From a virus, in IMG/VR virus record IMGVR_UViG_3300013093_000040, positions 1 through 64,000 of that record: a DNA stretch of 64,000 nucleotides; one strand, 5' to 3'. Of the stretch, positions 1-64,000 are shown in pieces; positions within the stretch are counted from its first letter, which is position 1, and each line of letters begins with the position of its first letter. Under the pieces are notes generated by a model. The model made no database searches and was not told the DNA's origin. It worked only from the letters and a program-made list of their open reading frames with translations. A program made the position numbers and the translations under genes.

Positions 1-97
1 AAATTGGAGTAATACCGGGCGTAAAGTTCTTTGCATTATAAATGTAAGGAGCTACGTGGTTGCCTACCAACTCTTGTATGTTTTCTAATTTTATCAT
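1..97 (-). CDS. 5' end of an unidentified phage gene (truncated by window edge)
   Basis: The gene starts with ATG at 95-97 and runs off the left edge, so only about 32 residues are visible. It begins MIKLENIQELVG. Its start overlaps the TGA stop of the upstream gene as ATGA, so translation is probably coupled. The first nine residues (MIKLENIQE) end in I-x-E, resembling the MI-x-L-x2-LL-x-E leaders seen on three other proteins in this window, though not identical to them. Function is unknown. Confidence 0.6.
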   Translation of the reverse strand, partial: MIKLENIQELVGNHVAPYIYNAKNFTPGITPI

Positions 98-765
98 TTG
101 TATGTTGGGTTGAATATGTAACACTCCAATCTTTCGATCATCCACGGTGCACTTTCGTCCTCTAATAAAAGATCGCAGATCTTTTTATAAAATTCCCTAG
201 GTCTCAATTTAGCGTGATCTCTTGTGATTCCAAAGTGTCCGCCTGGGATGAATTCGTACTCCTCTGGTTTAAAACCTACAAATAATTTTTCCCAATATTC
301 ATCAACTTTTATGTTGTGAATTGTATCCTGTGGGTATCCGTTGCTCTTGCACGCAAGGACATTACCGCCTACGAAATGTTTTGATTTATTCAATTTCCAC
401 ATTACGCCTCCCCTAGCAGAAGGAACAGTTATTGTATTAAAGTGAAATCCGTAGTACCCTCCGATTCGTAATTGGCACTTTATCTTTGAAAGATCACCGT
501 TAACAACTTCAATTATGTCTTCCCAATGATCGAAAGGATAGTCCTGAGCAAAAAAAGTGATGTCGGACAAACTGTTGTACCTTTCGTAAAGGTGATTAAA
601 AAACGTGTGAACGCACCTTCCTACGTTGGGCTCTATTTTAATTTCGTCGTCCCTTTGAGGTTCTTCGTCTCCCTTTCTGTACACTGTAATTTTAACATCA
701 GAATTTATTTCTTCCAACCAATCCAAATAATTGTCATGAGCCGCTATCACCAATTCCTTTATCAT
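94..765 (-). CDS. DUF3431-like protein, probable glycosyltransferase-associated
   Basis: This 223-residue protein opens with a beta strand and AAHDNYLDWL. It has the conserved I-x2-NVGRC-x-HTFFNHL block near residues 45-58, followed by ITFFAQDYPFDHW. Those blocks match my memory of the DUF3431 family, which is found beside glycosyltransferases in phages and bacteria. It overlaps the upstream glycosyltransferase gene by four bases (ATGA), so the two are probably co-translated. A role in glycan synthesis or modification is inferred from the neighbours. No catalytic mechanism is known to me for the family. Confidence 0.55.
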   Translation of the reverse strand: MIKELVIAAHDNYLDWLEEINSDVKITVYRKGDEEPQRDDEIKIEPNVGRCVHTFFNHLYERYNSLSDITFFAQDYPFDHWEDIIEVVNGDLSKIKCQLRIGGYYGFHFNTITVPSARGGVMWKLNKSKHFVGGNVLACKSNGYPQDTIHNIKVDEYWEKLFVGFKPEEYEFIPGGHFGITRDHAKLRPREFYKKICDLLLEDESAPWMIERLECYIFNPTYK

Positions 766-1415
766 ATTGTATCGTATAGTGCGTTTTGCTTTTCCTGCCT
801 CTTTATGTCTTTAGGATGAAATAAAGACCAATTTCCTTCGTCATCTGCAGGTAGATAGGTGTAAATCATACAACCTTTTAATCTTTCATGAACCTTTCCT
901 TCCCATCTAATGTCGCTCTTTTTCTTAACAACCCTAGTTTGGTAATCAGGATAGTTTATACGACCCTTAGAATCTACCTGCCACCTCCACTTTGAAATGT
1001 GTTCCTTGGTTATTCCTGAGACCGTGTTGACTCTGGGAACGTGTAAGCACTCAAACACTGGGTTACTGGCCAATAACTCCTTTAAATGGGTCATAAGCGC
1101 ATTAGATGGGTACTCGTCAGCATCTATGAAGAAAATGTAATCCTTTTTGCACTCATCCATCAAATTATTTTTGAAGTCAGCGAAGTTCTTTTTTAGGGGA
1201 AATTTTATCCACCTAAACGAATAAGAATCTAACGATGCGTTAGACTCCCATTTTTTTACTGTCTCCAAAACTTTATCAGTCACTTTCTCTTCGTCGACTT
1301 GAACCACTATTTCGTCTTCGTCGTCTACAGCGTAATTGGTTAAGTTCCTTAAAAGTCTTTGCAATTCTTCGTGTTCATCGCACGCTGTTATTGCGTAAGA
1401 TATTGAATTTTTCAT
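762..1415 (-). CDS. family 2-type glycosyltransferase (GT-A fold)
   Basis: This 217-residue protein has the GT-A pattern: an N-terminal strand with SYAITACDEHEEL, then the metal/nucleotide-sugar motif FFIDADEYPS (DAD, about residues 115-124). The downstream region contains W-R-W and HERLKG segments, as in small glycosyltransferase 2 proteins. It probably transfers a sugar from an activated donor to a phage or host acceptor that cannot be named from sequence. It overlaps genes on both sides by four bases in a glycosyltransferase operon. Confidence 0.75.
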   Translation of the reverse strand: MKNSISYAITACDEHEELQRLLRNLTNYAVDDEDEIVVQVDEEKVTDKVLETVKKWESNASLDSYSFRWIKFPLKKNFADFKNNLMDECKKDYIFFIDADEYPSNALMTHLKELLASNPVFECLHVPRVNTVSGITKEHISKWRWQVDSKGRINYPDYQTRVVKKKSDIRWEGKVHERLKGCMIYTYLPADDEGNWSLFHPKDIKRQEKQNALYDTI

Positions 1416-1864
1416 ATATCAAAAAGTTGAATGTAATCAACGGCCCCAAAAAAATCTTTATCGAAATCCTTTGTAGAATTCGGATCCGATTTGTGAGTTT
1501 GGCCTTTGTACTTAGGATGTCTTTTTTCTTGTTTGGTGAGAGGAACGCTCTTTGTTGCCCTCCACCTCCAATCTTCGACTCCCTTTCCAAAAGCATACAC
1601 TGTTCCCTTTCCTTGAACGTTGATGGTCATTGGGTACCAAAATCTATCGAGCTCGTCCGTTTTCTTCAAATCCTTGTACAAGAGGGGGAAAGAATCGTCG
1701 TCCTCGTACTGTTCAAAATCAAATTCTCCCACTCGCATAATATCGTTGGTCTCAAATCCGCACGCCATGCAAGAGTATTTAAAATGAAATTCGTTTATCG
1801 GTTCCACGTTGCAGCACTCTTCTTGTTTGCACAACGGGCACGTGGTTAAATTGCTCTCAATCAT
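1412..1864 (-). CDS. zinc-ribbon phage protein of unknown function
   Basis: This 150-residue protein has an N-terminal zinc ribbon: CPLCKQEEC near residue 9 and SCMACGF near residue 31. The C-terminal half contains WYPMTINVQGKGTVYAFG and an aromatic DWRWRATK segment. I remember similar small proteins from T4-like phages but know of no function. It lies between two glycosyltransferase genes and overlaps both by ATGA junctions, which suggests joint expression. Confidence 0.5.
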   Translation of the reverse strand: MIESNLTTCPLCKQEECCNVEPINEFHFKYSCMACGFETNDIMRVGEFDFEQYEDDDSFPLLYKDLKKTDELDRFWYPMTINVQGKGTVYAFGKGVEDWRWRATKSVPLTKQEKRHPKYKGQTHKSDPNSTKDFDKDFFGAVDYIQLFDI

Positions 1865-3171
1865 GATTGCACTTTTTCTTGTTTTGGAATTTGTATTTTT
1901 TTCAATTGAGGAAGCTTCAGTTCCATTTGCTTAGGAATTTTTTCCAAGTGAGGAACAAGTGCCTTCTTCATCTCTTCAAGCGAGAATAGAGTTTTTAACC
2001 TGTGCGCCTGTTGTTTTGCCTTTTCTTGATACTTTGGGTACTTTTCAAAAACGTCCCTTAAGAAATATTCTACTTGTTTTATGTCGGGAGCGAACCAACC
2101 AGATTCTGGAATTAACATGTTCTCCACTACCGCTGATGGGTGGATCTGTCTTATTTGCCCTCCAACCATGCAATTGAAATCAGCAGACAGAAAGTCAAGG
2201 TGTCCAGAATAAGCGGAAGCTATTATGGGTTTTTTAGAAAGGCTAAATTCCAATAATGGGCGCCCAAAACCCTCCCCCTTTGTTAAGCTGATCATTGCTT
2301 TCACTTTCTCATGATTATAGAGGTAATTCATGTCCTCGTCGTCCAACTCCCCGTGAATGAGGTACATGTTTGGAAGGTCCTTTGAATTTACACTCTTTCT
2401 TATCATGTCGATCTTTTCCAAAATGGAATCCCTGTCCATGATGCTTGCTCCGCCCCCTGATATTTTTAAAATCAATCCGGGTTTGTTTCTTTTGTTTTTG
2501 AATGTTTCCAAAAACAATTTTATTGTCAAACCCACGTTCTTTCTGTCCTCTCCCATATCACCCGGTAACCAATGACCCACAACTAGATAATTAAAACTTT
2601 CCTTTATGCTGTCCAGCTTCGACACCAAATCAGTTTCTGGAATGTCTTTGTCCTCTACAAAGAAATATTTGTTTAAATCGACACCCTCAAAAAGCACTTC
2701 TATGGGTTTTGAAACTTTCACTTCCCTTGTTACTCGACCTTGGGGATCTTTTTCTTGAAAAGCAGACTGTTCGAACACGTTTTTTGCGTGTTGAGAGGAC
2801 ACTAAAGTTAAGTTCATTCTATTGATACCGTCCAACCAGCTTGGGTGGCATAGAGTGGTTTCTATTCCCGCTGTGACCCCAATGTTATGCTTTCCTATCG
2901 GTTGGAATTCGTTGGGCACAGTTATTTGACACCAAAGATCCGGTTGCCTTTTCAATTGACCGGTTGTGTTCATTAGGGGTATTAACCAACCCCACTCCTC
3001 AATGTTATCTTCTATGTAACCCCATGGGGTAGCTCCCCACCTCTGGGGTAAAATTTCTATTTCCCAATCGTCTTTCTTTAATTCCCAAATTGCTTTTACA
3101 AAATCCCTACTGTGAGAAGAGTACCCACTGTAACAATCTATTGGCGCACTAATTACCGCATATTGTTTCAT
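1861..3171 (-). CDS. glycosyltransferase, GT-B fold (family 4-like)
   Basis: This 436-residue protein has the C-terminal signature of GT4-type glycosyltransferases: GEGFGRPLLEFSLSKKPIIAS near residues 300-320, with the sugar-nucleotide binding E in the E-x7-E context. A Rossmann-type linker with NYLVVGHWLPG comes before it. The N-terminus MKQYAVISAPID starts at ATG 3171, just after the end of the next glycosyltransferase gene. Acceptor and donor cannot be predicted. Together with neighbours it implies a glycan-synthesis operon. Confidence 0.75.
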   Translation of the reverse strand: MKQYAVISAPIDCYSGYSSHSRDFVKAIWELKKDDWEIEILPQRWGATPWGYIEDNIEEWGWLIPLMNTTGQLKRQPDLWCQITVPNEFQPIGKHNIGVTAGIETTLCHPSWLDGINRMNLTLVSSQHAKNVFEQSAFQEKDPQGRVTREVKVSKPIEVLFEGVDLNKYFFVEDKDIPETDLVSKLDSIKESFNYLVVGHWLPGDMGEDRKNVGLTIKLFLETFKNKRNKPGLILKISGGGASIMDRDSILEKIDMIRKSVNSKDLPNMYLIHGELDDEDMNYLYNHEKVKAMISLTKGEGFGRPLLEFSLSKKPIIASAYSGHLDFLSADFNCMVGGQIRQIHPSAVVENMLIPESGWFAPDIKQVEYFLRDVFEKYPKYQEKAKQQAHRLKTLFSLEEMKKALVPHLEKIPKQMELKLPQLKKIQIPKQEKVQS

Positions 3172-3179
3172 ATATTTTT

Positions 3180-4565
3180 TTAATAAGTTAATGGATGGGG
3201 TATGCTCTTGGGCTTTAATTCTTCTATCTGAACGAATTCAAATTTATCCCTTGGTTTCCACTTTTCAAAAGTTTCGTTTATTCCGTCAATGATGTTCTTT
3301 GCCATCCATCTAGCACTCATCATGGATTCGTCAGAGGACACCCACTCCCTAGCGGATTTTCCCAATTCTTCGAATTTAACTGGATCTTTTATTTTGATCT
3401 CCCACAGGGACACTATCTGATCTGCTATGTCCCTGAAATCCGCCCTATCGTCCCAAATGTAGGGCGTGGGTATGGATCCAACCAAACTCATATTGCTAGG
3501 AAATACTGGAAACGCCCAATCCCCACACTTTTTGTACCTGCGGAAATGATTGGAAGGAATTTCCTTTGACGGCGAAAACCATTTGCCGGACTCGTCTTCG
3601 AATCTCATTTGATCCTGCATGCCGCCGGTTACGGTAGCTATTATGGGTTTTCCGCACATCATTCCTTCAGTGAGACTCAATCCCCAACCTTCGTTGGAAG
3701 ACACAAGAGCAACAGCGTCGCAAATGTTGTACATCAAATTCATCTGGTCTACTGGCAAAACGTCTGAATTTATGATAACGTTCTTGTGATCCTCGGAGCA
3801 AAGAAGATTTATAACCGCGGGAAGGTCAGTACCGTTTTCGTCCATGGGTTGTGTGTGCATGAGAAGTACACACTTGTTTGCTTTTTCTTTTCCTATGATA
3901 TCGCAAAATTTAGACCATGCAGCTATCAAATCCGAAACGCACTTTCTTCTTATGTTTCTTGCGTTATAGAATAGGACGAATTCAAACTCTCTGTCCTTAA
4001 ACAATCTTCTTTTCATTTCGAGCATTTTATTGTGCTCGTCCGCCATGAATTCGTTAACCGGAAAGAAGTGCTTTTCGTTGATACCGTGAGGTACATATTT
4101 AATCACTTTATCTTTTGCTTTGTCTCCCAACACCATTTCGTTAATTACCTTTGTTTGTTTGGAAATGGCAAATAAAGCATCGCAAGACTCGTAAAAAGAT
4201 TTGTTATACATTGGCGCGGGGAGGTCATCCCAAATGTTCAAATAGATCATTGGAATTTCTCGTCTTATCTCATTTTCCATTTGAAACAACCAAGTCCAAT
4301 ACCTTGGATCGGTGAACATCATAATGGCGTCGGGATTTTCCTGCTTTATGATGCTCCTTACCAGTTCTTGAGTACCGTAACCGCTGATGGGGTATACAAA
4401 CACGGAAGCGTCCGTGATTCCCATTATCTTGTTTGTGTCCTCGCAAATGTCCAACCTCTTTCCCTGGTCTGGGTGATTAATGGCGCCACCCAAATTCACC
4501 CAATTAAAAACATGGGAAGTGTTCACCACAATTTCCCTTGCCATCGTGGATATCCCAGATGTCAT
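3180..4565 (-). CDS. glycosyltransferase, GT-B fold (family 4-like), N-terminus possibly interrupted
   Basis: This 461-residue reading frame starts MTSGISTMAREIV and contains the GT4 motif SSNEGWGLSLTEGMMCGKPIIA near residues 285-305. The usual first beta strand of such proteins (KKILLLCDDI) is absent. It is found instead, in the same frame, in a 29-codon reading frame immediately upstream that ends in TGA at 4575-4577. The functional product may therefore start at 4664 with readthrough of that TGA, or at 4565 lacking the strand. See the entry for 4575-4664. Confidence 0.7.
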   Translation of the reverse strand: MTSGISTMAREIVVNTSHVFNWVNLGGAINHPDQGKRLDICEDTNKIMGITDASVFVYPISGYGTQELVRSIIKQENPDAIMMFTDPRYWTWLFQMENEIRREIPMIYLNIWDDLPAPMYNKSFYESCDALFAISKQTKVINEMVLGDKAKDKVIKYVPHGINEKHFFPVNEFMADEHNKMLEMKRRLFKDREFEFVLFYNARNIRRKCVSDLIAAWSKFCDIIGKEKANKCVLLMHTQPMDENGTDLPAVINLLCSEDHKNVIINSDVLPVDQMNLMYNICDAVALVSSNEGWGLSLTEGMMCGKPIIATVTGGMQDQMRFEDESGKWFSPSKEIPSNHFRRYKKCGDWAFPVFPSNMSLVGSIPTPYIWDDRADFRDIADQIVSLWEIKIKDPVKFEELGKSAREWVSSDESMMSARWMAKNIIDGINETFEKWKPRDKFEFVQIEELKPKSIPHPLTY

Positions 4566-4574
4566 TCTGATTCC

Positions 4575-4664
4575 TCAAATGTCGTCACACAGGAGCAGGA
4601 TTTTTTTCCTGTCTTCTCTCCTAATGTGACGACATATTAATTCATTTTTATTTGTTTCTGACAT
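4575..4664 (-). pseudogene. detached N-terminal segment of the glycosyltransferase, closed by in-frame TGA
   Basis: ATG at 4662-4664 opens a 29-codon frame (MSETNKNEL... ending KKILLLCDDI), closed by TGA at 4575-4577. The same frame then continues GIR and into the 461-residue glycosyltransferase. LLCDDI is the expected first strand of this enzyme type. This looks like one gene interrupted by a stop, where Trp would fit (TGG to TGA), or else a translated leader. TGA is used as a normal stop elsewhere in the window. Confidence 0.5.
4579..4635 (-). other. long RNA hairpin in the glycosyltransferase leader
   Basis: The arms ATGTCGTCACA and TGTGACGACAT (4625-4635 and 4579-4589) are perfect 11-base complements. 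Nested inside are AGGAG/CTCCT and CAGGA/TCCTG pairs around an A-rich loop. On the minus transcript this forms a stacked stem that ends one base before the TGA at 4575-4577. It may regulate translation of the glycosyltransferase. The role is inferred. Confidence 0.5.
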
Positions 4665-4780
4665 TTTAATATTTATTTATTAAATTTTTAGTTTTGCAAT
4701 TTTAAAAATGATACCTACTCATATAGATCCTATTTGGTACTTTCCTGCAATTTCTATTTGATATACTACGAAATTAAACA

Positions 4781-4999
4781 TTATTTAACTAGCCCTGGAT
4801 TTTCTGATCCTGTGTAATAAACGTTAATTTGGTTGTAAATTCTTTTTCTGAACTCTCCGTCTGTCATGTAGAGGTACAGGGTTCTTTCCACCACCTCTTG
4901 CAAGTTCATCTTAGACTTTATGCATGTAACTTTGAAATCTTCGTAAAGAGTCTCTGGTATCTTCAGGGACGTTGTCGCTTTTTTTGTTTTTGGTATCAT
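4781..4999 (-). CDS. small ribbon-helix-helix-like protein
   Basis: The 72-residue protein starts MIPKTKKATTSLKIPETLY. A short strand (TTSLKIP) is followed by two helices (ETLYEDFKVTCIKSK, NLQEVVERTLYLYM), the pattern of ribbon-helix-helix DNA-binding proteins. A longer frame exists upstream, but the start at 4999 is preferred because the ATATTTATT element lies 13 bases upstream and the longer version would overlap the next gene. It may be a transcriptional regulator of the surrounding phage operon (inference). Confidence 0.5.
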   Translation of the reverse strand: MIPKTKKATTSLKIPETLYEDFKVTCIKSKMNLQEVVERTLYLYMTDGEFRKRIYNQINVYYTGSENPGLVK

Positions 5000-5012
5000 T
5001 GTTCTGTTTTCC

Positions 5013-5021
5013 AATAAATAT
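5013..5021 (-). promoter_or_regulatory. ATATTTATT element upstream of the 4999 start
   Basis: The minus strand reads ATATTTATT 13 bases before ATG. It is one of at least 14 copies of ATATTTAT[A/T/C] placed 3-23 bases before starts in this window. Confidence 0.45.
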
Positions 5022-5060
5022 CTACAGAAATGCGTAAATATATTTGGATATACAAAAAAT

Positions 5061-5960
5061 CTACTTCCTTGAACACAGATCTGGCCTATTTGCAAATTCG
5101 CAGTACTTACAATTTTCAGTACTTTTTTCATACTCTTTGTCAATGTATTTTGCGTCCTCAGTAAAACAATCCTTTACGAAAGCTTCAAAATCTTCCACTG
5201 CTTTTTTTAATTTTATCTTTCCCTGCGCGGGTTTAATTTCTTGGGCCCAATGGGTGGGAAAATCATCGCTTATAAAAGGTCTCCTCTTGACTACCATGAA
5301 CATAACGTCCACTTCGTCTGGAGAAATTTTTAACGCCCTAGAATAAAAGTGCTTGTACAGTAAAACTTGATTGAGTTTTATATCGTCCCGCTTATCGGAT
5401 TCTTTCCATCCTCCCGTAGAAGTTTTAAAGTCAATGATCAGGTACTTTTTTAAAATTTTATCGTAAAATATGATGTCTATGTAACCCTGTACTATGACGT
5501 TGGGTATTTCTTTGATCACGTACTGCTCCATTGGAATTTCTATTCCAATCAGTTTTACATTTTTTGTAGAAAAGTACTTTTTCCTGTGCTTTTTTATCCA
5601 ATCCATTATATTCAATCCGTCCTGAATGAAGGCATTGAAGTCTTCTTTTTGAACGTAGTGAACACCTGAGTTTTTTTCCAAATCCTCTTTGTAATTGGCG
5701 ATCATCCTCTCCTTTAAAAAATTTTCGTAATCAAATTCTTCTGACTTTTTAACGGATTCTTCGTACATCAACCTTAAATACTCCTGTATGGTTTCGTGAA
5801 AACTCGTACCAAATATCATGTGAATCGATGGCTTAAAAACTTTTTGTTTCTTGACATAGTTCAAGTACCACCTAAATTTGCACTGTTTGTACATTGAGTA
5901 CTGACTGTACGATACGGATTTTTGATAAGCGTAATTTATGGTTGATTCCCTTTTTGGCAT
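5061..5960 (-). CDS. PD-(D/E)XK nuclease, RecB/Cas4-like, probable Fe-S cluster
   Basis: This 299-residue protein has the layout of RecB/Cas4-type nucleases. An early cysteine in MYKQCKFRWYL (about residue 27) pairs with a C-terminal cysteine group C-x2-C-x8-C (ENCKYCEFANRPDLC), as in Fe-S-containing members. The catalytic core GYIDIIFYD...YLIIDFKT gives D-x18-D-x-K around residues 158-180. An upstream FGTSFHETIQEYL helix supplies the usual H. It probably trims or processes DNA ends during phage replication or recombination. Confidence 0.75.
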   Translation of the reverse strand: MPKRESTINYAYQKSVSYSQYSMYKQCKFRWYLNYVKKQKVFKPSIHMIFGTSFHETIQEYLRLMYEESVKKSEEFDYENFLKERMIANYKEDLEKNSGVHYVQKEDFNAFIQDGLNIMDWIKKHRKKYFSTKNVKLIGIEIPMEQYVIKEIPNVIVQGYIDIIFYDKILKKYLIIDFKTSTGGWKESDKRDDIKLNQVLLYKHFYSRALKISPDEVDVMFMVVKRRPFISDDFPTHWAQEIKPAQGKIKLKKAVEDFEAFVKDCFTEDAKYIDKEYEKSTENCKYCEFANRPDLCSRK

Positions 5961-5963
5961 TGC

Positions 5964-6224
5964 TTATTTTTTACCCTCCACTATATTTTTTATCTTCTTC
6001 AAGTAAAGAATAGAATCCAAGTGTTCCTGTATTGCGTGCTCTATCCATTCAGACAGTGAAAGATCATTGCGATCCATGGTAGTTCCGTACTTTAATTTTC
6101 CCGCCACGGATCTCTCTATGAACTGGTCTATTACGCTGTCCACAACGGAATCAGTTTTTTTAACGATTCTTTCGCTGTTAACATCGATGTAAGTTTCAAG
6201 AATTTCAACTGTACTGTTATTCAC
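5964..6224 (-). CDS. small helical phage protein (YG-x-T-x-R-x-DL type)
   Basis: The 86-residue protein contains RSVAGKLKYGTTMDRNDL followed by WIEHAIQEHLDSILYLKKI. This G-x-x-KYG...EE/QEHLD-x-x-YL pattern is common in small phage proteins related to nucleotide-metabolism helical folds. I know of no assigned function. It overlaps the next upstream gene (6217-6462) by eight bases. Confidence 0.5.
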   Translation of the reverse strand: MNNSTVEILETYIDVNSERIVKKTDSVVDSVIDQFIERSVAGKLKYGTTMDRNDLSLSEWIEHAIQEHLDSILYLKKIKNIVEGKK

Positions 6225-6462
6225 CGTCTTTCTCTTTTGTTAACTGTTCCAATAATTGGGGAGGTAAAAGTTCTTTGTTAAGATTTCCGCACGAAGAACA
6301 CAAAAATACGGGAATGGGAGTCATTCCGTCCTCGGGTTGGCCTGTTATGAACCTACTCACTTTTCTCAACATGAGGGCTTCAGTGAATGTTTGATTACCG
6401 CACTCGCACTTTACTGGAGTTGTTTTGTCAATTGTGATGTTTAACTGTTTTTGGGGTTGCAT
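6217..6462 (-). CDS. small zinc-ribbon protein
   Basis: The 81-residue protein has paired metal-binding motifs CECG (about residue 19) and CSSCG (about residue 54), separated by a 34-residue beta-rich stretch. This is a classic zinc ribbon. Such proteins are frequent in T4-like phages, some acting as transcription or virion accessory factors, but none is recognisable here. It lies in an overlapping pair with the gene that follows. Confidence 0.5.
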   Translation of the reverse strand: MQPQKQLNITIDKTTPVKCECGNQTFTEALMLRKVSRFITGQPEDGMTPIPVFLCSSCGNLNKELLPPQLLEQLTKEKDGE

Positions 6463-6531
6463 TTTTTAATTTATTTATTTCATTAATGTAAATAATAAAA
6501 ACGTCAAAATGAAAAATAAAATTTAAGTCAT

Positions 6532-6554
6532 AAAAAAAGGGGCTCACGCCCCTT
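6532..6554 (-). terminator. rho-independent terminator after the 6584-8146 gene
   Basis: On the minus strand a 7-bp stem AAGGGGC/GCCCCTT with loop GTGA is followed by a T run. It sits about 30 bases after the stop of the structural gene. Confidence 0.85.
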
Positions 6555-6583
6555 AGATTAAGATGTATGTAATTAAACAAAAA

Positions 6584-8146
6584 TTAAGACATCGCTTCTT
6601 GGCCTATTAAGTGAACCCCCACATTTGCAGCGCTACCGCTAGTGGATACAGCCACCGTTAATATATCAGGTAAATTACCCCTGATAGTATTGTACAAAGG
6701 AAATAAATTGCTCAGATCGAAAGTTTGCAAACCCGAGCCGCCGGAGGGAGCAACAAAAGCGTACACAATTTCACCGCTTCCTGAAGTCAACGATGTTGCT
6801 GATATGTCTCTAGTCGCGAATGAATAGTTCGAACCCAGTTGGTTCATTGGAATAAAATTTGATCCGGTAAGAATGATTGGATTACCTGGAACTGAAGATA
6901 TTAATTCCACCGTTGCTAAGTTGTCAGAGGACAAAACCAACGATATGGGAAGTATTTGACCCCTATTGATGAGTCCTATAGTGAATTGAGACCCAGAAGT
7001 TTGCGCGGACTGGGTCATGGGCAATCCCGTAACTTGGTCCACAAAATTTATAGAGCTCGAAGTGTTGCTAATTATTCTCGCCACTTGCGATCCTGTTGGG
7101 AAATACACAGATTTTCCCAACCACTGATTCACCGACCAAGAAGCCGAAGCTATGGTTATGCTGGAAGTGGTTGCTGATAGTACTGATCCTGTAAATTCTT
7201 GTGTGCCCATGGTGCGATTTTGCAACGATAGCACTGGAAATCTGTAAGAATTCGCGGGAACGTTTCTCCTAGGCTGCGAGGGATTAATACCGTAAGAGTA
7301 AGTGAATCCCCTCTGAGCGTCCCTTCCGCCCTCGACTATAACCGAAACGCCGTAGTGAATGAAAGTGGTTGGAGAAGATATCGTTTGTCCCAGTGAACCG
7401 CTATTTCTAACTTCGTATCTAACTGGTAGATTTCCGGTTCTTGACCAAGGACCGTTTGCAACGTTTGCTGTATTAATTGTGTGAAATACGTATTGTTCGC
7501 TGTTTAAAGTAACCCCGAATCTTACAGTACCTGCTCCGTACCACGCGTACTCAATCCAAAGCATTTGAACATTACTCCAATTCAAACTTTGTGCCGTAGT
7601 CAAATCCCCGTTCCATGAATTTAGTGGTGTTTTTACGGTCACGGGCAAACTTCCAGTAATACCTGCATCGGAACGAACACAAACGTACATTCCGGATGGA
7701 TTCAAAGAAGATGTCAATCCCTGTTCGAAAAACACGCCGTTGGAATCATCGAAGAATCCGACTCTAGTATAATTTCCAGCAACAGGACCTCCGAAATTTG
7801 CATTGGCGGACATATACATGGTTTTTCCAGGTTGGTACCTGTGATACGGCCTGGATTGGCGAATTGCAATATCATTAGATCCTGTACCTACGCTCATTAC
7901 AACACCGCCCAAACTTGAAACTTGTTGTACTGAAGCAGATCCGTACGTAAGACTTTCCCAACGTAGAGGTTGAGGACCGTATTCAAAGTCAGCTTCGTAC
8001 ACGTTTTGGTGAATTGTGACCTTTTGTCTACCGAAGTTATCCGAAGATTTTTCTGACGGTTGGTGATTGACAGCGTATCCACCGTTGGAAATGAGAACAC
8101 CGCTCAAACCGTAATTGGGATTTGTTAAATTAAATTGAGAAGACAT
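6584..8146 (-). CDS. virion structural / adhesion-like protein
   Basis: This 520-residue protein is rich in Ser, Thr, Asn and Gly with alternating beta-strand patterns. It lacks a signal peptide, and it stands as a single transcription unit with its own terminator. The N-terminal part has KVTIHQNVYEADFEYGPQPL and a lectin/concanavalin-like stretch. I recall similar proteins annotated as virion structural proteins in T4-like phages. A role as a fibre or capsid decoration is inferred. The start is supported by an ATATTTATT element 16 bases upstream. Confidence 0.55.
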   Translation of the reverse strand: MSSQFNLTNPNYGLSGVLISNGGYAVNHQPSEKSSDNFGRQKVTIHQNVYEADFEYGPQPLRWESLTYGSASVQQVSSLGGVVMSVGTGSNDIAIRQSRPYHRYQPGKTMYMSANANFGGPVAGNYTRVGFFDDSNGVFFEQGLTSSLNPSGMYVCVRSDAGITGSLPVTVKTPLNSWNGDLTTAQSLNWSNVQMLWIEYAWYGAGTVRFGVTLNSEQYVFHTINTANVANGPWSRTGNLPVRYEVRNSGSLGQTISSPTTFIHYGVSVIVEGGRDAQRGFTYSYGINPSQPRRNVPANSYRFPVLSLQNRTMGTQEFTGSVLSATTSSITIASASWSVNQWLGKSVYFPTGSQVARIISNTSSSINFVDQVTGLPMTQSAQTSGSQFTIGLINRGQILPISLVLSSDNLATVELISSVPGNPIILTGSNFIPMNQLGSNYSFATRDISATSLTSGSGEIVYAFVAPSGGSGLQTFDLSNLFPLYNTIRGNLPDILTVAVSTSGSAANVGVHLIGQEAMS

Positions 8147-8162
8147 GAAAATATATATTTTT

Positions 8163-8171
8163 AATAAATAT
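8163..8171 (-). promoter_or_regulatory. ATATTTATT element upstream of the structural gene at 8146
   Basis: The minus strand reads ATATTTATT 16 bases before ATG, matching the recurrent upstream element of this window. Confidence 0.45.
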
Positions 8172-8190
8172 CATGACCCTCTAAGGGAAC

Positions 8191-8218
8191 AAAAAAAGGC
8201 CCCCAAAAATTGGAGGCC
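8191..8218 (-). terminator. rho-independent terminator after the 8246-8707 gene
   Basis: The minus strand has GGCCTCC, an AATTTTT loop, then GGGGGCC and a T7 run. The stem has one G-T pair. It terminates transcription from the YkuK-like gene. Confidence 0.8.
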
Positions 8219-8245
8219 GATGTATATCTAAACAATCCAGAAAAA

Positions 8246-8707
8246 TTAAAATTTTACCAACGAGTCTGCTGCGTACGTCATGACAGGAGAATTTCTCTTG
8301 TATCTAACGTTGTAACCCATTCCAGTAACAATCCCGATCGCGCTAGCAAGCGCTTGGTTGGACTTGTACTTTGGATCTGGGTTCAGGTCAATGTCTATCC
8401 ACCTGGCTACTATTCCCACTTCAGCTTTTAAAGCTTCGGCTACTTCCACGGAAAACCACACTTCGTTCAACAACCTTATTGTGTTGTCCTTTTCCCGAAT
8501 GGTCTTAAACCTAGAATAAAGAACATGGGCGCCCTTGTGGGGTTTGTAAAGACCCACAACAGTAGCGTAAATCGTCTCTCTCTTGTGATTTTGCGAATCG
8601 CACCCTATCAGTATTTCAACTTCAGGATTTTTTTGCATGTAGTCCCTAACGTAACTTACCAACTCTACTTGCTTTTTACCCACGAGCGTGCTAAATACTT
8701 TTTCCAT
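8246..8707 (-). CDS. YkuK/DUF458-like protein, RNase H-fold
   Basis: The 153-residue protein carries the DUF458 pattern: EILIGCDSQNH near residue 32 (first acidic strand), an ATVVGLY strand, LLNEVWFSVEVAE helix, RWIDIDLNPDPKYKSN (second acidic strand) and a GMGYNVRYK end. These spaced aspartates suggest an RNase H-like nuclease fold. Substrate is unknown. It is the last protein gene before the tRNA cluster and has its own terminator. Confidence 0.65.
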   Translation of the reverse strand: MEKVFSTLVGKKQVELVSYVRDYMQKNPEVEILIGCDSQNHKRETIYATVVGLYKPHKGAHVLYSRFKTIREKDNTIRLLNEVWFSVEVAEALKAEVGIVARWIDIDLNPDPKYKSNQALASAIGIVTGMGYNVRYKRNSPVMTYAADSLVKF

Positions 8708-8745
8708 GGCCTTTATTGTTTATTAATAATTATGTTCAATCCCAG

Positions 8746-8821
8746 TACCCGTGACAGGAGTCGAACCTGCAAAAAAACTTGGGTTTAAACCAAGCGCGTC
8801 TACCATTTTCACCACACGGGC
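8746..8821 (-). tRNA. tRNA-Leu(TAA), short variable arm
   Basis: The acceptor stem GCCCGTG/CACGGGT, anticodon arm CTTGG-TTTAAAC-CCAAG and T loop TTCGACT are clear. The gene is only 76 nt and its variable region is seven Ts, whereas bacterial tRNA-Leu normally has a long class II arm. Confidence 0.85.
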
Positions 8822-8827
8822 GTTGTG

Positions 8828-8901
8828 TACCCGCTGTCGGAGTCGAACCGACAAAAATTACGGTTTGAACGTAATGCGTTTACCAATTTCGCCAAGCGGG
8901 C
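8828..8901 (-). tRNA. tRNA-Leu(CAA), short variable arm
   Basis: Acceptor GCCCGCT/AGCGGGT, anticodon arm TTACG-TTCAAAC-CGTAA, T stem GTCGG/CCGAC. Total length is 74 nt with a 5-nt variable loop, unlike normal class II tRNA-Leu. Confidence 0.85.
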
Positions 8902-8906
8902 AAGTG

Positions 8907-8980
8907 TACCCCGGGAGAGACTCGAACTCTCAAATCCCTGAGCCTAAATCAGGTGGATATGCCAATTCTCCTACCAGGGC
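8907..8980 (-). tRNA. tRNA-Leu(TAG), short variable arm
   Basis: Acceptor GCCCTGG/CCGGGGT, anticodon arm CCTGA-TTTAGGC-TCAGG, T stem GAGAG/CTCTC. It is 74 nt with variable loop GATTT. It is the third consecutive Leu-anticodon gene without a long variable arm. Confidence 0.85.
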
Positions 8981-9043
8981 AATAACGCAGTCTTTCCTGC
9001 TGTCATCGATTTACAATGCCTACACTAATCGAGAAACCCTGCG

Positions 9044-9186
9044 CTGACAGGAAAGGACTTGAACCTCTACGTGGTCTTTAGAATCGGAACATTGCGCGCT
9101 TTGTGGTCAACCCATTATCCCGTTTTTGTCAGATGCTCCACACCCCCGAGACAAGGGGGCTCGTCTGCCAATTTCGACACCTGTCA
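9044..9186 (-). other. tRNA-like locus with a roughly 70-nt insertion or two overlapping degenerate tRNAs
   Basis: TGACAGG at 9180-9186 and CCTGTCA at 9045-9051 are perfect acceptor-stem partners 143 nt apart. The 5' part has a D-arm-like stretch and a hairpin CCCCC-TTGTCTC-GGGGG; the 3' part has a T arm (AGAGG-TTCAAGT-CCTTT). Between them is a second D-arm-like sequence and a TTCTAA loop. It does not fold as one ordinary tRNA. Confidence 0.4.
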
Positions 9187-9194
9187 ATTTTTAG

Positions 9195-9267
9195 TAGTCC
9201 AACCGGGACTCGAACCCAGAATTGCTCCTTAGGAGGAAGCAGTTATGTCCAATTTAACTATTGAACC
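9195..9267 (-). tRNA. tRNA-Arg(CCT)
   Basis: Anticodon arm GCTTC-CTCCTAA-GGAGC gives CCT. The T arm is CTGGG-TTCGAGT-CCCGG. The acceptor GGTTCAA/TTGGACT pairs with two wobble pairs. Confidence 0.8.
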
Positions 9268-9272
9268 GTTTG

Positions 9273-9345
9273 TGATTCCGAGCAGGGTCGAACTGCTATA
9301 CTTTGCTTAGAAGGCAAATGTCCTAATCCATTAAACGACGGAACC
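9273..9345 (-). tRNA. tRNA-Arg(TCT)
   Basis: Acceptor GGTTCCG/CGGAATC, anticodon arm TTTGC-CTTCTAA-GCAAA, and T loop TTCGACC. It reads AGA codons, common in this AT-rich genome. Confidence 0.9.
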
Positions 9346-9350
9346 GTAAG

Positions 9351-9422
9351 AGCGGCGGAAAGGAATCGAACCTTCATCTCCAACTTGGAAGGATGGAGTA
9401 ATAGCCATTATACGACCACCGC
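9351..9422 (-). tRNA. tRNA-Gly(TCC)
   Basis: Acceptor GCGGTGG/CCGCCGC, anticodon loop CTTCCAA and T arm GAAGG-TTCGATT-CCTTT. The anticodon stem has one mismatch in this reading. Confidence 0.75.
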
Positions 9423-9433
9423 AAAATGTTTTG

Positions 9434-9505
9434 AGCCCAAACCCGGAACCGAACCGGAAACTTATGCTTACAAGGCATGCGTTTTTCCAGTTAAACTATT
9501 CAGGC
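9434..9505 (-). tRNA. tRNA-Thr(TGT)
   Basis: Acceptor GCCTGAA/TTTGGGC, anticodon loop CTTGTAA in stem CATGC/GCATA, and T loop TTCGGTT. One anticodon-stem mismatch is present. Confidence 0.75.
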
Positions 9506-9518
9506 AAAATAATTTCGT

Positions 9519-9585
9519 ACCGTACACAAGTGTCGATCTTGCCTGAGGGTCCTTATGAGGAACTCTTGTTCGCCGGAACGTACGG
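9519..9585 (-). tRNA. tRNA-like gene with CAT anticodon, reduced D arm
   Basis: Acceptor CCGTACG/TGTACGG pairs over 7 bp. The loop CTCATAA gives CAT. The T loop is ATCGACA instead of TTCGANN, and the 5' half is short and lacks the D-loop GG. It is a degenerate or unusual tRNA-Met candidate. Confidence 0.4.
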
Positions 9586-9640
9586 TGTAATAGTTTTAAA
9601 TGCTTCTTCAGTATTTGATATAATAATCAAACTTAATCGT

Positions 9641-9711
9641 TGCTGCGTCCTCGAATCGAACGAGGTTTATTTGGCTTATGAGACCAACCAGATACCTTAC
9701 CTCCCGCCAGC
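9641..9711 (-). tRNA. tRNA with CAT anticodon (Met or Ile2), poor acceptor pairing
   Basis: Anticodon arm TTGGT-CTCATAA-GCCAA and T arm CCTCG-TTCGATT-CGAGG are clear. The 3' acceptor ACGCAGC pairs only in part with the visible 5' side GCTGGCG. Confidence 0.6.
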
Positions 9712-9731
9712 TATGTAATTATTCAAAAATT

Positions 9732-10208
9732 TTATATTTTAGGAGTCAATGCGATGAAACTCTTGTTCCCCGCTTGGTGCTCCGTCCAATCCATGTTAAA
9801 AGCGTACGCCACGTACAGCGCAGTTGCTTTATCTGATTCTCTATTTGTGTCGTCGAACAGAATCGGTACGTTTCTGGGCAACAGATCCAAATTGTTTTTT
9901 ATGTTCGGTCTATTGGGACCCACCGGACCGTCGACTACGCACGCATCGTAGTGATTGTAAGTTAAATAATTTTCCACTCTTCTTCTATCGTACCAACCGT
10001 ACAAGAGAGGGGTGTGAAAGACTATTTTTCCGGGTTCATCAAAGGGTTTTAACTTTTCGTAATACTCTTCGTTGTCTTCTATGGATACTACGTAAGAAAA
10101 TATTTTTCTTAACTCAAGTGTGGCCGCTCCCGAACCTAATTCTAACAAAGTGGAACCCGGTTTTTTTGCCACTTTGTTGGCCAGCATGTCAAACATTTCA
10201 ACTGGCAT
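9732..10208 (-). CDS. SAM-dependent methyltransferase-like protein
   Basis: The 158-residue protein has the Rossmann methyltransferase opening STLLELGSGAATLELRKIF with the G-x-G loop near residues 24-28. The acidic ribose-binding residue follows in VVSIEDNEEYYEKL. YDACVVDGP gives the fourth-strand acidic motif and VPILFDDT the next strand. It is small and lies inside the tRNA cluster. The substrate cannot be told from sequence. Confidence 0.6.
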   Translation of the reverse strand: MPVEMFDMLANKVAKKPGSTLLELGSGAATLELRKIFSYVVSIEDNEEYYEKLKPFDEPGKIVFHTPLLYGWYDRRRVENYLTYNHYDACVVDGPVGPNRPNIKNNLDLLPRNVPILFDDTNRESDKATALYVAYAFNMDWTEHQAGNKSFIALTPKI

Positions 10209-10263
10209 TGACCAACCCTCAAAAACTTCCCTGTTTACCTATTGCATGAATAACCTTTTGTTG

Positions 10264-10336
10264 TACTGGAGGAAGGACTCGAACCTTCAACCTCGATGGT
10301 ATAAGCATCTTGCGCTAACCATTGCGCCACTCCAGC
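10264..10336 (-). tRNA. tRNA-Ile(TAT)
   Basis: Acceptor GCTGGAG/CTCCAGT, anticodon loop CTTATAC in stem AGATG/CATCG, T arm GAAGG-TTCGAGT-CCTTC. It reads the AUA codon directly. Confidence 0.85.
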
Positions 10337-10344
10337 AAATTTAA

Positions 10345-10426
10345 CTACCCACCCTTTAAGTAATCATCTCTGTGCCGCCATCCACGTCATGCGCTGGTTA
10401 TGCATGGCGGGTAGTGTAAATTTTTT
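10345..10426 (-). other. candidate structured RNA at the end of the coiled-coil gene
   Basis: On the minus strand CTACCC (gene end) can pair with GGGTAG about 70 bases on, and GCCAT/ATGGC and ATGC/GCAT pair inside. The element overlaps the last codons of the 10398 gene and separates it from tRNA-Ile. It may be a processing or termination structure. Confidence 0.25.
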
Positions 10427-11355
10427 GTATAGATATAAAACTAACCAATTCTTTTTTGGTGCTTACTATTTTAAAACCGTTATTATATATATCTATTGCG
10501 TAAATTACTTTTTCGAAAAATTTCGGTTGTTTTATAAAAGTTTTTACGGATTGATATCCATTTACAACAATTTTTACGCTCTTGGAATATTCCATTTCTT
10601 CTCTGTCCCTAAGGGAAATTTTACCGCTTCCGCCGTCAGTAGAAAGTACAATGCTTCCAGTAGCGTCCTTTACAACTACATAAACTTCTGCTGTATCGTT
10701 GTTCATCAATCTATTTTCAACGTCGAACGATATTTCAAGTTCGTCTGTTCTTTTAGCCGATTTGACCCTCTTTACTTCTCCGTTGTTTTTTACTTTAAGG
10801 GCGGTTACGTTAATCGAACGAGCGAACAATGTTGAACCAACGTCAACCATCGATTTTAATACTTCGTTGGTGTCCTTTACTGATTGTACCTGTTTTACTA
10901 GGTCGTCTCCCTGTTTTTGTAATGTATCAACTTTCCCTCTTAGTTCTGAATTCGCCTTTGCGATCTCTTCGTTTTGTGCAAGCAAAGAATTTATTTTTTC
11001 CTCTAATTGCTTGATCAACTCTTCGGCTTTCTTTTTTTCCGCTTCGGTCAAATTCTGTTTCGTTATCAACTTCCTTATTTCCCTTCTCAAACTGTTAACT
11101 TGGGAATTTTTACTGACCAACTTTGACTGCAACACACTATTTTCAGTTAACAGTGAATCCAATCTCACAAGGGCAGCGCTAAATTCTTTATCAACGTAAT
11201 CCTTTTCGACAGAAATTTTTGAATATAGTTCGTCCTGCCTTTTAGTGATCTCTGCGTGCTTGTTATTGTTGTAGAGAGCAACTCCCCCAACTTGCAAGAG
11301 CTAGAAAAAATAGTACAGAGATTACAAGATTTTTTCAGTGTTTTTTGATGTCCAT
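10398..11355 (-). pseudogene. membrane-anchored coiled-coil protein, 5' end frameshifted
   Basis: A long open frame (about 298 codons, TTG at 11297) encodes an extended coiled coil (about residues 15-150) and a beta-rich C-terminal domain. ATG at 11355 gives MDIKKH, then TGA at 11335-11337, then in the same frame KNLVISVLFFLALAS, an obvious membrane segment, before the frame shifts at a GGGGG run (11284-11288). Adding one A to the first A6 run, removing one from the second, and removing one G would restore one continuous protein. It is either decayed or affected by homopolymer sequence error. Confidence 0.6.
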
Positions 11356-11427
11356 TTTATTTAATTTTTAAGATGAACTATACATAGTGAAAAAACCGTG
11401 CCAAACTGTCGAATATTCCCACATTTT

Positions 11428-11670
11428 TTAAACGTCCCACTCCCTGCATCCGTGTTCGAAAGCTTCCTCAACAGAAAGTGTGGGATCATTTTTCATGGCC
11501 AACAAAGCAAAAACTATCACTTCAACGTCCAATCCACTTTCTTGTACGTATTGAAGCCTCGAACATATTTTGTCCATCGCCGAATCTATGTCCGATACTT
11601 CACTATCCAAACCGCTCTTCATTTGTAAAACTGTAGAAATTACCTCTTCGCCCGTTAATTCCGTATCCAT
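11428..11670 (-). CDS. small acidic hypothetical protein
   Basis: The 80-residue acidic protein starts MDTELTGEEVISTVLQ and looks mainly helical, with two Cys (CSRLQY and GCREWDV). It is flanked by tRNA genes in the cluster. I do not recognise a family, and no signal peptide or membrane segment is present. Confidence 0.45.
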   Translation of the reverse strand: MDTELTGEEVISTVLQMKSGLDSEVSDIDSAMDKICSRLQYVQESGLDVEVIVFALLAMKNDPTLSVEEAFEHGCREWDV

Positions 11671-11686
11671 AACTTTTAAATTTTAG

Positions 11687-11758
11687 AATTCTGTGAGAGA
11701 TTCGAACTCCCGTCTCCGGCTCCTTATGCCGGTGCTCTAACCACTGAGCTAACAAAAT
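11687..11758 (-). tRNA. tRNA, anticodon reads AAG (Leu?)
   Basis: Acceptor ATTTTGT/ACAGAAT and anticodon arm CCGGC-ATAAGGA-GCCGG are well paired, T loop TTCGAAT. By position the anticodon is AAG, unusual for a bacterium-type tRNA, and the variable arm is short. Confidence 0.55.
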
Positions 11759-11759
11759 C

Positions 11760-11981
11760 GACTACTTTTTAGAGCTTTCTGCAGGAGCTCAATTTAGTAG
11801 TGGGACATGAAAGTTATTCCTGTTTCTGCAGTCCAGTTTCGCTTTTCCAATCCCTTTGCTGATCTACCGGGAATTGAGCCCGATTCCTCCCGCCGCATTG
11901 CGGGTATGCACCTTACACCACAACCATGAAGCCAGAAATTTCGAACTTTCCAGCCCGGGGTCAATTACTCCCCGAGTTTGC
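11760..11981 (-). other. degenerate tRNA remnants
   Basis: This stretch has no protein gene. It holds a CTGCAGAAA direct repeat, an anticodon-like arm ACCCG with loop CAATGCGG, a T arm TCGGG-CTCAATT-CCCGG, and another T-arm-like GAAAGTTCGAAATTTC. None has a matching acceptor partner. They look like broken or rearranged tRNA halves. Confidence 0.35.
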
Positions 11982-12052
11982 CGAGAGTGGGAGGTTCGAA
12001 CTTCGACTTTCGTCGTGACAGGACGACGTGCGCGCCATTACACTACACCCTC
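11982..12052 (-). tRNA. tRNA-Asp(GTC)
   Basis: Acceptor GAGGGTG/CACTCTC and a perfect anticodon arm TCGTC-CTGTCAC-GACGA. The T arm around TTCGAAC is weakly paired. Confidence 0.7.
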
Positions 12053-12070
12053 GAAATTTTAATTAAACAG

Positions 12071-12148
12071 TACTACCGACCGGGATCGAACCGGCACGAT
12101 GTCCTCATTGAAAGTGAGGTGACCTATTCCCATTTAGTCCCCGGTAGC
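12071..12148 (-). tRNA. tRNA-Glu(TTC)
   Basis: Acceptor GCTACCG/CGGTAGT, anticodon arm CCTCA-CTTTCAA-TGAGG, T arm GCCGG-TTCGATC-CCGGT. Confidence 0.9.
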
Positions 12149-12194
12149 ATAAATGTAAAGAATCTATTTTAATTTTTACAATACATTTTTTCAG

Positions 12195-12277
12195 TAGTAG
12201 CGGTTGGAGTCGAACCAACAATCCATACAGATTATGTGATTTACAGTCACACGCCTGACCGCTTGAGCATCACTACC
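12195..12277 (-). tRNA. tRNA-Tyr(GTA), class II
   Basis: Acceptor GGTAGTG/CGCTACT, anticodon loop CTGTAAA in stem GTGA/TCAC, and a long variable arm of normal class II type. This shows long arms are kept in some tRNAs of this cluster. Confidence 0.85.
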
Positions 12278-12340
12278 AAATTGGAGGGAAGGGAGAATTT
12301 CGAAATCCACTTTAAATATAAATCATTATATAATATTAAT

Positions 12341-12802
12341 TCAATGATCTATAAATTTTTTTGCTTCATTAATCTTCTCTTTTGTGTTATTATACAAATC
12401 TCTCCATCTTATTCTTAAAATTTTCCATACATGCTTTATACATAATGCGTCTTTTTTATTATCTCTTTCTTTATACTCATAAAATCTTTTGTGTTGATCT
12501 CCGTCAATTTCAATAGCTTTTTTTAAATCAACCCAAGCAAAATCTAATGAGTATATTCCAATAGGATATTCAGTTTTATAATTCTTATCCAAAAATTCAT
12601 TTTTAATAATTTCAACTATCCTTTTCGAACTTACCAACGCACACTTATATTTAATCTCCTCAATCCTTCTCTTGGGTACATCGTAATGGTGCTTGTGAAA
12701 CCAACACTTTTTTATTCCCAAATCGTTCGCCATTTTGTACAAATTTTCAACGCTGTAAGGTTCGCACACTAAATGTCTACGTTCATCGCAATAGTACTTC
12801 AT
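12341..12802 (-). CDS. DUF4031-like N-terminus fused to a Vsr/DUF559-type endonuclease
   Basis: The 153-residue protein starts YYCDERRHL with KMANDLGIKKCWFHKHHYDVPKRR, matching the small DUF4031 family. The second half is a very short patch repair-like nuclease: IEIDGDQHKRFYEYKERDNKK and VWKILRIRW supply the usual catalytic D, H and basic residues. Such endonucleases are often selfish elements. The fusion suggests the nuclease landed at the end of a DUF4031 gene. It sits among tRNA genes. Confidence 0.6.
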   Translation of the reverse strand: MKYYCDERRHLVCEPYSVENLYKMANDLGIKKCWFHKHHYDVPKRRIEEIKYKCALVSSKRIVEIIKNEFLDKNYKTEYPIGIYSLDFAWVDLKKAIEIDGDQHKRFYEYKERDNKKDALCIKHVWKILRIRWRDLYNNTKEKINEAKKFIDH

Positions 12803-12808
12803 CTTTTG

Positions 12809-12893
12809 CGGAAGATAGAGGTAACGATCCTCTTTGAGTTTTACCCCAGCCTCAGTTTAGCAAACTGGCCATTTACCTTTCATGCAATCTTCC
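12809..12893 (-). tRNA. tRNA-Ser(GCT), class II
   Basis: Acceptor GGAAGAT/ATCTTCC is perfect. The anticodon loop TTGCTAA gives GCT, and a long variable arm is present. T loop is ATCGTTA. Confidence 0.75.
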
Positions 12894-12903
12894 AATTGAC
12901 GGC

Positions 12904-12976
12904 GGGTGTAGGGACGGTATCGAACCGTCTTCCCGGGCTCCACAAACCCGTGCATCACCTTAATGCTTCGAACACC
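12904..12976 (-). tRNA. tRNA-His(GTG)
   Basis: Anticodon arm CGGGT-TTGTGGA-GCCCG and T arm GACGG-TTCGATA-CCGTC. The extra G(-1):C73 pair typical of tRNA-His can form, but the inner acceptor stem has two mismatches. Confidence 0.75.
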
Positions 12977-12983
12977 GTTTAAA

Positions 12984-13062
12984 AAATCTCCTGTGTGCTA
13001 CTCCTACCGGTCCCATGTTCGGCGGTTAAAAGTAAGGTACATCTTTTAGTCACCCAGAGATT
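12984..13062 (-). other. degenerate tRNA-like sequence
   Basis: AATCTCT and GGAGATT can pair as a 7-bp acceptor stem about 78 nt apart, and a D-arm-like stretch follows. No normal anticodon or T arm is visible. Confidence 0.25.
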
Positions 13063-13065
13063 TTG

Positions 13066-13147
13066 CGGAGGGTGACGGACTCGAACCCTCACAAGTTTTA
13101 CCCCTTCACCGTTTTCAAGACGGCTAACTACTCCTTTAGGACCCTCC
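13066..13147 (-). tRNA. tRNA-Ser(TGA), class II
   Basis: Acceptor GGAGGGT/ACCCTCC perfect, anticodon loop CTTGAAA in stem CCGT/ACGG, long variable arm, T loop TTCGAGT. Confidence 0.85.
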
Positions 13148-13152
13148 AAAAA

Positions 13153-13506
13153 TCATTTATAATATATCCTCTCCGGGTACTCCCCAAACATAAACAGAGT
13201 CACTGGGCACAGCCACATGGTCAAGTTGGAGTAATCTATTCCTTTGTAATTGCCTATCCTGTAATAAGCTCCAAACTCATCCCCGAAATCGTCCTCTCTT
13301 TCCAGTGTTATGTACTCGGAACCTTCAAATTCTTCGGTGTCAAGTACCAACGTTATTTCTGATTCACCATAACTCAAAACGTCCAACCAATAGTCCGCTC
13401 CGGCCACCATCTGACACGCTTCCTTTGTTCCTCCTGCCTCTATGTAATCCGGTAAATCTGCGTACCAACAACCCGATGCTTCCTTGTAAAATCTTAACTC
13501 AATCAT
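13153..13506 (-). CDS. DUF6717-like protein
   Basis: The 117-residue protein starts MIELRFYKEASGCWYADLPDY and has MVAGADYWLDVLS near residue 33. These match the DUF6717 family as I remember it, a small acidic protein common in phages and Bacteroidota, function unknown. It lies between tRNA-Ser and tRNA-Gln genes. Confidence 0.6.
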   Translation of the reverse strand: MIELRFYKEASGCWYADLPDYIEAGGTKEACQMVAGADYWLDVLSYGESEITLVLDTEEFEGSEYITLEREDDFGDEFGAYYRIGNYKGIDYSNLTMWLCPVTLFMFGEYPERIYYK

Positions 13507-13522
13507 AACATTTATTTTTTAG

Positions 13523-13595
13523 TTGTCCCACTCCGAATCGAACAGAGATTACTAGGGCCAAATCCTAGTGTAATTAGCCATTATACCATGGGACA
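13523..13595 (-). tRNA. tRNA-Gln(TTG)
   Basis: Acceptor TGTCCCA/TGGGACA perfect, anticodon arm CTAGG-ATTTGGC-CCTAG, T loop TTCGATT. Confidence 0.9.
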
Positions 13596-13611
13596 GTTTA
13601 AACTTTTTTAG

Positions 13612-13685
13612 AGCGACTAGCCAGATTCGAACTGGCATCTCAGCCTTGACAAGGCCGAACACTAACCGTTGCACCACACCCGTGT
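13612..13685 (-). tRNA. tRNA-Asp(GTC), acceptor stem does not pair
   Basis: Anticodon arm CGGCC-TTGTCAA-GGCTG and T arm GCCAG-TTCGAAT-CTGGC are good. The 3' acceptor TAGTCGC has no partner in the 5' sequence (ACGGGTG), so it is probably non-functional or rearranged. Confidence 0.55.
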
Positions 13686-13733
13686 TTCTAAATTTCCCTA
13701 TTTCAAAGAACCCAACATTCAATACTTTCATTG

Positions 13734-13820
13734 TGCGCCCAGAAGGATTCGAACCTTCAACTGACTTACGTCTCCCCACTGGTTAAAAGCCAGTTGCTCT
13801 ACCAATTGAGCCATGAGCGC
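13734..13820 (-). tRNA. tRNA-Lys(TTT) with a long variable arm
   Basis: Acceptor GCGCTCA/TGGGCGC, anticodon arm ACTGG-CTTTTAA-CCAGT, T arm GAAGG-TTCGAAT-CCTTC. The variable region is about 19 nt and can form GAC-GTAA-GTC; normal tRNA-Lys has 5 nt. Confidence 0.8.
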
Positions 13821-13877
13821 ATTATTTTTTAAATGCCGCACTCACGCTTATTCGGTGCAGCAACTAACGTTTTCGTT

Positions 13878-14531
13878 TCATATTTTTGTTTTTTTCATGT
13901 ATTGATTAAAAATATCTCTATCAACAATTTCTAAATCAATATTATTTTGCTCTAAAACTAATTTCATTTTCAATCTATCATTTCCCCACCAATGACCTTT
14001 TACTTCAAAATATTTTTGTAATTTTGTACTCCAAAAATCTGGAGTGTAATAATGAATTTTTCCATTATGATCTTTCCACTTAAATGAATGTTTTTTATGC
14101 CCAACGCCAATTTTTATCCAATTATCATCTATTAAATTTAAATACGTGGAAAAATCTTTTTCCCAACTACCTTGCGCTTTAAATTTAATTCCAAAATTAT
14201 TACAAACTTCAAACCACTTACATCGGCCACCTTTATTATTCTTAGAGAGTTTTTTTCCTATTTTGATTTTAGATTCTATACTATGTTTTTTATTTTTCCA
14301 ATAAGGTATTAACTCTCCTAATTTTACCTTATTTGAATATAATTCTGCGCTTTTTTTAATTATGCTATTAGTTTCTTTTGTAAGACCTAAATTCCACGCT
14401 TTTCTTCCTTCTTTATAAGGTTTATTTATCTTTTTTATATGTTCTAATCCTTCTTTTGTATGACTTCTCCAATTATGACTTGTCAAAGCTTTTTTATTCT
14501 TTAGTTCTTTATTACAAATTTGACATATCAT
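13878..14531 (-). CDS. homing endonuclease-like protein (zinc finger, NUMOD3, PD-(D/E)XK)
   Basis: The 217-residue protein starts with a C2H2-type finger CQICNKELKNKKALTSHNWRSH region. NUMOD3-like repeats (KNKKHSIESKIKIGKKLSK) follow about residues 80-98. The C-terminal nuclease core HYYTPDFWSTKLQKYFEVKGH gives PD-x9-E-x-K. It is free-standing among tRNA genes and probably selfish. It is more AT-rich than its neighbours, consistent with transfer. Confidence 0.7.
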   Translation of the reverse strand: MICQICNKELKNKKALTSHNWRSHTKEGLEHIKKINKPYKEGRKAWNLGLTKETNSIIKKSAELYSNKVKLGELIPYWKNKKHSIESKIKIGKKLSKNNKGGRCKWFEVCNNFGIKFKAQGSWEKDFSTYLNLIDDNWIKIGVGHKKHSFKWKDHNGKIHYYTPDFWSTKLQKYFEVKGHWWGNDRLKMKLVLEQNNIDLEIVDRDIFNQYMKKTKI

Positions 14532-14536
14532 ATTTT

Positions 14537-14610
14537 GTGGTAACGAGAAGTATCGAACTTCTCTCTTAAGTTTTTCAGACTTACGCTAATCCATCTCAGC
14601 TACGTTACCA
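14537..14610 (-). tRNA. tRNA-Phe(GAA)
   Basis: Acceptor TGGTAAC/GTTACCA perfect, anticodon arm TAAGT-CTGAAAA-ACTTA, T loop TTCGATA. It is the first tRNA of the cluster in the direction of transcription. Confidence 0.85.
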
Positions 14611-14618
14611 GGAAATTA

Positions 14619-14650
14619 AAAAAGCCCTGATTTTTTGAACCAGGGCTTTT
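14619..14650 (-). terminator. rho-independent terminator upstream of the tRNA cluster
   Basis: A 10-bp stem AAAAGCCCTG/CAGGGCTTTT with a T tract on the minus strand. It ends the small gene at 14670-14819 and separates it from the tRNA operon. Confidence 0.85.
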
Positions 14651-14669
14651 ATGATTTTTTGGGTTACTT

Positions 14670-14819
14670 TTATCCCAAATCTATATCATTTAGTCCTGGA
14701 CTTTTGTTCGGTATTGTTTTGGTATCCGGATTAATCGCGTTACTAAAGCAATAACCCACCAATAGCGGATTTCTTTGCTCCGATTGCCAATTAATTATAT
14801 GAGATACTACGTGTTTCAT
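14670..14819 (-). CDS. 49-residue protein of unknown function
   Basis: ATG at 14817-14819 opens a 49-codon frame starting MKHVVSHIINWQSEQ and ending GLNDIDLG. Its start has the recurrent ATATTTATA element four bases upstream and a strong terminator follows, which together argue it is a real short gene. It shows no transmembrane or signal segment and resembles nothing I recognise. Confidence 0.5.
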   Translation of the reverse strand: MKHVVSHIINWQSEQRNPLLVGYCFSNAINPDTKTIPNKSPGLNDIDLG

Positions 14820-14823
14820 TGTC

Positions 14824-14832
14824 TATAAATAT
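14824..14832 (-). promoter_or_regulatory. ATATTTATA element at the 14819 start
   Basis: The minus strand reads ATATTTATAGAC immediately before ATG (four bases spacing), unusually close for a promoter. Confidence 0.45.
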
Positions 14833-14910
14833 GATAACTTTGTATTCAATCATTATTTTAATGATATAAGGTAAATATACGAAGTTATTTTGAATTAAAA
14901 AAATTTATTT

Positions 14911-14985
14911 TAAAAAAATGCCCAATGAAAACCAATCTATTAAGCTTAACTGATTGGTTCCCAATTGGGCAACATGTTGGTTTTC
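14911..14985 (-). terminator. terminator with a competing alternative arm (attenuator-like)
   Basis: In the minus transcript TGCCCAAT/ATTGGGCA encloses AACCAATC/GATTGGTT and is followed by seven Ts, making a terminator after the DUF6515-like gene. An upstream GAAAACCAA can pair instead with the TTGGTTTTC inside it. The two folds exclude each other. Confidence 0.6.
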
Positions 14986-14997
14986 AATAAAGAATTT

Positions 14998-15531
14998 TTA
15001 TAAAAGCTTTTTATCCACAACCAAATACATTTTTTTGCGATTGAATTTTACTTTTTTATAATAAACTTCTCCATAAGATTCGTAGTACATAACGTTATTA
15101 ATTACTACTTTTATGCAATTTTTTGGAAGTTTCGGTACCATTGCACCGATCTGTGGTTCAATGACTGCGTATTGTCCATTTTGATCTTCCGTATAATAAA
15201 TGCCTTCGTAATAGTAATAATTCAAATTTTCCCACCTAAATGCCCAACAACCGCAAGGTAAATAACTTATAGAATAACCAAACGGTGGATATATCAAATT
15301 GTAATTAAAATCATAAAACAATCCAGATCTACAATAAAAAATTCTACCCCTGTAATTTTGATAAGCATAATTTCTATGATCTACTTCCCTAAATTCTTGA
15401 CCCCTATAAGAGTCTCTGCGCGGTTGAATTGTTGTGTACCTTGAATGATTTCCGTAAAATGCATGATTTCTTTGAGAAAATACAAGATTGATGAATAACA
15501 TCATCGCTAAAAATAATGTTAATTTTTTCAT
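14998..15531 (-). CDS. secreted DUF6515-like protein
   Basis: The 177-residue protein has a clear signal peptide MKKLTLFLAMMLFINLVFSQ, typical of Bacteroidota. The mature part is rich in Tyr, Arg and Asn. The conserved stretch GYSISYLPCGC...YYYYEGIYY and IGAMVPKLP matches DUF6515. Function unknown; secreted outside the inner membrane. It suggests capture from a Bacteroidota host. It is transcribed with the next upstream gene and has a terminator. Confidence 0.65.
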   Translation of the reverse strand: MKKLTLFLAMMLFINLVFSQRNHAFYGNHSRYTTIQPRRDSYRGQEFREVDHRNYAYQNYRGRIFYCRSGLFYDFNYNLIYPPFGYSISYLPCGCWAFRWENLNYYYYEGIYYTEDQNGQYAVIEPQIGAMVPKLPKNCIKVVINNVMYYESYGEVYYKKVKFNRKKMYLVVDKKLL

Positions 15532-15537
15532 GACTGT

Positions 15538-15882
15538 TTATTTTTTACTTTTTATTATTAATTCTCCAATGCACTCTATTTTTCCTAATAGTTTTTGAAA
15601 TTCCGACTGAGTCAATTTCAAATTTTCTCCTGCTTTGTACAATTGTTGTATCAATTTCTTGTACTCCAATTTTGAAATTTCCGGATCCATTTTTCCCGCT
15701 GTCGCTTTTTTGTAGTAAGGAAGTTTCACTGAAAAATGCTGGTAAGTCAGCATTGACGGCCCTCCTTTCTTCTTTGCGTCCTGAGCTATCTTCGTTGCTC
15801 CCTTGAGCCTCTTTTCGGAAAACTCCGTAAACGACTCCTCTTTCTCTAATTCTTCCGTTAATAATTTTTTGAGTTGTATCAT
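15538..15882 (-). CDS. lysine-rich protein with capsid-targeting-like leader
   Basis: The start at 15882 (MIQLKKLLTEELEKEES) is chosen because ATATTTATA lies six bases upstream. The 114-residue protein is basic and helical, with KKKGGPSMLTYQHFSVKLPYYKKA in the middle. The leader MIQLKKLLTE matches those of two other proteins in this window and ends in L-x-E. It overlaps the remnant of an NlpC/P60 gene in another frame. It may be a packaged internal protein (inference). Confidence 0.5.
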   Translation of the reverse strand: MIQLKKLLTEELEKEESFTEFSEKRLKGATKIAQDAKKKGGPSMLTYQHFSVKLPYYKKATAGKMDPEISKLEYKKLIQQLYKAGENLKLTQSEFQKLLGKIECIGELIIKSKK

Positions 15883-16339
15883 TGTATCTATAAATATTAC
15901 TAACAATCACTCCCCTGTAATGAGTTTTATAAAATGATTGTGAAAGATCACTAACCACAACCCAGCGTTTTCTACTTGATGCATTAACGAATTTATTATT
16001 TCCCAAATATATTCCGCAGTGCCATTTACTAGGTGATCTTGGACTTCTAAAAAATACTATGTCCCCCACCATCAAATCTTTCTTTTTAACTCTTTTCGTG
16101 AATTTGTATTGTTGAGTGCAAGATCTCGGAATTCCTATATTATAAACATCACAATATAACCTTTGAGAAAATCCAGAACAATCTATTCCTGTTTCCTTAA
16201 TACCGCCTTATTTGTAAGGTCTACCAACCCAAGTATTTACGAAAGCATTTAGGGTAGAATCTTCGGTATAAAGTTTGGCCTTTTTACCCATCGACACTAG
16301 GTCTATTAACAAAAATATTATTATGTATAATAATTTCAT
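15545..16339 (-). pseudogene. NlpC/P60-type peptidoglycan peptidase with an in-frame TAA
   Basis: ATG at 16337-16339 starts a signal-like MKLLYIIIFLLIDLVS. The frame reaches WVGRPYK, then TAA at 16208-16210, then continues GG...DCSGFSQ (catalytic Cys), LMVGDIVFF and KWHCGIYLG (catalytic His). NlpC/P60 proteins have Tyr at exactly this place (PYKYGG), so TAT/TAC to TAA is the simplest explanation. The frame then overlaps the 15538-15882 gene. It may be dead, read through, or a sequence error. Confidence 0.7.
15889..15897 (-). promoter_or_regulatory. ATATTTATA element at the 15882 start
   Basis: It lies six bases before the ATG chosen for the MIQLKKLL protein and fixes that start over an upstream in-frame TTG/ATG region. 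Confidence 0.45.
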
Positions 16340-16430
16340 GAGCTGTATTTTTTTTCTGTTTTTTCATATCACCAAACTTAATTTTTTCCATTTAAAAGCA
16401 CTCTTATCGTTTAAAAACAGTAATTCAAAA

Positions 16431-17198
16431 TTATTTTATTAAAGATATCGTCCAAAAATCCGAAGCTAATTGTGAATTGCACAAATAATCAGCAGGAATT
16501 TTAAAATATCCTCCCATTCCCCAATCTTCCCCCCAAGAATTCCTCATTAAAAAGGTATCTTCATTCATATCGTACCCAACCACCGCAATAGCATGTCCGC
16601 CCTTAAATTTTTCATTTGGGCCTGGCATGGGAACATTTCCAGTTTGAGCAACATCGTCGCTCATAAAACTTTCGTACACCTTAATTCCGCAACTTATGGG
16701 ATATCCCTCCATAAGACCATTAACGACTAATTGTTTATCGGTATTGTCTATGTATTTATACTGAAGCGCTTCAAATTGAAGAGCGGAATTTATGGATTCT
16801 TGAGTGGGTTTTACAGAGAATTTTGAAGTATTGTAAGGCCACAAATCTTCGTTAGGAACTCCCATGCTGGCCACTACCTTGATTCCGTCTCTTATTACAG
16901 CTCCAGAATCAGTATCAACTGTGCCCTCCATCAATCTCTCAAAGTAGTATATGAACAATCTAGAAGGCTGAAATACGCCCAGATCGCTCTGCGTGTGCTT
17001 ATTGAGAAGATCAAATTGTACTAAAAAGGATATTGAATTTGCTGTACAAGCACCCAATTCGAATTGGTTGTACGGCTTTGGGACTGAAAATGTTTCCAGT
17101 AAATTAACAGACTTAATTGGCTTAAGAAGTTCTATGCTGAATTTCACGTCCCTATCGTCGGGTTCTTGTGGAATCCAACCAAAGTTGTATTTTAGCAT
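16431..17198 (-). CDS. papain-like (C1) cysteine peptidase
   Basis: The 255-residue protein has a full papain triad: oxyanion Gln45 and Cys51 in NQFELGACTANS, His202 in GGHAIAVVGYD, and Asn220 in MRNSWGEDWGMGGYF. It has no signal peptide or propeptide and so would act in the cytoplasm or be packaged. It could process phage or host proteins during infection. C1 peptidases are unusual for phages. The substrate cannot be inferred. Confidence 0.85.
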   Translation of the reverse strand: MLKYNFGWIPQEPDDRDVKFSIELLKPIKSVNLLETFSVPKPYNQFELGACTANSISFLVQFDLLNKHTQSDLGVFQPSRLFIYYFERLMEGTVDTDSGAVIRDGIKVVASMGVPNEDLWPYNTSKFSVKPTQESINSALQFEALQYKYIDNTDKQLVVNGLMEGYPISCGIKVYESFMSDDVAQTGNVPMPGPNEKFKGGHAIAVVGYDMNEDTFLMRNSWGEDWGMGGYFKIPADYLCNSQLASDFWTISLIK

Positions 17199-17209
17199 TT
17201 TTATATAGT

Positions 17210-18085
17210 TTAAAGTTTATTAAAAATAATTTGCAACCATATTATCCAATGCTCTTTTCTTTTTTTGTGATGATGTTTATACCCTGGGGTAACTATTGGA
17301 TTTTTTGTTTCTTGAACAGAACTACTTAATTTTATATTTTCTTCGGGTTTTTCAATTTTTTTAGCTTGGGCAAATTCGGCGGTTTTTCTACCGTACCAAT
17401 TTTTACCCATGTCTTTTAAATTTAAATTTTCACTATCCAAATGAATACAAATTAATTCCGGTAATAGAATTCTCTTGCTTCTTGGAAATGATTTTGAGTG
17501 TAAAACATCAGTTCTGTCTGCTCCCACTCCATAAATTGGATATTGATGTACATTTGATACATTTGGATTCCACATCTGAAAATATCCAATTGGTTCGTAA
17601 CCATCTTCCATGTATTCTGCTATTCTAACTCCCATTTCAAAAACCGTTGGATGAACATATATCCAACCTGTATGAGTTTGATTTGGATTAGATATGTGAT
17701 CTTGCCAAGCTTCGTAAGTTGGGCACATCATTCTATCAATAGAATACATAGAATCCTTTAACAGATGCTTATTCAATCTTTCAAGAATAATTCTAGTTAA
17801 GGGCGGAAGGTATATATCCGCGTCCATTTGAATGACCCAATCAGAAAGATCTAATTTTTTTAGTCCTTCATTAATTCCCCTAGCTTTATTAAAAACCCCA
17901 CCGTCTTCGTAAAATATATCTGTTACTACACACTCTACGTGATAATAATCACATAAATTTTTTGTGCGGATATCTTTCGAATCAGTCACAACAACAACTT
18001 TATCAAAAAATTGTTTGTTTGTCGGTAACGTATGAGCTAAAAAATCTGCGTAATTTACACAAATTATTATAGCTTCTAATTTCAT
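17210..18085 (-). CDS. GT-A type glycosyltransferase
   Basis: The 291-residue protein opens MKLEAIIICVNYADFLAHTLP and has the metal-binding DAD in SDWVIQMDADIYLPP (about residues 82-96). A GVFNKARGINEGL motif, seen in family 2 enzymes, precedes it. The basic C-terminus HHHKKRKEHW and a final hydrophobic WIIWLQIIF may bind membrane. It probably glycosylates a surface or virion target. Confidence 0.7.
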   Translation of the reverse strand: MKLEAIIICVNYADFLAHTLPTNKQFFDKVVVVTDSKDIRTKNLCDYYHVECVVTDIFYEDGGVFNKARGINEGLKKLDLSDWVIQMDADIYLPPLTRIILERLNKHLLKDSMYSIDRMMCPTYEAWQDHISNPNQTHTGWIYVHPTVFEMGVRIAEYMEDGYEPIGYFQMWNPNVSNVHQYPIYGVGADRTDVLHSKSFPRSKRILLPELICIHLDSENLNLKDMGKNWYGRKTAEFAQAKKIEKPEENIKLSSSVQETKNPIVTPGYKHHHKKRKEHWIIWLQIIFNKL

Positions 18086-18129
18086 GAGATAAACATATTT
18101 TTTTCTTCTATAAATATGTTTATCTCATG
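18083..18129 (-). repeat. 18-bp perfect inverted repeat covering a start codon
   Basis: Arms 18083-18100 and 18112-18129 are perfect complements with an 11-nt loop. The lower arm contains the ATG of the 18085 glycosyltransferase, and the ATATTTATA element lies in the loop and upper arm. In RNA it would hide the start codon. Confidence 0.85.
18109..18117 (-). promoter_or_regulatory. ATATTTATA element upstream of the 18085 start
   Basis: It is 23 bases before ATG and lies inside the inverted repeat. Confidence 0.4.
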
Positions 18130-18149
18130 GTTAGTAATGTTAACTTTAG

Positions 18150-18395
18150 TTATTTAGCAACAGCCCAAAAAGCTCTTAAATTTCCGTCAACTTTGATCAA
18201 AGAATCGTATTGTTTTTTTGTAATTTCTTTATCAAAATTCCACTTTTCCCATTCAACGCTACCCGCTGATACAACTACGCAAGTTAAAGTTACTGGGAAC
18301 ATACTCGTAGGATTAAATAAAGTTGCTGCCCAAGGGATGCTAATGATAGCACCGCTGGCTCCTCCGTAAAATAAAACCTTATTGGATTTTTTCAA
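18150..18395 (-). CDS. small membrane protein, possibly continuation of the upstream lipoprotein gene
   Basis: An 81-codon frame from TTG at 18395 starts KKSNKVLFYGGASGAIISIPW, a likely membrane segment, and ends in a polar helical tail. It is in the same frame as the preceding lipoprotein gene, separated only by TGA at 18405-18407 and three codons. It may be a separate TTG-started gene or the second half of one gene split by a stop. Confidence 0.4.
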   Translation of the reverse strand: MKKSNKVLFYGGASGAIISIPWAATLFNPTSMFPVTLTCVVVSAGSVEWEKWNFDKEITKKQYDSLIKVDGNLRAFWAVAK

Positions 18396-18404
18396 TGCTT
18401 GTGA

Positions 18405-18602
18405 TCAAGTAGGGCTCACTACGTACAGTGTATCGTACACCGGAGTTGGATGATTATTGACAATTCTAGTAGTATCGTATCTTACTGGGCTTTGCGATAG
18501 ATACGAACTTTGAATTTTGTTGTTGTAAGTTACTTTGCAAGATGTCACAACCAGAAAAGCTAACGTCAAAAATAGCAGTCCTAAATTTTGGATTTTTTTC
18601 AT
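18405..18602 (-). CDS. small lipoprotein
   Basis: The 65-residue protein starts MKKIQNLGLLFLTLAFLVVTSC, a signal peptide with a lipobox (V-T-S-C, Cys at 22). The mature part is short and polar (KVTYNNKIQSSYL). It would be lipidated at the membrane. The stop is TGA, and the frame continues into the next gene. Confidence 0.6.
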   Translation of the reverse strand: MKKIQNLGLLFLTLAFLVVTSCKVTYNNKIQSSYLSQSPVRYDTTRIVNNHPTPVYDTLYVVSPT

Positions 18603-18631
18603 TTTTTGATTTTTTATTTATTAATTGTTTG

Positions 18632-18865
18632 TTAATACGTTAGAGTAATTTCTTTTGTGTTGAAGTAAGTAACTGTTTTGTCTTTATGAATTACACTCAA
18701 TCTAAAATAATGATGATCAGGACTAGTTCTACCTCGTCTTGCTGCATCAATTACAGAAGAATTTGAATTGTTCAATGCTGAATTATCTTTTGTGCACGAT
18801 AATAAAGTCATTATTAAGACAATCGGTATTATTGTAAACAATTTATTATTTTTTTTATAGGACAT
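18632..18865 (-). CDS. lipoprotein with a fibronectin-like C-terminal fragment
   Basis: ATG at 18863-18865 gives MSYKKNNKLFTIIPIVLIM and TLLSC, a signal peptide with lipobox (Cys at about 25). The C-terminus HHYFRLSVIHKDKTVTYF resembles the final strands of fibronectin-like domains in Bacteroidota secreted proteins (Y-x-RL-x-x-x-D-x-DG). The upstream frame is open into the broken beta-helix gene, so it may once have been part of a larger protein. Confidence 0.45.
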   Translation of the reverse strand: MSYKKNNKLFTIIPIVLIMTLLSCTKDNSALNNSNSSVIDAARRGRTSPDHHYFRLSVIHKDKTVTYFNTKEITLTY

Positions 18866-20456
18866 GCACAATATTAATACCCCGAATCCCGCAATTACAA
18901 CAACTGCGGTCACTGGTTTAAATGTATAATACAGTGGGCCATAATTTATACTAGATGTAGAAGTACCATTTTTTGCAGACGAAATTACTGTTTGATATCT
19001 CACCCAAGTACTATTATCTGACGAAGAATCTATAACCCAAACGCTATCATTTCCCTCTCTGGTTGCTGTTCAAGTAAATTTAATACGACCCGTAGAGTCA
19101 TTGACGGCCACTAACGTTGCTAAAGTAGTATCGTTAACATTGGGTGGAGGGGGGAGGCGGATTAGAAATCCCATAAGATATGGCACCTAAATCCAAAGTT
19201 GCTAAATTACCTTATAGATCAGTAGTTCTCCATGGCAAAGCAATTCCGGCGTTTATTGCGGGGCTTCCCGCCACCAATTTACCCGTAGTAGGATCCAACA
19301 CACCGATTGATGGTGCGCTAACGAGATTATTACTATACACCACAGGATCCGATGATGCATTATAGACGTCATTTCCTGCGTCCTGAGAGGTAACGTTTAA
19401 ATTATTATAAACATAATACGTTGATCCCGGGTGAGGAAATATGACTGCTGCTGCAGTGGTATACATAATAGGATCTATATTCCCAAGTTGTGTGTTGTTG
19501 CATATATACGCATTGGCTGCTGTAGCAGAACCACCGATATTGCTACTACTTGCTCTGATGTCAACGACTCCGTAACAAGTAGTATTCATTTTTAAGTTAT
19601 TGTACACATATGTTGTGCCTGTTCCATTTATAGAAATTGATTCAAGTCTTGCAACGTATCCCCACAAAGAAAATCCATTCATGATAATTGAACTAACACT
19701 TCCATATCCACCCACCCTTATCATACTGATATCACCACTGGCATAACTATCAGTACCGCTTACTGTCCAATTGTGGAAATTATAATTCCACATGTTATAA
19801 CCAGATACGAGTCCGTCTACTGTTGTCTGATTTTGGATTTGTGCATTATATATTTGTAAGCCAAAAGTAGATGAATGAAATGTTGTAGTTGCATCCCAAG
19901 TTCCGTATAAAATATGGGCACTATTACTCATTGAAAAATTTGCTAGCGTAAATTGATTAAACATCAATGTACCACTATCAGATAAATTCCAAGTTCCACC
20001 CTGACTACCACTGAAATCTATTAGATCTCCTGTACCTACGGTTTGAAAATATTGAATGCTTGAATGATCGGCTACGTGTCCGGATCCCACTTAAAATACG
20101 TTTCCGCTGTAAGTGAAATTAAATCCATACGTTACTCCAGAAGTCCCATTACCCATCATATTAACGTAACTCCACGGACCTATATTTACGGCTCCAGTAC
20201 AATTAACTACACCATTATTAATAATAGTAACATGATTAATATTGGTTAAAGTGATATTGGAATAAGTACCTCCATCAATCACCAATACATCCCCTGGATT
20301 GATCAAAGTACCATTGTAATTCATGCTTGTTAGGGATACTGTTCCTGAGCCAGATCCTATAATCACTGTATTAGCTATAGAGTAGACCGACATCAGTGAA
20401 AATAACGCAAATAATACTCCCTTTTTTATTGCATTTTTAATTTTTAAAAAGTACAT
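18866..20456 (-). pseudogene. secreted beta-helix repeat protein, broken by three stops and a frameshift
   Basis: From ATG 20456 a signal peptide (FALFSLMSVYSIANT) leads into repeats of N-rich right-handed beta-helix type. The same frame is cut by TAA at 20091-20093 after SGNVF and continues VGSGHVADHSS for nearly 300 codons to LPWRTTDL, then TAA at 19212-19214, then GNLATLDLGAISYG. The frame shifts at a C6 run (about 19150-19160) and continues to TGA at 19070-19072 inside KFT-stop-TATREG, then to VWVIDSSSDNSTW. Tyr or Lys, Tyr and Trp would fit the three stops. The sequence is otherwise well conserved. Confidence 0.6.
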
Positions 20457-20479
20457 ATTTTTAGTTTTAATTTAAAAAA

Positions 20480-20785
20480 TCAACAATCGTCCTCTACGAC
20501 AGATTCAAAAAATTTTATCAATTTTGGGTCTATCATGCGTAATTTTTCTTCAGGTACAAAATTACAAAGCGTTAATTTTTTGAAAGAAAACAGCATAATG
20601 TTTCTACTTGGAAGAATCACATTAGTTGAATTACCAAAAACATATTGTGCAAAATTTAAAAAACATTGCAATTTATAATTTCTCATGTGTAAATATACAC
20701 CAGAAATCAAAATGATAATCAGCACTGTATTAGACAGTGCCAATTGCCAATTATTCAATTCTACGAACAGTGAGTAATTATTCAC
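20480..20785 (-). CDS. small membrane protein of unknown function
   Basis: The 101-residue protein has one transmembrane segment, ALSNTVLIIILISGVYL, near residues 16-32, and a polar C-terminal part ending FFESVVEDDC. It lies between fragments of secreted proteins. I do not recognise a family. Confidence 0.4.
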   Translation of the reverse strand: MNNYSLFVELNNWQLALSNTVLIIILISGVYLHMRNYKLQCFLNFAQYVFGNSTNVILPSRNIMLFSFKKLTLCNFVPEEKLRMIDPKLIKFFESVVEDDC

Positions 20786-20790
20786 AATTT

Positions 20791-21270
20791 TTATTTTTTA
20801 CTGTAGGTATCTTTCAATTCATATTGGGAAGGCTGATTATTTGGAATTACTATTGCAATTGTGTAATAATTTACAGCATCTTCTGATCTTTGAATTTCGA
20901 ATCTATTTAAATTTGATTCCATTAAAGTTTTCCAACTAATAAACTTATCCCCGTTAATGCTCCTTGTAGCTCTAAAATAAGAAAGTACTACTGGCATTGC
21001 GCGGCATTTAGAATCATCTGGATGTTTGCAGCAATAGGATGTATTGTCATCGCCTTCAGAAGAGCCATCTAATACACCGTCGCCTGAATTTTTTACAATC
21101 GTTATTGTATGATTAATTGAATTAGGCGAAATTTGTTCAATTTCTTGATAAGGTGCTACGTAAGATACAGTACTATACGTAGTAGAGTCATTATTATCGA
21201 TTACTGCTAACCTATAATAATGTTGGGAGTCCTTAACTGTTATAAAATTGTTGGTGGTTTGACATGGGAT
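20791..21270 (-). pseudogene. fragment of a Bacteroidota-type secreted protein (fibronectin-like modules)
   Basis: An open frame of about 160 codons without an ATG until 20997 reads HYYRLAVIDNNDSTTYS near its start and MPVVLSYFRATRSINGDKFI and ISWKTLMESNLNRFEIQRS later, ending KDTYSKK. These are the end of one and the start of another fibronectin-like module typical of type IX-secreted proteins (LPV-x-L-x-x-F...W-x-T-x-x-E-x-N). It begins and ends in mid-domain, so it is debris of a larger gene. Confidence 0.6.
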
Positions 21271-21686
21271 TTAATAATTTCTCGGTTATTTTTTAATACC
21301 CTATTCACCCTAATACAATAATCCTTTACTTCAGAATATTTTTTATTTAAATATCGAATGTAAGAAGCTCTATTATGAATATGATATGTTTTAAATATAT
21401 AATCCTGATACAATTTATAGTCCTCTACTGATCTCATCCAAGTATCATACATAGCATACTTATGAAATTCTCCAATAGCTTTTGTTTTTCTCTTTTTTGG
21501 AAGTCGCATGCCAAATACATTGTGATTAATTGTGGATAATTTGCTCTTTAAATCCCCAGATTCCAACATACATTGGGCAAATACCAAATCTGGATATTTA
21601 ATTCCATAACTTTTTATTGTATTGTACGCATTTTCTTTATTCATGGGTAAAGCAAACATGTGTAACATCAGTACTAGATTAAGCAT
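21240..21686 (-). CDS. glucosaminidase-like peptidoglycan hydrolase
   Basis: The 148-residue protein has a short hydrophobic N-terminus and a glycoside hydrolase 73-like core: YPDLVFAQCMLESGDL (probable catalytic Glu), TINHNVFGMRLPKK, and YDTWMRSVEDYKLYQDYI. This arrangement is common in Bacteroidota and their phages. It would cut the glycan chains of peptidoglycan, possibly as a lysis or entry enzyme. It overlaps the fibronectin-like fragment by about 30 bases. Confidence 0.65.
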   Translation of the reverse strand: MLNLVLMLHMFALPMNKENAYNTIKSYGIKYPDLVFAQCMLESGDLKSKLSTINHNVFGMRLPKKRKTKAIGEFHKYAMYDTWMRSVEDYKLYQDYIFKTYHIHNRASYIRYLNKKYSEVKDYCIRVNRVLKNNREIIKSHVKPPTIL

Positions 21687-21709
21687 AACTACTTTTTTTA
21701 ATTAAAAAA

Positions 21710-22174
21710 TTATTTTAGATTTACTCCATCGTAAACTAAAACGAAACCAATCCTATTAACAATCCAATATCTGGCGGCGTCTATCACATAGAAATACCAT
21801 CTCTTTTTTTGAAAGAGATTTATTTTTAAAGCAACCGACCCAGACATTCCGAGATGTTCAACCAATCTTGTTGCATGATAACCATCAGTAAATGCGACGA
21901 AAACACTAGAAGATCCTATAAATTTTTCACCATTTGATTCTACACCATTTTTCCACTTATTAGTCCAACTTATGGCTGGATTCCAAAATTTATCGTTGGC
22001 GTTTGGAAAAATTTTCTTGAAATTTGAGTATCTATACTCTAGAGTTTGATTCAATCCATCCGCCATTCCGGAAACAAACATGGCAGCAAATGATGGCACT
22101 TCTTTTTTAGATAAAATTTGTGAACTTACACAAATTGGAAGTAATAAAAATAGTAGAATTTTTAATTTTATCAT
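21710..22174 (-). CDS. secreted protein of unknown function
   Basis: The start at 22174 gives a signal peptide MIKLKILLFLLLPICVSSQ, with the Bacteroidota-type SSQ end. The mature 135 residues include FWNPAISWTNKWKNG and SSSVFVAFTDGYHATRL, then a hydrophobic C-terminal half. I recall similar proteins from Bacteroidota but no function. A longer upstream start exists but would spoil the signal peptide. Confidence 0.55.
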   Translation of the reverse strand: MIKLKILLFLLLPICVSSQILSKKEVPSFAAMFVSGMADGLNQTLEYRYSNFKKIFPNANDKFWNPAISWTNKWKNGVESNGEKFIGSSSVFVAFTDGYHATRLVEHLGMSGSVALKINLFQKKRWYFYVIDAARYWIVNRIGFVLVYDGVNLK

Positions 22175-22248
22175 AGCCTTTATTAAATTTTGTCTAGGTA
22201 AATGTAACAATCATTTTATAAAAGTAGAAATTTATTTTTCAAGTGTTA

Positions 22249-22989
22249 TTAAAAATGATTAACAGACACAGAACCATCTAAATGCACCAATATTGCAGAT
22301 TTATTTTCTACCCAATCACCACTATTTAAATAATGATATCCAGAAATACTTCTGTCAGAGGGAGAATGTATATGACCGCACATAACGCCTTGACAACCAT
22401 TGTATTGAGCCATTTTTATTGCTGTTGATTCGAAATCGTTTATATAATTTAAAGCCGCTTTAACTCCCGCTTTTATTTTTTGAGATATCGATTGGTAAGA
22501 TAATCCCCTCCAAGCTCTGTATTTATTGTACCACCTATTCAACCAAAGTGCAAAATCGTACCCAATGGATCCCAATTTTGAAAGCCACTTATATTTTGTG
22601 ATGAATACATCTATGACGTCTCCGTGAAATATATAATACCTATCGTTAACAAAATGATCAGAATCCGCCCACCTCTCGACGTTAAGAACATAATCTTCGA
22701 CGATCTCTATACGACCGAAACAAGACCCAACAAAATCCTTCAAAAAATCATCATGATTTCCCCTAACCCATATCACTCGAGTGTGATTGGACAATTTTAA
22801 AATTTTTGATATAACTTTAGTGTGATGTTTTTTCCACTTTGCTCCTCGATTGATCGCCCAACCATCTATAATATCCCCATTAAGAATCAATAATTCTGTT
22901 GGATTTTCTTTTAAAAATTTTACAAATTCCTTTGCTTTTGAATCCTTAGTTCCCAAATGAAGATCGGACACTATAATGGCTTTGTACAT
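22249..22989 (-). CDS. calcineurin-like metallophosphoesterase, LpxH-like
   Basis: The 246-residue protein has all metallophosphoesterase blocks: SDLHLG (residue 8), NGDIIDG (residue 37), RGNHDD (about 75), FHGD (about 120) and CGHIHS (about 205). The layout resembles UDP-2,3-diacylglucosamine hydrolases. It might alter lipid A precursors or another phosphate ester. It neighbours glycosyltransferase genes, so a role in cell-surface change is plausible. Confidence 0.75.
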   Translation of the reverse strand: MYKAIIVSDLHLGTKDSKAKEFVKFLKENPTELLILNGDIIDGWAINRGAKWKKHHTKVISKILKLSNHTRVIWVRGNHDDFLKDFVGSCFGRIEIVEDYVLNVERWADSDHFVNDRYYIFHGDVIDVFITKYKWLSKLGSIGYDFALWLNRWYNKYRAWRGLSYQSISQKIKAGVKAALNYINDFESTAIKMAQYNGCQGVMCGHIHSPSDRSISGYHYLNSGDWVENKSAILVHLDGSVSVNHF

Positions 22990-23451
22990 TTAGGATTGTG
23001 TTTTCTTTGTTATGGTTATTTCGTTGTCCCCTGATTTCTTAAAATCGTATTTGGAGCGATCAACATATTTACTAAGTATTGCTTGATACACTCTGAACCT
23101 TTTTGAATCGTGATCCATTTTTTCTCGATCTTCTTCGCTTTTGGATGCCTGTATTTTTAATTTTTTTATCTTATTATCAAACTTACTCAAAAAGTCCTTC
23201 ACAATATCAGAAACCGTTGATATTACGGCTACTGAATTGCCTTCGTTAGTCATAGAGCTTGGATCTGATCCCCATGGGGCAAATGTTACCAAATAAGTGC
23301 CGTCTTCTTCTGGATCGAATATAACTAAGTAGTCTGTACCGGACTCGGTTTTAAATTCATAAATAACTTTTCCGCTATTCATTTCGCCTCTAGATCTCCA
23401 CTTTAATGGTCGATCCAGTAATTCTTTTAATAAATTAGTTAGTCTTATCGT
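22990..23451 (-). CDS. phage protein with capsid-targeting-like leader, apparent ACG start
   Basis: From ATG 23382 the protein has 130 residues, but the frame is open back to the previous stop. ACG at 23449-23451 followed by IRLTNLLKELLDRP gives the same leader as two other proteins here (MI-x-L-x2-LL-x-E), so the true start is likely there. The body has YEFKTESGTDYLVIFDPEEDG and a lysine-rich helical C-terminal part. It is translationally adjacent to the glycosyltransferase. The ACG may be a real rare start, a mutation or an error. Confidence 0.55.
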   Translation of the reverse strand, partial: TIRLTNLLKELLDRPLKWRSRGEMNSGKVIYEFKTESGTDYLVIFDPEEDGTYLVTFAPWGSDPSSMTNEGNSVAVISTVSDIVKDFLSKFDNKIKKLKIQASKSEEDREKMDHDSKRFRVYQAILSKYVDRSKYDFKKSGDNEITITKKTQS

Positions 23452-24150
23452 TTAATACCAATAATCAAAATCTTGTTTAAAAAAATCATCATCATTTCTA
23501 TTCAACCAGCAATCGAAAGCCAATTGTATCATGTACCAAACACCCTTATTCTCAAATCTTCTACTAAGAGTAAAAGCCGAAACATTGATGACTTTAAACT
23601 TTCTAGGTTTGATCTTTGAGCTAAGGTGGTAGTCTTCTGCAATTTTATCATCTTCATTAAATCCCCCCAATTTTTTAAATGTTTGAGTTTTAAACATCAT
23701 AAATCCCCCTATGGCGAATGGTTTAGTTTTAGAACTCACCCACTGAATTACATTAAATATTTTATAAATCCAATCGTATTTTCCGTCTAAGGTTTTAAAC
23801 TTACAAGTTACCAAATCATAATCTCCACTCACTATGACCTGTAAACACTTATTTAAGAGTGAATTATCCTTTAAATAAATGTCAGCATCCATAAAAAGAA
23901 TGTAATCAGTTGATACATTTTTTGCACCACTGTTTCTTGCCACAGCGGGTAATCCACCGGGAACCAATGTTATCCTTTCTGAATTAGCTGAAACGTATTT
24001 CTCAAGAATTGATAGAGATTCTTTTTCATAAGAAGAATCAGCAATCACCACTTTAAAATTCAAGTCCTGTTTGAATAACAGATCAAGAACTTCAATTACT
24101 GTGTTACCTTCGTCTTTACACGGAATTACTATGGTAAGTTTGTCATTCAC
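23452..24150 (-). CDS. family 2 glycosyltransferase
   Basis: The 232-residue protein is a canonical GT2: TIVIPCKDEGNTV at the N-terminus, FMDADIYL with the DAD metal motif (about residue 90), and the acceptor-side ED in KIAEDYHLSSK (about 170). The SRR motif follows. It probably adds sugars to a host or phage surface structure. ATATTTATA is three bases upstream of its start. Confidence 0.8.
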   Translation of the reverse strand: MNDKLTIVIPCKDEGNTVIEVLDLLFKQDLNFKVVIADSSYEKESLSILEKYVSANSERITLVPGGLPAVARNSGAKNVSTDYILFMDADIYLKDNSLLNKCLQVIVSGDYDLVTCKFKTLDGKYDWIYKIFNVIQWVSSKTKPFAIGGFMMFKTQTFKKLGGFNEDDKIAEDYHLSSKIKPRKFKVINVSAFTLSRRFENKGVWYMIQLAFDCWLNRNDDDFFKQDFDYWY

Positions 24151-24153
24151 TCA

Positions 24154-24162
24154 TATAAATAT
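24154..24162 (-). promoter_or_regulatory. ATATTTATA element at the 24150 start
   Basis: It is three bases from ATG, too close to be an ordinary -10 box for a transcript with a leader. Confidence 0.4.
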
Positions 24163-24202
24163 CCACTTTTATACGGGAATCTTAATCCTACAACTTACCA
24201 AT

Positions 24203-24460
24203 TTACGTATTTTGTAATAGAGTACTCAGTGCTGAGGCAGTTAGTGTGCCTGTGTGGCGATTTGTTACTACACCCGAAGAATTCACTGATATTATGGTGG
24301 GAATGGAACTAACATTATATTGTTTAGTAACTTCAGGAGAAAGATCTACATCTATGTAACTAACATGCACTCCTAGTGCTTGGGAAACTTTTTCTACTAA
24401 AGGCTTAAAAATTTTGCAAGGGGCGCACCACTGAGCGCCAAAGTACAATACTTGATTCAT
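24203..24460 (-). CDS. thioredoxin
   Basis: The 85-residue protein has the active site GAQWCAPCKIFKPL and the cis-proline in SSIPTII, a compact thioredoxin. It may reduce the phage class I ribonucleotide reductase encoded in this window, whose large subunit ends in a C-x2-C tail. Its ATG overlaps the TGA of the upstream broken gene. Confidence 0.85.
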   Translation of the reverse strand: MNQVLYFGAQWCAPCKIFKPLVEKVSQALGVHVSYIDVDLSPEVTKQYNVSSIPTIISVNSSGVVTNRHTGTLTASALSTLLQNT

Positions 24461-24711
24461 TTTTTAAAAAATTTTATAAAATCCTGTTTTAATTTTTCGG
24501 TAAATATTTCCACTTGCTCTTCGTATCGTTTATTATGAAGTTCCACTGAAACTTAAGGACACCATTGAAATGAAGCTTCTTTAGCTGTAATCTGATTTTC
24601 AGTAACAACCACTCCAGGTTTAACTTTAAATTCAAAATTTCCTTGCACAATCAACTTTCCTTTTTCAACTACTAATCTAGGTATAGTATTACTATTTAGT
24701 CTAGATATCAT
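24457..24711 (-). pseudogene. small gene with an internal TAA, coupled to thioredoxin
   Basis: ATG at 24709-24711 starts MISRLNSNTIPRLVV, reaching SFQWCP and TAA at 24553-24555. The same frame continues VSVELHNKRYEEQVEIF to a TGA that overlaps the thioredoxin start as ATGA. Both halves look well preserved, and Tyr would fit the stop codon. The 84-codon protein is unrecognised. Confidence 0.5.
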
Positions 24712-24733
24712 ATTATTAAATATTTAATTTTTA

Positions 24734-25321
24734 TTAATCCCACCAAGAACTTAAATGTTGTTCCAATATTTTGTACAGAAGTTTGTTACACCTATCCTGA
24801 TTATAAAGTCCTACGTAAAAAGAAAGCGTTTCCAAATCATTAAAATCTTTTTCCGGATATATTTTTTTGATCTTTCTTACTGCACTAGGATATTTTTTGA
24901 GATAACCACTAAAATTCTCGCTCTTCAAATTAATTTTAAGTTCTCTTAAATCATGCATGTCTTCTACCGGAGCGAATTCAATTTCAGAATCTTGGTAATC
25001 ATATTTTTCCATTGAATAGTAATCGCAAAGTTCCCGCTCAATGAGATTGAGCGCAAGCGTCATGTATTTGTTATTAACACTCACTTCTTTATGGCGATTT
25101 TTGCTGACCAGATAATTCCGTTGAAATTCAATCTTTTTTTGAAGTATTTTAAGTATAAAAGAATGATCCCAATTCCGATCACTCCAAATTGTGGGAAACC
25201 ACCCTACTAAATTTTTTATACGCCTCAAAAATTCAATCACTCTCCAATTAATAAAACGTTTCCAAGTTTTTCTTTCCCAAGCTGAATCACTCGGTAGTTT
25301 TAATTTATTATACTGTTTCAT
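24734..25321 (-). CDS. conserved phage protein (WDHSFIL type)
   Basis: The 195-residue protein starts MKQYNKLKLPSDSAWERK and includes IWSDRNWDHSFILKILQKK, a pattern I recall in hypothetical proteins of T4-like phages. It is highly charged and helical. Its start overlaps the upstream gene. The start at 25321 is preferred over a longer frame that runs deep into that gene. Confidence 0.5.
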   Translation of the reverse strand: MKQYNKLKLPSDSAWERKTWKRFINWRVIEFLRRIKNLVGWFPTIWSDRNWDHSFILKILQKKIEFQRNYLVSKNRHKEVSVNNKYMTLALNLIERELCDYYSMEKYDYQDSEIEFAPVEDMHDLRELKINLKSENFSGYLKKYPSAVRKIKKIYPEKDFNDLETLSFYVGLYNQDRCNKLLYKILEQHLSSWWD

Positions 25322-25766
25322 CGTTCTTTGATTTTTTAATGTATTGGTACAAATCCAACAAAGAACCTTCAAAATTTTCCATTATATAAATTAACTCTTG
25401 CCTATCAATGTTAAATGTTCTACGAAAATCAGAATACATTTTTTCGAAAATTTCCTTTTCGTGTTTAAAATAATCTTTGTTTAATCGTCTAATGCGTTCT
25501 AAAAATAATTTTCTTATTTCGTGTTGTTTTGTGGGATCTTTAACTCCTTCCAATTTATCTTCCATCAAATAGAATTCGTGTTCCATTTGATACAAATAAT
25601 CCGAAGGATCGTAATCGCCGTGCTTTATTTTTTCGTAAAGAGGCGTTTTTTTATCCAGCTCTTTTCTAGTTTCGTACCTTCTCCACCAATAGTATGGGTT
25701 ATAACTCTTCTTGGTCAGTCTAGACAATTGGGATTCCAAAAATTCCCTACTACAAAACGCTTGCAT
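25308..25766 (-). CDS. hypothetical charged helical protein
   Basis: The 152-residue protein begins MQAFCSREFLESQLSRL (ATG at 25766; a TTG lies further upstream). It is rich in Lys, Glu and Tyr and predicted helical, with YYWWRRYETRKELDKK near residue 25. No family is recognised. It overlaps the following gene by 14 bases. Confidence 0.45.
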   Translation of the reverse strand: MQAFCSREFLESQLSRLTKKSYNPYYWWRRYETRKELDKKTPLYEKIKHGDYDPSDYLYQMEHEFYLMEDKLEGVKDPTKQHEIRKLFLERIRRLNKDYFKHEKEIFEKMYSDFRRTFNIDRQELIYIMENFEGSLLDLYQYIKKSKNDETV

Positions 25767-25812
25767 AACTTTATTTTTTGTAAAGTACAAAAATTTTCCT
25801 TACCGTAAAAAA

Positions 25813-26454
25813 TTATTTTTCTAGTAGACTATAATGTTTTGGATACAAATGCAAATTAGTTATGAAAAAATGCATTTGACCGATACTATGACCAGTCTTT
25901 TCAGAAATTAATTCCATCAATTTTGCAAAACAATACTGGTCATTTCCGAATCCGTACCAAAGATCTATTGATCTTGAGAATACGGTTAAATTTAATAAAT
26001 TGTTCTTTATATAAAAATTTAAAACTACATTACACGGGGTATCGTACTTGTAAATGTCTAATTCATGAAGCAAATAATGAACAATTATTGCACGTCTGGT
26101 ATCTGGATTTTGTTTTAAATCAGTAATTACTCTATTCAATTGGTTATTATAATTCCAGAAGCTTCCATAATTGCTCACTACGTTTGTGGTACCCGGAATC
26201 ATCATATTTTTCCAAATTTTGGCATGCTCTGAAATTTCCTTTGCATCTCTATTGCCGGTCATGTACCAATCGAATTCGAAATTTGCATAATCCGCATTGA
26301 ATTTTCTAATTGGAGTGGTTATAATTTTATCACTTGGATCAGATAAAGAAAACGAACAGTTAAATAATGCTTTTGTTCCCGCAAAATCTTCTCCAAAATC
26401 CGCTACTTTTTTATACAGTGATTCGAACGCATTTGTTGCGTTTTTATAGATCAT
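25813..26454 (-). CDS. dCMP hydroxymethylase-like (thymidylate synthase superfamily)
   Basis: The 213-residue protein belongs to the thymidylate synthase fold: NPDTRRAIIVHY (Arg pair), DTPCNVVLNFYI (nucleophile Cys141) and NLHLYPKHYSLL. In RSIDLWYGFGNDQYC, Asp172 stands where thymidylate synthases have the Asn that selects dUMP. T4 dCMP hydroxymethylase has the same GF-x-ND. It probably makes hydroxymethyl-dCMP for modified DNA. It follows the dCMP deaminase gene and is 11 bases overlapped with it. A dUMP hydroxymethylase cannot be excluded. Confidence 0.7.
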   Translation of the reverse strand: MIYKNATNAFESLYKKVADFGEDFAGTKALFNCSFSLSDPSDKIITTPIRKFNADYANFEFDWYMTGNRDAKEISEHAKIWKNMMIPGTTNVVSNYGSFWNYNNQLNRVITDLKQNPDTRRAIIVHYLLHELDIYKYDTPCNVVLNFYIKNNLLNLTVFSRSIDLWYGFGNDQYCFAKLMELISEKTGHSIGQMHFFITNLHLYPKHYSLLEK

Positions 26455-26947
26455 ACTTTTCTACTTTTACAAATTGAGATAAAAATTCAATACTACCGTT
26501 ATCACGTTTAAATAATTCAGAATAAACCACCCTTATTATTCCTGATTGAATTATTAATTTGGCACAATCTATGCATGGGGATAATGTGGAATAAAGAGTA
26601 GATCCTTGAACTGCAATTCCTGATTTGGTGGCTTTTAGTATGGCGTTAGATTCTCCGTGAAGAACGTGAGGTTTTGTCACTAGTTTATATCTACCGAAAT
26701 CATCCACCAAAGGCCAATCCTCCATAGTTTTTTCTGGGTGTAACGAGTTATCCGAAGCTTCGTACATGTAAGCCTTTTCTTCGCAATCATTGTCCATGCC
26801 ATGAGGAGCTCCGTTGTACCCCATGCTCAAAATATTTTCATCTTTTACTAGTATGGATCCTACTTTAACCCTAACGCAATAGGACAGCGTTGATATTTCT
26901 TTTGCGATGTTTAAGTAAACACCATCAAGTCTTTGCTGCTTATTCAT
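26444..26947 (-). CDS. dCMP deaminase
   Basis: The 167-residue protein carries the zinc deaminase motifs HGESNAILKA (about residue 98) and SPCIDCAKLIIQSGI (about 122), as in T4 dCMP deaminase. It converts dCMP to dUMP for dTTP synthesis. It is next to the dCMP hydroxymethylase-like gene, sharing the same substrate, and overlaps MazG by eight bases. Confidence 0.85.
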   Translation of the reverse strand: MNKQQRLDGVYLNIAKEISTLSYCVRVKVGSILVKDENILSMGYNGAPHGMDNDCEEKAYMYEASDNSLHPEKTMEDWPLVDDFGRYKLVTKPHVLHGESNAILKATKSGIAVQGSTLYSTLSPCIDCAKLIIQSGIIRVVYSELFKRDNGSIEFLSQFVKVEKYDL

Positions 26948-27242
26948 CTTTTTTAAATGTTCCGTTTTCCATTTTTCCCTTCCTTTTCGCTATGACCGCG
27001 TAAGCCGAGTTTATGCAATTTTCTATGTTATAGCCTTTGAGTTTGGCCAAATTAGTCAAAACCACTACGCAATCCCCAATGGCATCTACGAACTCTTCTT
27101 CATTTTGCTTTAAAATGGATTCAGCTAGCTCTCCCATTTCCTCCATTAATTTTACGTACTGAGTTTTTGAATCACCCTTGGAATAAATTCCTTTGTCTTC
27201 AGCCCAATCTCTTATGGGTTGAAATTCATTTTTTAAATTCAT
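26940..27242 (-). CDS. MazG-like nucleotide pyrophosphohydrolase
   Basis: The 100-residue protein has the MazG core: KLMEEMGELAESIL (E-E-x-x-E) and EEFVDAIGDCVVVLTNL (E-x2-D). It would hydrolyse NTPs or dNTPs, perhaps unmodified dCTP or (p)ppGpp. It overlaps the neighbours on both sides in a nucleotide operon. Confidence 0.8.
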   Translation of the reverse strand: MNLKNEFQPIRDWAEDKGIYSKGDSKTQYVKLMEEMGELAESILKQNEEEFVDAIGDCVVVLTNLAKLKGYNIENCINSAYAVIAKRKGKMENGTFKKDE

Positions 27243-27793
27243 ATTATTTCCTCTATTATTTTTAATTTTAATGCTTCTTCTGAATCAATGTACCAATCTT
27301 TTTTAGCGTCGTAACACCTTCTAAGTTGATCTTGGGTAATTTCAGTTTTTTTCAAAACATAATCCTCCATGATCTTTTGTATTCTAACTGTTTCAACCAA
27401 ATCGTCTTGCGTGTCTTTAACCTTTCCATGAAAACCAGTGGAAACTTGGTGGTACATAAAAGTGGATTGCGGATAACAAAATCTCTTATGACCGCTTATT
27501 GATATCCAAAACGCAGCGCTCATTGCGCAGCCAACAACTATGGTGTGAATTGGAATTTTAGATCGATCTATCACACTTACTAATCCCATAGCGGAATAAG
27601 CCTCTCCACCGTAAGAGTCAATGTACAATTGAATGGGTTTTGGTGCATAAATCAAATCACTAACTTTCGCAAGTTTCATAAGTTGATTATCGTCCTGAGT
27701 TATGTCCAATATTTCTTTAATAATCGCATTAACGCTATCCTGATCCACTTGCTTGGCCAAGTGTAAAATTCTATTTTTTGGTTTTAGCTCCAT
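27239..27793 (-). CDS. ClpP-like serine protease
   Basis: The 184-residue protein shows the ClpP triad: Ser92 in GCAMSAAFWI, His115 in FMYHQVS and Asp166 in KKDWYID, plus IDSYGGEAYSAMGLVSVI. It is near the normal ClpP length. It may form a peptidase with the host ClpX/ClpA or act in head maturation. It sits in a nucleotide operon between MazG and a methyltransferase. Confidence 0.8.
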   Translation of the reverse strand: MELKPKNRILHLAKQVDQDSVNAIIKEILDITQDDNQLMKLAKVSDLIYAPKPIQLYIDSYGGEAYSAMGLVSVIDRSKIPIHTIVVGCAMSAAFWISISGHKRFCYPQSTFMYHQVSTGFHGKVKDTQDDLVETVRIQKIMEDYVLKKTEITQDQLRRCYDAKKDWYIDSEEALKLKIIEEII

Positions 27794-28296
27794 ATTTTAA
27801 TGTGAATTTTTGTGTTGGGCAAGTAAAAATCTTTGTTATTAAATTCTTTCATGAATCTGTCTAAATTTAGTCCAGCGTAAGTAAAACACTGACCCCTAGA
27901 TCCGGAATTAAGAACCTTTTTTTCATTTGTTATAAATTTTATTCTCCCTATCGTAAAAGCTTGATAGTATTTTGTTAGGGGTAAATTCCACTTAGTGTCA
28001 GTTCCCTGATTTGTTAAACAAATGAATTCTTTTACGTTTCCAGATTCGTATTCACTAATCAACTTGTTAGTGAATTTATTAATCAATTTACTCGAATATG
28101 GCGGATTTAAAAAACAATTTTTACAAGTCCACGATTTTGTTAAACTATTGTCCTCTTTTGTGTAAAATGTTTTAGCACCTATCCAGGAATTTGATATGAT
28201 ATTAGAAGCAGGATCCAAATCTATAGATTCTCCAAAAACCCTTTTTACTTTTTCTATTATGTATTCGGGTGTATACCACTCATCATTTTTGTTCAT
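27784..28296 (-). CDS. phage N6-adenine DNA methyltransferase
   Basis: The 170-residue protein begins NDEWYTPEYII, includes IDLDPASN and FLNPPYSSKL (the NPPY catalytic motif, about residue 74), the pattern of phage Dam-type methyltransferases. It methylates adenine in phage DNA, perhaps for protection from restriction. It overlaps the ClpP gene by ten bases. Confidence 0.8.
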   Translation of the reverse strand: MNKNDEWYTPEYIIEKVKRVFGESIDLDPASNIISNSWIGAKTFYTKEDNSLTKSWTCKNCFLNPPYSSKLINKFTNKLISEYESGNVKEFICLTNQGTDTKWNLPLTKYYQAFTIGRIKFITNEKKVLNSGSRGQCFTYAGLNLDRFMKEFNNKDFYLPNTKIHIKIWS

Positions 28297-28465
28297 CGAC
28301 TATGCCTTCTGTTTTAAAAAATATTGCCATGTGAGCCACTTCTCCAGTAGGGGAACCGTCCTTATTAATTATTTCCACTGTGTTATAATAATAACAAGTT
28401 TTATATCCCTCGGCTTCTTTTTCCGCTAAAAGATCAAAACTAGCTTCCCTAAGAAAAGAAAATAT
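28283..28465 (-). CDS. small protein with no canonical start codon
   Basis: The frame is open from the previous stop (28481) to TGA at 28283-28285 but has no ATG, GTG or TTG until near its end. ATA at 28463-28465 followed by FSFLREASFDLLAEK is the best candidate. The peptide has EGYKTCYYYNTVEIINKDG and GEVAHMAIFFKTEG. It overlaps the methyltransferase start. It is unrecognised. Confidence 0.4.
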   Translation of the reverse strand: MFSFLREASFDLLAEKEAEGYKTCYYYNTVEIINKDGSPTGEVAHMAIFFKTEGIVDEQK

Positions 28466-28480
28466 AATGAATGGAATTGT

Positions 28481-28561
28481 TTACACTTTGCCTGTCTCTT
28501 CATCCAACCATCTGTGATGTCCGTGATGATCATTTACTAGTATTACTTTAATTGTTTTCGT
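28481..28561 (-). CDS. 26-residue protein with an apparent ACG start
   Basis: ACG at 28559-28561 begins KTIKVILVNDHHGHHRWL and the frame ends DEETGKV with TAA at 28481. The upstream gene overlaps its start (TACGAAAACAATTAA). Changing ACG to ATG would give a normal start while only making the overlapping Tyr codon synonymous. It may chelate metal through its histidines. Confidence 0.35.
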   Translation of the reverse strand, partial: TKTIKVILVNDHHGHHRWLDEETGKV

Positions 28562-28772
28562 ATTTTCCTGTACCGTTACAAAATTCGCAAATTCTCAAAG
28601 AAGCATTCTTTGGATCCACCCAACCACCAGCACCGTTACAAGCCCAACAAACTCCTAAGGCCTTTTTCAGTAAAAAGAAAACAACAATTAAAAGAGCAAG
28701 GGCAGCAGATATTAAAGTTATGATTTTTAAAAATTTAATTTGTTCACTTGATAATTTTGGACTCTTTAACGT
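28548..28772 (-). CDS. membrane protein with a DnaJ-like zinc finger, apparent ACG start
   Basis: The frame encodes a transmembrane segment (IITLISAALALLIVVFFLL) followed by two C-x2-C-x-G-x-G motifs, CWACNGAGG and CEFCNGTGK, like one DnaJ-type zinc finger. No ATG precedes the membrane segment; ACG at 28770-28772 is the plausible start (LKSPKLSSEQIKFLK). It overlaps the neighbour upstream. Function is unknown. Confidence 0.5.
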   Translation of the reverse strand, partial: TLKSPKLSSEQIKFLKIITLISAALALLIVVFFLLKKALGVCWACNGAGGWVDPKNASLRICEFCNGTGKYENN

Positions 28773-28911
28773 TATTAACTTTTATCCAACGAATTACCTC
28801 AAGCATTCCGTGATAGTAAGAAGCATCGGTCAGTTCTATATCCTTTAAAACTTCTTTTTCTAAATCGTTTATGTCCTTCCAATTAAGAACTACGCAATCT
28901 TTTGATTCCAT
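28744..28911 (-). CDS. 55-residue hypothetical protein
   Basis: ATG at 28911, overlapping the upstream stop as TAATG, begins MESKDCVVLNWKDINDLEKE. It is charged and helical, with YYHGMLEVIRWIKVNN near the end. It is a plausible small phage gene in a tightly packed run, not recognised. Confidence 0.45.
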   Translation of the reverse strand: MESKDCVVLNWKDINDLEKEVLKDIELTDASYYHGMLEVIRWIKVNNVKESKIIK

Positions 28912-29162
28912 TATTTTAATATTTTATCTGAATGTTCGAGCTGTCTTTGTTTTTCTCCTATCTTTTTCCTTCTCTCCAATTTTTTGGAAACTGAGATTTC
29001 TTTCTTCTCTATTTCCTCTTCTTGTTTCTCAGTAATGTTCCTTGAAACTGTCTTCCACTCAGATTTTGGAACGAATTCCCATCTACTTCCCACCATTTGA
29101 TTTACTTGCTGATCGGTGACTCTAACGATTTCGTTAGTCTCCCTGTTTTTGATACACTTCAT
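28911..29162 (-). CDS. small charged hypothetical protein
   Basis: The 83-residue protein starts MKCIKNRETNEIVRVTDQQ and includes VGSRWEFVPKSEWK, after which it becomes a lysine/glutamate-rich helix. It overlaps the upstream gene by 29 bases. No function can be assigned. Confidence 0.45.
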   Translation of the reverse strand: MKCIKNRETNEIVRVTDQQVNQMVGSRWEFVPKSEWKTVSRNITEKQEEEIEKKEISVSKKLERRKKIGEKQRQLEHSDKILK

Positions 29163-29457
29163 TGGTTGTTTCCTCCGTGTTTTGTTTTAAATTTGAATAA
29201 TACTTGTCCAAAGATGCCATGTAGGCCATGGCGTCCAAATAATTGTCCTTTCTGTAATTCCAGGAAGCTCTGGACAGCTTAAGAGCTATCAATACGTTGT
29301 AGACATCGACAGTGGATATGTCCTTCTTGGAGAGCTCAGATGCAATCCTGGCAGTTTGTTCCATACCCTCTTCAAATGGACCGTAAAGCCTTTCCTTTTC
29401 TTCCGCTCTTTCGAAAACTATGTTGTGCGCCTGTTGTAGTATACTTTTTTCTTCCAT
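29134..29457 (-). CDS. DUF6378-like helical phage protein
   Basis: The 107-residue protein has ERLYGPFEEGMEQTARIAS and IALKLSRASWNYRKDNYLD followed by AMAYMASL. This is the pattern I recall for small phage proteins of DUF6378, related to nucleotide-modification-associated helical domains. It lies upstream of the nucleotide operon genes and may serve in dNTP metabolism (inference). Confidence 0.5.
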   Translation of the reverse strand: MEEKSILQQAHNIVFERAEEKERLYGPFEEGMEQTARIASELSKKDISTVDVYNVLIALKLSRASWNYRKDNYLDAMAYMASLDKYYSNLKQNTEETTNEVYQKQGD

Positions 29458-29460
29458 TTT

Positions 29461-29667
29461 TTAATTAAGGGATTTTATAGCATGAATCCTTAAGATTGGG
29501 TACCAAATATTTTTACACACTTTATCAAATTCATCAAAGCATATAAATCTAACCATGGGACCTTCAAAAATAACCTTAGCTCTTTCTACAAGAAAATGTT
29601 CAGGACTGTCGATAAATAATATACTAAAATCTGATTTTTTTAATTGTTTTTCTTTTTCAGTTGACAT
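29461..29667 (-). CDS. small hypothetical protein
   Basis: The start at 29667 gives 68 residues beginning MSTEKEKQLKKSDFSILF and containing EHFLVERAKVIFEGPMVRFI. A longer frame would overlap the next gene. It is unrecognised. Confidence 0.4.
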   Translation of the reverse strand: MSTEKEKQLKKSDFSILFIDSPEHFLVERAKVIFEGPMVRFICFDEFDKVCKNIWYPILRIHAIKSLN

Positions 29668-29678
29668 ATTTTTATTTT

Positions 29679-30587
29679 TTATGATCTTTCTAAATCTCTC
29701 ATATCGCCCCACTCTCTTTTAGAATCCACGCTTTTCATGTCAATTTCAACCACCCTCTTTTCTATTTGTGCGTCTGCTCCTACGTTTATGAAGTACGCTC
29801 CCGGTTTGGCTCTCTCTTTAAAGACTTCAAACGCTTTTGCATCGTAGGTGGCCGTTGTAGGAAACGGTGGTAATTTTTCAGGTTTTACCGGTTTCAAAAA
29901 CGGAACTGTCGCACTTTCCACTATAGCCCTTCCGATCTCTCCGCTCTTTAAATTTCTTGCTACCGCGATGCCGTAAGGAATGGCGTTCGGCCAGCCAATT
30001 TCAAGTCCACGTATCATGGTACCCGTAGAAACTGCGCACCAAAATTCCGGTGGTTCTTTTAGTCCGTGGGCAAAGTTAACTATTCCAGCTGTAACAGCAG
30101 GAATTCCAGAAAGCCCAAAGTTCAAGTATTGAGCTCCGTGTTTTTCCGCCCACCTTTTTGCGTAAATGTTTATAGTTGGCATCGCGGGAGTTTTAACGAA
30201 CCTGAGTTCGGCTCCGTAGGCTATTACCACCGCCTGGTGCTTTGACACTTCCTTTGAAGCCGGAGCAAAAAATACGGCTTTCTTACCGTATAATTGCGCC
30301 AAATTTGCGATTGCTTCAGGTGCGTGACCTACCCTTGGCGCCACGTAAACAAATGTATCCAGTGGACACTCTGCTATCACTTTTTCGGCAGCAAACGCTT
30401 TAAATCCGGCGAGAGATTTATCGCATCGAATTATAAATTTGTCCTCAAATGGTTCAACCACCGGGGGTGGCATTTTTGATTTAAACCCGTGACCATACAT
30501 TTTTAAATAATACTTCTTTGCCTCGTGATAGTCCATTCCTTCTGGAAGGTCTTTATTTGAAGTATCCGTCGTAATTTCAAATCTCAT
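29679..30587 (-). CDS. PLP-dependent enzyme fold, ACC deaminase/TrpB-like, possible base-modification role
   Basis: The 302-residue protein resembles fold-type II PLP enzymes: IIRCDKSLAGFKAFAAEKVI (probable PLP Lys in GFKAF), VYVAPRVGHAPEAIANLAQL, AVVIAYGAELRFVK and a glycine-rich loop AVSTGTMIRGLEIGWP. I recall similar phage proteins in DNA base hypermodification clusters. It neighbours the GDSH-motif gene and lies near the dCMP hydroxymethylase-like gene. The reaction is not known. Confidence 0.55.
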   Translation of the reverse strand: MRFEITTDTSNKDLPEGMDYHEAKKYYLKMYGHGFKSKMPPPVVEPFEDKFIIRCDKSLAGFKAFAAEKVIAECPLDTFVYVAPRVGHAPEAIANLAQLYGKKAVFFAPASKEVSKHQAVVIAYGAELRFVKTPAMPTINIYAKRWAEKHGAQYLNFGLSGIPAVTAGIVNFAHGLKEPPEFWCAVSTGTMIRGLEIGWPNAIPYGIAVARNLKSGEIGRAIVESATVPFLKPVKPEKLPPFPTTATYDAKAFEVFKERAKPGAYFINVGADAQIEKRVVEIDMKSVDSKREWGDMRDLERS

Positions 30588-30596
30588 ATTTTTTAT

Positions 30597-31280
30597 TTAA
30601 AAACAGATAGTATTATTATTTTTATTTTTACAATTTTCAAAATGCCATTGTTTCATTTGATTTATCGCCCCTTCTTTATCACAATAAGGACAGCATACTT
30701 TCTTTCTGTTTAGCGCTTTATATTTCATTTTTTTCTGAACATCTAATCTTTTAGCTGGATTATTTATACTTAGCCCTCTAAGTCTTCTAGATTCTCTTAA
30801 ATCGTCTGAAATATTTTTAGCTTTTTCACTCATTATTTTTTTAGTTTCTAATGAATGTTTTTTTCCTCTGTGAATTTTAGACATGCGATCTTTCATTTCG
30901 TCTGACCAAAATTTATTTTTCATATAGCTAGAATGTAAAATAGAACTTTTTATTTTGGCGTATTCGATTATTCTACTACTAGGCACATATCTAACTTGAT
31001 TTTTATCTTTTACACTGCACAACATGCTAAATGCTTTTGCTAACTTATAATTCTCAGGATAAATTTCATGTAATAGCCAATGGCATAAAAAATGTTCTCT
31101 AGCGGTTAATAAAGCTATATTTGAATGATCGTATTGAGTAGGCCATCCTGTTCCTCCTAAACATTTTGGAACTATATGATGACCTTCATAATACTCTCCA
31201 AGTTTTTTTTTATTTTTTCTAATATTTAATTCGTTCTTTGCTCTTTTACAAATATCTTCGTAGATTTTTTTATAATTCAT
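30597..31280 (-). CDS. HNH homing endonuclease with NUMOD3 and zinc finger
   Basis: The 227-residue protein has the HNH core GHHIVPKCLGGTG...NIALLTAREHFLCHWLL (residues 33-72), a NUMOD3-like HRGKKHSLETKKIMSEKAK block and a C-terminal finger CPYCDKEGAINQMKQWHFEN. It is free-standing between two probable DNA-modification genes. It is AT-rich and likely selfish. Confidence 0.8.
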   Translation of the reverse strand: MNYKKIYEDICKRAKNELNIRKNKKKLGEYYEGHHIVPKCLGGTGWPTQYDHSNIALLTAREHFLCHWLLHEIYPENYKLAKAFSMLCSVKDKNQVRYVPSSRIIEYAKIKSSILHSSYMKNKFWSDEMKDRMSKIHRGKKHSLETKKIMSEKAKNISDDLRESRRLRGLSINNPAKRLDVQKKMKYKALNRKKVCCPYCDKEGAINQMKQWHFENCKNKNNNTICF

Positions 31281-31295
31281 AGTTATTTCATATAC

Positions 31296-31304
31296 TATAA
31301 ATAT
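31296..31304 (-). promoter_or_regulatory. ATATTTATA element upstream of the HNH gene
   Basis: It lies 15 bases before ATG 31280. Confidence 0.45.
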
Positions 31305-31307
31305 TCA

Positions 31308-32246
31308 TTAACCTAAGATTTCATTTAAAAACGGGTAATATCGAGGTTTTAAGTGAACAGATTGGCGACTTTCTAATATATCCAACATTTTAGTTCCGTC
31401 TAAATCAATCCAATCTTCTGGCCAGGATATATATTTCTGACCTGAATTTCTTATTATTTCTACAGCTATTTGTCGTATCTCCATTCTCTCTTCTCTAGTT
31501 CCAAAGAATGGTTGTTTTTTATACAATCTAGTTCCAGAAATTTTTCTAGATTCGTGTTCTATTGGAAGTGGTTCAACTATAGTATTATTTTTCAATCTCC
31601 TGGAAAAATCAACATATCTACCAATTAAATCTTTAGTTGCATCTTTTGGATTCACTTGTCTCATTAGATGGAATCTAATATCGATATTCATAAAATAAGT
31701 AGTAGTTTGATCAAACCTGCTGTTAATCTCTTCCGCTGATTCTCTTCTTAAAAATCCATGTAAAGTTCTTCCAGTCGTGAAATCCAAAGAATATCCAGGT
31801 CTCCAAACGGACAGCACATGAGAATCCCCTATCACACCTAACTTATTCTTCATACCGTGAGAGTAAAAAGTTTCGTACCAAGCAATGTCGTGCACCTCGG
31901 GTAATTGTAAATTGGGTATTTTTAATCTCCTGTTAAATAGTTCAAAATCAAACATGGTGTTTGAAAAAAGTATTTCGCCCGGGTAGTTTGCGATCGCTTT
32001 CATTTTTTCGTAATGAATTGGCTTTGGACCCCCTGGGATATTAAAAACTCCGGGCACAAAATTCACTCCCTCGCAAACGTAAAGTATGTCGTAATCTTCC
32101 CAATCACTGGGATCTGGATTGACTGCAACATCATCCAATGGGTACTCGTCTCTTAACATTTTGGTTTGAATTAAACCGTACCCACCGCCATGCGAATTTA
32201 GGGTGGTACCAACGGGTCCCATCATGGAAATTAATCCTATTTTCAT
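31308..32246 (-). CDS. phage protein with GDSH motif, possible hypermodification enzyme
   Basis: The 312-residue protein starts MKIGLISMMGPVGTTLNSHGG and includes GVIGDSHVLSVWRPGYSL (SGNH-like) and TGRTLHGFLRRE in the middle. I recall relatives in phages beside hypermodification enzymes. It flanks the PLP-fold gene (an HNH gene is inserted between). The reaction is unknown. Confidence 0.45.
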   Translation of the reverse strand: MKIGLISMMGPVGTTLNSHGGGYGLIQTKMLRDEYPLDDVAVNPDPSDWEDYDILYVCEGVNFVPGVFNIPGGPKPIHYEKMKAIANYPGEILFSNTMFDFELFNRRLKIPNLQLPEVHDIAWYETFYSHGMKNKLGVIGDSHVLSVWRPGYSLDFTTGRTLHGFLRRESAEEINSRFDQTTTYFMNIDIRFHLMRQVNPKDATKDLIGRYVDFSRRLKNNTIVEPLPIEHESRKISGTRLYKKQPFFGTREERMEIRQIAVEIIRNSGQKYISWPEDWIDLDGTKMLDILESRQSVHLKPRYYPFLNEILG

Positions 32247-32314
32247 AACTGCTTATTAAATATAAATGTAATTAAACGTTTTCTATTTTGGAAATCTATC
32301 TTTTAAGTAAAATC

Positions 32315-32343
32315 AAAAAAAGGGGGTGCATTGTGCCCCCCTT
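32315..32343 (-). terminator. rho-independent terminator after groEL
   Basis: The minus strand has AAGGGGG, GCA-CAA-TGC, then CCCCCTT and T7. It lies just after the GroEL stop. Confidence 0.85.
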
Positions 32344-32358
32344 AAAATTATGAATTTT

Positions 32359-34008
32359 TTACATTCCCATCATGGGATTTACTGATTCTTTTTCGTCCTT
32401 CGATTTCTTTTCAAAAATTACGCTTTCCGTGGTTAGTATGGTCCCAGCAACTGAAGCAGCGTTCTTCAATGCGGTAATTACCACTTTACATGGGTCTATC
32501 AACCCCTCTTCTATGGAATCGACCACCTTTCCCCTTTTTGCGTCGTAAGTAGCGGATTTTTCGTTACCAGTTGAAGAATCTTGATCTAAAACTTTTTGTG
32601 CGATCTCGTACCAATTTTCCCTGCCTGTGTTTGCGAGTATGGTTCTAAACGGAGATTCGCAGGCTTTTTTGACAATGTCGTGAGCAATGGCCTCAGGACC
32701 AATTTCTGGACTCAATAAAGTTTGAACAGCTTTGTAAAGGGCCATTCCGCCGCCCGCAACTATTCCGTCCGCAAGAGCTGCCTTAGTGGCGTACAGCGCA
32801 TCTTCTACCCTGTCTCTCTTCTCTTTTATTTCAACTTCTGAGTTTCCTCCTACGTTAATGATTGCAACTCCACCCACCAATTTTCCAAGTCTTTCTTGCA
32901 ATTTTTCTTTTTCGTAAAAAGAACTTGCCTTTTCTATTTGTTCCTTTATCTCTTCCGCTCTTTTGACTATCGATGCTTCTTCTCCCTTACCATCAACGAT
33001 GGTGGTTTCCTCCTTGGAAATCGTTGCCAATCTTGCCTTGCCCAAAAAACTATCTAATTGAAGCGAAGTTAACTTGTCCAATTTGTGGCCTTTGTCCTTT
33101 GATATTACTTGACCCCCCGTAAGAATTGCTATGTCCTCCAAGATCAAGGTTTTCCTCTCTCCAAAATCGGGTGCTTTTACCGCGCACACTTGCACGATTC
33201 CCCTCATTTTGTTTACTATCAGAGTGGCAAGAGCTTCTTCTCCTATGTCCTCAGAAATCATCAAAAGGGATCTGTTCTCAGCGTTGACCTTGTTCAATAC
33301 CTGCAAAAGTTCTTGCGCTGATGATATTCTGCCGTCGTAAATTAACACGTAGGGATTTTCAAGTCCGCACTGCATGTTTGTGTTATTGGTAACAAAGTAG
33401 GGGGATTTATAACCGCGATCGAATTGCATTCCCTCAACGACTTCTAAGCTAGTTTCACCTGATTTTGATTCCTCTATTGTGACTATGCCCTCGCGACCAA
33501 CTTTTTCTATCGCGGTCGCTATTAAGTTACCCACCTCTTCGTCGTTATTGCCTGAAATGGTGGCAACTTGTTTGATTTGTTCTTGCGAAGATACTTCAAC
33601 CGATTTGCTTTTAACTCCCAAAATTACTGCGTCAACAACCTTATCTATGGCCAATTTGATTTCGATCGCGTTTGTCCCCTGTCTTATGTTTTTTAATCCC
33701 TCTTCTACTATTTTCGTGGCCAATAACGTAGAAGTCGTGGTACCGTCTCCCGCCTCGTTTGCGGATTTTATGCTAACCTGTTTCACTAGGTTAGCACCGA
33801 TTGTCTCTATCGGGTCCTCTAATTCACCAAAGGCCTTTGCGACTGACACGCCGTCCTTACTGACTCTGACCTCTCCGTATTGATCATTTATCAAAACAGT
33901 CCTACCGCCAGGTCCCAAAGTTGAACTAACAGCAGTGTTCAACTTAATTATTCCCGATAACAATTTTTCTTTCAATTCTTGTCCGTGGACAAATTGGGTT
34001 TTACTCAT
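32359..34008 (-). CDS. groEL: GroEL chaperonin
   Basis: The 549-residue protein is full-length GroEL: SSTLGPGGRTVLIND (nucleotide loop), EAGDGTTTSTLLAT, the apical domain GMQFDRGYKSPYF, and GIVAGGGMALYKA. Unlike bacterial GroEL, the C-terminus ends NPMMGM without GGM repeats. It folds phage or host proteins. Together with GroES and Hsp20 it forms a phage chaperone cluster and is followed by a terminator. Confidence 0.97.
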   Translation of the reverse strand: MSKTQFVHGQELKEKLLSGIIKLNTAVSSTLGPGGRTVLINDQYGEVRVSKDGVSVAKAFGELEDPIETIGANLVKQVSIKSANEAGDGTTTSTLLATKIVEEGLKNIRQGTNAIEIKLAIDKVVDAVILGVKSKSVEVSSQEQIKQVATISGNNDEEVGNLIATAIEKVGREGIVTIEESKSGETSLEVVEGMQFDRGYKSPYFVTNNTNMQCGLENPYVLIYDGRISSAQELLQVLNKVNAENRSLLMISEDIGEEALATLIVNKMRGIVQVCAVKAPDFGERKTLILEDIAILTGGQVISKDKGHKLDKLTSLQLDSFLGKARLATISKEETTIVDGKGEEASIVKRAEEIKEQIEKASSFYEKEKLQERLGKLVGGVAIINVGGNSEVEIKEKRDRVEDALYATKAALADGIVAGGGMALYKAVQTLLSPEIGPEAIAHDIVKKACESPFRTILANTGRENWYEIAQKVLDQDSSTGNEKSATYDAKRGKVVDSIEEGLIDPCKVVITALKNAASVAGTILTTESVIFEKKSKDEKESVNPMMGM

Positions 34009-34198
34009 AATTTTTTTTTCTGTTTAATTTTTTATTCAATTTCTTTTCCTTCGATCTCATTTCGTTATCAACCACACAATAAATGTGATCGTGACCCTGC
34101 AAATATTGATCTTCAATATCTGTTGTTTCGACGTTACAAATGCTGCAATGAAATCTACTTTGCGTTTCTTTTTTTTCGATAACCCTAATTTTGCTCAT
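34001..34198 (-). CDS. small zinc-finger-like protein between groES and groEL
   Basis: The 65-residue protein has CSICNVETTDIEDQYLQGH and a basic C-terminal tail KKLNKKLNRKK. It sits in the chaperone operon with an eight-base overlap with groEL. Function unknown. Confidence 0.45.
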   Translation of the reverse strand: MSKIRVIEKKETQSRFHCSICNVETTDIEDQYLQGHDHIYCVVDNEMRSKEKKLNKKLNRKKNYE

Positions 34199-34203
34199 GA
34201 TTT

Positions 34204-34497
34204 TTAATTTTCAACCACGGCCAAAACTTCCGTGTCCTTGGTGATAAAATAATCCTCTCCAGCTACAGAAATTTTTGCTGTTCCCATTTTTGGAATGAGA
34301 ACTTTTTGTCCCACGCTCAATTGAGAATCAACAAACTCCCCCCTATGCCAATTGTAGGTCTGACTTGTAGCGATGACTTCGCCCATTTCAGGGCGTTCTT
34401 TGCCTAAATCCGGGATGACTATGTTTCCGTAAGTTTGTTCTTGTTCTTCGATCGGTTTCAAAACAACGAAACCGTTTTTTGGGTTTAATTTACTCAT
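34204..34497 (-). CDS. groES: GroES co-chaperonin
   Basis: The 97-residue protein has the GroES fold: GFVVLKPIEEQEQTYGNIVIP, the mobile loop region, PEMGEVIATS, and VGQKVLIPKMGTAKI. It caps GroEL. It lies upstream of groEL in the same operon. Confidence 0.93.
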   Translation of the reverse strand: MSKLNPKNGFVVLKPIEEQEQTYGNIVIPDLGKERPEMGEVIATSQTYNWHRGEFVDSQLSVGQKVLIPKMGTAKISVAGEDYFITKDTEVLAVVEN

Positions 34498-34729
34498 CTT
34501 TTTTTTCTTCTATTAATGGTGTTTCTAAAATTGGAGTGGATTCGACCTCTATTTCCAGCTCCTGTATCCTTTCACAGAAATACAGAATTCCGTCATTTTT
34601 AAAGACATGATCGCTACCGGTGAATTCTTTGACACCGTCCACGTTTTTGATTGTCTCTTCTCTGTAGGTTTTTTTAACCAAAAAAAGACTATCGTTTACT
34701 CTTATAAAATTTTTTACAATCGAAAACAT
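34490..34729 (-). CDS. hypothetical protein of the chaperone operon
   Basis: The 79-residue protein begins MFSIVKNFIRVNDSLFLVKK and ends with an acidic tail EIEVESTPILETPLIEEKKDE region. It overlaps groES by eight bases. It has no recognisable domain. Confidence 0.45.
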   Translation of the reverse strand: MFSIVKNFIRVNDSLFLVKKTYREETIKNVDGVKEFTGSDHVFKNDGILYFCERIQELEIEVESTPILETPLIEEKKDE

Positions 34730-34756
34730 AACCGTTACTTGATGGGCGAATTTAAA

Positions 34757-35191
34757 TTACCCCTTTAGGAGTTGTTTTGGAGTTTTAATGTCTATTTTCT
34801 TTACGTTTGGCTCTTTAGGCTCCGCCAATGGAAGAACCAATTTTAAAAGTCCCTTATCAAGGGAAGCTTCAAGTTTACCAAGATCAAATTTTGGGGCTAT
34901 TTTCCAACCCAAATCGAATGAAGATTTTTTGATTCCCTTGTAGTGATAAGATTTTTCTTCCACTAGGGGTTTTTTATATCTGATGTGAAGTTGATCGCCA
35001 TTAACTAATATTTCTATGTCGTCCTTTTCCAATCCAACTGCCGCGATCTCTAAAACAAGTCCGTCTTCAGACTCGTAAATGTCAGTCGGGTGAGAAATTT
35101 TTTGTGCGATCGAAGAAAAGTGAGAATCCAATTCAAATAGGTCCCTCCACAATAAATCAAAAGGACCCAAATCCAATGCTCTAATGGTCAT
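34757..35191 (-). CDS. Hsp20 small heat-shock protein
   Basis: The 144-residue protein has the alpha-crystallin core: DIYESEDGLVLEIAAVGLE, KDDIEILVNGDQLHIRYKK and LDKGLLKLVLPLAEP (the A-x-x-x-G-x-L-x-L-x-P pattern). It probably holds unfolded proteins, e.g. virion proteins, for GroEL. T4-like cyanophages also carry Hsp20. Confidence 0.88.
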   Translation of the reverse strand: MTIRALDLGPFDLLWRDLFELDSHFSSIAQKISHPTDIYESEDGLVLEIAAVGLEKDDIEILVNGDQLHIRYKKPLVEEKSYHYKGIKKSSFDLGWKIAPKFDLGKLEASLDKGLLKLVLPLAEPKEPNVKKIDIKTPKQLLKG

Positions 35192-35281
35192 GGTTGTTAA
35201 GTTTTGTGTTCCCTGTCGGTGAACGGTTAAATAATTATTTTTCGTAACCTTCGGCCCATCAAGTACCGGTTTTTATTCAAT

Positions 35282-35290
35282 TATAAATAT
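35282..35290 (-). promoter_or_regulatory. ATATTTATA element upstream of the chaperone operon
   Basis: It lies about 90 bases before the Hsp20 start, the first gene of the chaperone operon, far enough to be a promoter. Confidence 0.4.
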
Positions 35291-35334
35291 ATAAAGTTGA
35301 CAATCCAAAAAGAAATTTATTTTTCAAGTTACAT

Positions 35335-35365
35335 AAAAAAAGGAGCTTTTTTGCTCCCCTTTTTT
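35335..35365 (-). terminator. rho-independent terminator after the 35388-36251 gene
   Basis: The stem GGAGC/GCTCC with A6 loop is followed by T7 on the minus strand. Confidence 0.85.
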
Positions 35366-35387
35366 GTAAACCTTGCGATTAATTATT

Positions 35388-36251
35388 TTAGTATCTATTT
35401 CCGCAGTGCGGGCAGAATTTGTGAGATTCTTTTTTCTTTTTTGCCCCGCACTCAACGCAAAAAACAGAATTTAATTCATCGGCTGTGATTTTTTTCTGGG
35501 AAATTGGTAAAATTTTCCAAGTTGTAACGCAACGCGCATACAAATTGAACTCTCGACTCGACTGGCTAAATTGTTGACCGGAAATACTTCCCTTTTCCAC
35601 AGTGCCTGTTTCTACGGTTTTTTGTCTCATAAGACCGTCTTCCGTAGATGATTTACTCCTTGCTTTACCCAGAGCGTATCCGTTCTGATTATAACCTAAG
35701 ACGTTAGTAGAAGCATTACCAACTGAAATTGTGCTTGTGAGAGTACTATTAAGTGGGTTTTTATAAGACACATCTAAATTTAAAGTACTACCACCAGAAG
35801 TACTATAGAAAAAATCATTGGTGTAGCTTGGGTTAACTCCATTTAAATAATTGTGGAACACCCAAGGTGTGGATTGATTGTTGGGAGCTGCGTAATACGT
35901 TTCCTCATCGTAAAACTCTATTTGCAGTGCGTCGTTATTTAAGATGGCCCCATGAGCGACTGCGTCTTGTCCCACTTCATAAGTTTTAAAGACAAATTTT
36001 TTGTTGTCATCCAAGTACCTTTCTAGAAAAACCCTTTCACCAGGACGTACAACTATTCCACCGCCTGAAATGTATTTACCTTCTAGTTTAATTTTTGCCA
36101 ATACGTGGGTTGAAAGGGGATTAAAAAGTTCTATTTCGAACTCTTCGTTGTTCGATAGATAGACCATATCACCGAACTGTTTTACTCTTTGCTTACGTTT
36201 TGTTACGTACGCCATTGGATTGTAGAAATCCAGTTTGTTTGTTTCTTTCAT
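35388..36251 (-). CDS. phage protein with C-terminal zinc ribbon, possibly structural
   Basis: The 287-residue protein has a beta-sandwich-like stretch with GGGIVVRPGERVFLERYLDD (about residue 60), a Ser/Asn-rich middle, and a C-terminal ribbon CVECGAKKK...CPHCGNRY. I recall the first motif in several phage proteins of unknown function. It forms a single unit with its own terminator. Confidence 0.5.
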   Translation of the reverse strand: MKETNKLDFYNPMAYVTKRKQRVKQFGDMVYLSNNEEFEIELFNPLSTHVLAKIKLEGKYISGGGIVVRPGERVFLERYLDDNKKFVFKTYEVGQDAVAHGAILNNDALQIEFYDEETYYAAPNNQSTPWVFHNYLNGVNPSYTNDFFYSTSGGSTLNLDVSYKNPLNSTLTSTISVGNASTNVLGYNQNGYALGKARSKSSTEDGLMRQKTVETGTVEKGSISGQQFSQSSREFNLYARCVTTWKILPISQKKITADELNSVFCVECGAKKKKESHKFCPHCGNRY

Positions 36252-36359
36252 TTTTTGTTTCCTTATTTTAGTTTGTTATATAATTCTCTATTCGTTGGTT
36301 GTTTACTCCAACTCGAATGCTTAAATAGCACTAGAGCATTAATCACAAGGTTTTACGTC

Positions 36360-36368
36360 TATAAATAT
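36360..36368 (-). promoter_or_regulatory. ATATTTATA element between polA and the next gene
   Basis: It sits at the end of the polymerase gene, about 109 bases before the 36251 start. Confidence 0.35.
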
Positions 36369-36372
36369 ACAG

Positions 36373-38673
36373 TTAGTGACCCTCTTTCCAATTTTTTGCT
36401 ATTGATGGTACTGCAAATAAAGGCACATTTAATTTTGTGGTATTTTCCATACAATCTTGAACTATTTTGGCCGCTTCTTCTCGTCTATCGTATTCAACTT
36501 CGCATATTATCTGGTCATGAACTTGGGCGCACACCCAACCATTTATACCAACTGATTTAAATCTTCTATTAATCGCTAGGGCAGCCCGATTAACTATAGA
36601 AGCCGATAGGCCCTGTATCTGTACATTTTTTGCGTTATTAAGACCGTTAACAAAATCCCTAGAAATATTTTTAATTGCTTGTTCGCCGTGACTGTAAGAG
36701 AGCTGTTTTTTGATGTTGTAATCAAGCATTGTATCCCCAATTTGTTCGTAAATGGCTTTAACTTTTGGTAAATGCCTTATTCTACCCACTTGAGTTTTTA
36801 TGTAACCCAAAGTTCTAGCATCATTTTCAGATCTCCTCATCCACTTCTCAAGTTCTGGAAATCCTTTTAGGTAACTATCGACCAATTTTTTTGCTTCTTT
36901 GGTTGAAATTTCCAAATTCTTACCCAAAGCGTACGCTCCCATTCCGTAAGGTATTCCAAGAGCGTACGCTTTTGCTTTATTTCTTACTTTTGGTTTGTGC
37001 TTCCTTAAAAAGTTATCAGCCTTTTTATCGGGAGAATAATCGTACAATTTTTCGGTTTGAATTGCAATGGTTGAATAAAAATCCCAACCGTTCTTAAAAA
37101 TGTCCATCAATCCATTGTCTCCGGATACGTGGGCAAAAACGCTTGGTTCAAGAGAAGCATAATCATCGTCTATGAATATATTGTGTTCGTCAGGAATGAA
37201 GAATGTTCTCACACGATTGTTGAATTCTATCACTATGGGATCTTCATCACCGTCCTCTTTAGGTCTTGGTAACTGCTGTGCATCTGACCCGTATCTTCCG
37301 GAAACTGTTCCATGTTGTTTGTAATAAAAATAGTATCTACCGTTTTCTTCTCCCTCTAAAAATCTTTCTATGTAAGTGGATTTAATTTTTAATAACTTAT
37401 TATAAATTCTTAAATTTTTTGCCCACTCTTCTGTATCACCTATAATTTGTATCATGTCATCATCAAACTGGGGTTTTCCAGTTTTTGTAACAGATTTATA
37501 TTTTATTCCAAGCGCGCCGAAGGCTATTTCACCCATCTGGTCTTTTGATTGTAAGTTAAACCATTGACCGTCGTTTGAATCTTTCCAAAGTTTTAATTGT
37601 ACTTTTAAAATAGTGTCTTTATCCAGAATTTGAGGATCACCGTGCAATAAAAACTGTTTAAGCGAAGAATCTGGTATTCTTAATATGTTTGGATTAGTTA
37701 TTGAATATTTGCCAGTGACTGCTTTTGGAAATTCTATTTCCATTTGGTCTATTAGTTCGCATGCGAACGCACCCCTATTGCTCGCAGGAAACGCACCCGC
37801 AGCTTTTATCATGATCCAGTGTTTGACCTCTGAGTAACTCAATAACTGTTCTATGACCTTCTTCCTGTGCTCCTCAAGAGCCACGGACACTTCATCTCTG
37901 GTCTTTTTAATTAAATCCATGTCCAATTTAACTCCCTTTTCCTCCATGGGTATAGTCACTTCTTTATAAAGAGGCATCACTTCGTCTATGAAAAAAAATT
38001 CTTCCAATCCCTGTTCTTTTAAATCCTTCGCAAAGTGATTGTATATTCTTAACGTCAAATCAGTATCTGCAGCTGCGTATTCAGAAAGTATTTCTATGTC
38101 CGCTTTCCAAATTTCGTAACTAGCCCTTGTAACAGTACCCCCATTCTTTTTTATGGATTCTTTAAGAGCAATTTGCTCTTCATTTGCAGCTTTATCCACA
38201 TCCAAACCTAGCTCTGACTGTATCATTTTAGCTATGCTTTTCAAAGCAAATGGGGCGTTTGTACCAAATCCTGCCCCCTCTTCATTTACTGTGTGAACAA
38301 GGAGCATCGTGTCAGCATGCAAAGACGGTAACAAATCTACATTAAAATAATTTTTGATAAATCGAGTATCGAAAGAGGCATTATGCGCGATCAGTTTTTT
38401 TCCAATCAGCATTGTCAAAAGCTTCACAGATATATCGTAAGCTTTTTTCCCCTCTATATAAGAATCCTTTAATTCTCCGTCCGAATAGTACTTCGTGGGT
38501 AAATAATAACCATTTCCAGGGTCGCCTGAAATTGACCACCCTATGATTTCTCCCTTTCTTGGATTTAGGGATGTGGTCTCAGTATCGAAAGCGATAAGAT
38601 CGTGCTCAGTTATGTGATGAGCCATCTCAATAACCAATTGCTTGGTATTAACAAGTGCGTAACTCTTTTCCAT
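36373..38673 (-). CDS. polA: family A DNA polymerase with 3'-5' exonuclease, Leu762 type
   Basis: The 766-residue protein has exonuclease motifs FDTETTSL, NASFDTRF and YAAADTDLT (about residues 30-200) and the polymerase motifs A (DYASLEP), B (RNKAKAYALGIPYG) and C (QVHDQ). In motif B the residue equivalent to E. coli Phe762 is Leu, the variant reported from environmental phages. Motif C has HDQ instead of the usual HDE. It has no 5'-3' nuclease domain; that is encoded at 47431-48459. It is the likely replicative polymerase. Confidence 0.95.
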   Translation of the reverse strand: MEKSYALVNTKQLVIEMAHHITEHDLIAFDTETTSLNPRKGEIIGWSISGDPGNGYYLPTKYYSDGELKDSYIEGKKAYDISVKLLTMLIGKKLIAHNASFDTRFIKNYFNVDLLPSLHADTMLLVHTVNEEGAGFGTNAPFALKSIAKMIQSELGLDVDKAANEEQIALKESIKKNGGTVTRASYEIWKADIEILSEYAAADTDLTLRIYNHFAKDLKEQGLEEFFFIDEVMPLYKEVTIPMEEKGVKLDMDLIKKTRDEVSVALEEHRKKVIEQLLSYSEVKHWIMIKAAGAFPASNRGAFACELIDQMEIEFPKAVTGKYSITNPNILRIPDSSLKQFLLHGDPQILDKDTILKVQLKLWKDSNDGQWFNLQSKDQMGEIAFGALGIKYKSVTKTGKPQFDDDMIQIIGDTEEWAKNLRIYNKLLKIKSTYIERFLEGEENGRYYFYYKQHGTVSGRYGSDAQQLPRPKEDGDEDPIVIEFNNRVRTFFIPDEHNIFIDDDYASLEPSVFAHVSGDNGLMDIFKNGWDFYSTIAIQTEKLYDYSPDKKADNFLRKHKPKVRNKAKAYALGIPYGMGAYALGKNLEISTKEAKKLVDSYLKGFPELEKWMRRSENDARTLGYIKTQVGRIRHLPKVKAIYEQIGDTMLDYNIKKQLSYSHGEQAIKNISRDFVNGLNNAKNVQIQGLSASIVNRAALAINRRFKSVGINGWVCAQVHDQIICEVEYDRREEAAKIVQDCMENTTKLNVPLFAVPSIAKNWKEGH

Positions 38674-38682
38674 TAATATAAC

Positions 38683-38868
38683 TCAATTTCCAGATTTGTA
38701 AGGAAACTTTTGATTTAATTTATCTCTTCTTCTTTCACAACCGCAATCTTGAATTCCAAAAATCCCTAAAAATTTTTTAAAAGCTTTATCAATTCCAGTT
38801 AATGATGTAAATCTTGCGATAGAATCTCCCAAACCACTAAAATCATTATTCCTTTTTTTGTGCGTCAT
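38683..38868 (-). CDS. small conserved phage protein (DCGC-x2-RR)
   Basis: The 61-residue protein has GIQDCGCERRRDKLNQKFPY at its C-terminus, a motif I recall from many phage small proteins, function unknown. It overlaps the membrane protein gene upstream by 23 bases. Confidence 0.5.
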   Translation of the reverse strand: MTHKKRNNDFSGLGDSIARFTSLTGIDKAFKKFLGIFGIQDCGCERRRDKLNQKFPYKSGN

Positions 38869-39049
38869 CTTCCTGTTTTTTTGTCATCATGATGCTTGTC
38901 AGGGTTCTTGATGTAATCACTGAAAAAATAGAAATCTGTTCCCAAAGTTTTGAAATTTCTTTGTGTGCCCTAACAATCATTCCGTGTTGGTACACTTGAA
39001 TGATTAATAACAAAGCAATTATCAATAAATAAAAATGTTCTACTGTCAT
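38846..39049 (-). CDS. single-pass membrane protein
   Basis: The 67-residue protein has one N-terminal membrane segment, FYLLIIALLLIIQVYQHGM, and a charged tail. It overlaps the next gene. No function is recognised. Confidence 0.45.
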   Translation of the reverse strand: MTVEHFYLLIIALLLIIQVYQHGMIVRAHKEISKLWEQISIFSVITSRTLTSIMMTKKQEDDAQKKE

Positions 39050-39101
39050 GTATTAAATTTATTTAAAAATTCATTAACTTTAAAATTTAATTTGTAAGTA
39101 A

Positions 39102-40100
39102 CTATTCGCAAGACACACAGTAGTTAAAATTTTTTGCAAAAGTACTTGCTGCGCTGGTATTGTGTTGATAGTAAAGGGATTTTATACCCATGCTGTGGGC
39201 CAAAAGCATAAGTTCGTTTACTTCTTTAGCCTTTGTGTCTGCCGTAATAAATAAATTTAAAGATTGTCCTTGATCTATGTATTTTTGTCTTTGAGCTGCT
39301 TGTACAATGATTTCTGTTTGAGAAATTTCCCTAGCGGTTTTAAACACCATTTTTTCGGCTTCTGTCAAAAAATCCAAGTGAAGAACACTGCCCTGTTGTT
39401 TTTGTATGCTTTCCCAAATTTCTTCAGTATTCTTTCCCTTTGACTCAAGCAGTTTTTCCAAAAAAACGTTTTTGATCACAAATTTTCCCTTTGATAAATC
39501 TTTGATCATATAGTTGCTCATCCATGGTTCTATACCTTGAGAAACTTGCATAATGAAAGACGAAGATGTGGTTGGTGCGATTGCTTGGGTGGTAGTATTT
39601 CTTCTTCCCAAACCTTTTGTCATTTCGCACTCTCCAAATAAATCCGCCAATTTTTTAGAAGCTGCCAAAGAATTTTCTTGTATGTTTCTTTGAATTTCTA
39701 AATTTATTTCTCTTGCTTGTAAACTTTCAAAAGGAATCATTTTACTCTGTAAAAGAGAATGGTACCCTAAACGACCTATTCCTAAAGCTCTGTGCTTTAT
39801 AGCAAAGTTAGCCGATCTTTCTAAAAATTTTATTTTTGATGCCTTCTCTATGAATTCTGTCATAGCCGCATCAAGTAAAAAAGTAATTACTTCAACACAA
39901 TCTGTGTCCTTCCAATCTTCGTAATAAAAATCATTTAACGAACCCAAATCGCACACAAAAGAATTGTCTACGTCAGAGGGAAGCATGATTTCCGTACAAT
40001 TGTGTACTAATATATCATTAGCATAGAAATTATGATTTTTTTCAACAGTAATATCATAAACTGGTATTTTTATTTTTTCTTTTCTTATTTTTAATCCCAT
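39102..40100 (-). CDS. nrdA: ribonucleotide reductase large subunit, C-terminal piece with split-intein C half
   Basis: Residues 1-34 (MGLKIRKEKIKIPVYD...DILVHN) are an intein C-terminal half ending HN. The extein starts at Cys35 in CTEIMLPSD, which is the catalytic thiyl cysteine of the reductase (SNLCTEI region). The remaining 298 residues are the reductase C-terminal part and end NYCVSCE, the thioredoxin-reacting cysteine pair. It is joined to the product of 41215-42279 by protein trans-splicing. The leader closely resembles that of the NrdA-2 split intein family described from metagenomes. Confidence 0.93.
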   Translation of the reverse strand: MGLKIRKEKIKIPVYDITVEKNHNFYANDILVHNCTEIMLPSDVDNSFVCDLGSLNDFYYEDWKDTDCVEVITFLLDAAMTEFIEKASKIKFLERSANFAIKHRALGIGRLGYHSLLQSKMIPFESLQAREINLEIQRNIQENSLAASKKLADLFGECEMTKGLGRRNTTTQAIAPTTSSSFIMQVSQGIEPWMSNYMIKDLSKGKFVIKNVFLEKLLESKGKNTEEIWESIQKQQGSVLHLDFLTEAEKMVFKTAREISQTEIIVQAAQRQKYIDQGQSLNLFITADTKAKEVNELMLLAHSMGIKSLYYQHNTSAASTFAKNFNYCVSCE

Positions 40101-40127
40101 TTTAATTTAAAATTTGATTTATGTTAG

Positions 40128-41177
40128 TTAATGGTTTTTTAAGTATATAAATCTTATGTTGTTTAATTTACAATACTCGATTGCTGAATCAATTTTAATT
40201 TGCTCATTTTCCTTTCCACTTTTACCTCTTATAAATCCTTTAATTTCCAATAGAATTAGTTCATTGTTTATCAAAATTAAAAAATCTGGTAAGTATGTTT
40301 TGCCATCTAATCTTCTTATATAGAAAGGTTCATACTCATACTGTATTTTATTGTTCTCCAAAAAATTTATAGTTGATAACTCCCAAGAACTTCTATAACG
40401 AATCAATGTTTTATTTTTGCAATGTTTCACTTTTATGTAACCAGTTTTGAAAAATTTAGTCTGACCCATATTTTCATTTCTAGTCATTGCAACAGTACTT
40501 ATAATGCTCGCCGTCTCTGATGAAATAGAAACGTAATTAGTTTCATCAATTTCTACGTTTTCATACTTTTTAACAAAATCAGAGTGCAAAAGTTCGTTTG
40601 GATACTTTTTACTAACCATGAATTTTTTTATGCAAGAAATTTTATATTTTGCACTTTTTCTTACATCAGATAGGTGTTTACCGTACAAATTAATCACTTC
40701 TTCAACATTCTTGCCATTTATGTCTATTCCATGATTAGTTAAATACGTTTTTTTAAATTCTAAACTTCTGTTATGCTCAGCAAGTTTGTCTTTATGACTT
40801 TGGCTTCTATTCTCATGATACTTAGTAGACCACACCCTCATTTTATCTACCCAATCTTTTGTTTGTTTTTTTCCTCTTAGGGAACTTCCCTTCATGTAAT
40901 TAACAAGATGTTTTTCCCATACAAAGTATCCCTTTTTGCTCCAAATTTTAACACTGTTGTTTATAGAATATTTTTCCAAAAAAGTTTTATAATCTAATAC
41001 GCCTTTATGCATTAAATAGTTTAGAGCTTTACACACCTGTAAATCATCTTGTATGCTACTCTTTAAATAATCTATTAAATCTTTGTTAAAACAACTATAA
41101 AATTCTTCACTTTTTAATAAAGTAGATATCGATACTTTTTTGCGTCTTGATTTTTTCACTTGTCTTGATTTTTCCAT
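40128..41177 (-). CDS. PD-(D/E)XK homing endonuclease between the split-intein halves
   Basis: The 349-residue protein ends in a nuclease core YRSSWELSTINFLENN, YLPDFLILINNELILLEIKG (PD...E-x-K). Its N-terminal 200 residues are basic and may bind DNA. It lies between the two nrdA gene pieces, 27 and 37 bases from them, as in fractured-gene loci. It probably homes to intein-less nrdA genes. It starts near an ATATTTATC element. Confidence 0.85.
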   Translation of the reverse strand: MEKSRQVKKSRRKKVSISTLLKSEEFYSCFNKDLIDYLKSSIQDDLQVCKALNYLMHKGVLDYKTFLEKYSINNSVKIWSKKGYFVWEKHLVNYMKGSSLRGKKQTKDWVDKMRVWSTKYHENRSQSHKDKLAEHNRSLEFKKTYLTNHGIDINGKNVEEVINLYGKHLSDVRKSAKYKISCIKKFMVSKKYPNELLHSDFVKKYENVEIDETNYVSISSETASIISTVAMTRNENMGQTKFFKTGYIKVKHCKNKTLIRYRSSWELSTINFLENNKIQYEYEPFYIRRLDGKTYLPDFLILINNELILLEIKGFIRGKSGKENEQIKIDSAIEYCKLNNIRFIYLKNH

Positions 41178-41181
41178 TTAT

Positions 41182-41190
41182 GATAAATAT
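41182..41190 (-). promoter_or_regulatory. ATATTTATC element at the endonuclease start
   Basis: Four bases before ATG 41177. Confidence 0.35.
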
Positions 41191-41214
41191 GAAAAAATCA
41201 AAGATGTGCACAGG

Positions 41215-42279
41215 CTATTTAAGTATTTTTAAAATATCATCTTCTTTTAAGTCTTTGGCCATCACATATCCTCTATTTACAGTATATACTTGGTGTTCCG
41301 GTGTACAAATTATACTCTTTCCTGTTTCCTCATCTTCTATAGTCAATACTTCAGCTTCCTTATTCATCAAAGCTCCATTTAGGATTTTTGTGAATTCAAC
41401 CTCGTCTGATTCTATACAATATGATTTAACCAGTATCTCTTGTCCAGACTTGAATAACTCAATTGCAGTTTTTATATCAACTTTGTGTTGTTCTCCATCA
41501 AAAATAATAGTGACTATTGAATTCTCAGCAAGACACATTTGAGAAGCTTTTAAAACATTTTTACCCCTATAGACTTCGGGGGTCGATTCGTGATTGTTTG
41601 CATTATCAGTAAAAAATATATAAGGAAGCCCAGTTTCAAATTTTTTCTGTATTACTTTCGCCCATAACTTTCTTTTACTGGCGTCTCCTGCTTTCATTTC
41701 TTCTATCCACTTGGTGGAAACGCAAACCCCCCAAGTAATGTGTTGTATTGGATCTCCCTCTGCACGAATATTTAACCACTCTTCTATGTCTGGATGTTCT
41801 ATGTCTTGATACCCTGAAAAATACCCGCGTCTTACTGATCCTTGATTCATTGATTGCGAGCATGCTTGAAACAATTCCAAAAAAGCTTTAGAACCATTGC
41901 TATGACCATTATTCTTAATCACGCTTCCTCGACCCCTTAAAGCTCCAAAATATCCAGAAGTTCCGCCTCCAAACTTACTCATGGTACCTATTTCCGCAAC
42001 AGAACTAAGAATACTTTCTACGCTATCGCTTACATATACACCAAAGCAACTAATCGGTAATCCCCTATCGGTTCCAAAATTAGTCCAAATGGGAGTACTT
42101 AAACTTATCCAACCATTGGATATATATTTTTGTAATTTTTCGCTGTAACCAGGTACCTTTAAAATTTTCTCTGCTGAGTCTCCAATTATTTTTATTCTCT
42201 CTTGTACAGTTTGCCCAGGTAGAAGATAATCTTTTTCCAAAAAAGCTTTTGAATATTTATTTAACCATTTGATCTTCAT
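41215..42279 (-). CDS. nrdA: ribonucleotide reductase large subunit, N-terminal piece with split-intein N half
   Basis: The first 248 residues are reductase: LSTPIWTNFGT, LPISCFGVYV (redox Cys), SKFGGGTSGYF and LPYIFFTDNANN, without an ATP cone. At KASQM the intein begins with Cys249 (CLAENSIVTII) and includes block B (ICTPEHQVYTVNRGYV), about 106 residues. It ends there. The matching C half is on a separate gene 1.1 kb downstream. NrdA-2-type N halves are recalled to look very similar. Confidence 0.93.
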   Translation of the reverse strand: MKIKWLNKYSKAFLEKDYLLPGQTVQERIKIIGDSAEKILKVPGYSEKLQKYISNGWISLSTPIWTNFGTDRGLPISCFGVYVSDSVESILSSVAEIGTMSKFGGGTSGYFGALRGRGSVIKNNGHSNGSKAFLELFQACSQSMNQGSVRRGYFSGYQDIEHPDIEEWLNIRAEGDPIQHITWGVCVSTKWIEEMKAGDASKRKLWAKVIQKKFETGLPYIFFTDNANNHESTPEVYRGKNVLKASQMCLAENSIVTIIFDGEQHKVDIKTAIELFKSGQEILVKSYCIESDEVEFTKILNGALMNKEAEVLTIEDEETGKSIICTPEHQVYTVNRGYVMAKDLKEDDILKILK

Positions 42280-42304
42280 CTATGAATTAAAATTTGTTTT
42301 ATTA

Positions 42305-43279
42305 TTAAAAAATGTCCGTTTCGGTGATAGATTGAGCCTTTTTTAAATAAGCAGTCGGAGTTTTATGAAAAAAATCAGTGTGAGTTTCAGAATCGCTTTC
42401 TACATCAAACCACTGTGATTCTTTAATTAAATCTTTGTCTATTTCAAATATAGGTGTGGCTCCAATCATTTTTAGTGATTCGTTAAACCTATTTTTAGTG
42501 AATTCCAAAACTACAGTTTTCGGTAAAAAAGAAAGTTCTCCGAGCTCAAATATCCAATCAATTATTTTTTCTTCTGCTGCGTATGCTTTTTTACAAGCCC
42601 TTTCTATAGTTTTGTAAAAATCCTCATTGAACCAGTCAGAATTCTCCTTTTTAATTAAATTGATTATGTAAGCTCCGGCCATTGCATGAAGTTTTTCTTC
42701 TTTCATCGTTGCCGCGATTACATTATCAATGCCTTTAAAAGTATTTTTTTGTTTATTAAATGATTTTAGTATGAAAAATTGACTGAAGAGAGAGCAATTT
42801 TCAACAAATAGGGAAAATAGCGTTAGGGTAAGTGTATAAAGTTCTTTATTATTTGATCCCGCGTTTTTTAAGTACTTATTTAAATAATCTATTCTACCCT
42901 GAATGACTGGATTATAGAGTAACTCGTCAAATGCTGTGTTAAAACCCAATAATTCGAGTACATGACTATAAGCTCTACTATGTCTGACTTCTGATTCTCC
43001 AAAAGTATTTCCTAAAGCGTCGAATTCTGGTTTTGGAAATTGATTGTATAAATTGCTCCAAAATCTCTTAACATTTACCTCTATCTGCGAAACTGCTAAC
43101 ATAGCATTTTTTACAGCATTTTTTTCTACCTTATTTAAATTAACTTTAAAATCTTGAACGTCGGAATCGTAAGAATACTCAGTATGAATCCAATAACTAT
43201 GATTAATAGTGTCTACAAAATCGTACAACTCGGGGTATTCAAATGGTTTAAATGCTACCCTCTTATCAAAAATGGACAT
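42305..43279 (-). CDS. nrdB: ribonucleotide reductase small subunit
   Basis: The 324-residue protein has the ferritin-like diiron motifs GESEVRHSRAYSHVLELLG and ATMKEEKLHAMAGAYI, and an N-terminal WIHTEYSYD ligand region. It supplies the radical to NrdA. The C-terminal tail is HKTPTAYLKKAQSITETDIF. It lies 25 bases upstream of the nrdA N-piece in the same operon. Confidence 0.93.
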   Translation of the reverse strand: MSIFDKRVAFKPFEYPELYDFVDTINHSYWIHTEYSYDSDVQDFKVNLNKVEKNAVKNAMLAVSQIEVNVKRFWSNLYNQFPKPEFDALGNTFGESEVRHSRAYSHVLELLGFNTAFDELLYNPVIQGRIDYLNKYLKNAGSNNKELYTLTLTLFSLFVENCSLFSQFFILKSFNKQKNTFKGIDNVIAATMKEEKLHAMAGAYIINLIKKENSDWFNEDFYKTIERACKKAYAAEEKIIDWIFELGELSFLPKTVVLEFTKNRFNESLKMIGATPIFEIDKDLIKESQWFDVESDSETHTDFFHKTPTAYLKKAQSITETDIF

Positions 43280-43367
43280 TATTTAAATTTTAATGTTTTT
43301 AAGCAATAGGCAAGCCATTAGAGTTACTAACTCTATTACGGACATGTAAATAAATTGTAATTTTTAA

Positions 43368-43583
43368 TTAAGCAGACGGAATCTTACTAGTATTATTATC
43401 GCTTGGAATGAATCCATTAGACAATTTAGAAAGAGTGGCTGTAGTAACTTTATTGTTATTTTGAACACTTGGGCCCCCTGCATTAGCGGCCGCAATTTTA
43501 TCCGCATATTTATCGGGTACAGCGGGTGGTCTAAAAGCGTCTCCCTTTGGGGACTTTTTAAATATATCTATTAGGAAACTCAT
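43368..43583 (-). CDS. small hypothetical protein
   Basis: The 71-residue protein starts MSFLIDIFKKSPKGDAFRPP and is Asn/Ser-rich and probably disordered. An ATATTTATT element is 17 bases upstream. Not recognised. Confidence 0.45.
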   Translation of the reverse strand: MSFLIDIFKKSPKGDAFRPPAVPDKYADKIAAANAGGPSVQNNNKVTTATLSKLSNGFIPSDNNTSKIPSA

Positions 43584-43600
43584 GGTGTCTGTTTTGTTCT

Positions 43601-43609
43601 AATAAATAT
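43601..43609 (-). promoter_or_regulatory. ATATTTATT element upstream of the 43583 start
   Basis: It is 17 bases before ATG. Confidence 0.4.
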
Positions 43610-43633
43610 GACCCTTTAAGATAAAATTGATTG

Positions 43634-44131
43634 CTACTTTCCGATCAATTGAACAAATTTTTCGTTTAAATAGCTCTTTTCGTCTTGGGTAAACGAAGAT
43701 TTGTTTATCATTTGGGGTTTACGATCAAAATTTTGGCCCGTATCGAATGTCAATTCTTCTTCACCCATTTCGTCATTACTCAATTCTATTTTCCCGTATC
43801 CGGTATTAACTTTTGCGTTGTACGTCATACCGTCTCCACCGTACCTGTTTTTCATTATGTGGATCCTGCCCGTGCCGTTGACCTTGTCCTGCCGCTTTCT
43901 TGACAAGGACATGGCAAAGTCCGCAATCATCATCTTGTTGTAGGATCCTGCAGCTTTGTCTCCCTCAATAACATCGTTATGGGCTCCAGAATTATGGCTG
44001 TACACTCCATTTGCAAAAAACATGTGGGTGTCTTCCACTGTTATGTCCACAGTGTCTGTGTACCCTATCAACTCTATGCTCTCTATCTCTGAAAGATCAA
44101 AGTCTTTCGAATTCAGTTCGTGTTTATTCAT
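43634..44131 (-). CDS. replicative helicase, C-terminal piece with split-intein C half
   Basis: Residues 1-47 end THMFFANGVYSHN, an intein C half, and the extein starts at Ser48 (SGAHNDVIEGD). The rest, 118 residues, includes IMKNRYGGDGMTYN and is the helicase C-terminus. It must be spliced to the middle piece encoded just upstream, only 44 bases away. Its insertion site (SQVNR/S) is the same as recalled for the gp41-8 split intein. Confidence 0.92.
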   Translation of the reverse strand: MNKHELNSKDFDLSEIESIELIGYTDTVDITVEDTHMFFANGVYSHNSGAHNDVIEGDKAAGSYNKMMIADFAMSLSRKRQDKVNGTGRIHIMKNRYGGDGMTYNAKVNTGYGKIELSNDEMGEEELTFDTGQNFDRKPQMINKSSFTQDEKSYLNEKFVQLIGK

Positions 44132-44175
44132 TTTCTTTTTTTATAAAGTTTTTACATTTGTTTAATATAGTATCT

Positions 44176-45282
44176 TTATTTTTTTATAAAAAGTTTGTTT
44201 CCAACTATCAAACCTGTAGCTATAGATTTTAACTTTCCATACTGAGTAGGTAATATATGATTAGCAGAGACATTTATTTCTTTACCATTTTTCAATCTAA
44301 TTCTATAGGTAGGTTGTTTTTGAACCGGATAAACTTTAGTGACTTTTTTGAATCCTTTATGAGTTAATATCTGATCTCCAATTCTAATGTCTCCTATCCT
44401 AACTTTGCCATTTGGAGTTTCTACTTTATCGTCTACATTATGGCATCGGTTTACTTGGGATACTGTCCATATCGGCACTTTTAATTCCCTTGCCATTCCC
44501 TTTACCGCAGTATACACATCGTCTATCGCGTCTTTTGGATCTATCGATCTAGTCTTGCTCTTTAAAAGATCCACGTAGTCTATGATAACCAAGTCAGGTG
44601 GATACTTTAGGTCCCTACACTTTTGAATGTGAGACTCTATCGTGGCCGGCCCAACTTTTCCCATAGGATACTCTTTGATAATGAGCTTTCCTGGTAATTT
44701 TTCTATCGCTGCAGTAACTTTGTCCTTGTGCAAGTGAATTTGTTGAGCATCGATGCCCGTAAATATCGCATCGTACCTCTTACCTACGTAGTCTTCCGAG
44801 AGTTCTAACGTGTAGTGACACACTGTAAATCCTGCCTTAACTGCAGCGGCTCCCAAATTTACTAAACACCAAGAGTTGTGAGAAAGTATGCCGTTTGAAT
44901 AGTAGCAGTGAACTTCATCAACAGACATGTCGTAAAGAACTTTGTCTTTTTTAAGATGAACTTTTTTTGTGATTTTTGTTATTCCTTTTTCTGTTGTCAC
45001 TAAGTCCCCCACGTCCAAATCTTCAATTTTTTTCCACTCTTCGCCCACCTTTAACATGTGATGATTTGAGCTGGTCAGCGTTTTCCCGTTTGAAAAATAA
45101 GTTGTCACTCTTTTTTGTTTTTCAGTAGTAAACAAATTGACTATCTGTTTGTAGCCGTAAGGAGTCTTTACCTTTAAAGGAAAATTAATCAGCCTAACAT
45201 TATTTGGCTTGGGCTCTATTGCCAACTTCATGAATAAATTTTCTATCGAAATTTTTCTTTGGACTTTTCTGGTCTTTAACAT
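44176..45282 (-). CDS. replicative helicase, middle piece flanked by two split-intein halves
   Basis: Residues 1-136 are an intein C portion that includes block B (SSNHHMLKVGEE) and ends EVHCYYSNGILSHN. The extein 137-279 runs SWCLVNLGAAAVKAGF to WTVSQVNR, with Walker B PPDLVIIDYVDLL. From Cys280 a second intein N half of 89 residues follows (CHNVDDKVETP...NKLFIKK). Two trans-splicing reactions are needed to join it to both neighbours. This is a rare double-ended arrangement. Confidence 0.9.
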   Translation of the reverse strand: MLKTRKVQRKISIENLFMKLAIEPKPNNVRLINFPLKVKTPYGYKQIVNLFTTEKQKRVTTYFSNGKTLTSSNHHMLKVGEEWKKIEDLDVGDLVTTEKGITKITKKVHLKKDKVLYDMSVDEVHCYYSNGILSHNSWCLVNLGAAAVKAGFTVCHYTLELSEDYVGKRYDAIFTGIDAQQIHLHKDKVTAAIEKLPGKLIIKEYPMGKVGPATIESHIQKCRDLKYPPDLVIIDYVDLLKSKTRSIDPKDAIDDVYTAVKGMARELKVPIWTVSQVNRCHNVDDKVETPNGKVRIGDIRIGDQILTHKGFKKVTKVYPVQKQPTYRIRLKNGKEINVSANHILPTQYGKLKSIATGLIVGNKLFIKK

Positions 45283-46139
45283 ATATAACTTTTTACTCTA
45301 TTTAATTCAAATTCTTTGTTTGAAATCCAATCATTCTCCCAAATTATTAAAACTTCGTATCCCAAATTTTTATAATGATTTATTTTTTCATTGTCTTTTT
45401 TCCAAATATCCTTTACGATTCCGGGTTTTATTTTTTCATCCTCTTTATAAAATGCGGGGTTAGCATGCCAATAATCTCCAAATATCTCGATTATAAATTT
45501 TTTATTGATCAATATATCGGTTATATAATGATCTATTGAAATATTGCATTCAGTATTTTCAAATAAATTTTTTATCTGATTAAAACAATCTATTTCTAAC
45601 TTAGACCTACTATCTTTATAGTTTTCAAAATGCTTAACCCACTTTTTTGGATCTGTGTTTAAAATATGTTGCTTTAAATTTGCGCGTATTTGATCTATAG
45701 ATTTTTTGCTGTGGTGTTTGCCTGTAAATTTTAAAGATTTTGAACTTCTAACAGATTGAATTTTACTAACTTGAAAAATTGATTCTTCATGAGAAAATCC
45801 CTTTTTCATCCAATGTTCTATACAAATGGGTGATGCCTGTTTCTGTTTTATAGAAAGCAAATCTTTTTTTAGTAATTCGTCCCCTTTTGCCTGTTTGTCT
45901 ATTCTTGATAAAAAAAACGATCTTTGAACCTCTTTTACTTTACTTTTGGCATCTTCCAAACTAAAACCTCTATAGACCCAATATTCTATAGTTCTATTAC
46001 TATGGCCCGTCATTAATCTTGATTTTGGATATAATTTTTTATATTCTTTAGTCTTTAATGAATGACTGTCTTTTAGATGATTCTGCAAATTGTACTTTTC
46101 TAGATGGCCACATATTTCACAAATTAATCCTAATTGCAT
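45276..46139 (-). CDS. Vsr-like homing endonuclease between helicase split-intein halves
   Basis: The 287-residue protein has an N-terminal finger CEICGHLEKYNLQNHLKDSH and a C-terminal Vsr-like core FIIEIFGDYWHANP, KDNEKINHYKNLGYEVLIIW. This is the nuclease type reported inside fractured split-intein loci. It separates the N and middle pieces of the helicase and probably targets the uninterrupted gene. Start supported by ATATTTATA 15 bases upstream. Confidence 0.85.
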   Translation of the reverse strand: MQLGLICEICGHLEKYNLQNHLKDSHSLKTKEYKKLYPKSRLMTGHSNRTIEYWVYRGFSLEDAKSKVKEVQRSFFLSRIDKQAKGDELLKKDLLSIKQKQASPICIEHWMKKGFSHEESIFQVSKIQSVRSSKSLKFTGKHHSKKSIDQIRANLKQHILNTDPKKWVKHFENYKDSRSKLEIDCFNQIKNLFENTECNISIDHYITDILINKKFIIEIFGDYWHANPAFYKEDEKIKPGIVKDIWKKDNEKINHYKNLGYEVLIIWENDWISNKEFELNRVKSYIC

Positions 46140-46154
46140 AATATTTTAATTTAT

Positions 46155-46163
46155 TATAAATAT
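46155..46163 (-). promoter_or_regulatory. ATATTTATA element at the endonuclease start
   Basis: It is 15 bases before ATG 46139, just beyond the end of the helicase N-piece. Confidence 0.45.
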
Positions 46164-46957
46164 CATCCTCCTAGTTTTTGGGTCTCAACAAATTCAAAGA
46201 AATTTTTTACTTCGTATCCCCACATGTGCATTCCATCTATATTAAACTCCGCAAAAGAATCGAACCAAATAGTCGCTGTCTTTCCTTTATTATTTACGTC
46301 AATTCCTATTTCTTCGTACTCTATTTCTATTATAGAATTTGGTCCAATGCACTTTCCTCCTCCAGGATTACCGAATATCAATCCCAAATCTCCTACGCCA
46401 AGGCCCCCCATCAATAGTTTATTTAAATTTTCCCACGGTGTTGCAACCGGCGATCTTTGATCCGTTCTATACCTTGTTTCCATATCTTTTTCGTACTCGT
46501 GACCTATTGTTTTGTCTTGGCCCGCCTTCGCTGCCGTATTTACTATGTGACGAATGTCCTCGTATTCACCTCTTTCCAACAATTTAACAGACTGCAATAT
46601 CGCATTTTTTAACTGTTGGTTCCTACAAAAATTAGAAAATTCCTGCTCCACGTATTCCCTATCATCGTTTGTGGCTTTAAGTGATTCTTTAAGTTGGTCT
46701 ATGACACTAACCTTTAAAATTTCGTTGTCTATTTTTTTAACTTCGACTTGTAACGATTCTGTGGACGGCGTAGTATGATATTTTTGGTAATACCTTAAAG
46801 TTTCAGACACAATCCACTTGTGAGCAGGAGAATCAAACATTTCCAAATCCAATACATCGTTTACGTTCTGCAAAAACTCTTTATGTTTTAATAAACTCGA
46901 TAAAACCTTAATTTGAAAACCGTTACCGTAACTTTGTAAAGTATTTAGTACTGCCAT
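46163..46957 (-). CDS. replicative helicase, N-terminal piece ending in a split-intein N fragment
   Basis: Residues 1-202 are a DnaB/gp41-type N-terminal domain and linker up to Walker A (GLIFGNPGGGK). At Cys203 an intein N fragment begins (CIGPNSIIEIEYEE), only 62 residues, with no block B; block B is on the C half. The split point is thus earlier than in most split inteins, similar to the short-N AceL-TerL type. The spliced helicase would be about 463 residues, close to T4 gp41 (475). Confidence 0.9.
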   Translation of the reverse strand: MAVLNTLQSYGNGFQIKVLSSLLKHKEFLQNVNDVLDLEMFDSPAHKWIVSETLRYYQKYHTTPSTESLQVEVKKIDNEILKVSVIDQLKESLKATNDDREYVEQEFSNFCRNQQLKNAILQSVKLLERGEYEDIRHIVNTAAKAGQDKTIGHEYEKDMETRYRTDQRSPVATPWENLNKLLMGGLGVGDLGLIFGNPGGGKCIGPNSIIEIEYEEIGIDVNNKGKTATIWFDSFAEFNIDGMHMWGYEVKNFFEFVETQKLGG

Positions 46958-46964
46958 AATTTAT

Positions 46965-47429
46965 TTACATTTTATAAGTAACAACTGTTACTTTGCAATC
47001 TACCAATTCAGTTTTAATAATATTTTTAATTTTTTCCCAATCCCCTCCTGCCAAACCGGCGCCAATTTTAGGAAGACCTATGTGTTTTCCTGAAAATCTT
47101 AAATTTATCTTCCTCATGCACAATGTCAAAGCTTCGTAGTCAAATGGTTTTAATTTAGGTCCAACTAATCTTTGTGTATAAGAATTTACAACATATACTT
47201 TTTTATCAGGTTTTACTGGTATAAGCTTGAAATCTATTTGTCCCAATTTATTTACATCTCCAGCGGTAGAAAGCTCTTCCAAAGGAAATGTATTACAACC
47301 GAAAGTTCGAGCCATCATTACGGCTATTCCTGCTCCCATATTGCACAAACAATTACAACCATGAGTTATCACGTCAAAATTTCCTTCTTTTGCTAATTTA
47401 ATTAAATCTCCCTCTATTTCTTGATACAT
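46965..47429 (-). CDS. macro-domain protein (ADP-ribose-1''-phosphate phosphatase-like)
   Basis: The start at 47429 (MYQEIEGDLIKLAKEG) avoids overlap with the upstream exonuclease gene. The 154-residue protein has macro-domain motifs VITHGCNCLCNMGAGIAVM, VYVVNSYTQR and IGLPKIGAGLAGGDW. It binds ADP-ribose or removes ADP-ribose adducts. It could reverse host ADP-ribosylation defences or balance the phage ADP-ribosyltransferase-like protein at 63344 (inference). Confidence 0.85.
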   Translation of the reverse strand: MYQEIEGDLIKLAKEGNFDVITHGCNCLCNMGAGIAVMMARTFGCNTFPLEELSTAGDVNKLGQIDFKLIPVKPDKKVYVVNSYTQRLVGPKLKPFDYEALTLCMRKINLRFSGKHIGLPKIGAGLAGGDWEKIKNIIKTELVDCKVTVVTYKM

Positions 47430-47430
47430 T

Positions 47431-48459
47431 TTATTTGTATTTTTCCAATTCGTTAAATTTATCAAAAAGCCACAATGTCAAATTATTGATGCTCTTTCCC
47501 AAATCATCCTCTTCGTAAAGTTCAGCAAATTCCCTCGGTCTAAAAGATTTATGGGGATTTTTAAGTACATGATCTATCGTTATAACAGAATCTTCAGGAA
47601 TGTTTGGATTTTTTAGGTCCATTAGCTTTTCATTAATGAACAATTGATTTTTAAAAGCTAGTATTTTTTCAAACATAGATCCCTTAGAAATCTCTGCCTT
47701 TTCAATAACTTCTTTTAGAGTAAAAATTTTATCAAACGAAAGTTCTGGATAGTGTTTCAAAAGAGTTTTTTGACCGAGTCCTCTGACTCCGGGAACGTTA
47801 TCTCCACTATCGCCCATTAATATCTTCTCCATTAAAAAATTCTGTGGCGTCACTCCGTACTCTTCTACAACTTGTTTTGGTTGATAAAACTTTTTCTTTA
47901 TGGGGGAATACACTGTAATTTTATCGTTCACAAGTTGTAAATAATCCCTATCGCTAGAAACTATCGTAACTTCCCCAGGCAATTTTCCAACTAAATATCC
48001 TATCACATCATCGGCTTCTATTTTGTCAACAGACAAAAGATCTACCGGCAAGCACTTCAAATAATCTATTAGTCTTAGAATTTGATTTGTTATGGATTCA
48101 GCCTCTTGTTCTTGATTGTCAAAAAGGTCCCAATTTGTGACTCTGCGATAACCCCTATTTGCTTTGTATTCTGGGTATATGTACCTTTTATTTGTTGACC
48201 CACCCTGGCCATCAAAGACTAGAATGACCCTGGTGGGCCTAACTAAATTTATTGCATAACCAAGGGATTTTAAATATCCGGTCAATCCCCCAATGTGGTG
48301 ACCGTGTTTATTAACGTGATTGATTATTGCAAAAGATCTTATGAAAGAATTCAAAGAGTCTATGATTAGAACCCTATCGTTAAGCTTTAATGGATCTTTT
48401 TTATCAATCGATGAATCCTCTTTCAAGGATTTCAACATTTCTTTGTATCTGTCTTCCAT
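47431..48459 (-). CDS. 5'-3' exonuclease / flap nuclease (Pol I N-domain or RNase H-like)
   Basis: The 342-residue protein has the nuclease acidic sites LIIDSLNSFIRSF, VFDGQGGSTNKR, KIEADDVIGYLV, TIVSSDRDYLQLV and ILMGDSGDNVPGVRGLGQKT (helix-hairpin-helix). It removes RNA primers and flaps, replacing the 5' nuclease domain missing in the phage polymerase. It overlaps uvsX as TAATG. Confidence 0.92.
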   Translation of the reverse strand: MEDRYKEMLKSLKEDSSIDKKDPLKLNDRVLIIDSLNSFIRSFAIINHVNKHGHHIGGLTGYLKSLGYAINLVRPTRVILVFDGQGGSTNKRYIYPEYKANRGYRRVTNWDLFDNQEQEAESITNQILRLIDYLKCLPVDLLSVDKIEADDVIGYLVGKLPGEVTIVSSDRDYLQLVNDKITVYSPIKKKFYQPKQVVEEYGVTPQNFLMEKILMGDSGDNVPGVRGLGQKTLLKHYPELSFDKIFTLKEVIEKAEISKGSMFEKILAFKNQLFINEKLMDLKNPNIPEDSVITIDHVLKNPHKSFRPREFAELYEEDDLGKSINNLTLWLFDKFNELEKYK

Positions 48460-49526
48460 TATTCGTTATCTAGTGGATCAAAAATTTCTTTAATGTCTGT
48501 ATCCTCTTCTTCTACCACATCAAAATCTTTAGATCCTAAAACTTGTAACCACTCTTTGCTGTGTTCTTTTTTGTATTTATCAAGATCCTTCTTATCATCC
48601 TTTATAAATCCATGGACGGTCATAATAAGTTTGCCTGTAGCAGTAACTCCGGTTATGTGATTTTTATCGCAAGATAATTTGGTCCTCTTTGCAAATTCTA
48701 CCTCTTTACCATTTTTTGTGGCTTTTATTTTATTAGTTCCTGGATTTGTAACGTTTCCAAAAGTGATTATTAGAGACGAATCAAAATACATGGTATCGCC
48801 CCCTTTATTTTTCATTTTAGGTTGACTCATTATGGTCTCAGGTTTTGCAACCCACACTTTATTTATAGCAACAAACGTATTGGTATACTGTTGGCTTTCT
48901 TTTCTGGACATCACTATCTTTTGATTCACAAAATTTCCGAACTGTTGAGACATTGCGCCCGCATTCCATTCGTTATTATTCTTATTTGACTCTATTGACA
49001 ATCTGCAAGGGATAGAACCCACAGAATCCCAAAAAAAGCACAAATCGTAGGGCAGATTTCCCTTTTTCTGTTCATCCAATATGTCCAAAATGAAAGCAGA
49101 TACATCCTCAATGCACTGAAGTTTTTCCCGGTCAATGTATATGAAAAATCCATTGTAGTCGGAAATTACTCCGTCTTCGTCAGGAACTTCATTAAATTGT
49201 AAACCCATTTGTCTTGCGTGATCCCAACTCCACTTCATTTCGGTAATAATGAACACCGGGAGTACGTTCATTTTTTGTGCTTGTACCGCGGCTTCTAAAA
49301 GAGCAGTAGTTTTTCCAGTGTCAGAATGTCCCCTCAATAAAGTAATGTGACCCATTGGGATTCCAGGAATTTCCAAAGTTTCTTGAAATGCAGTAGACAA
49401 AGGTATCCATTTAGGATCCTTAAATTTTATAGATGATGAAGACAAATTTTTTGATTTTTTAAATTTGTCCAAATCGAATTCACTTTTTATAGCATTCGAT
49501 ATCTTACCAGTAAGAGCTTTCGCCAT
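48459..49526 (-). CDS. uvsX: UvsX/RecA-type recombinase
   Basis: The 355-residue protein has Walker A GHSDTGKTTALL (about residue 65), Walker B-like DLCFFWDSVGSI and NTFVAINKVWV, as in UvsX proteins of T4-like phages. It catalyses strand exchange for recombination-dependent replication. It sits between the SSB and exonuclease genes. Confidence 0.9.
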   Translation of the reverse strand: MAKALTGKISNAIKSEFDLDKFKKSKNLSSSSIKFKDPKWIPLSTAFQETLEIPGIPMGHITLLRGHSDTGKTTALLEAAVQAQKMNVLPVFIITEMKWSWDHARQMGLQFNEVPDEDGVISDYNGFFIYIDREKLQCIEDVSAFILDILDEQKKGNLPYDLCFFWDSVGSIPCRLSIESNKNNNEWNAGAMSQQFGNFVNQKIVMSRKESQQYTNTFVAINKVWVAKPETIMSQPKMKNKGGDTMYFDSSLIITFGNVTNPGTNKIKATKNGKEVEFAKRTKLSCDKNHITGVTATGKLIMTVHGFIKDDKKDLDKYKKEHSKEWLQVLGSKDFDVVEEEDTDIKEIFDPLDNE

Positions 49527-49549
49527 AACTCATTTATATTTAAAACCCA

Positions 49550-50374
49550 TTAAAAATCAAATAACTTATCTATCTCAGAGTCTATGGTAGTTTTAGTGGT
49601 ACTAAGAGAAAACTTAGGCTTAATAGCCTCTTCAGTTTTTTCCCACGGTAAATCTCCCTGCTCCTCCGTCTTAACAACTACAGAGTCCGCGTTTTGTTTA
49701 ATTTCCTCTTCAGGATTTAAATGGGACATTAAAGTACTTTTCATTTCTTCAAAAGTATACTTTTTAAATTGAGTCATGGGATCAGGCTGAGTTGTTAACC
49801 ACAATTTCACTTTTGCTGCATCATCTGAAAGAGGCGTTGCCTTTGTTCTAACTCTCACACTAGAAGTATTGTAAGACAAACCAGTAGTTTCCTTTCCCTG
49901 AACGTCTATTAGGATGTCTCGTCCCTGAATGGGGTCAGTAAAATCGCCAATGTCTTCATCCTCTGTGAAAGCTAGTAAATCCATATACACTTGCTTTCCA
50001 AATCCCCAAAGTAAAACTCCCTTGTCTTCTTCACCACGAACTATAACAGGAGCGTACACTCTCATTTTAGGTTCCAATTTTTTGGCTAATTGCCAATCTT
50101 CTTTTATCGAAGATTTTCTAAGACCTTGAGAAAACTCCACAATTGGATCTTTTTCTCCAAAATTGGATAAAGCGATCATTGTATTTTTGTTTCCAATTCC
50201 GTAGTGAAAATACAATTCTTTAAACGGATTTGACTTGTTGTATGCTGAGGGAACTATGCGCACTTGATGTTTTCCAACTGATGGAGCCCACAAAGTTTTT
50301 ACTAATTCTCCTCTCCCCGCACCACGAGGGTTTTGTAAAGCTGCTAAACGAGCTTTTAATGATGATAAATCCAT
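49550..50374 (-). CDS. gp32-like single-stranded DNA-binding protein
   Basis: The 274-residue protein starts MDLSSLKARLAALQN and has KHQVRIVPSAYNKSNPFKELYFHYGI, as in gp32 relatives. The C-terminus is acidic and ends DSEIDKLFDF, the usual partner-binding tail. It coats single strands during replication, with uvsX and the helicase nearby. Confidence 0.8.
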   Translation of the reverse strand: MDLSSLKARLAALQNPRGAGRGELVKTLWAPSVGKHQVRIVPSAYNKSNPFKELYFHYGIGNKNTMIALSNFGEKDPIVEFSQGLRKSSIKEDWQLAKKLEPKMRVYAPVIVRGEEDKGVLLWGFGKQVYMDLLAFTEDEDIGDFTDPIQGRDILIDVQGKETTGLSYNTSSVRVRTKATPLSDDAAKVKLWLTTQPDPMTQFKKYTFEEMKSTLMSHLNPEEEIKQNADSVVVKTEEQGDLPWEKTEEAIKPKFSLSTTKTTIDSEIDKLFDF

Positions 50375-50441
50375 GACTTTTTGTTGTTTTTATTGATCGA
50401 ATATAATCTATTCTGGAGAAAGAAAAAATATAAAATTCAAG

Positions 50442-50870
50442 TTATACAGTTATTATTTTGTATATCTTGGTATTTAACTTGCGTAATTCATCCCCTTGGG
50501 TTAGGAGAATTGAATTTTTATAATCGGCCCACTGAATGGGGAATTTAGAATCTAATCTGCCACCATTTAAGGACTTAATTAGGGTATTTAAAGCGTTTAT
50601 TGTATAAAGTGTATTGGATTCTTTTTTTCGGTGTAAAAGTATGGTGTTATCCAATATTTTTGTTCTATTCTCATCTACCTCTATATTATAAGTGCACATG
50701 AATTCCTTTGATTCCGGGGATTCCAGAACAAATATTTTTTTGTACATTATCCTGTACTCTCTATTTATGTCTCTTATTTTTTGGTCCAAATCGTCTTTAA
50801 CGACAAAGCTACAAAATAATCTATTCATGAGGGCATCTTGCGTTAGTTCAACTGTTTTTTCTTCGCTCAT
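50442..50870 (-). CDS. conserved phage protein near replication genes
   Basis: The 142-residue protein has NRLFCSFVVKDDLDQKIRDI and MYKKIFVLESPESKEFMCTY. I cannot assign a family. Its place between SSB and the second polymerase-like gene suggests a replication link. ATATTTATA is ten bases upstream of the start. Confidence 0.45.
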   Translation of the reverse strand: MSEEKTVELTQDALMNRLFCSFVVKDDLDQKIRDINREYRIMYKKIFVLESPESKEFMCTYNIEVDENRTKILDNTILLHRKKESNTLYTINALNTLIKSLNGGRLDSKFPIQWADYKNSILLTQGDELRKLNTKIYKIITV

Positions 50871-50880
50871 AACTATTGAA

Positions 50881-50889
50881 TATAAATAT
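50881..50889 (-). promoter_or_regulatory. ATATTTATA element upstream of the 50870 start
   Basis: Ten bases before ATG. Confidence 0.45.
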
Positions 50890-52235
50890 TAATTTATTTT
50901 GTTGAGGTAATAATTGATTCCATATTTGTGTTTAACAAGCATATTTTCTGATTCCAAAATGTTTTTTATGTCCAAAAGTACATTCTTTCCATCTTTTAGG
51001 CTAAAATCAAACAAAAAAGAGTCATAGGTGATTAACAGGAGCTTCGTGGACAGCTTATTATCGATTAAATATTGGTTTATACGTTCTATCCTTGACACAT
51101 TGGCCACAGTCTCCAGATTCTGCACTAGATAGTTAAATAATTTCAATCTATTCATTTCAGGGGAATATTTTATGATTCTCCCCGTGGGAAGTGCAACAGC
51201 TCTTTGTTTTTTATAAGACTCCCAAAGATCTTCAGTGTAAGATTCCAGCTTAGCAAAAAAGTCTATATGTATATACTTAGGATTTATTCCTCCGTAAAGC
51301 TGCTTAAAAGTTATTGATTTCGATTCTAAATATTCTTCTTGGGTGAGTTCATCTTTATCAAAATAAAGTCTGCCCAATTCCGTATGAATTGAAGCATTTT
51401 TCCACTCATGACCTATCAAATTACCAATCAATCTAAGATGGTATGCGTCGAAATCAAACTCCACAAAATAATCATTACTAGAAATAAAACACTCTCTAAA
51501 ATCTTTATTTTTCGGAATTGCCAAAAAATTTATTCCGTTAAATGAATTTGTTGGTCTTTCTGTTAAATTATACAAATTATAATAAGATAGCACAAATTCA
51601 CCAATTTTTGAATAATTCTCTTCTACAAATTTATATTTTGATGCAAATTTTACTTGATCAATTTTTATTGGATTTTTTTCTACGGAAGCGTACGCTGAAA
51701 TTAATCTATTTTGAAAATCAGTATTAGCTTCAAGACCAAAAAATCCCTTTACAGATTCGTACAAACATCGACATTTTTCGTAATGTTTTGCAACAGGAAT
51801 TAATTCATTTACATTAGGAAATTTGTGAAATTTAGAATAAAAGTTATTATGCAATATAGTATTACAATTTCCAAATTCATGACTATTTGTTTGATCCAAC
51901 CTTATAAAATTAACATCCACGGAATTTTTTAAATCTAAAAAATAAGAGTGATATTTTTTATCCAGTAAATAAATTACTTTGTGCGAGGATAAAAAATTTT
52001 CTACATCTTTTAGATCCAGAGAAAAGGTTTCCGAGTGCTTAAATGGAAAAATGTATCCTTTATTTCCGTCGTGATAATATAATAAGCTCGGATAGGATAA
52101 TTTTGGATGAAAATTGTCATTACCGCATATTAACTGTATGAAACATTCTTCACTTGGTTTCATACAATCAAATTGATCTTTAGTTTCTACTATAAAATAC
52201 ACAATACAACCTCTATTTTGTTCAAATTTAAACAA
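50889..52235 (-). CDS. second, divergent family A DNA polymerase-like protein
   Basis: The 448-residue protein has family A polymerase motifs: A with Asp261 in VEFDFDAYHLRL, B with Lys306, Phe310 and Tyr314 in SKSITFKQLYGG, then ALPTGRIIKY, and C with Asp405 in LITYDSFLFDF. The catalytic aspartates are kept, but Glu710 is His266, Arg754 is Tyr303 and HDE is YDS. Its first 200 residues lack exonuclease motifs. It could be a specialised polymerase, primase-like enzyme or inactive accessory. Confidence 0.75.
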   Translation of the reverse strand: MFKFEQNRGCIVYFIVETKDQFDCMKPSEECFIQLICGNDNFHPKLSYPSLLYYHDGNKGYIFPFKHSETFSLDLKDVENFLSSHKVIYLLDKKYHSYFLDLKNSVDVNFIRLDQTNSHEFGNCNTILHNNFYSKFHKFPNVNELIPVAKHYEKCRCLYESVKGFFGLEANTDFQNRLISAYASVEKNPIKIDQVKFASKYKFVEENYSKIGEFVLSYYNLYNLTERPTNSFNGINFLAIPKNKDFRECFISSNDYFVEFDFDAYHLRLIGNLIGHEWKNASIHTELGRLYFDKDELTQEEYLESKSITFKQLYGGINPKYIHIDFFAKLESYTEDLWESYKKQRAVALPTGRIIKYSPEMNRLKLFNYLVQNLETVANVSRIERINQYLIDNKLSTKLLLITYDSFLFDFSLKDGKNVLLDIKNILESENMLVKHKYGINYYLNKIN

Positions 52236-52259
52236 ATTAGATAATAAAGTAAAATTTAT

Positions 52260-52904
52260 TTAAGAGGTGGGCTTCGAGAATTTAGAATAATTTCCACCTA
52301 TAAAATCAATCAATCCAAATAAATTGACATTAGTGGCTTCCACCAACCTTTTATTTGTGTCAATAATTCCCGCCCTAACATCATATTGACTTATCCTAAT
52401 TGAATTTAGTGGACCGGTCAATTTCCACGCAATTTGTGCCACTTGTAACATGGAAATATCGTAAGATGGATTTGCAGAAATAATGTCCTGATACTGCTGT
52501 GGGGAAATTTCCTTTACATATCCATTATTGTTTACCTGCTTACCAAAATATCTAAGTATGTAACCGAGATCGTAATCGCTTTGTATTGGATTTGGAAAAT
52601 ACGACACTAAAGATTTAGTTCCTGAGGAAACTAAATTTGTACTTTTAATCATTTGATTTATAAAACCAGGCGTATTGTTGGATACTTTACTCAATTCGTA
52701 CAATCCAATATTTGAATCGTCAAATGGAGCAGAATTTTGTAAAGGTTCGTTTGGTCCAAGCGCAGGATTTGCTCCGGTAAAAACCTTTCCATCGTAGGTG
52801 ATGTAGTATAAGCCCACGTATGATTTACCGTTCAAATAAAATTCTCCCCCCTTAGTAATTTGGTTGGGTATTATTTTAAAAGCTGGATAGTATCTTACTG
52901 GCAT
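52260..52904 (-). CDS. probable virion protein
   Basis: The 214-residue protein starts MPVRYYPAFKIIPNQITKGGE and has a YYITYDGKVFTGANPALGPNEPL segment. It precedes (downstream in transcription) the large baseplate protein, with only two bases between. I recall similar proteins in phage tail modules but no specific role. Confidence 0.5.
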   Translation of the reverse strand: MPVRYYPAFKIIPNQITKGGEFYLNGKSYVGLYYITYDGKVFTGANPALGPNEPLQNSAPFDDSNIGLYELSKVSNNTPGFINQMIKSTNLVSSGTKSLVSYFPNPIQSDYDLGYILRYFGKQVNNNGYVKEISPQQYQDIISANPSYDISMLQVAQIAWKLTGPLNSIRISQYDVRAGIIDTNKRLVEATNVNLFGLIDFIGGNYSKFSKPTS

Positions 52905-52906
52905 GA

Positions 52907-55900
52907 TTAGGGTTTATTTGATATGTGAACATGAGTACTATGACCTTTGAATGGATAAGTAAGTACAACTTTTGGGTGACCCGATTCTCCCGTAACTGGA
53001 TTTTCCACGTAACCCAATATCACCAACTGTTCAACGAAACTTGGAACATCTGTATTACTTGGACTTACCGCATTTCCATTTATTATGGCAACATCCACTG
53101 CATTTCCTATGGTATGTCTGCTCAAATTTCCGCTGCTCGTATCTATTTTATGGCCCGTTATGGCGGTCGTGATAGTCACAATTAATCCAGAATTCAAAGC
53201 GGCAGTATTAACATCTGATAATAATTGAGGATTAATATCATCGTTCATGGGATTTCCCAAAAAAGTACTTCCACCTAATTTTATATTAGAATATAAACTT
53301 GAATTCACTGCAGGGTAATTTGAATAATTTTTTAGTCCTTTAAAACTATCTATGGCTAAAGTCGAATCATCATTCAAAACAGGAGAATTTATTTGAGAAT
53401 ACGATGTATTCAATTTTCCAGTAGAAAAATCCTCTTTTCTTTTTAAAAAAATCATTTGACCTTTTATTTCAGTGATCCAAGTGTTAGATGATATATTATG
53501 AGTAACTCCCACAGTGGCAAATCCAACTTTTTTGTATATGGGAGTAAACTGATTATTTGTTTGTTGAGTCAGGCGCGCTGAAGTGTAGGTGTACGGTAAC
53601 ATCATTTCAGGAATTGTAAATGCTTGACCCATATAAAATCCTGAAATACCATCTAAAGAAAAATGCGCAGAAACGGGTATCATTGTCGATGCGCGGGTGA
53701 CTGGATCTTCATTTTGTACTTTTGTTATTCCGTTTATATAAAAATTTGTAGTTTGCGATATGTTTTCTTTTGATGGTTTAAAATCTTTTCCGTAGAATGA
53801 ATATATTGTATTGTTAAACAACACGGCAGAATCTATTAGAGAATTCGACGGATTTTTTGATATTTTACTAGAATCTTCATTTTTAACAGGGATATACCTA
53901 TCTTTATAAAGGGTATTGTACACACCAAAACTACTTGCATTTTTTCCCAAACCCGCCTGATCTGAAGTATTTGAATTGGCAGATATTGCTATCATGTTTC
54001 CCAATTTTGTACCAACTTCAGTTTTAATATTAATGCTTCTTGCTATAGACTGTTTTCCGTAAACCGGGATTTCGTCGCTTGGTGAATTAGACATGTTAAT
54101 AGCAGTATCACTTACAGCGTTTGATACCATTTTTTGTGACTCTGGTAAGGGTTGAACTTGATCATCGACTATAGCAAATGTATTAGAGGAATCAAAATAC
54201 GCAAATCTAAAAGAATTTAAAGTGCCAAAATAATTATTCAGATCTTTTAATATTCTTTCAATAAATGGTTTTAAATAAACACTATTTGTACCATCACTTT
54301 GTGTGTATTCTTGTATAGTATCCATTAAATATTGAATAGATATTAAAATTTTCATAGTTTTTCCTTTATACACTCCACTATTTTTGCCAGATTCTATTCT
54401 GAATTTTGGTAAATCTTTAGATATAAAATCATCAGTACTAGGATCAAATAATTTTGTTTTCGTTTGAGTATTTAAATTATCTCCAGTATTTTTAGATATT
54501 GATTGCGCTTTTATGTAATTTCCATCTAACACATTAGGAGGAAATATTTTTTTATAATCATTTAAAGAAGTTTGCATTGGAATTAAAAAATCAAATACAT
54601 TAGTACTAAATTGCGTAGGTTGAGATAAACACAAATTAGTTTCTGGATTATAATCTATATAAGTAAGAGGTTTTATAACTTTATTAGAAGAATTTGTAGT
54701 TGATCCTTCAACTTCTACTTGATCTTTAATATTAGAAACTTCTGATATTGTTCTATCGTAAATTGTTGACAAATTATTTAATAACATCAATAAAAATCCA
54801 AATTGTATATACACTGGAAATAAAATCTGTATATCTCCTTCGTTAGACGGATTTGTGCTATAAGGTAAAACATAAGTTTTTAATAAATCTTTATAATCCA
54901 CTTTGAAAATTCCATCGGGATTTTGTGAATTTTGCCCCGGTTCATGACCACCCAATATCCCGCTTGCAAAACCGTACTTAGAAAATATTTTTAATTTTAC
55001 ATCGTCTTTTGCATTATTCAAAGAAGATACATATTGTTCATTAAGTCCAAATCCACTATCATCTGTAATTTTATCATCAACCAAATCTCCTATAAAATTT
55101 TTAAACACGCCCTCTTGAAATAATTTTGTTAAAAATGATCTATTTTTTGATTCTGCTAAAGAAACTACAGATATTTTTTTATCGGATATAGATCCAGAAT
55201 TTGTTGTGTAAAAATTAGAAGATGCTTTATTTAAAGCATATAATTCTATAGATTTTAAAGAAAATTCTATATTAGATTGGTATTGAAGTGCGTATTTAAC
55301 TTGATTTGCAATGGCTTCTTCATCCACAGCTGCGGGTTCTACTTTTTGATAACCAACTTGTTGTTCCGCATATTCTGAAGGTTCAGGAGGTGTCGCCGCA
55401 GCATTTGCAAAACTTACTTTGTTTATTATGGCGACATCGTTAGTTTCAATATTTACGAAAATATTCATTTTACCCTTTTTAGAATAAAGGGTATTTTGAT
55501 AAATTCCGTTTGATACTGCATTTGTAAAAACCTCAGAGGCGTTAGAATTTTTAATTATATAAAAATACGGTACATCAACCGTTAATGAATATTTCATGAA
55601 TAATTTTGGAGCAACTGTGGTAGTCCTTTGATTATTCGCATTATTATAATTAAATTTGCTCATAGACAAAGAAACCAAAGAAAATTGATGATCTATGTCT
55701 GTTTGTTGCGCATTTAAAAAATTAACTATTGTGTCTTCAATAGAATTTCCAGAATTATATTCAGACCCAAAATTCATTTTTATCATTGGAACTCCCAACA
55801 AACTATCACTGTATAACTTTTGAGTAAAACTATCAGCTATCTTTACAAAAGAATTTTCGTTTGATGAATTACCTTGGCTAAGCGCTGAAATGAATGGGTT

Positions 55901-57637
55901 ATCAACACCCAGACCTAGTATATTTTGGGTGGTATTGTTTATTAAATTTCCTAGATTCGGTTGTACAGGATTTGAACTTTCGTCAAGCAATTGAATTTTA
56001 GGGCTTCCATTTTGTTGTGCTAGTGTTAAAGCCACATAAAAATATGCATCGTCTGGTTTTGAATTTAACCCTTCTGAAGCTGCATTCGCTATATCACTGC
56101 TATATATTATTTGGCTTGGAGAAGATATCGGACCGACGAACATTGGAATATCTATTTCTATTTGTTGATATTTTCCTGGTGATGAGGATTTTAATAATTC
56201 TTCATATGTATTATATGTTGTGAAATCAGAAGTTATTTCAGAAATAGTACCCAAAAATCCACCGCCGTACGGTTGTATATAATATCCGCCTCCCAATTGA
56301 ACTGAACCATAGGATGACGTAGGTTCAATTAAATATCTCCAAAAAGATCCTCCATAATTATTAGACCATTTAGAAGCTTGATTAAATATATTATTTAAAT
56401 AAGATGTATCTATTGTTACAAATGTATTGTATTGATTTTGACTTTGACCAGATAAATAAGTTTTACTATCCCCTAAAATTGTTTTTATAGATTGGATTGA
56501 ATATAAATTACCATCAATTCCATTTTCAGTAAATTCTTTATTATATCCCCCTTTAGAATCTGTATAATATTGTAAAATAGTTATTGGACTATTTGATGCA
56601 CTAGTTAAATCGTCGTAAGATAGTAATTTACCTTGCTGTTGTGCATTTTTTATCTGAGATAGTTGTTCCGCGCTTTTTTGTGCTATATCTGAATTTGTTG
56701 CATTTGCATTTGCTTGAGCCAACAAATGAGCTAAAGTTTCAGCATATATTTTTAACTGTTCTTTTGCTACTTCCGGTAATGTCGCATCGTGATTTATTTT
56801 TATTGATTCTCCTATTGTTCCCAATCCAATTACTCGTAAAGAACAATCATAACCCCCATCTTGATTATAACTAAAATCAAAATTACTCACCAATCCAAGC
56901 ATAGCATCATAATTTCCTTCTGTGGATCTTACATTTTTTGTGATTTGTAAATTTATACTTTCTTTAGTTTGATTGGGAGCAAAAGGATCTATAGAATATA
57001 ATTCAGAATAATCGTATATAGGATTTTTATTCGTTAAATTAAGTTTAGTGAAAACTGTATTTCCCCACTCTATTAACATGCTATACCCAAGTTTAAAATA
57101 CAATGCGTCGATTATGTCTAATTGCATTTTATCCCAAACTTTAAAATTAATAGTAGCCATTCTAACAGATCCCAATCTACCTTGAGTTTCTATTCTAGCG
57201 TCAGTAATTCCCGGCATTGGTCTATAACCATAATTTTGAACTTCTGAAGACCCTAAAATTCCGTAGGATCCATCCGGACTTAAACCCGATCTTAATTGGT
57301 AATTGGGGGGATTTAAAGATTGAGCACTATTTTGAGAAGGATTTAAATATTTAGAAGTTCCACCGTAAAGAATGTAATTTTTTGCTAAACTAGTTATGTC
57401 TGATAATGTGCTTCTTATTTCTGGATCCAATAAATTTTTAAAATAATCTAGATCTGATGCTGTAACATTAACGGAAGACACCACTCTTATCCATGCAGTT
57501 TTATTAGCTAAATACAATAAATTATCATCATCCCTATGACTTAAAGAGTTAACTGTATATCTTGCAAATAATTGATTTTTTAACCAAGTCGGCATTGCTG
57601 CCCCCAGTATATTAGTTATTTTATTATCTAAAGCCAT
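52907..57637 (-). CDS. large baseplate hub-like protein with C-terminal M15 peptidase domain
   Basis: The 1576-residue protein is the longest in the window. The N-terminal 300 residues resemble tail/baseplate hub proteins and the middle is long and Asn/Ser-rich. The last 100 residues have a VanY/M15 metallopeptidase signature: RHTIGNAVDVAI (H...D) and STHVHIS (HxH). It probably punctures the cell envelope and cuts peptide cross-links during injection. It follows the LysM-like tail gene directly. Confidence 0.7.
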   Translation of the reverse strand: MALDNKITNILGAAMPTWLKNQLFARYTVNSLSHRDDDNLLYLANKTAWIRVVSSVNVTASDLDYFKNLLDPEIRSTLSDITSLAKNYILYGGTSKYLNPSQNSAQSLNPPNYQLRSGLSPDGSYGILGSSEVQNYGYRPMPGITDARIETQGRLGSVRMATINFKVWDKMQLDIIDALYFKLGYSMLIEWGNTVFTKLNLTNKNPIYDYSELYSIDPFAPNQTKESINLQITKNVRSTEGNYDAMLGLVSNFDFSYNQDGGYDCSLRVIGLGTIGESIKINHDATLPEVAKEQLKIYAETLAHLLAQANANATNSDIAQKSAEQLSQIKNAQQQGKLLSYDDLTSASNSPITILQYYTDSKGGYNKEFTENGIDGNLYSIQSIKTILGDSKTYLSGQSQNQYNTFVTIDTSYLNNIFNQASKWSNNYGGSFWRYLIEPTSSYGSVQLGGGYYIQPYGGGFLGTISEITSDFTTYNTYEELLKSSSPGKYQQIEIDIPMFVGPISSPSQIIYSSDIANAASEGLNSKPDDAYFYVALTLAQQNGSPKIQLLDESSNPVQPNLGNLINNTTQNILGLGVDNPFISALSQGNSSNENSFVKIADSFTQKLYSDSLLGVPMIKMNFGSEYNSGNSIEDTIVNFLNAQQTDIDHQFSLVSLSMSKFNYNNANNQRTTTVAPKLFMKYSLTVDVPYFYIIKNSNASEVFTNAVSNGIYQNTLYSKKGKMNIFVNIETNDVAIINKVSFANAAATPPEPSEYAEQQVGYQKVEPAAVDEEAIANQVKYALQYQSNIEFSLKSIELYALNKASSNFYTTNSGSISDKKISVVSLAESKNRSFLTKLFQEGVFKNFIGDLVDDKITDDSGFGLNEQYVSSLNNAKDDVKLKIFSKYGFASGILGGHEPGQNSQNPDGIFKVDYKDLLKTYVLPYSTNPSNEGDIQILFPVYIQFGFLLMLLNNLSTIYDRTISEVSNIKDQVEVEGSTTNSSNKVIKPLTYIDYNPETNLCLSQPTQFSTNVFDFLIPMQTSLNDYKKIFPPNVLDGNYIKAQSISKNTGDNLNTQTKTKLFDPSTDDFISKDLPKFRIESGKNSGVYKGKTMKILISIQYLMDTIQEYTQSDGTNSVYLKPFIERILKDLNNYFGTLNSFRFAYFDSSNTFAIVDDQVQPLPESQKMVSNAVSDTAINMSNSPSDEIPVYGKQSIARSINIKTEVGTKLGNMIAISANSNTSDQAGLGKNASSFGVYNTLYKDRYIPVKNEDSSKISKNPSNSLIDSAVLFNNTIYSFYGKDFKPSKENISQTTNFYINGITKVQNEDPVTRASTMIPVSAHFSLDGISGFYMGQAFTIPEMMLPYTYTSARLTQQTNNQFTPIYKKVGFATVGVTHNISSNTWITEIKGQMIFLKRKEDFSTGKLNTSYSQINSPVLNDDSTLAIDSFKGLKNYSNYPAVNSSLYSNIKLGGSTFLGNPMNDDINPQLLSDVNTAALNSGLIVTITTAITGHKIDTSSGNLSRHTIGNAVDVAIINGNAVSPSNTDVPSFVEQLVILGYVENPVTGESGHPKVVLTYPFKGHSTHVHISNKP

Positions 57638-57946
57638 TTACCTAACTGTATTTATTTGATTGTAACTATTGATAATTGGTAACACATTCGATGGAATTCT
57701 TAATTGTGTACCTGGGGGAGGATATATAGAATCTCCAGGAAGTGAATTGGCTGATGCGAGTATCCACCAAAAATCAACATCCCCGTAATAATTTTGTGAC
57801 AATAGATCTAAACGATCACCTAAAGTGGTTATAACATAACTATCATTGTCGGATAGCGGAATGTCAGGATAAACGCTATTTACATACAACACACTTCCCG
57901 TATTGTAAGAATTCGTGGTCGATGTATTTTGATATCTATTGTACAT
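57638..57946 (-). CDS. LysM-like small tail/baseplate protein
   Basis: The 102-residue protein has a LysM-like pattern YVITTLGDRLDLLSQNYYGD, WWILASANSL and PPGTQLRIPSN, as in gp53-type or tail X proteins. It is adjacent to the hub gene and ends with TAA one base before its start, consistent with a baseplate component. Confidence 0.65.
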   Translation of the reverse strand: MYNRYQNTSTTNSYNTGSVLYVNSVYPDIPLSDNDSYVITTLGDRLDLLSQNYYGDVDFWWILASANSLPGDSIYPPPGTQLRIPSNVLPIINSYNQINTVR

Positions 57947-57957
57947 TATTCTATCAA

Positions 57958-59835
57958 TTAAAAATTAGAAGCAAAGCTAGTAAAACCTGGAGCGGGTGTA
58001 ACGTTTTCCAATGGAACTATATCTGCGGTTTTTGTTGTACCTACTGGTGGATTAATAAAATAGTAATTTTTATTTCCTCCCGACCATCCAATTATAGCGG
58101 ATCCTGTCACAGCTCCAGATGTTGAATCTATCGTATTTCTTCTTGGAAGATCATTAAATATTGGTTTAAAATCAATATCAACATTTATCATTTTTGGAAG
58201 CTGATAAAAATTTCCATCTAAATTTGTTTCCCATGTTGTATTTTCTTCGATCGATAAATTTACATTAGTTAAAAAACCGGGCATTCTGTATAAATAATCT
58301 CCTATGGTAACCTTAACAAGAGGAGCTCTCATAATTCCGCTATTAGAGTAGTCCGGATATACTTGAGAAACTAAGTAATTTAATTTATTGTATAGTGGTA
58401 TTAATTCGTCCTTTGAAAAAGCTACAATTTTAAAACCAAAACCTATCGATCTATTAAACCCTTGATATGTGTGAAAAGTTTCTCCCCTACCCATGTATTT
58501 AAATGAATTCAATTCTGCTTGATGACTATCACTAATTCCTCTGGTTAGGAAAGCCCTAAAATAAAGTGGCACAGATTGACCTGGATTATCATTGCTCATG
58601 CACTCAAAACCAAATTTTATCATATCATCATTTTCCGCTCCTTGGACTATATTTTGAAAAGGATCTTCACTCACAAGTTTTAAATTAGTCATATCAGCAT
58701 TCATCTTATCCACAGATGCACTAGTATAAAATCTAACATCAACTCCTTGTTTTTTCGTCCACAAATAACTACCAGAAGGAGCACCTGTCGTGTACCTAAA
58801 ATCATTAAGTATAGTAGAATTTCTATTTCTAGTTCTTGTACTATTTGCAATAGTTGCAGCTGTATTATTTTGAGCACTTCTTATGTCCTCGTAAGTCATA
58901 GTAAATACGTTTGGAAATAAATCACTCGTTACATCACTATCAGTTAAATTGTAAGCGTCAGAACTATTTACTGCTCTAGCTATTGTTGTATTTCCTATTC
59001 CATAAGAAGATCCTGGACCTCCAGGATAATCAAATAGTAAAGAAGTTTTAGCCGATATTCCCAAACTTATTGCATTGTCAGAAAGTTCTACTGTTTGATT
59101 GGCTGAAAATCCTGAAATTAATTTGCTGACTTGCAGCATTAATAACCTATTTATTTGGGTTAAATCTGTACCGGGTCCAATAGATATTTGTTGACCCACT
59201 ACGTCTGTATAATATCGTGCATTTGTATCTATTGGTACATCACTGCCATCGTAAGGTATGTGAATTCCAGTTCCCGATGCAATTACTTGAGCTAATAAAC
59301 TTCTTCCCTTGTTATAGTATTGGTTATTATTCCCAGTTGATGTATAAGGTAATTGTCCGCCTTGACCTATAAGGACTCCCAATAATCCCTGCAATCCATT
59401 AAAAACCGCAGACGGGGCTCCTGTTTCCATTAGCGGATTAGAAGCCACCAAACCCAACTGTTTTTGTATAAATTGTGGACCTCTTGGTGCGTCTTTTAAA
59501 AATTTTTGTATTCTATCTTTATCTATTTGTGCAGCTAAAGTATAACTAAGATCTCCCGCATTTCCAGTTAAAGAGCCTCCCCTTATGGGATAATCCAATC
59601 CCGTATTATTATTCTGCCAATAATCAGTTATAAGAGGTGTAGCTAAATTTGACGGTATGGGAAAAGTTTCATAGGGTTGACCTGAATTTCCTCCACCCAC
59701 TCTGTCCATTCCAAATTTCAGATCTTTTAAATTAGTTTTTAAATCAACTAATCTCACAACTCTTTGACCGTATCTTGGAAAAGTTGGTGCAGGAGGTCCT
59801 GGTTGGTTTAAATTTGATAGCGACGGATTCGGCAT
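57958..59835 (-). CDS. baseplate/tail-tube-associated structural protein
   Basis: The 625-residue protein has a C-terminal half with FRAFLTRGISDSHQAEL, FKIVAFSKDELIPLYNKLNYL and VKVTIGDYLYRMPGFLTNV, a pattern I recall in baseplate tail-tube proteins of T4-like phages. The N-terminal 300 residues are Gly/Asn-rich. It lies between tape measure and LysM-like genes, as expected for tail assembly order. Confidence 0.55.
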   Translation of the reverse strand: MPNPSLSNLNQPGPPAPTFPRYGQRVVRLVDLKTNLKDLKFGMDRVGGGNSGQPYETFPIPSNLATPLITDYWQNNNTGLDYPIRGGSLTGNAGDLSYTLAAQIDKDRIQKFLKDAPRGPQFIQKQLGLVASNPLMETGAPSAVFNGLQGLLGVLIGQGGQLPYTSTGNNNQYYNKGRSLLAQVIASGTGIHIPYDGSDVPIDTNARYYTDVVGQQISIGPGTDLTQINRLLMLQVSKLISGFSANQTVELSDNAISLGISAKTSLLFDYPGGPGSSYGIGNTTIARAVNSSDAYNLTDSDVTSDLFPNVFTMTYEDIRSAQNNTAATIANSTRTRNRNSTILNDFRYTTGAPSGSYLWTKKQGVDVRFYTSASVDKMNADMTNLKLVSEDPFQNIVQGAENDDMIKFGFECMSNDNPGQSVPLYFRAFLTRGISDSHQAELNSFKYMGRGETFHTYQGFNRSIGFGFKIVAFSKDELIPLYNKLNYLVSQVYPDYSNSGIMRAPLVKVTIGDYLYRMPGFLTNVNLSIEENTTWETNLDGNFYQLPKMINVDIDFKPIFNDLPRRNTIDSTSGAVTGSAIIGWSGGNKNYYFINPPVGTTKTADIVPLENVTPAPGFTSFASNF

Positions 59836-59837
59836 TG

Positions 59838-62213
59838 TTAATTTTTAATATATTCTCCTATGTGTCCTGATTGATGATCCATTAGTGGTGTATGAGATTC
59901 ACTCATCACTTTTGTTAGAGTTTTACCCGATATAGGATCTACATAAACTGCAATATTGTTATTTACTATTGGTTTATTTCCTACTGTCGTAGTAGATGAA
60001 GCTAAGGGAATTTGAGTATTTGTGTTTACTGGATTAATTCCTCCCATGTCTGAAGCGTTTATAGAAGCTCCACCACCTCCTCCGCTTCCGCCGGCGGAGA
60101 TACTCGCTAATGTCGCTAAAAGTACTGGTATTAAACCTAATCCTATGGGTCCAAGCCACGAAACCAATTTTGCACTAGCATCTGCTTCATCGAGCGCAAG
60201 TTGTTCTGTAGTCGTTACTTTTCTAGTAGTATCTAATATATTCCCTTCTTCGTCAAGCGTAAGTTCTGTAATTTTAGTTTGTAACTTTCCTCTTTCTAAT
60301 ACGGCTGTTTGTGCCGCTAACATTTTTTGTCTTACACTATAAGCTACTATTCCGCCTATTACCGTAGAAACAGCAATCAAAGTGCCTTTAAGATTTTCTA
60401 TATTACCTAAAAATTCTAAAACTTTATTTGCAGCGTTTGCCAAACCTTCTGTCATTCTTCCAACTTCGTCTGCTATTCTTTCTTGTAAAGCTGCTTGTTT
60501 TTCTTGTACAGATGCTTTTTTAGCGTCTTCTGCCGCTTGTTCACCCATTATTTTAGATATATCTTCAAATTTTAGTCCCCTTTTAACCAAAGCATCGTAT
60601 TGTTCTTCTTGAGAAGCCGCGGCTAAATTTCCTAATTCATTTTGTTTTTGTTGAGTTCTATATATCTCGTCTAATTGATCTTTAGAAAGTCCTAAAGCTT
60701 CTGCAAATGACTGTTGTTGGAGCACATTCATCTTATTATATTCTCCAAAACTCATCATTTTACTGTTCAACTCTTTCATTAAACCATCAGTATCGTGATT
60801 CAACGCAAGCTCTCTAGCTTTTGATAGGTTTAAATCTTTTCCTGTTAACAATTGAGCTTCAAATTCTTTAGAAATACTTGATTCGAAGTCCAACATGGAA
60901 TCTCCAGCTTTGGCAATTGTATCCAAAGTAGTACCCATTTTTTTAGCTTCAATAACTGATTTAGTTAAAGCCGTTAAATTACCGTTAAAATTATTAAATA
61001 TTGTTGCCGAAACTTTAGATACGGCTTCCAGTATCTGTTTCTCGCTCATGTTTATTTTTAATCTACCTGCTTCCGCTTTACCTATTCCAACTACAGTCGC
61101 GTAAGATTGAGAAAGAGTAGCACCATTCTTAGCAGCAAAAACCTGTAACATTTCCATGCTTTCTGCGCTGGCGCCAATTCTTCTTTGGAGCTGAGACGAA
61201 GTTGTTAAAAATTCTGCGTTTGCGGGCTCCAAGATTCCCATTTGATCGGTCATCTTTGTGTACTCTTCAGCCAATTGTTTACTGGTTAACCACGCTCTTC
61301 CTGAATTTATCGATATGTTTTGGAATTCTGCTTGTAATTTAGCTGCTTGCGTTACACTTAAACCCAAAGCTGAAGCCACTTCAAATTGTTTGCTTTGGTA
61401 TTTTATTGAAAGACTTACTAATTTTGAAGTTATATCATATATTCCCTTTAATATGGCCAAAGGATCTGTTAGCGCTTCGCCTATAGATAGAAAAGAAGCT
61501 TTTATTCCCGCCCCTAAAACTCCCCATTTACCTTTGTTTTCTTCAGCGGCCTTTCTCATTTTTTCAGAGATTTCATCCATCTTGAGTAAAGATCCTACGC
61601 CCAATTTATCCATCACTCCCCCTAAAGCTTTTATGGCATTACCAGCCAAACCGAGTTGTTGAGTTATTTGTTTTTCTTTTATAAGTCTTGCAGAAATGAA
61701 AGCTTCAATCCTCTTAAAATAGCTTTGTTCATCGGATAATGCAGAATTTATCTCTGTGAAATAATCCAGTTCCTTAGCACTTAATTCTTTTTTAGCCGCC
61801 AATTCGTCTCTAGCTTGAGTTAAAGCTTGCACATTTTTTTGTAATTTTTGTTGCATGCTTTTTAACTCTCTTTCTGAAAGTTGAATTATGTCATCTTGAT
61901 CTGATTTTAATTCATCTGACAGATTCACAATGGATTTGAAAGCTTTATCTATATCTTTTGTTGCTCGTTCTGTTTTTGAAATATCTCTCCACGCTTCTCT
62001 CAATTGCGAGCCTAGATCCTTTATATATCTATTTATCTCGCTAAACTCATTTCTCCAGTCTTTAAGAAGTTGCTTAATATTTGAAGCATTCTTTTCTACG
62101 TCCTTAAAAGCTTTAAGATCAAAATCCTTACCCAATTCTCTTTTAAGTTTTTCGAGTTCGGCTAAATCTTTTCTTAATTGTCCAGGATTTTTATTTTCTC
62201 CAGCTTCTGCCAT
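59838..62213 (-). CDS. tail tape-measure protein
   Basis: The 791-residue protein has a coiled-coil first 200 residues, Ala/Lys-rich helical centre and two membrane segments, LIAVSTVIGGIVAYSV and GPIGLGLIPVLLATLASI, before a Gly/Ser-rich tail. This is the classic tape-measure layout. It sets tail length and is ejected during infection. It starts next to an ATATTTATA element. Confidence 0.8.
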   Translation of the reverse strand: MAEAGENKNPGQLRKDLAELEKLKRELGKDFDLKAFKDVEKNASNIKQLLKDWRNEFSEINRYIKDLGSQLREAWRDISKTERATKDIDKAFKSIVNLSDELKSDQDDIIQLSERELKSMQQKLQKNVQALTQARDELAAKKELSAKELDYFTEINSALSDEQSYFKRIEAFISARLIKEKQITQQLGLAGNAIKALGGVMDKLGVGSLLKMDEISEKMRKAAEENKGKWGVLGAGIKASFLSIGEALTDPLAILKGIYDITSKLVSLSIKYQSKQFEVASALGLSVTQAAKLQAEFQNISINSGRAWLTSKQLAEEYTKMTDQMGILEPANAEFLTTSSQLQRRIGASAESMEMLQVFAAKNGATLSQSYATVVGIGKAEAGRLKINMSEKQILEAVSKVSATIFNNFNGNLTALTKSVIEAKKMGTTLDTIAKAGDSMLDFESSISKEFEAQLLTGKDLNLSKARELALNHDTDGLMKELNSKMMSFGEYNKMNVLQQQSFAEALGLSKDQLDEIYRTQQKQNELGNLAAASQEEQYDALVKRGLKFEDISKIMGEQAAEDAKKASVQEKQAALQERIADEVGRMTEGLANAANKVLEFLGNIENLKGTLIAVSTVIGGIVAYSVRQKMLAAQTAVLERGKLQTKITELTLDEEGNILDTTRKVTTTEQLALDEADASAKLVSWLGPIGLGLIPVLLATLASISAGGSGGGGGASINASDMGGINPVNTNTQIPLASSTTTVGNKPIVNNNIAVYVDPISGKTLTKVMSESHTPLMDHQSGHIGEYIKN

Positions 62214-62228
62214 TTAGTGCGTATTTCA

Positions 62229-62237
62229 TATAAATAT
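62229..62237 (-). promoter_or_regulatory. ATATTTATA element upstream of the tape-measure gene
   Basis: Fifteen bases before ATG 62213. Confidence 0.45.
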
Positions 62238-62246
62238 CAATGAGAG

Positions 62247-62523
62247 CTACTTTTTACGAGACTTTACCCTAGAGACAAAATTGGGTAAGTTAACATTTTG
62301 ATTTGGCGCATCTTTAAACGATCTAAGATCTGACTTTGAAGTAATAGTATTTTTGCCCTGAGCTTTCTCATACTCTTGGCGCTCTTTGTCGTAATAGTCC
62401 TTTATACTATTATAGGTAAATCTTCTGATCCAAACGGGCATATCGTATACGACATCCCATGAATATCCGCCTTTACCGTGGAATGCTATTTCGTGTATTT
62501 CTTGAAATATGCGAGCTCTATCA
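62247..62523 (-). CDS. frameshift extension of the gp26-like gene (small tail assembly domain)
   Basis: A 64-codon frame from ATG 62441 continues open upstream through SDRARIFQEIHEIAFHGKGG and YSWDVVYD without any ATG, GTG or TTG, back into the previous gene. The continuous segment SDRARIFQ...MPVWIRRF resembles domains fused to gp26-like tail proteins in other phages. It is reached by a +1 frameshift at the end of the gp26-like gene (TCC TAG T). It is most likely a fused product rather than a separate gene. Confidence 0.6.
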
Positions 62524-63273
62524 CTAGGAGTTAGGGTAAAAAAATGAAAAGCCCATAGGTATTTCTACACCCTCCTCTGTGTAGCCATCCGATCCTACGA
62601 AAGTAAATGTCATGTCCAAATCAGGAGCAATGTTTTTCATGTATTCTCTTAAAGCTTTTGCGTCTGAAGCTATTAGACCGTCATCAACAAAAGATCTGAT
62701 AGTTTTTGGATCACGATCTCCGTTTATAGAGATTATAACGTGACGTAATCTTGTGGTAATTTGGCTAGAAATATTGATCTTTTTATTGCTTGCTATTTCC
62801 GATTCTATTTTCTTTTCTATTTCGTTTGTGGCCAATTTAAAAGTCACTTCGTTACTTGTATTAGGAAGAGTAAAAGTAAATTCATTTTTATTTTGAAATA
62901 TGGAATAATCTACTTTTTTGTTTTCTATTTTTGAAAGATCAATCACAAAAGGCTCTTCCTCTCCTGTGTTTTTATTTAAGTAACTAATCTTATAATCTTT
63001 ACCGTAACCCAAAACTCTTGCCGCAACTAATAAAGCATTTTTATCTCCAATGGTTAAATCATCGTAATTAATTTTGGATACTATCAGGGACTGCAGAAGT
63101 TTATCAAAAACGAGTCCTGACTTAACTAGGTTCATGTTTGTTAAGATGTCTTCGTGCTTTGCCGTCATGTACTTTATTTCTACTTGACCTGATGATAGGG
63201 GATTTTCTTTTGGGTATAAAAGCCCTTTGGAAGGTAGTTCTACTATTTCTGTAGGAAATTTAAAATCTGACAT
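62524..63273 (-). CDS. gp26-like baseplate/tail assembly protein
   Basis: The 249-residue protein starts SDFKFPTEIVELPSKGLLYP and has SGQVEIKYMTAKHEDILTN, closely like T4-type gp26 proteins. The C-terminus MTFTFVGSDGYTEE, IPMGFSFFYPNS corresponds to the usual zinc-ribbon end, but the cysteines are absent. The stop TAG is preceded by TCC and followed by T, a recognised type of +1 frameshift site. It sits just before the tape measure gene. Confidence 0.75.
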   Translation of the reverse strand: MSDFKFPTEIVELPSKGLLYPKENPLSSGQVEIKYMTAKHEDILTNMNLVKSGLVFDKLLQSLIVSKINYDDLTIGDKNALLVAARVLGYGKDYKISYLNKNTGEEEPFVIDLSKIENKKVDYSIFQNKNEFTFTLPNTSNEVTFKLATNEIEKKIESEIASNKKINISSQITTRLRHVIISINGDRDPKTIRSFVDDGLIASDAKALREYMKNIAPDLDMTFTFVGSDGYTEEGVEIPMGFSFFYPNS

Positions 63274-63289
63274 AAATTGTTTGTTTTAA

Positions 63290-63298
63290 TATAAATAT
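63290..63298 (-). promoter_or_regulatory. ATATTTATA element upstream of the gp26-like gene
   Basis: Sixteen bases before ATG 63273. Confidence 0.45.
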
Positions 63299-63343
63299 AC
63301 AAATACAATTTTTTCAGACATAAAAAAAGACCGCGGTGAAAAG

Positions 63344-63898
63344 CTATTTATTTATGAATTTTGCTTTTTCTGCTGCTGATAGATTGACAATCACTTCATC
63401 ATCGTCTGCAATTCCGTCTGCAAAAATTACAGGATATCCTTTAGGTAGTGTATAAGACCGCATAGTCCTATCTTTTCCTCCGTAGGTTGATTCATTTTTA
63501 TTTACAGTATATGAATTCCAACCTTGATCATAATTAGTATTATCGTATCTATATATAATTAACGGATCTTGCAGTTTTGTTTTATTCGCCACAGAAGTCA
63601 TCATTTGAAACAATCTATTTTTATCAAATACTGCTACGCCTTTATTCATTGTTGGAGGTTCATCACTCATCCAATCTTGAAGATCTTCGTCAGAGTCTGC
63701 ATTTCTATAGTACTCCTCAAAAGTTTTTTTAGTGATTTTTTCGTCAACTATTTTTGAAATTGTATCTGGAATATTATGATACGAAAGGTATAAAAGATGT
63801 CCCCAAGCTTTAATTAGACCAAGTTCCCAAGTATCATATTTAGATTGATACTGTGATTGGTCAATTATTTCTTTTAATAGAGTCTCTAATTTAATCAT
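63344..63898 (-). CDS. ADP-ribosyltransferase-like protein with capsid-targeting-like leader
   Basis: The 184-residue protein starts with the leader MIKLETLLKE and a helical first half. The C-terminal part has a possible R-S-E transferase core: Arg117 in IIYRYDN, Ser129/Thr131 in WNSYTVN, and Glu168 in DDDEVIVNLS. T4 Alt is an injected ADP-ribosyltransferase with a cleaved leader of similar length. Function is inferred from these motifs only. An ATATTTATT element lies upstream. Confidence 0.45.
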   Translation of the reverse strand: MIKLETLLKEIIDQSQYQSKYDTWELGLIKAWGHLLYLSYHNIPDTISKIVDEKITKKTFEEYYRNADSDEDLQDWMSDEPPTMNKGVAVFDKNRLFQMMTSVANKTKLQDPLIIYRYDNTNYDQGWNSYTVNKNESTYGGKDRTMRSYTLPKGYPVIFADGIADDDEVIVNLSAAEKAKFINK

Positions 63899-63911
63899 AT
63901 CTTAATTTTAA

Positions 63912-63920
63912 ATAAATATA
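63912..63920 (-). promoter_or_regulatory. ATATTTATT element upstream of the 63898 start
   Basis: Thirteen bases before ATG. Confidence 0.45.
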
Positions 63921-64000
63921 TATAGAGTTTTATTTATAATATATTTTATGGGTCTGAAGGAAATTGTAGTATTTACTTTTTGTTGTTTTTTGAGGAACTT

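What the first reader, a model, noticed from the sequence alone, without database searches (positions are those of the whole stretch)
43634..46957. Replicative helicase in three gene pieces joined by two different split inteins
Seen: N piece ends GNPGGGK followed by an intein N fragment starting CIGPNS; the middle piece starts with an intein C half ending ILSHN/S, contains Walker B, and ends SQVNR/C with a second intein N half; the C piece starts with an intein C half ending YSHN/S. Known: fractured gp41-type genes with split inteins and intervening Vsr-like nucleases have been described from environmental phage sequence. Inference: two orthogonal trans-splicing reactions build a roughly 463-residue helicase. 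Two junctions in one small enzyme, one at the catalytic P-loop, is unusual; each intein pair must avoid cross-splicing with the other and with the NrdA intein.
Basis: partly seen in the sequence, partly recalled or inferred. Interest (0 to 1): 0.85.

Follow-up and report, generated by a model that had tools for sequence, protein, structure and literature searches.

The report
Phage helicase gene in three pieces
A virus of bacteria encodes its DNA-unwinding enzyme as three separate proteins that carry two different, matching pairs of self-splicing tags, so the enzyme is most likely stitched together after translation; this extends a known type of broken phage gene and shows how such breaks build up through mobile cutting enzymes.

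Summary
On the minus strand at 43634-46957 lie three helicase pieces: N extein + 62-aa intein N half; (Vsr-like endonuclease gene); 136-aa intein C half + middle extein + 89-aa second intein N half; 47-aa second intein C half + C extein. Spliced, they give exactly 463 aa of a T4 gp41-type helicase (PDB 8DTP, E 3.8e-23), where Flavobacterium phage immuto has one intact gene. No second helicase was found in the 70.5-kb record, nor in 297-kb and 221-kb records with fractured helicases. Intein 1 (P-loop) is early-split and VidaL-like; intein 2 (SQxxR) is gp41-1-like with a canonical split. Intein halves are under purifying selection (dN/dS 0.05-0.08). IMG/VR relatives show both sites empty, singly or doubly filled, contiguous or split, with or without endonuclease; double filling occurs in three separate places on the helicase tree. 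A relative about 77% identical nearby carries 99-100% identical intein cassettes bounded near the splice junctions, the mark of recent homing. Splicing, orthogonality and absence of cyclisation are inferred. A new variant of the known 'fractured gene' arrangement; whether Dassa 2009 (not readable here) already noted a double case is open.

The parts
46352..46957 (-). Helicase N extein (202 aa), ending in the P-loop GNPGGGK
   Evidence: weak DnaB N-domain Pfam hit
46166..46351 (-). Intein 1 N half (62 aa): Cys1, first beta strand plus acidic tail; stop codon 46163-46165
   Evidence: charge
45276..46139 (-). Free-standing Vsr-like homing endonuclease gene HEN1 (287 aa) between the intein-1 halves; its stop overlaps the start of the middle piece
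   Evidence: Vsr 1odg/1vsr/1cw0, E about 0.001; Foldseek top hits Vsr 1cw0 and I-Bth0305I 3r3p
44875..45282 (-). Intein 1 C half (136 aa), block B SxxH, ends ILSHN
44446..44874 (-). Helicase middle extein (143 aa) from the P-loop Ser to SQVNR, with Walker B
44179..44445 (-). Intein 2 N half (89 aa), Cys1, block B SANH; stop codon 44176-44178
44132..44175 (-). 44-bp gap between the intein-2 halves; no endonuclease here (one is present in L005, L006, L025)
43991..44131 (-). Intein 2 C half (47 aa), ends YSHN
43637..43990 (-). Helicase C extein (118 aa), starts with Ser+1
39105..42279 (-). Second fractured gene nearby: NrdA N extein 41536-42279, intein 3 N half 41218-41535, endonuclease HEN3 40128-41177, intein 3 C half 39999-40100, NrdA C extein 39105-39998

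Best explanation
The three ORFs encode one gp41/DnaB-type replicative helicase. Each piece is translated separately. Intein 1 (62+136 aa, split just after its first beta strand, VidaL-like) rebuilds the P-loop by joining GGGK to SWCL; intein 2 (89+47 aa, canonical split, gp41-1-like) joins SQVNR to SGAH. Two protein trans-splicing reactions give a 463-aa helicase that then forms its hexamer. The Vsr-like endonuclease between the intein-1 halves presumably cuts intein-free helicase genes near the P-loop codons so that the cassette is copied in; junction 2 probably once had its own endonuclease (as in L005, L006, L025) and lost it. Shown from sequence: anatomy, conserved splicing residues, selection, synteny, empty alleles, mosaic transfer. 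Inferred: splicing itself, its order, orthogonality, the endonuclease target.
For: Exact 463-aa product aligning along its length with gp41-type helicases. Syntenic intact gene in Flavobacterium phage immuto, and an intact close relative whose middle extein is 97% identical (L011). Same two insertion points, to the residue, across dozens of phages. dN/dS 0.046-0.08 for the intein-1 halves (vs L010) and 0.065 for the intein-2 C half (vs L004). A contiguous homologue of intein 1 (L025) is predicted as a HINT fold (pLDDT 88), best PDB match VidaL, with its disordered loop 17-36 where the others are split. Endonuclease profile and fold match Vsr and I-Bth0305I. Cassettes 99-100% identical in a phage whose nrdB and NrdA exteins are 77-80% identical to the window's. 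No second helicase in this record or five others.
Against: No splicing data. The record is a 70.5-kb fragment, so an intact copy elsewhere is not strictly excluded. The L004 contig could in part be an assembly chimera, though the near-identical blocks end within 13-69 nt of intein boundaries. Cross-reaction of the intein-1 C half with other N halves is possible by precedent (PMC3443213).
Confidence: 0.87

Rival explanations
1. The gene is dead or degenerating: endonuclease invasions broke the helicase and the phage uses the host's DnaB or another helicase.
For: Phage genomes do carry broken genes; an endonuclease at junction 2 appears to have been lost here.
Against: Exteins and intein halves show strong purifying selection; splicing residues are invariant in 11 intein-1 homologues; no other DnaB-type helicase in this or five other records.
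Confidence: 0.05
2. The pieces work without splicing, as non-covalent fragments, like the genes-in-pieces ribonucleotide reductase of some T-even-like phages.
For: A fragmented RNR that keeps its function is known (Friedrich 2007, as cited in PMC3322345).
Against: The break GGGK/S cuts the P-loop itself, which is unlikely to work across a chain break carrying 62- and 136-residue tails (inference); and intein catalytic residues would not then stay conserved.
Confidence: 0.03
3. The middle piece has the order intein C half - extein - intein N half, the topology used to make cyclic proteins; if the intein-1 C half cross-reacts with the intein-2 N half, the middle extein would cyclise or be mis-joined, so that helicase assembly is inefficient or self-limiting.
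For: Topology read directly; [quoted passage not shown]
Against: Both intein parts of the middle piece are net positive (+11, +12) and their true partners net negative (-7, -8), with the same signs in L005, which would disfavour self-pairing; the two halves also overlap (both hold block B).
Confidence: 0.1
4. Assembly or sequencing artefact.
For: Metagenome assembly.
Against: 99.98-100% identical in two further metagenome contigs, and the same architecture in a phage whose middle piece is 50% identical (L005).
Confidence: 0.01

Closest known systems
Fractured genes with split inteins and free-standing Vsr-like endonucleases (Dassa et al. 2009, NAR 37:2560; known here only through citing papers and memory)
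   Same: DNA-replication enzyme broken by a split intein, endonuclease gene between the halves, Vsr-like endonuclease family, environmental phage, gp41 and NrdA among the host genes
   Different: Two breaks in one gene, so one piece carries both an intein C half and an intein N half; an early-split and a canonical intein combined; one junction without endonuclease. I could not read the paper to see whether a double break was already noted
gp41-1 split intein (PDB 6QAZ) and, from memory, gp41-8
   Same: Intein 2: profile E 4.8e-19 to gp41-1, same split position, Ser+1, T4-like helicase host
   Different: Insertion at SQxxR/S; in more distant relatives a similar intein sits 15 residues further downstream (L120-L138). 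gp41-8 itself could not be compared
VidaL intein (PDB 6VGV)
   Same: Intein 1: best PDB profile hit (E 5e-9) and best fold match of the contiguous homologue (TM 0.82 by target length); break after the first strand
   Different: N half is 62 aa with a conserved acidic tail, against about 16 aa in VidaL (from memory); inserted at a P-loop
M. smegmatis DnaB with two inteins (PMC6195587)
   Same: Two inteins of different class in one replicative helicase, one at the P-loop with the P-loop Ser as +1 residue
   Different: Both contiguous and cis-splicing; second one at motif H4, not SQxxR; gene unbroken
Engineered three-segment protein assembly with two orthogonal split inteins (PMC12707363, PMC11271493)
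   Same: Same logic: three polypeptides, two pairs, one product
   Different: Man-made; here natural

Membership tests
T4 gp41 / DnaB-type replicative helicase | N domain plus RecA-like motor with Walker A and Walker B over the full length | tested here: met
   joined 463 aa matches 8DTP (query 18-399) at 3.8e-23; DnaB_C above cut-off; intact ortholog in the syntenic place
Split inteins | Cys1, block B (S/T)xxH, C-terminal HN, Cys/Ser/Thr+1, divided over two genes | tested here: met
Split inteins | Trans-splicing activity | not testable with these tools
   needs expression; only purifying selection is shown
Fractured genes (Dassa type) | Free-standing endonuclease gene between the intein halves | tested here: met
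   met at junction 1 and in NrdA; junction 2 of the window has none, but L005, L006 and L025 do
Vsr-like (EDxHD) homing endonucleases | Vsr-like fold with conserved acidic residues and ExxGDxWH core | tested here: met
   invariant D208, E218, G221, D222, W224, H225; Vsr by profile; Vsr and I-Bth0305I by fold, E 0.0015-0.005, probability 1.00
Vsr-like (EDxHD) homing endonucleases | Cuts the intein-free allele, after which the cassette is copied in | tested here: inconclusive
   99-100% identical cassettes in a 77% background and at least 14 changes of site 1 on the tree; cutting itself not tested
VidaL-like early-split inteins | Break after the first strand, short N half | tested here: met
   loop 17-36 of the L025 model is where homologues are split; best fold match VidaL; but the N half is longer than VidaL's
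gp41-1/gp41-8-type split inteins | Canonical split with an N half of about 88 aa and a C half of 40-47 aa in a T4-like helicase | tested here: met
AceL-TerL inteins | Closest sequence relation to TerL inteins | tested here: inconclusive
   AceL-TerL itself not tested; the engineered consensus intein CatC (6dsl) matches the intein-1 C half at 3.3e-7, weaker than VidaL; a TerL-associated match in Aeromonas phages is 29% identical

The most novel reading that the evidence does not exclude
A natural three-component, two-reaction protein trans-splicing system in which an early-split and a canonical-split intein are kept orthogonal, and the middle piece kept from cyclising, by opposite charge polarity and different split points, and which arose repeatedly in phage helicases by independent homing events.
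Probability: 0.4. Interest if true: 0.75.

Novelty: new variant of a known kind. Interest (0 to 1): 0.62.

Why it matters
Fractured genes are known, but one essential enzyme in three pieces forces two trans-splicing reactions to work side by side, with a middle piece shaped like the constructs used to make cyclic proteins. The family also gives an allelic series at the same residue (empty, contiguous, split, split with endonuclease, endonuclease lost) together with a clean case of recent transfer, so the origin of split inteins becomes directly testable. It supplies natural, possibly orthogonal intein pairs, one of the rare early-split kind at a P-loop, for three-segment protein assembly.

Tried and rejected
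Bacterial and archaeal genome contigs were scanned for intein 1: no relatives. Isolated phages: no close relative of intein 1 or of the double arrangement; the best intein-2 relative in a helicase is in Shigella phage ESh36, broken at another point. A group I intron or other RNA element at the locus: Rfam finds only 17 tRNAs in the window. dN/dS against more distant relatives is saturated at synonymous sites and was not used. The charge pattern as a general rule for intein 1 was rejected: in site-1-only relatives the C half ranges from -5 to +12, so the opposite polarity in the two three-piece loci is suggestive only. Aligning the intein-1 N halves onto the contiguous L025 intein failed beyond the first strand, so the role of their tail is unknown. 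Dassa 2009 is not in the library; nine paper searches found no report of a natural gene with two split inteins, but the library is limited.

Full report
Observation. The three pieces, their frames and all junctions were read directly and cut at the predicted splice points: 202+62, 136+143+89 and 47+118 aa, all on the minus strand, with a 287-aa ORF between pieces 1 and 2 whose stop overlaps the start of piece 2. Joined exteins give 463 aa. The record is a 70.5-kb IMG/VR virus contig.

What it encodes. The joined sequence matches a T4-type gp41 helicase structure (8DTP, E 3.8e-23, query residues 18-399). The intact 450-aa helicase of Flavobacterium phage immuto aligns to the three pieces in order, and the gene order around it (gp32-like SSB, RecA-like recombinase, 5'-3' exonuclease, helicase, NrdB, NrdA) is the same. 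The host is therefore probably a Bacteroidota bacterium (inference). No other DnaB-type helicase exists in the record, nor in 297-kb and 221-kb records that carry a related fractured helicase.

The inteins. Intein 1 breaks GNPGGGK/S at the P-loop. Its C half is closest to VidaL among solved inteins (profile E 5e-9). In L025 the homologous intein is contiguous; its model (pLDDT 88, pTM 0.79) is a HINT fold whose best PDB match is VidaL, and its only clearly disordered stretch, about residues 18-36, is where the split homologues are broken. Intein 2 breaks SQVNR/S; its N half matches gp41-1 (E 4.8e-19) with the canonical split. The inteins are thus of different class and split point. Net charges are -7/+11 for intein 1 and +12/-8 for intein 2, with the same signs in the distant three-piece locus L005: the middle piece is positive at both ends and both partners are negative. 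This would favour correct pairing and disfavour cyclisation, but two lineages do not prove selection, and cross-reactivity of an early-split C half is documented (PMC3443213).

Function is maintained. dN/dS of the intein halves is 0.046-0.08 (window against L010 and L004) and of the helicase middle piece 0.024 against the intact L011. Thirty columns of the intein-1 C half, including SxxH and SHN, are invariant in 11 phages.

Population picture. Scans of IMG/VR and classification at the two junctions gave every state. Both filled: window and its near-copies L002-L004, L005, L025. Site 1 only: about 25 contigs. Site 2 only: L006, L080, L115, L262 and more distant ones. Empty at both: over 200 loci, among them L011, whose middle extein is 97% identical to the window's. 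Site 1 is contiguous in L025, split without endonuclease in L010, L013, L016 and L105, and split with endonuclease in most; site 2 is contiguous in L116 and L125, split with endonuclease in L005, L006 and L025, and split without one in the window. L005 is the complete form, three pieces with an endonuclease at both junctions. On a helicase tree the doubly filled state lies in three separate places; site 1 needs at least 14 changes and site 2 six (quick tree, L025 on a long branch; gains and losses cannot be told apart). The loci were partly found with intein queries, so the counts are not frequencies.

Mobility. HEN1 has a conserved ExxGDxWH core; profile search finds Vsr and its model (pLDDT 85) matches Vsr and the homing endonuclease I-Bth0305I. 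Contig L004 is about 77% identical to the window in nrdB and in the NrdA N extein, yet the whole NrdA intein-endonuclease cassette is 99.5-100% identical, with the nearest mismatches 13 nt before and 38 nt after the intein; at the helicase, HEN1 (the part held) through the intein-2 N half is 98.6-100% identical and identity falls to 86% in the intein-2 C half and 67% in the C extein. This is what recent endonuclease-driven transfer with flanking co-conversion leaves; the helicase tract carried the middle extein and half of intein 2 along. A partial assembly chimera is the main caveat.

Comparison with the known. This is the fractured-gene arrangement of Dassa et al. 2009 (not readable here), doubled within one gene. 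Two cis inteins in one helicase, one at the P-loop, are known in M. smegmatis (PMC6195587); two inteins in one phage gene were reported for Campylobacter phage IBB_35 (PMC3322345); three-segment splicing is an engineered method (PMC12707363). A natural protein built from three chains by two split inteins was not found in nine paper searches, which is weak evidence of novelty. Verdict: real, correctly read, a new variant of a known kind.

Noticed in passing
L025 4254-6206 and 6263-8011: In-frame TGA codons in the helicase and in the site-2 endonuclease; two of them fall where relatives have Trp (SQDLFW in L006, DGDW in L005). This virus (GC 22% in the locus) probably reads TGA as Trp, and it too has a doubly interrupted helicase.
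   Followed up: partly
L125 3477-5865: gp41-type helicase with a contiguous intein at SQxxR and, only about 15 residues further, a second, split intein: another double case at a different pair of sites.
   Followed up: partly
L082 (Shigella phage ESh36, ON528746) 2882-5862: A cultivated T4-type phage with gp41 in two pieces joined by a split intein, with an endonuclease-like ORF between; annotated only as DNA primase/helicase fragments.
   Followed up: partly
39102-42279: NrdA is also fractured by a split intein with an endonuclease; the cassette is 99.5-100% identical in L004 while its exteins are 77-80% identical: recent homing.
   Followed up: yes
46965-47465: Macro-domain-like protein lies between the exonuclease and the helicase; absent from this place in Flavobacterium phage immuto.
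   Followed up: no
8746-14609: 17 tRNA genes with two endonuclease-like ORFs among them (12341-12802 DUF559/MTES_1575; 13878-14531 weak Phage_endo_I).
   Followed up: no
32359-34008: The phage carries a GroEL/Cpn60 gene.
   Followed up: no
L116 3846-6296: Contiguous relative of intein 2 at the same SQxxR point, without endonuclease, in a distant helicase.
   Followed up: no
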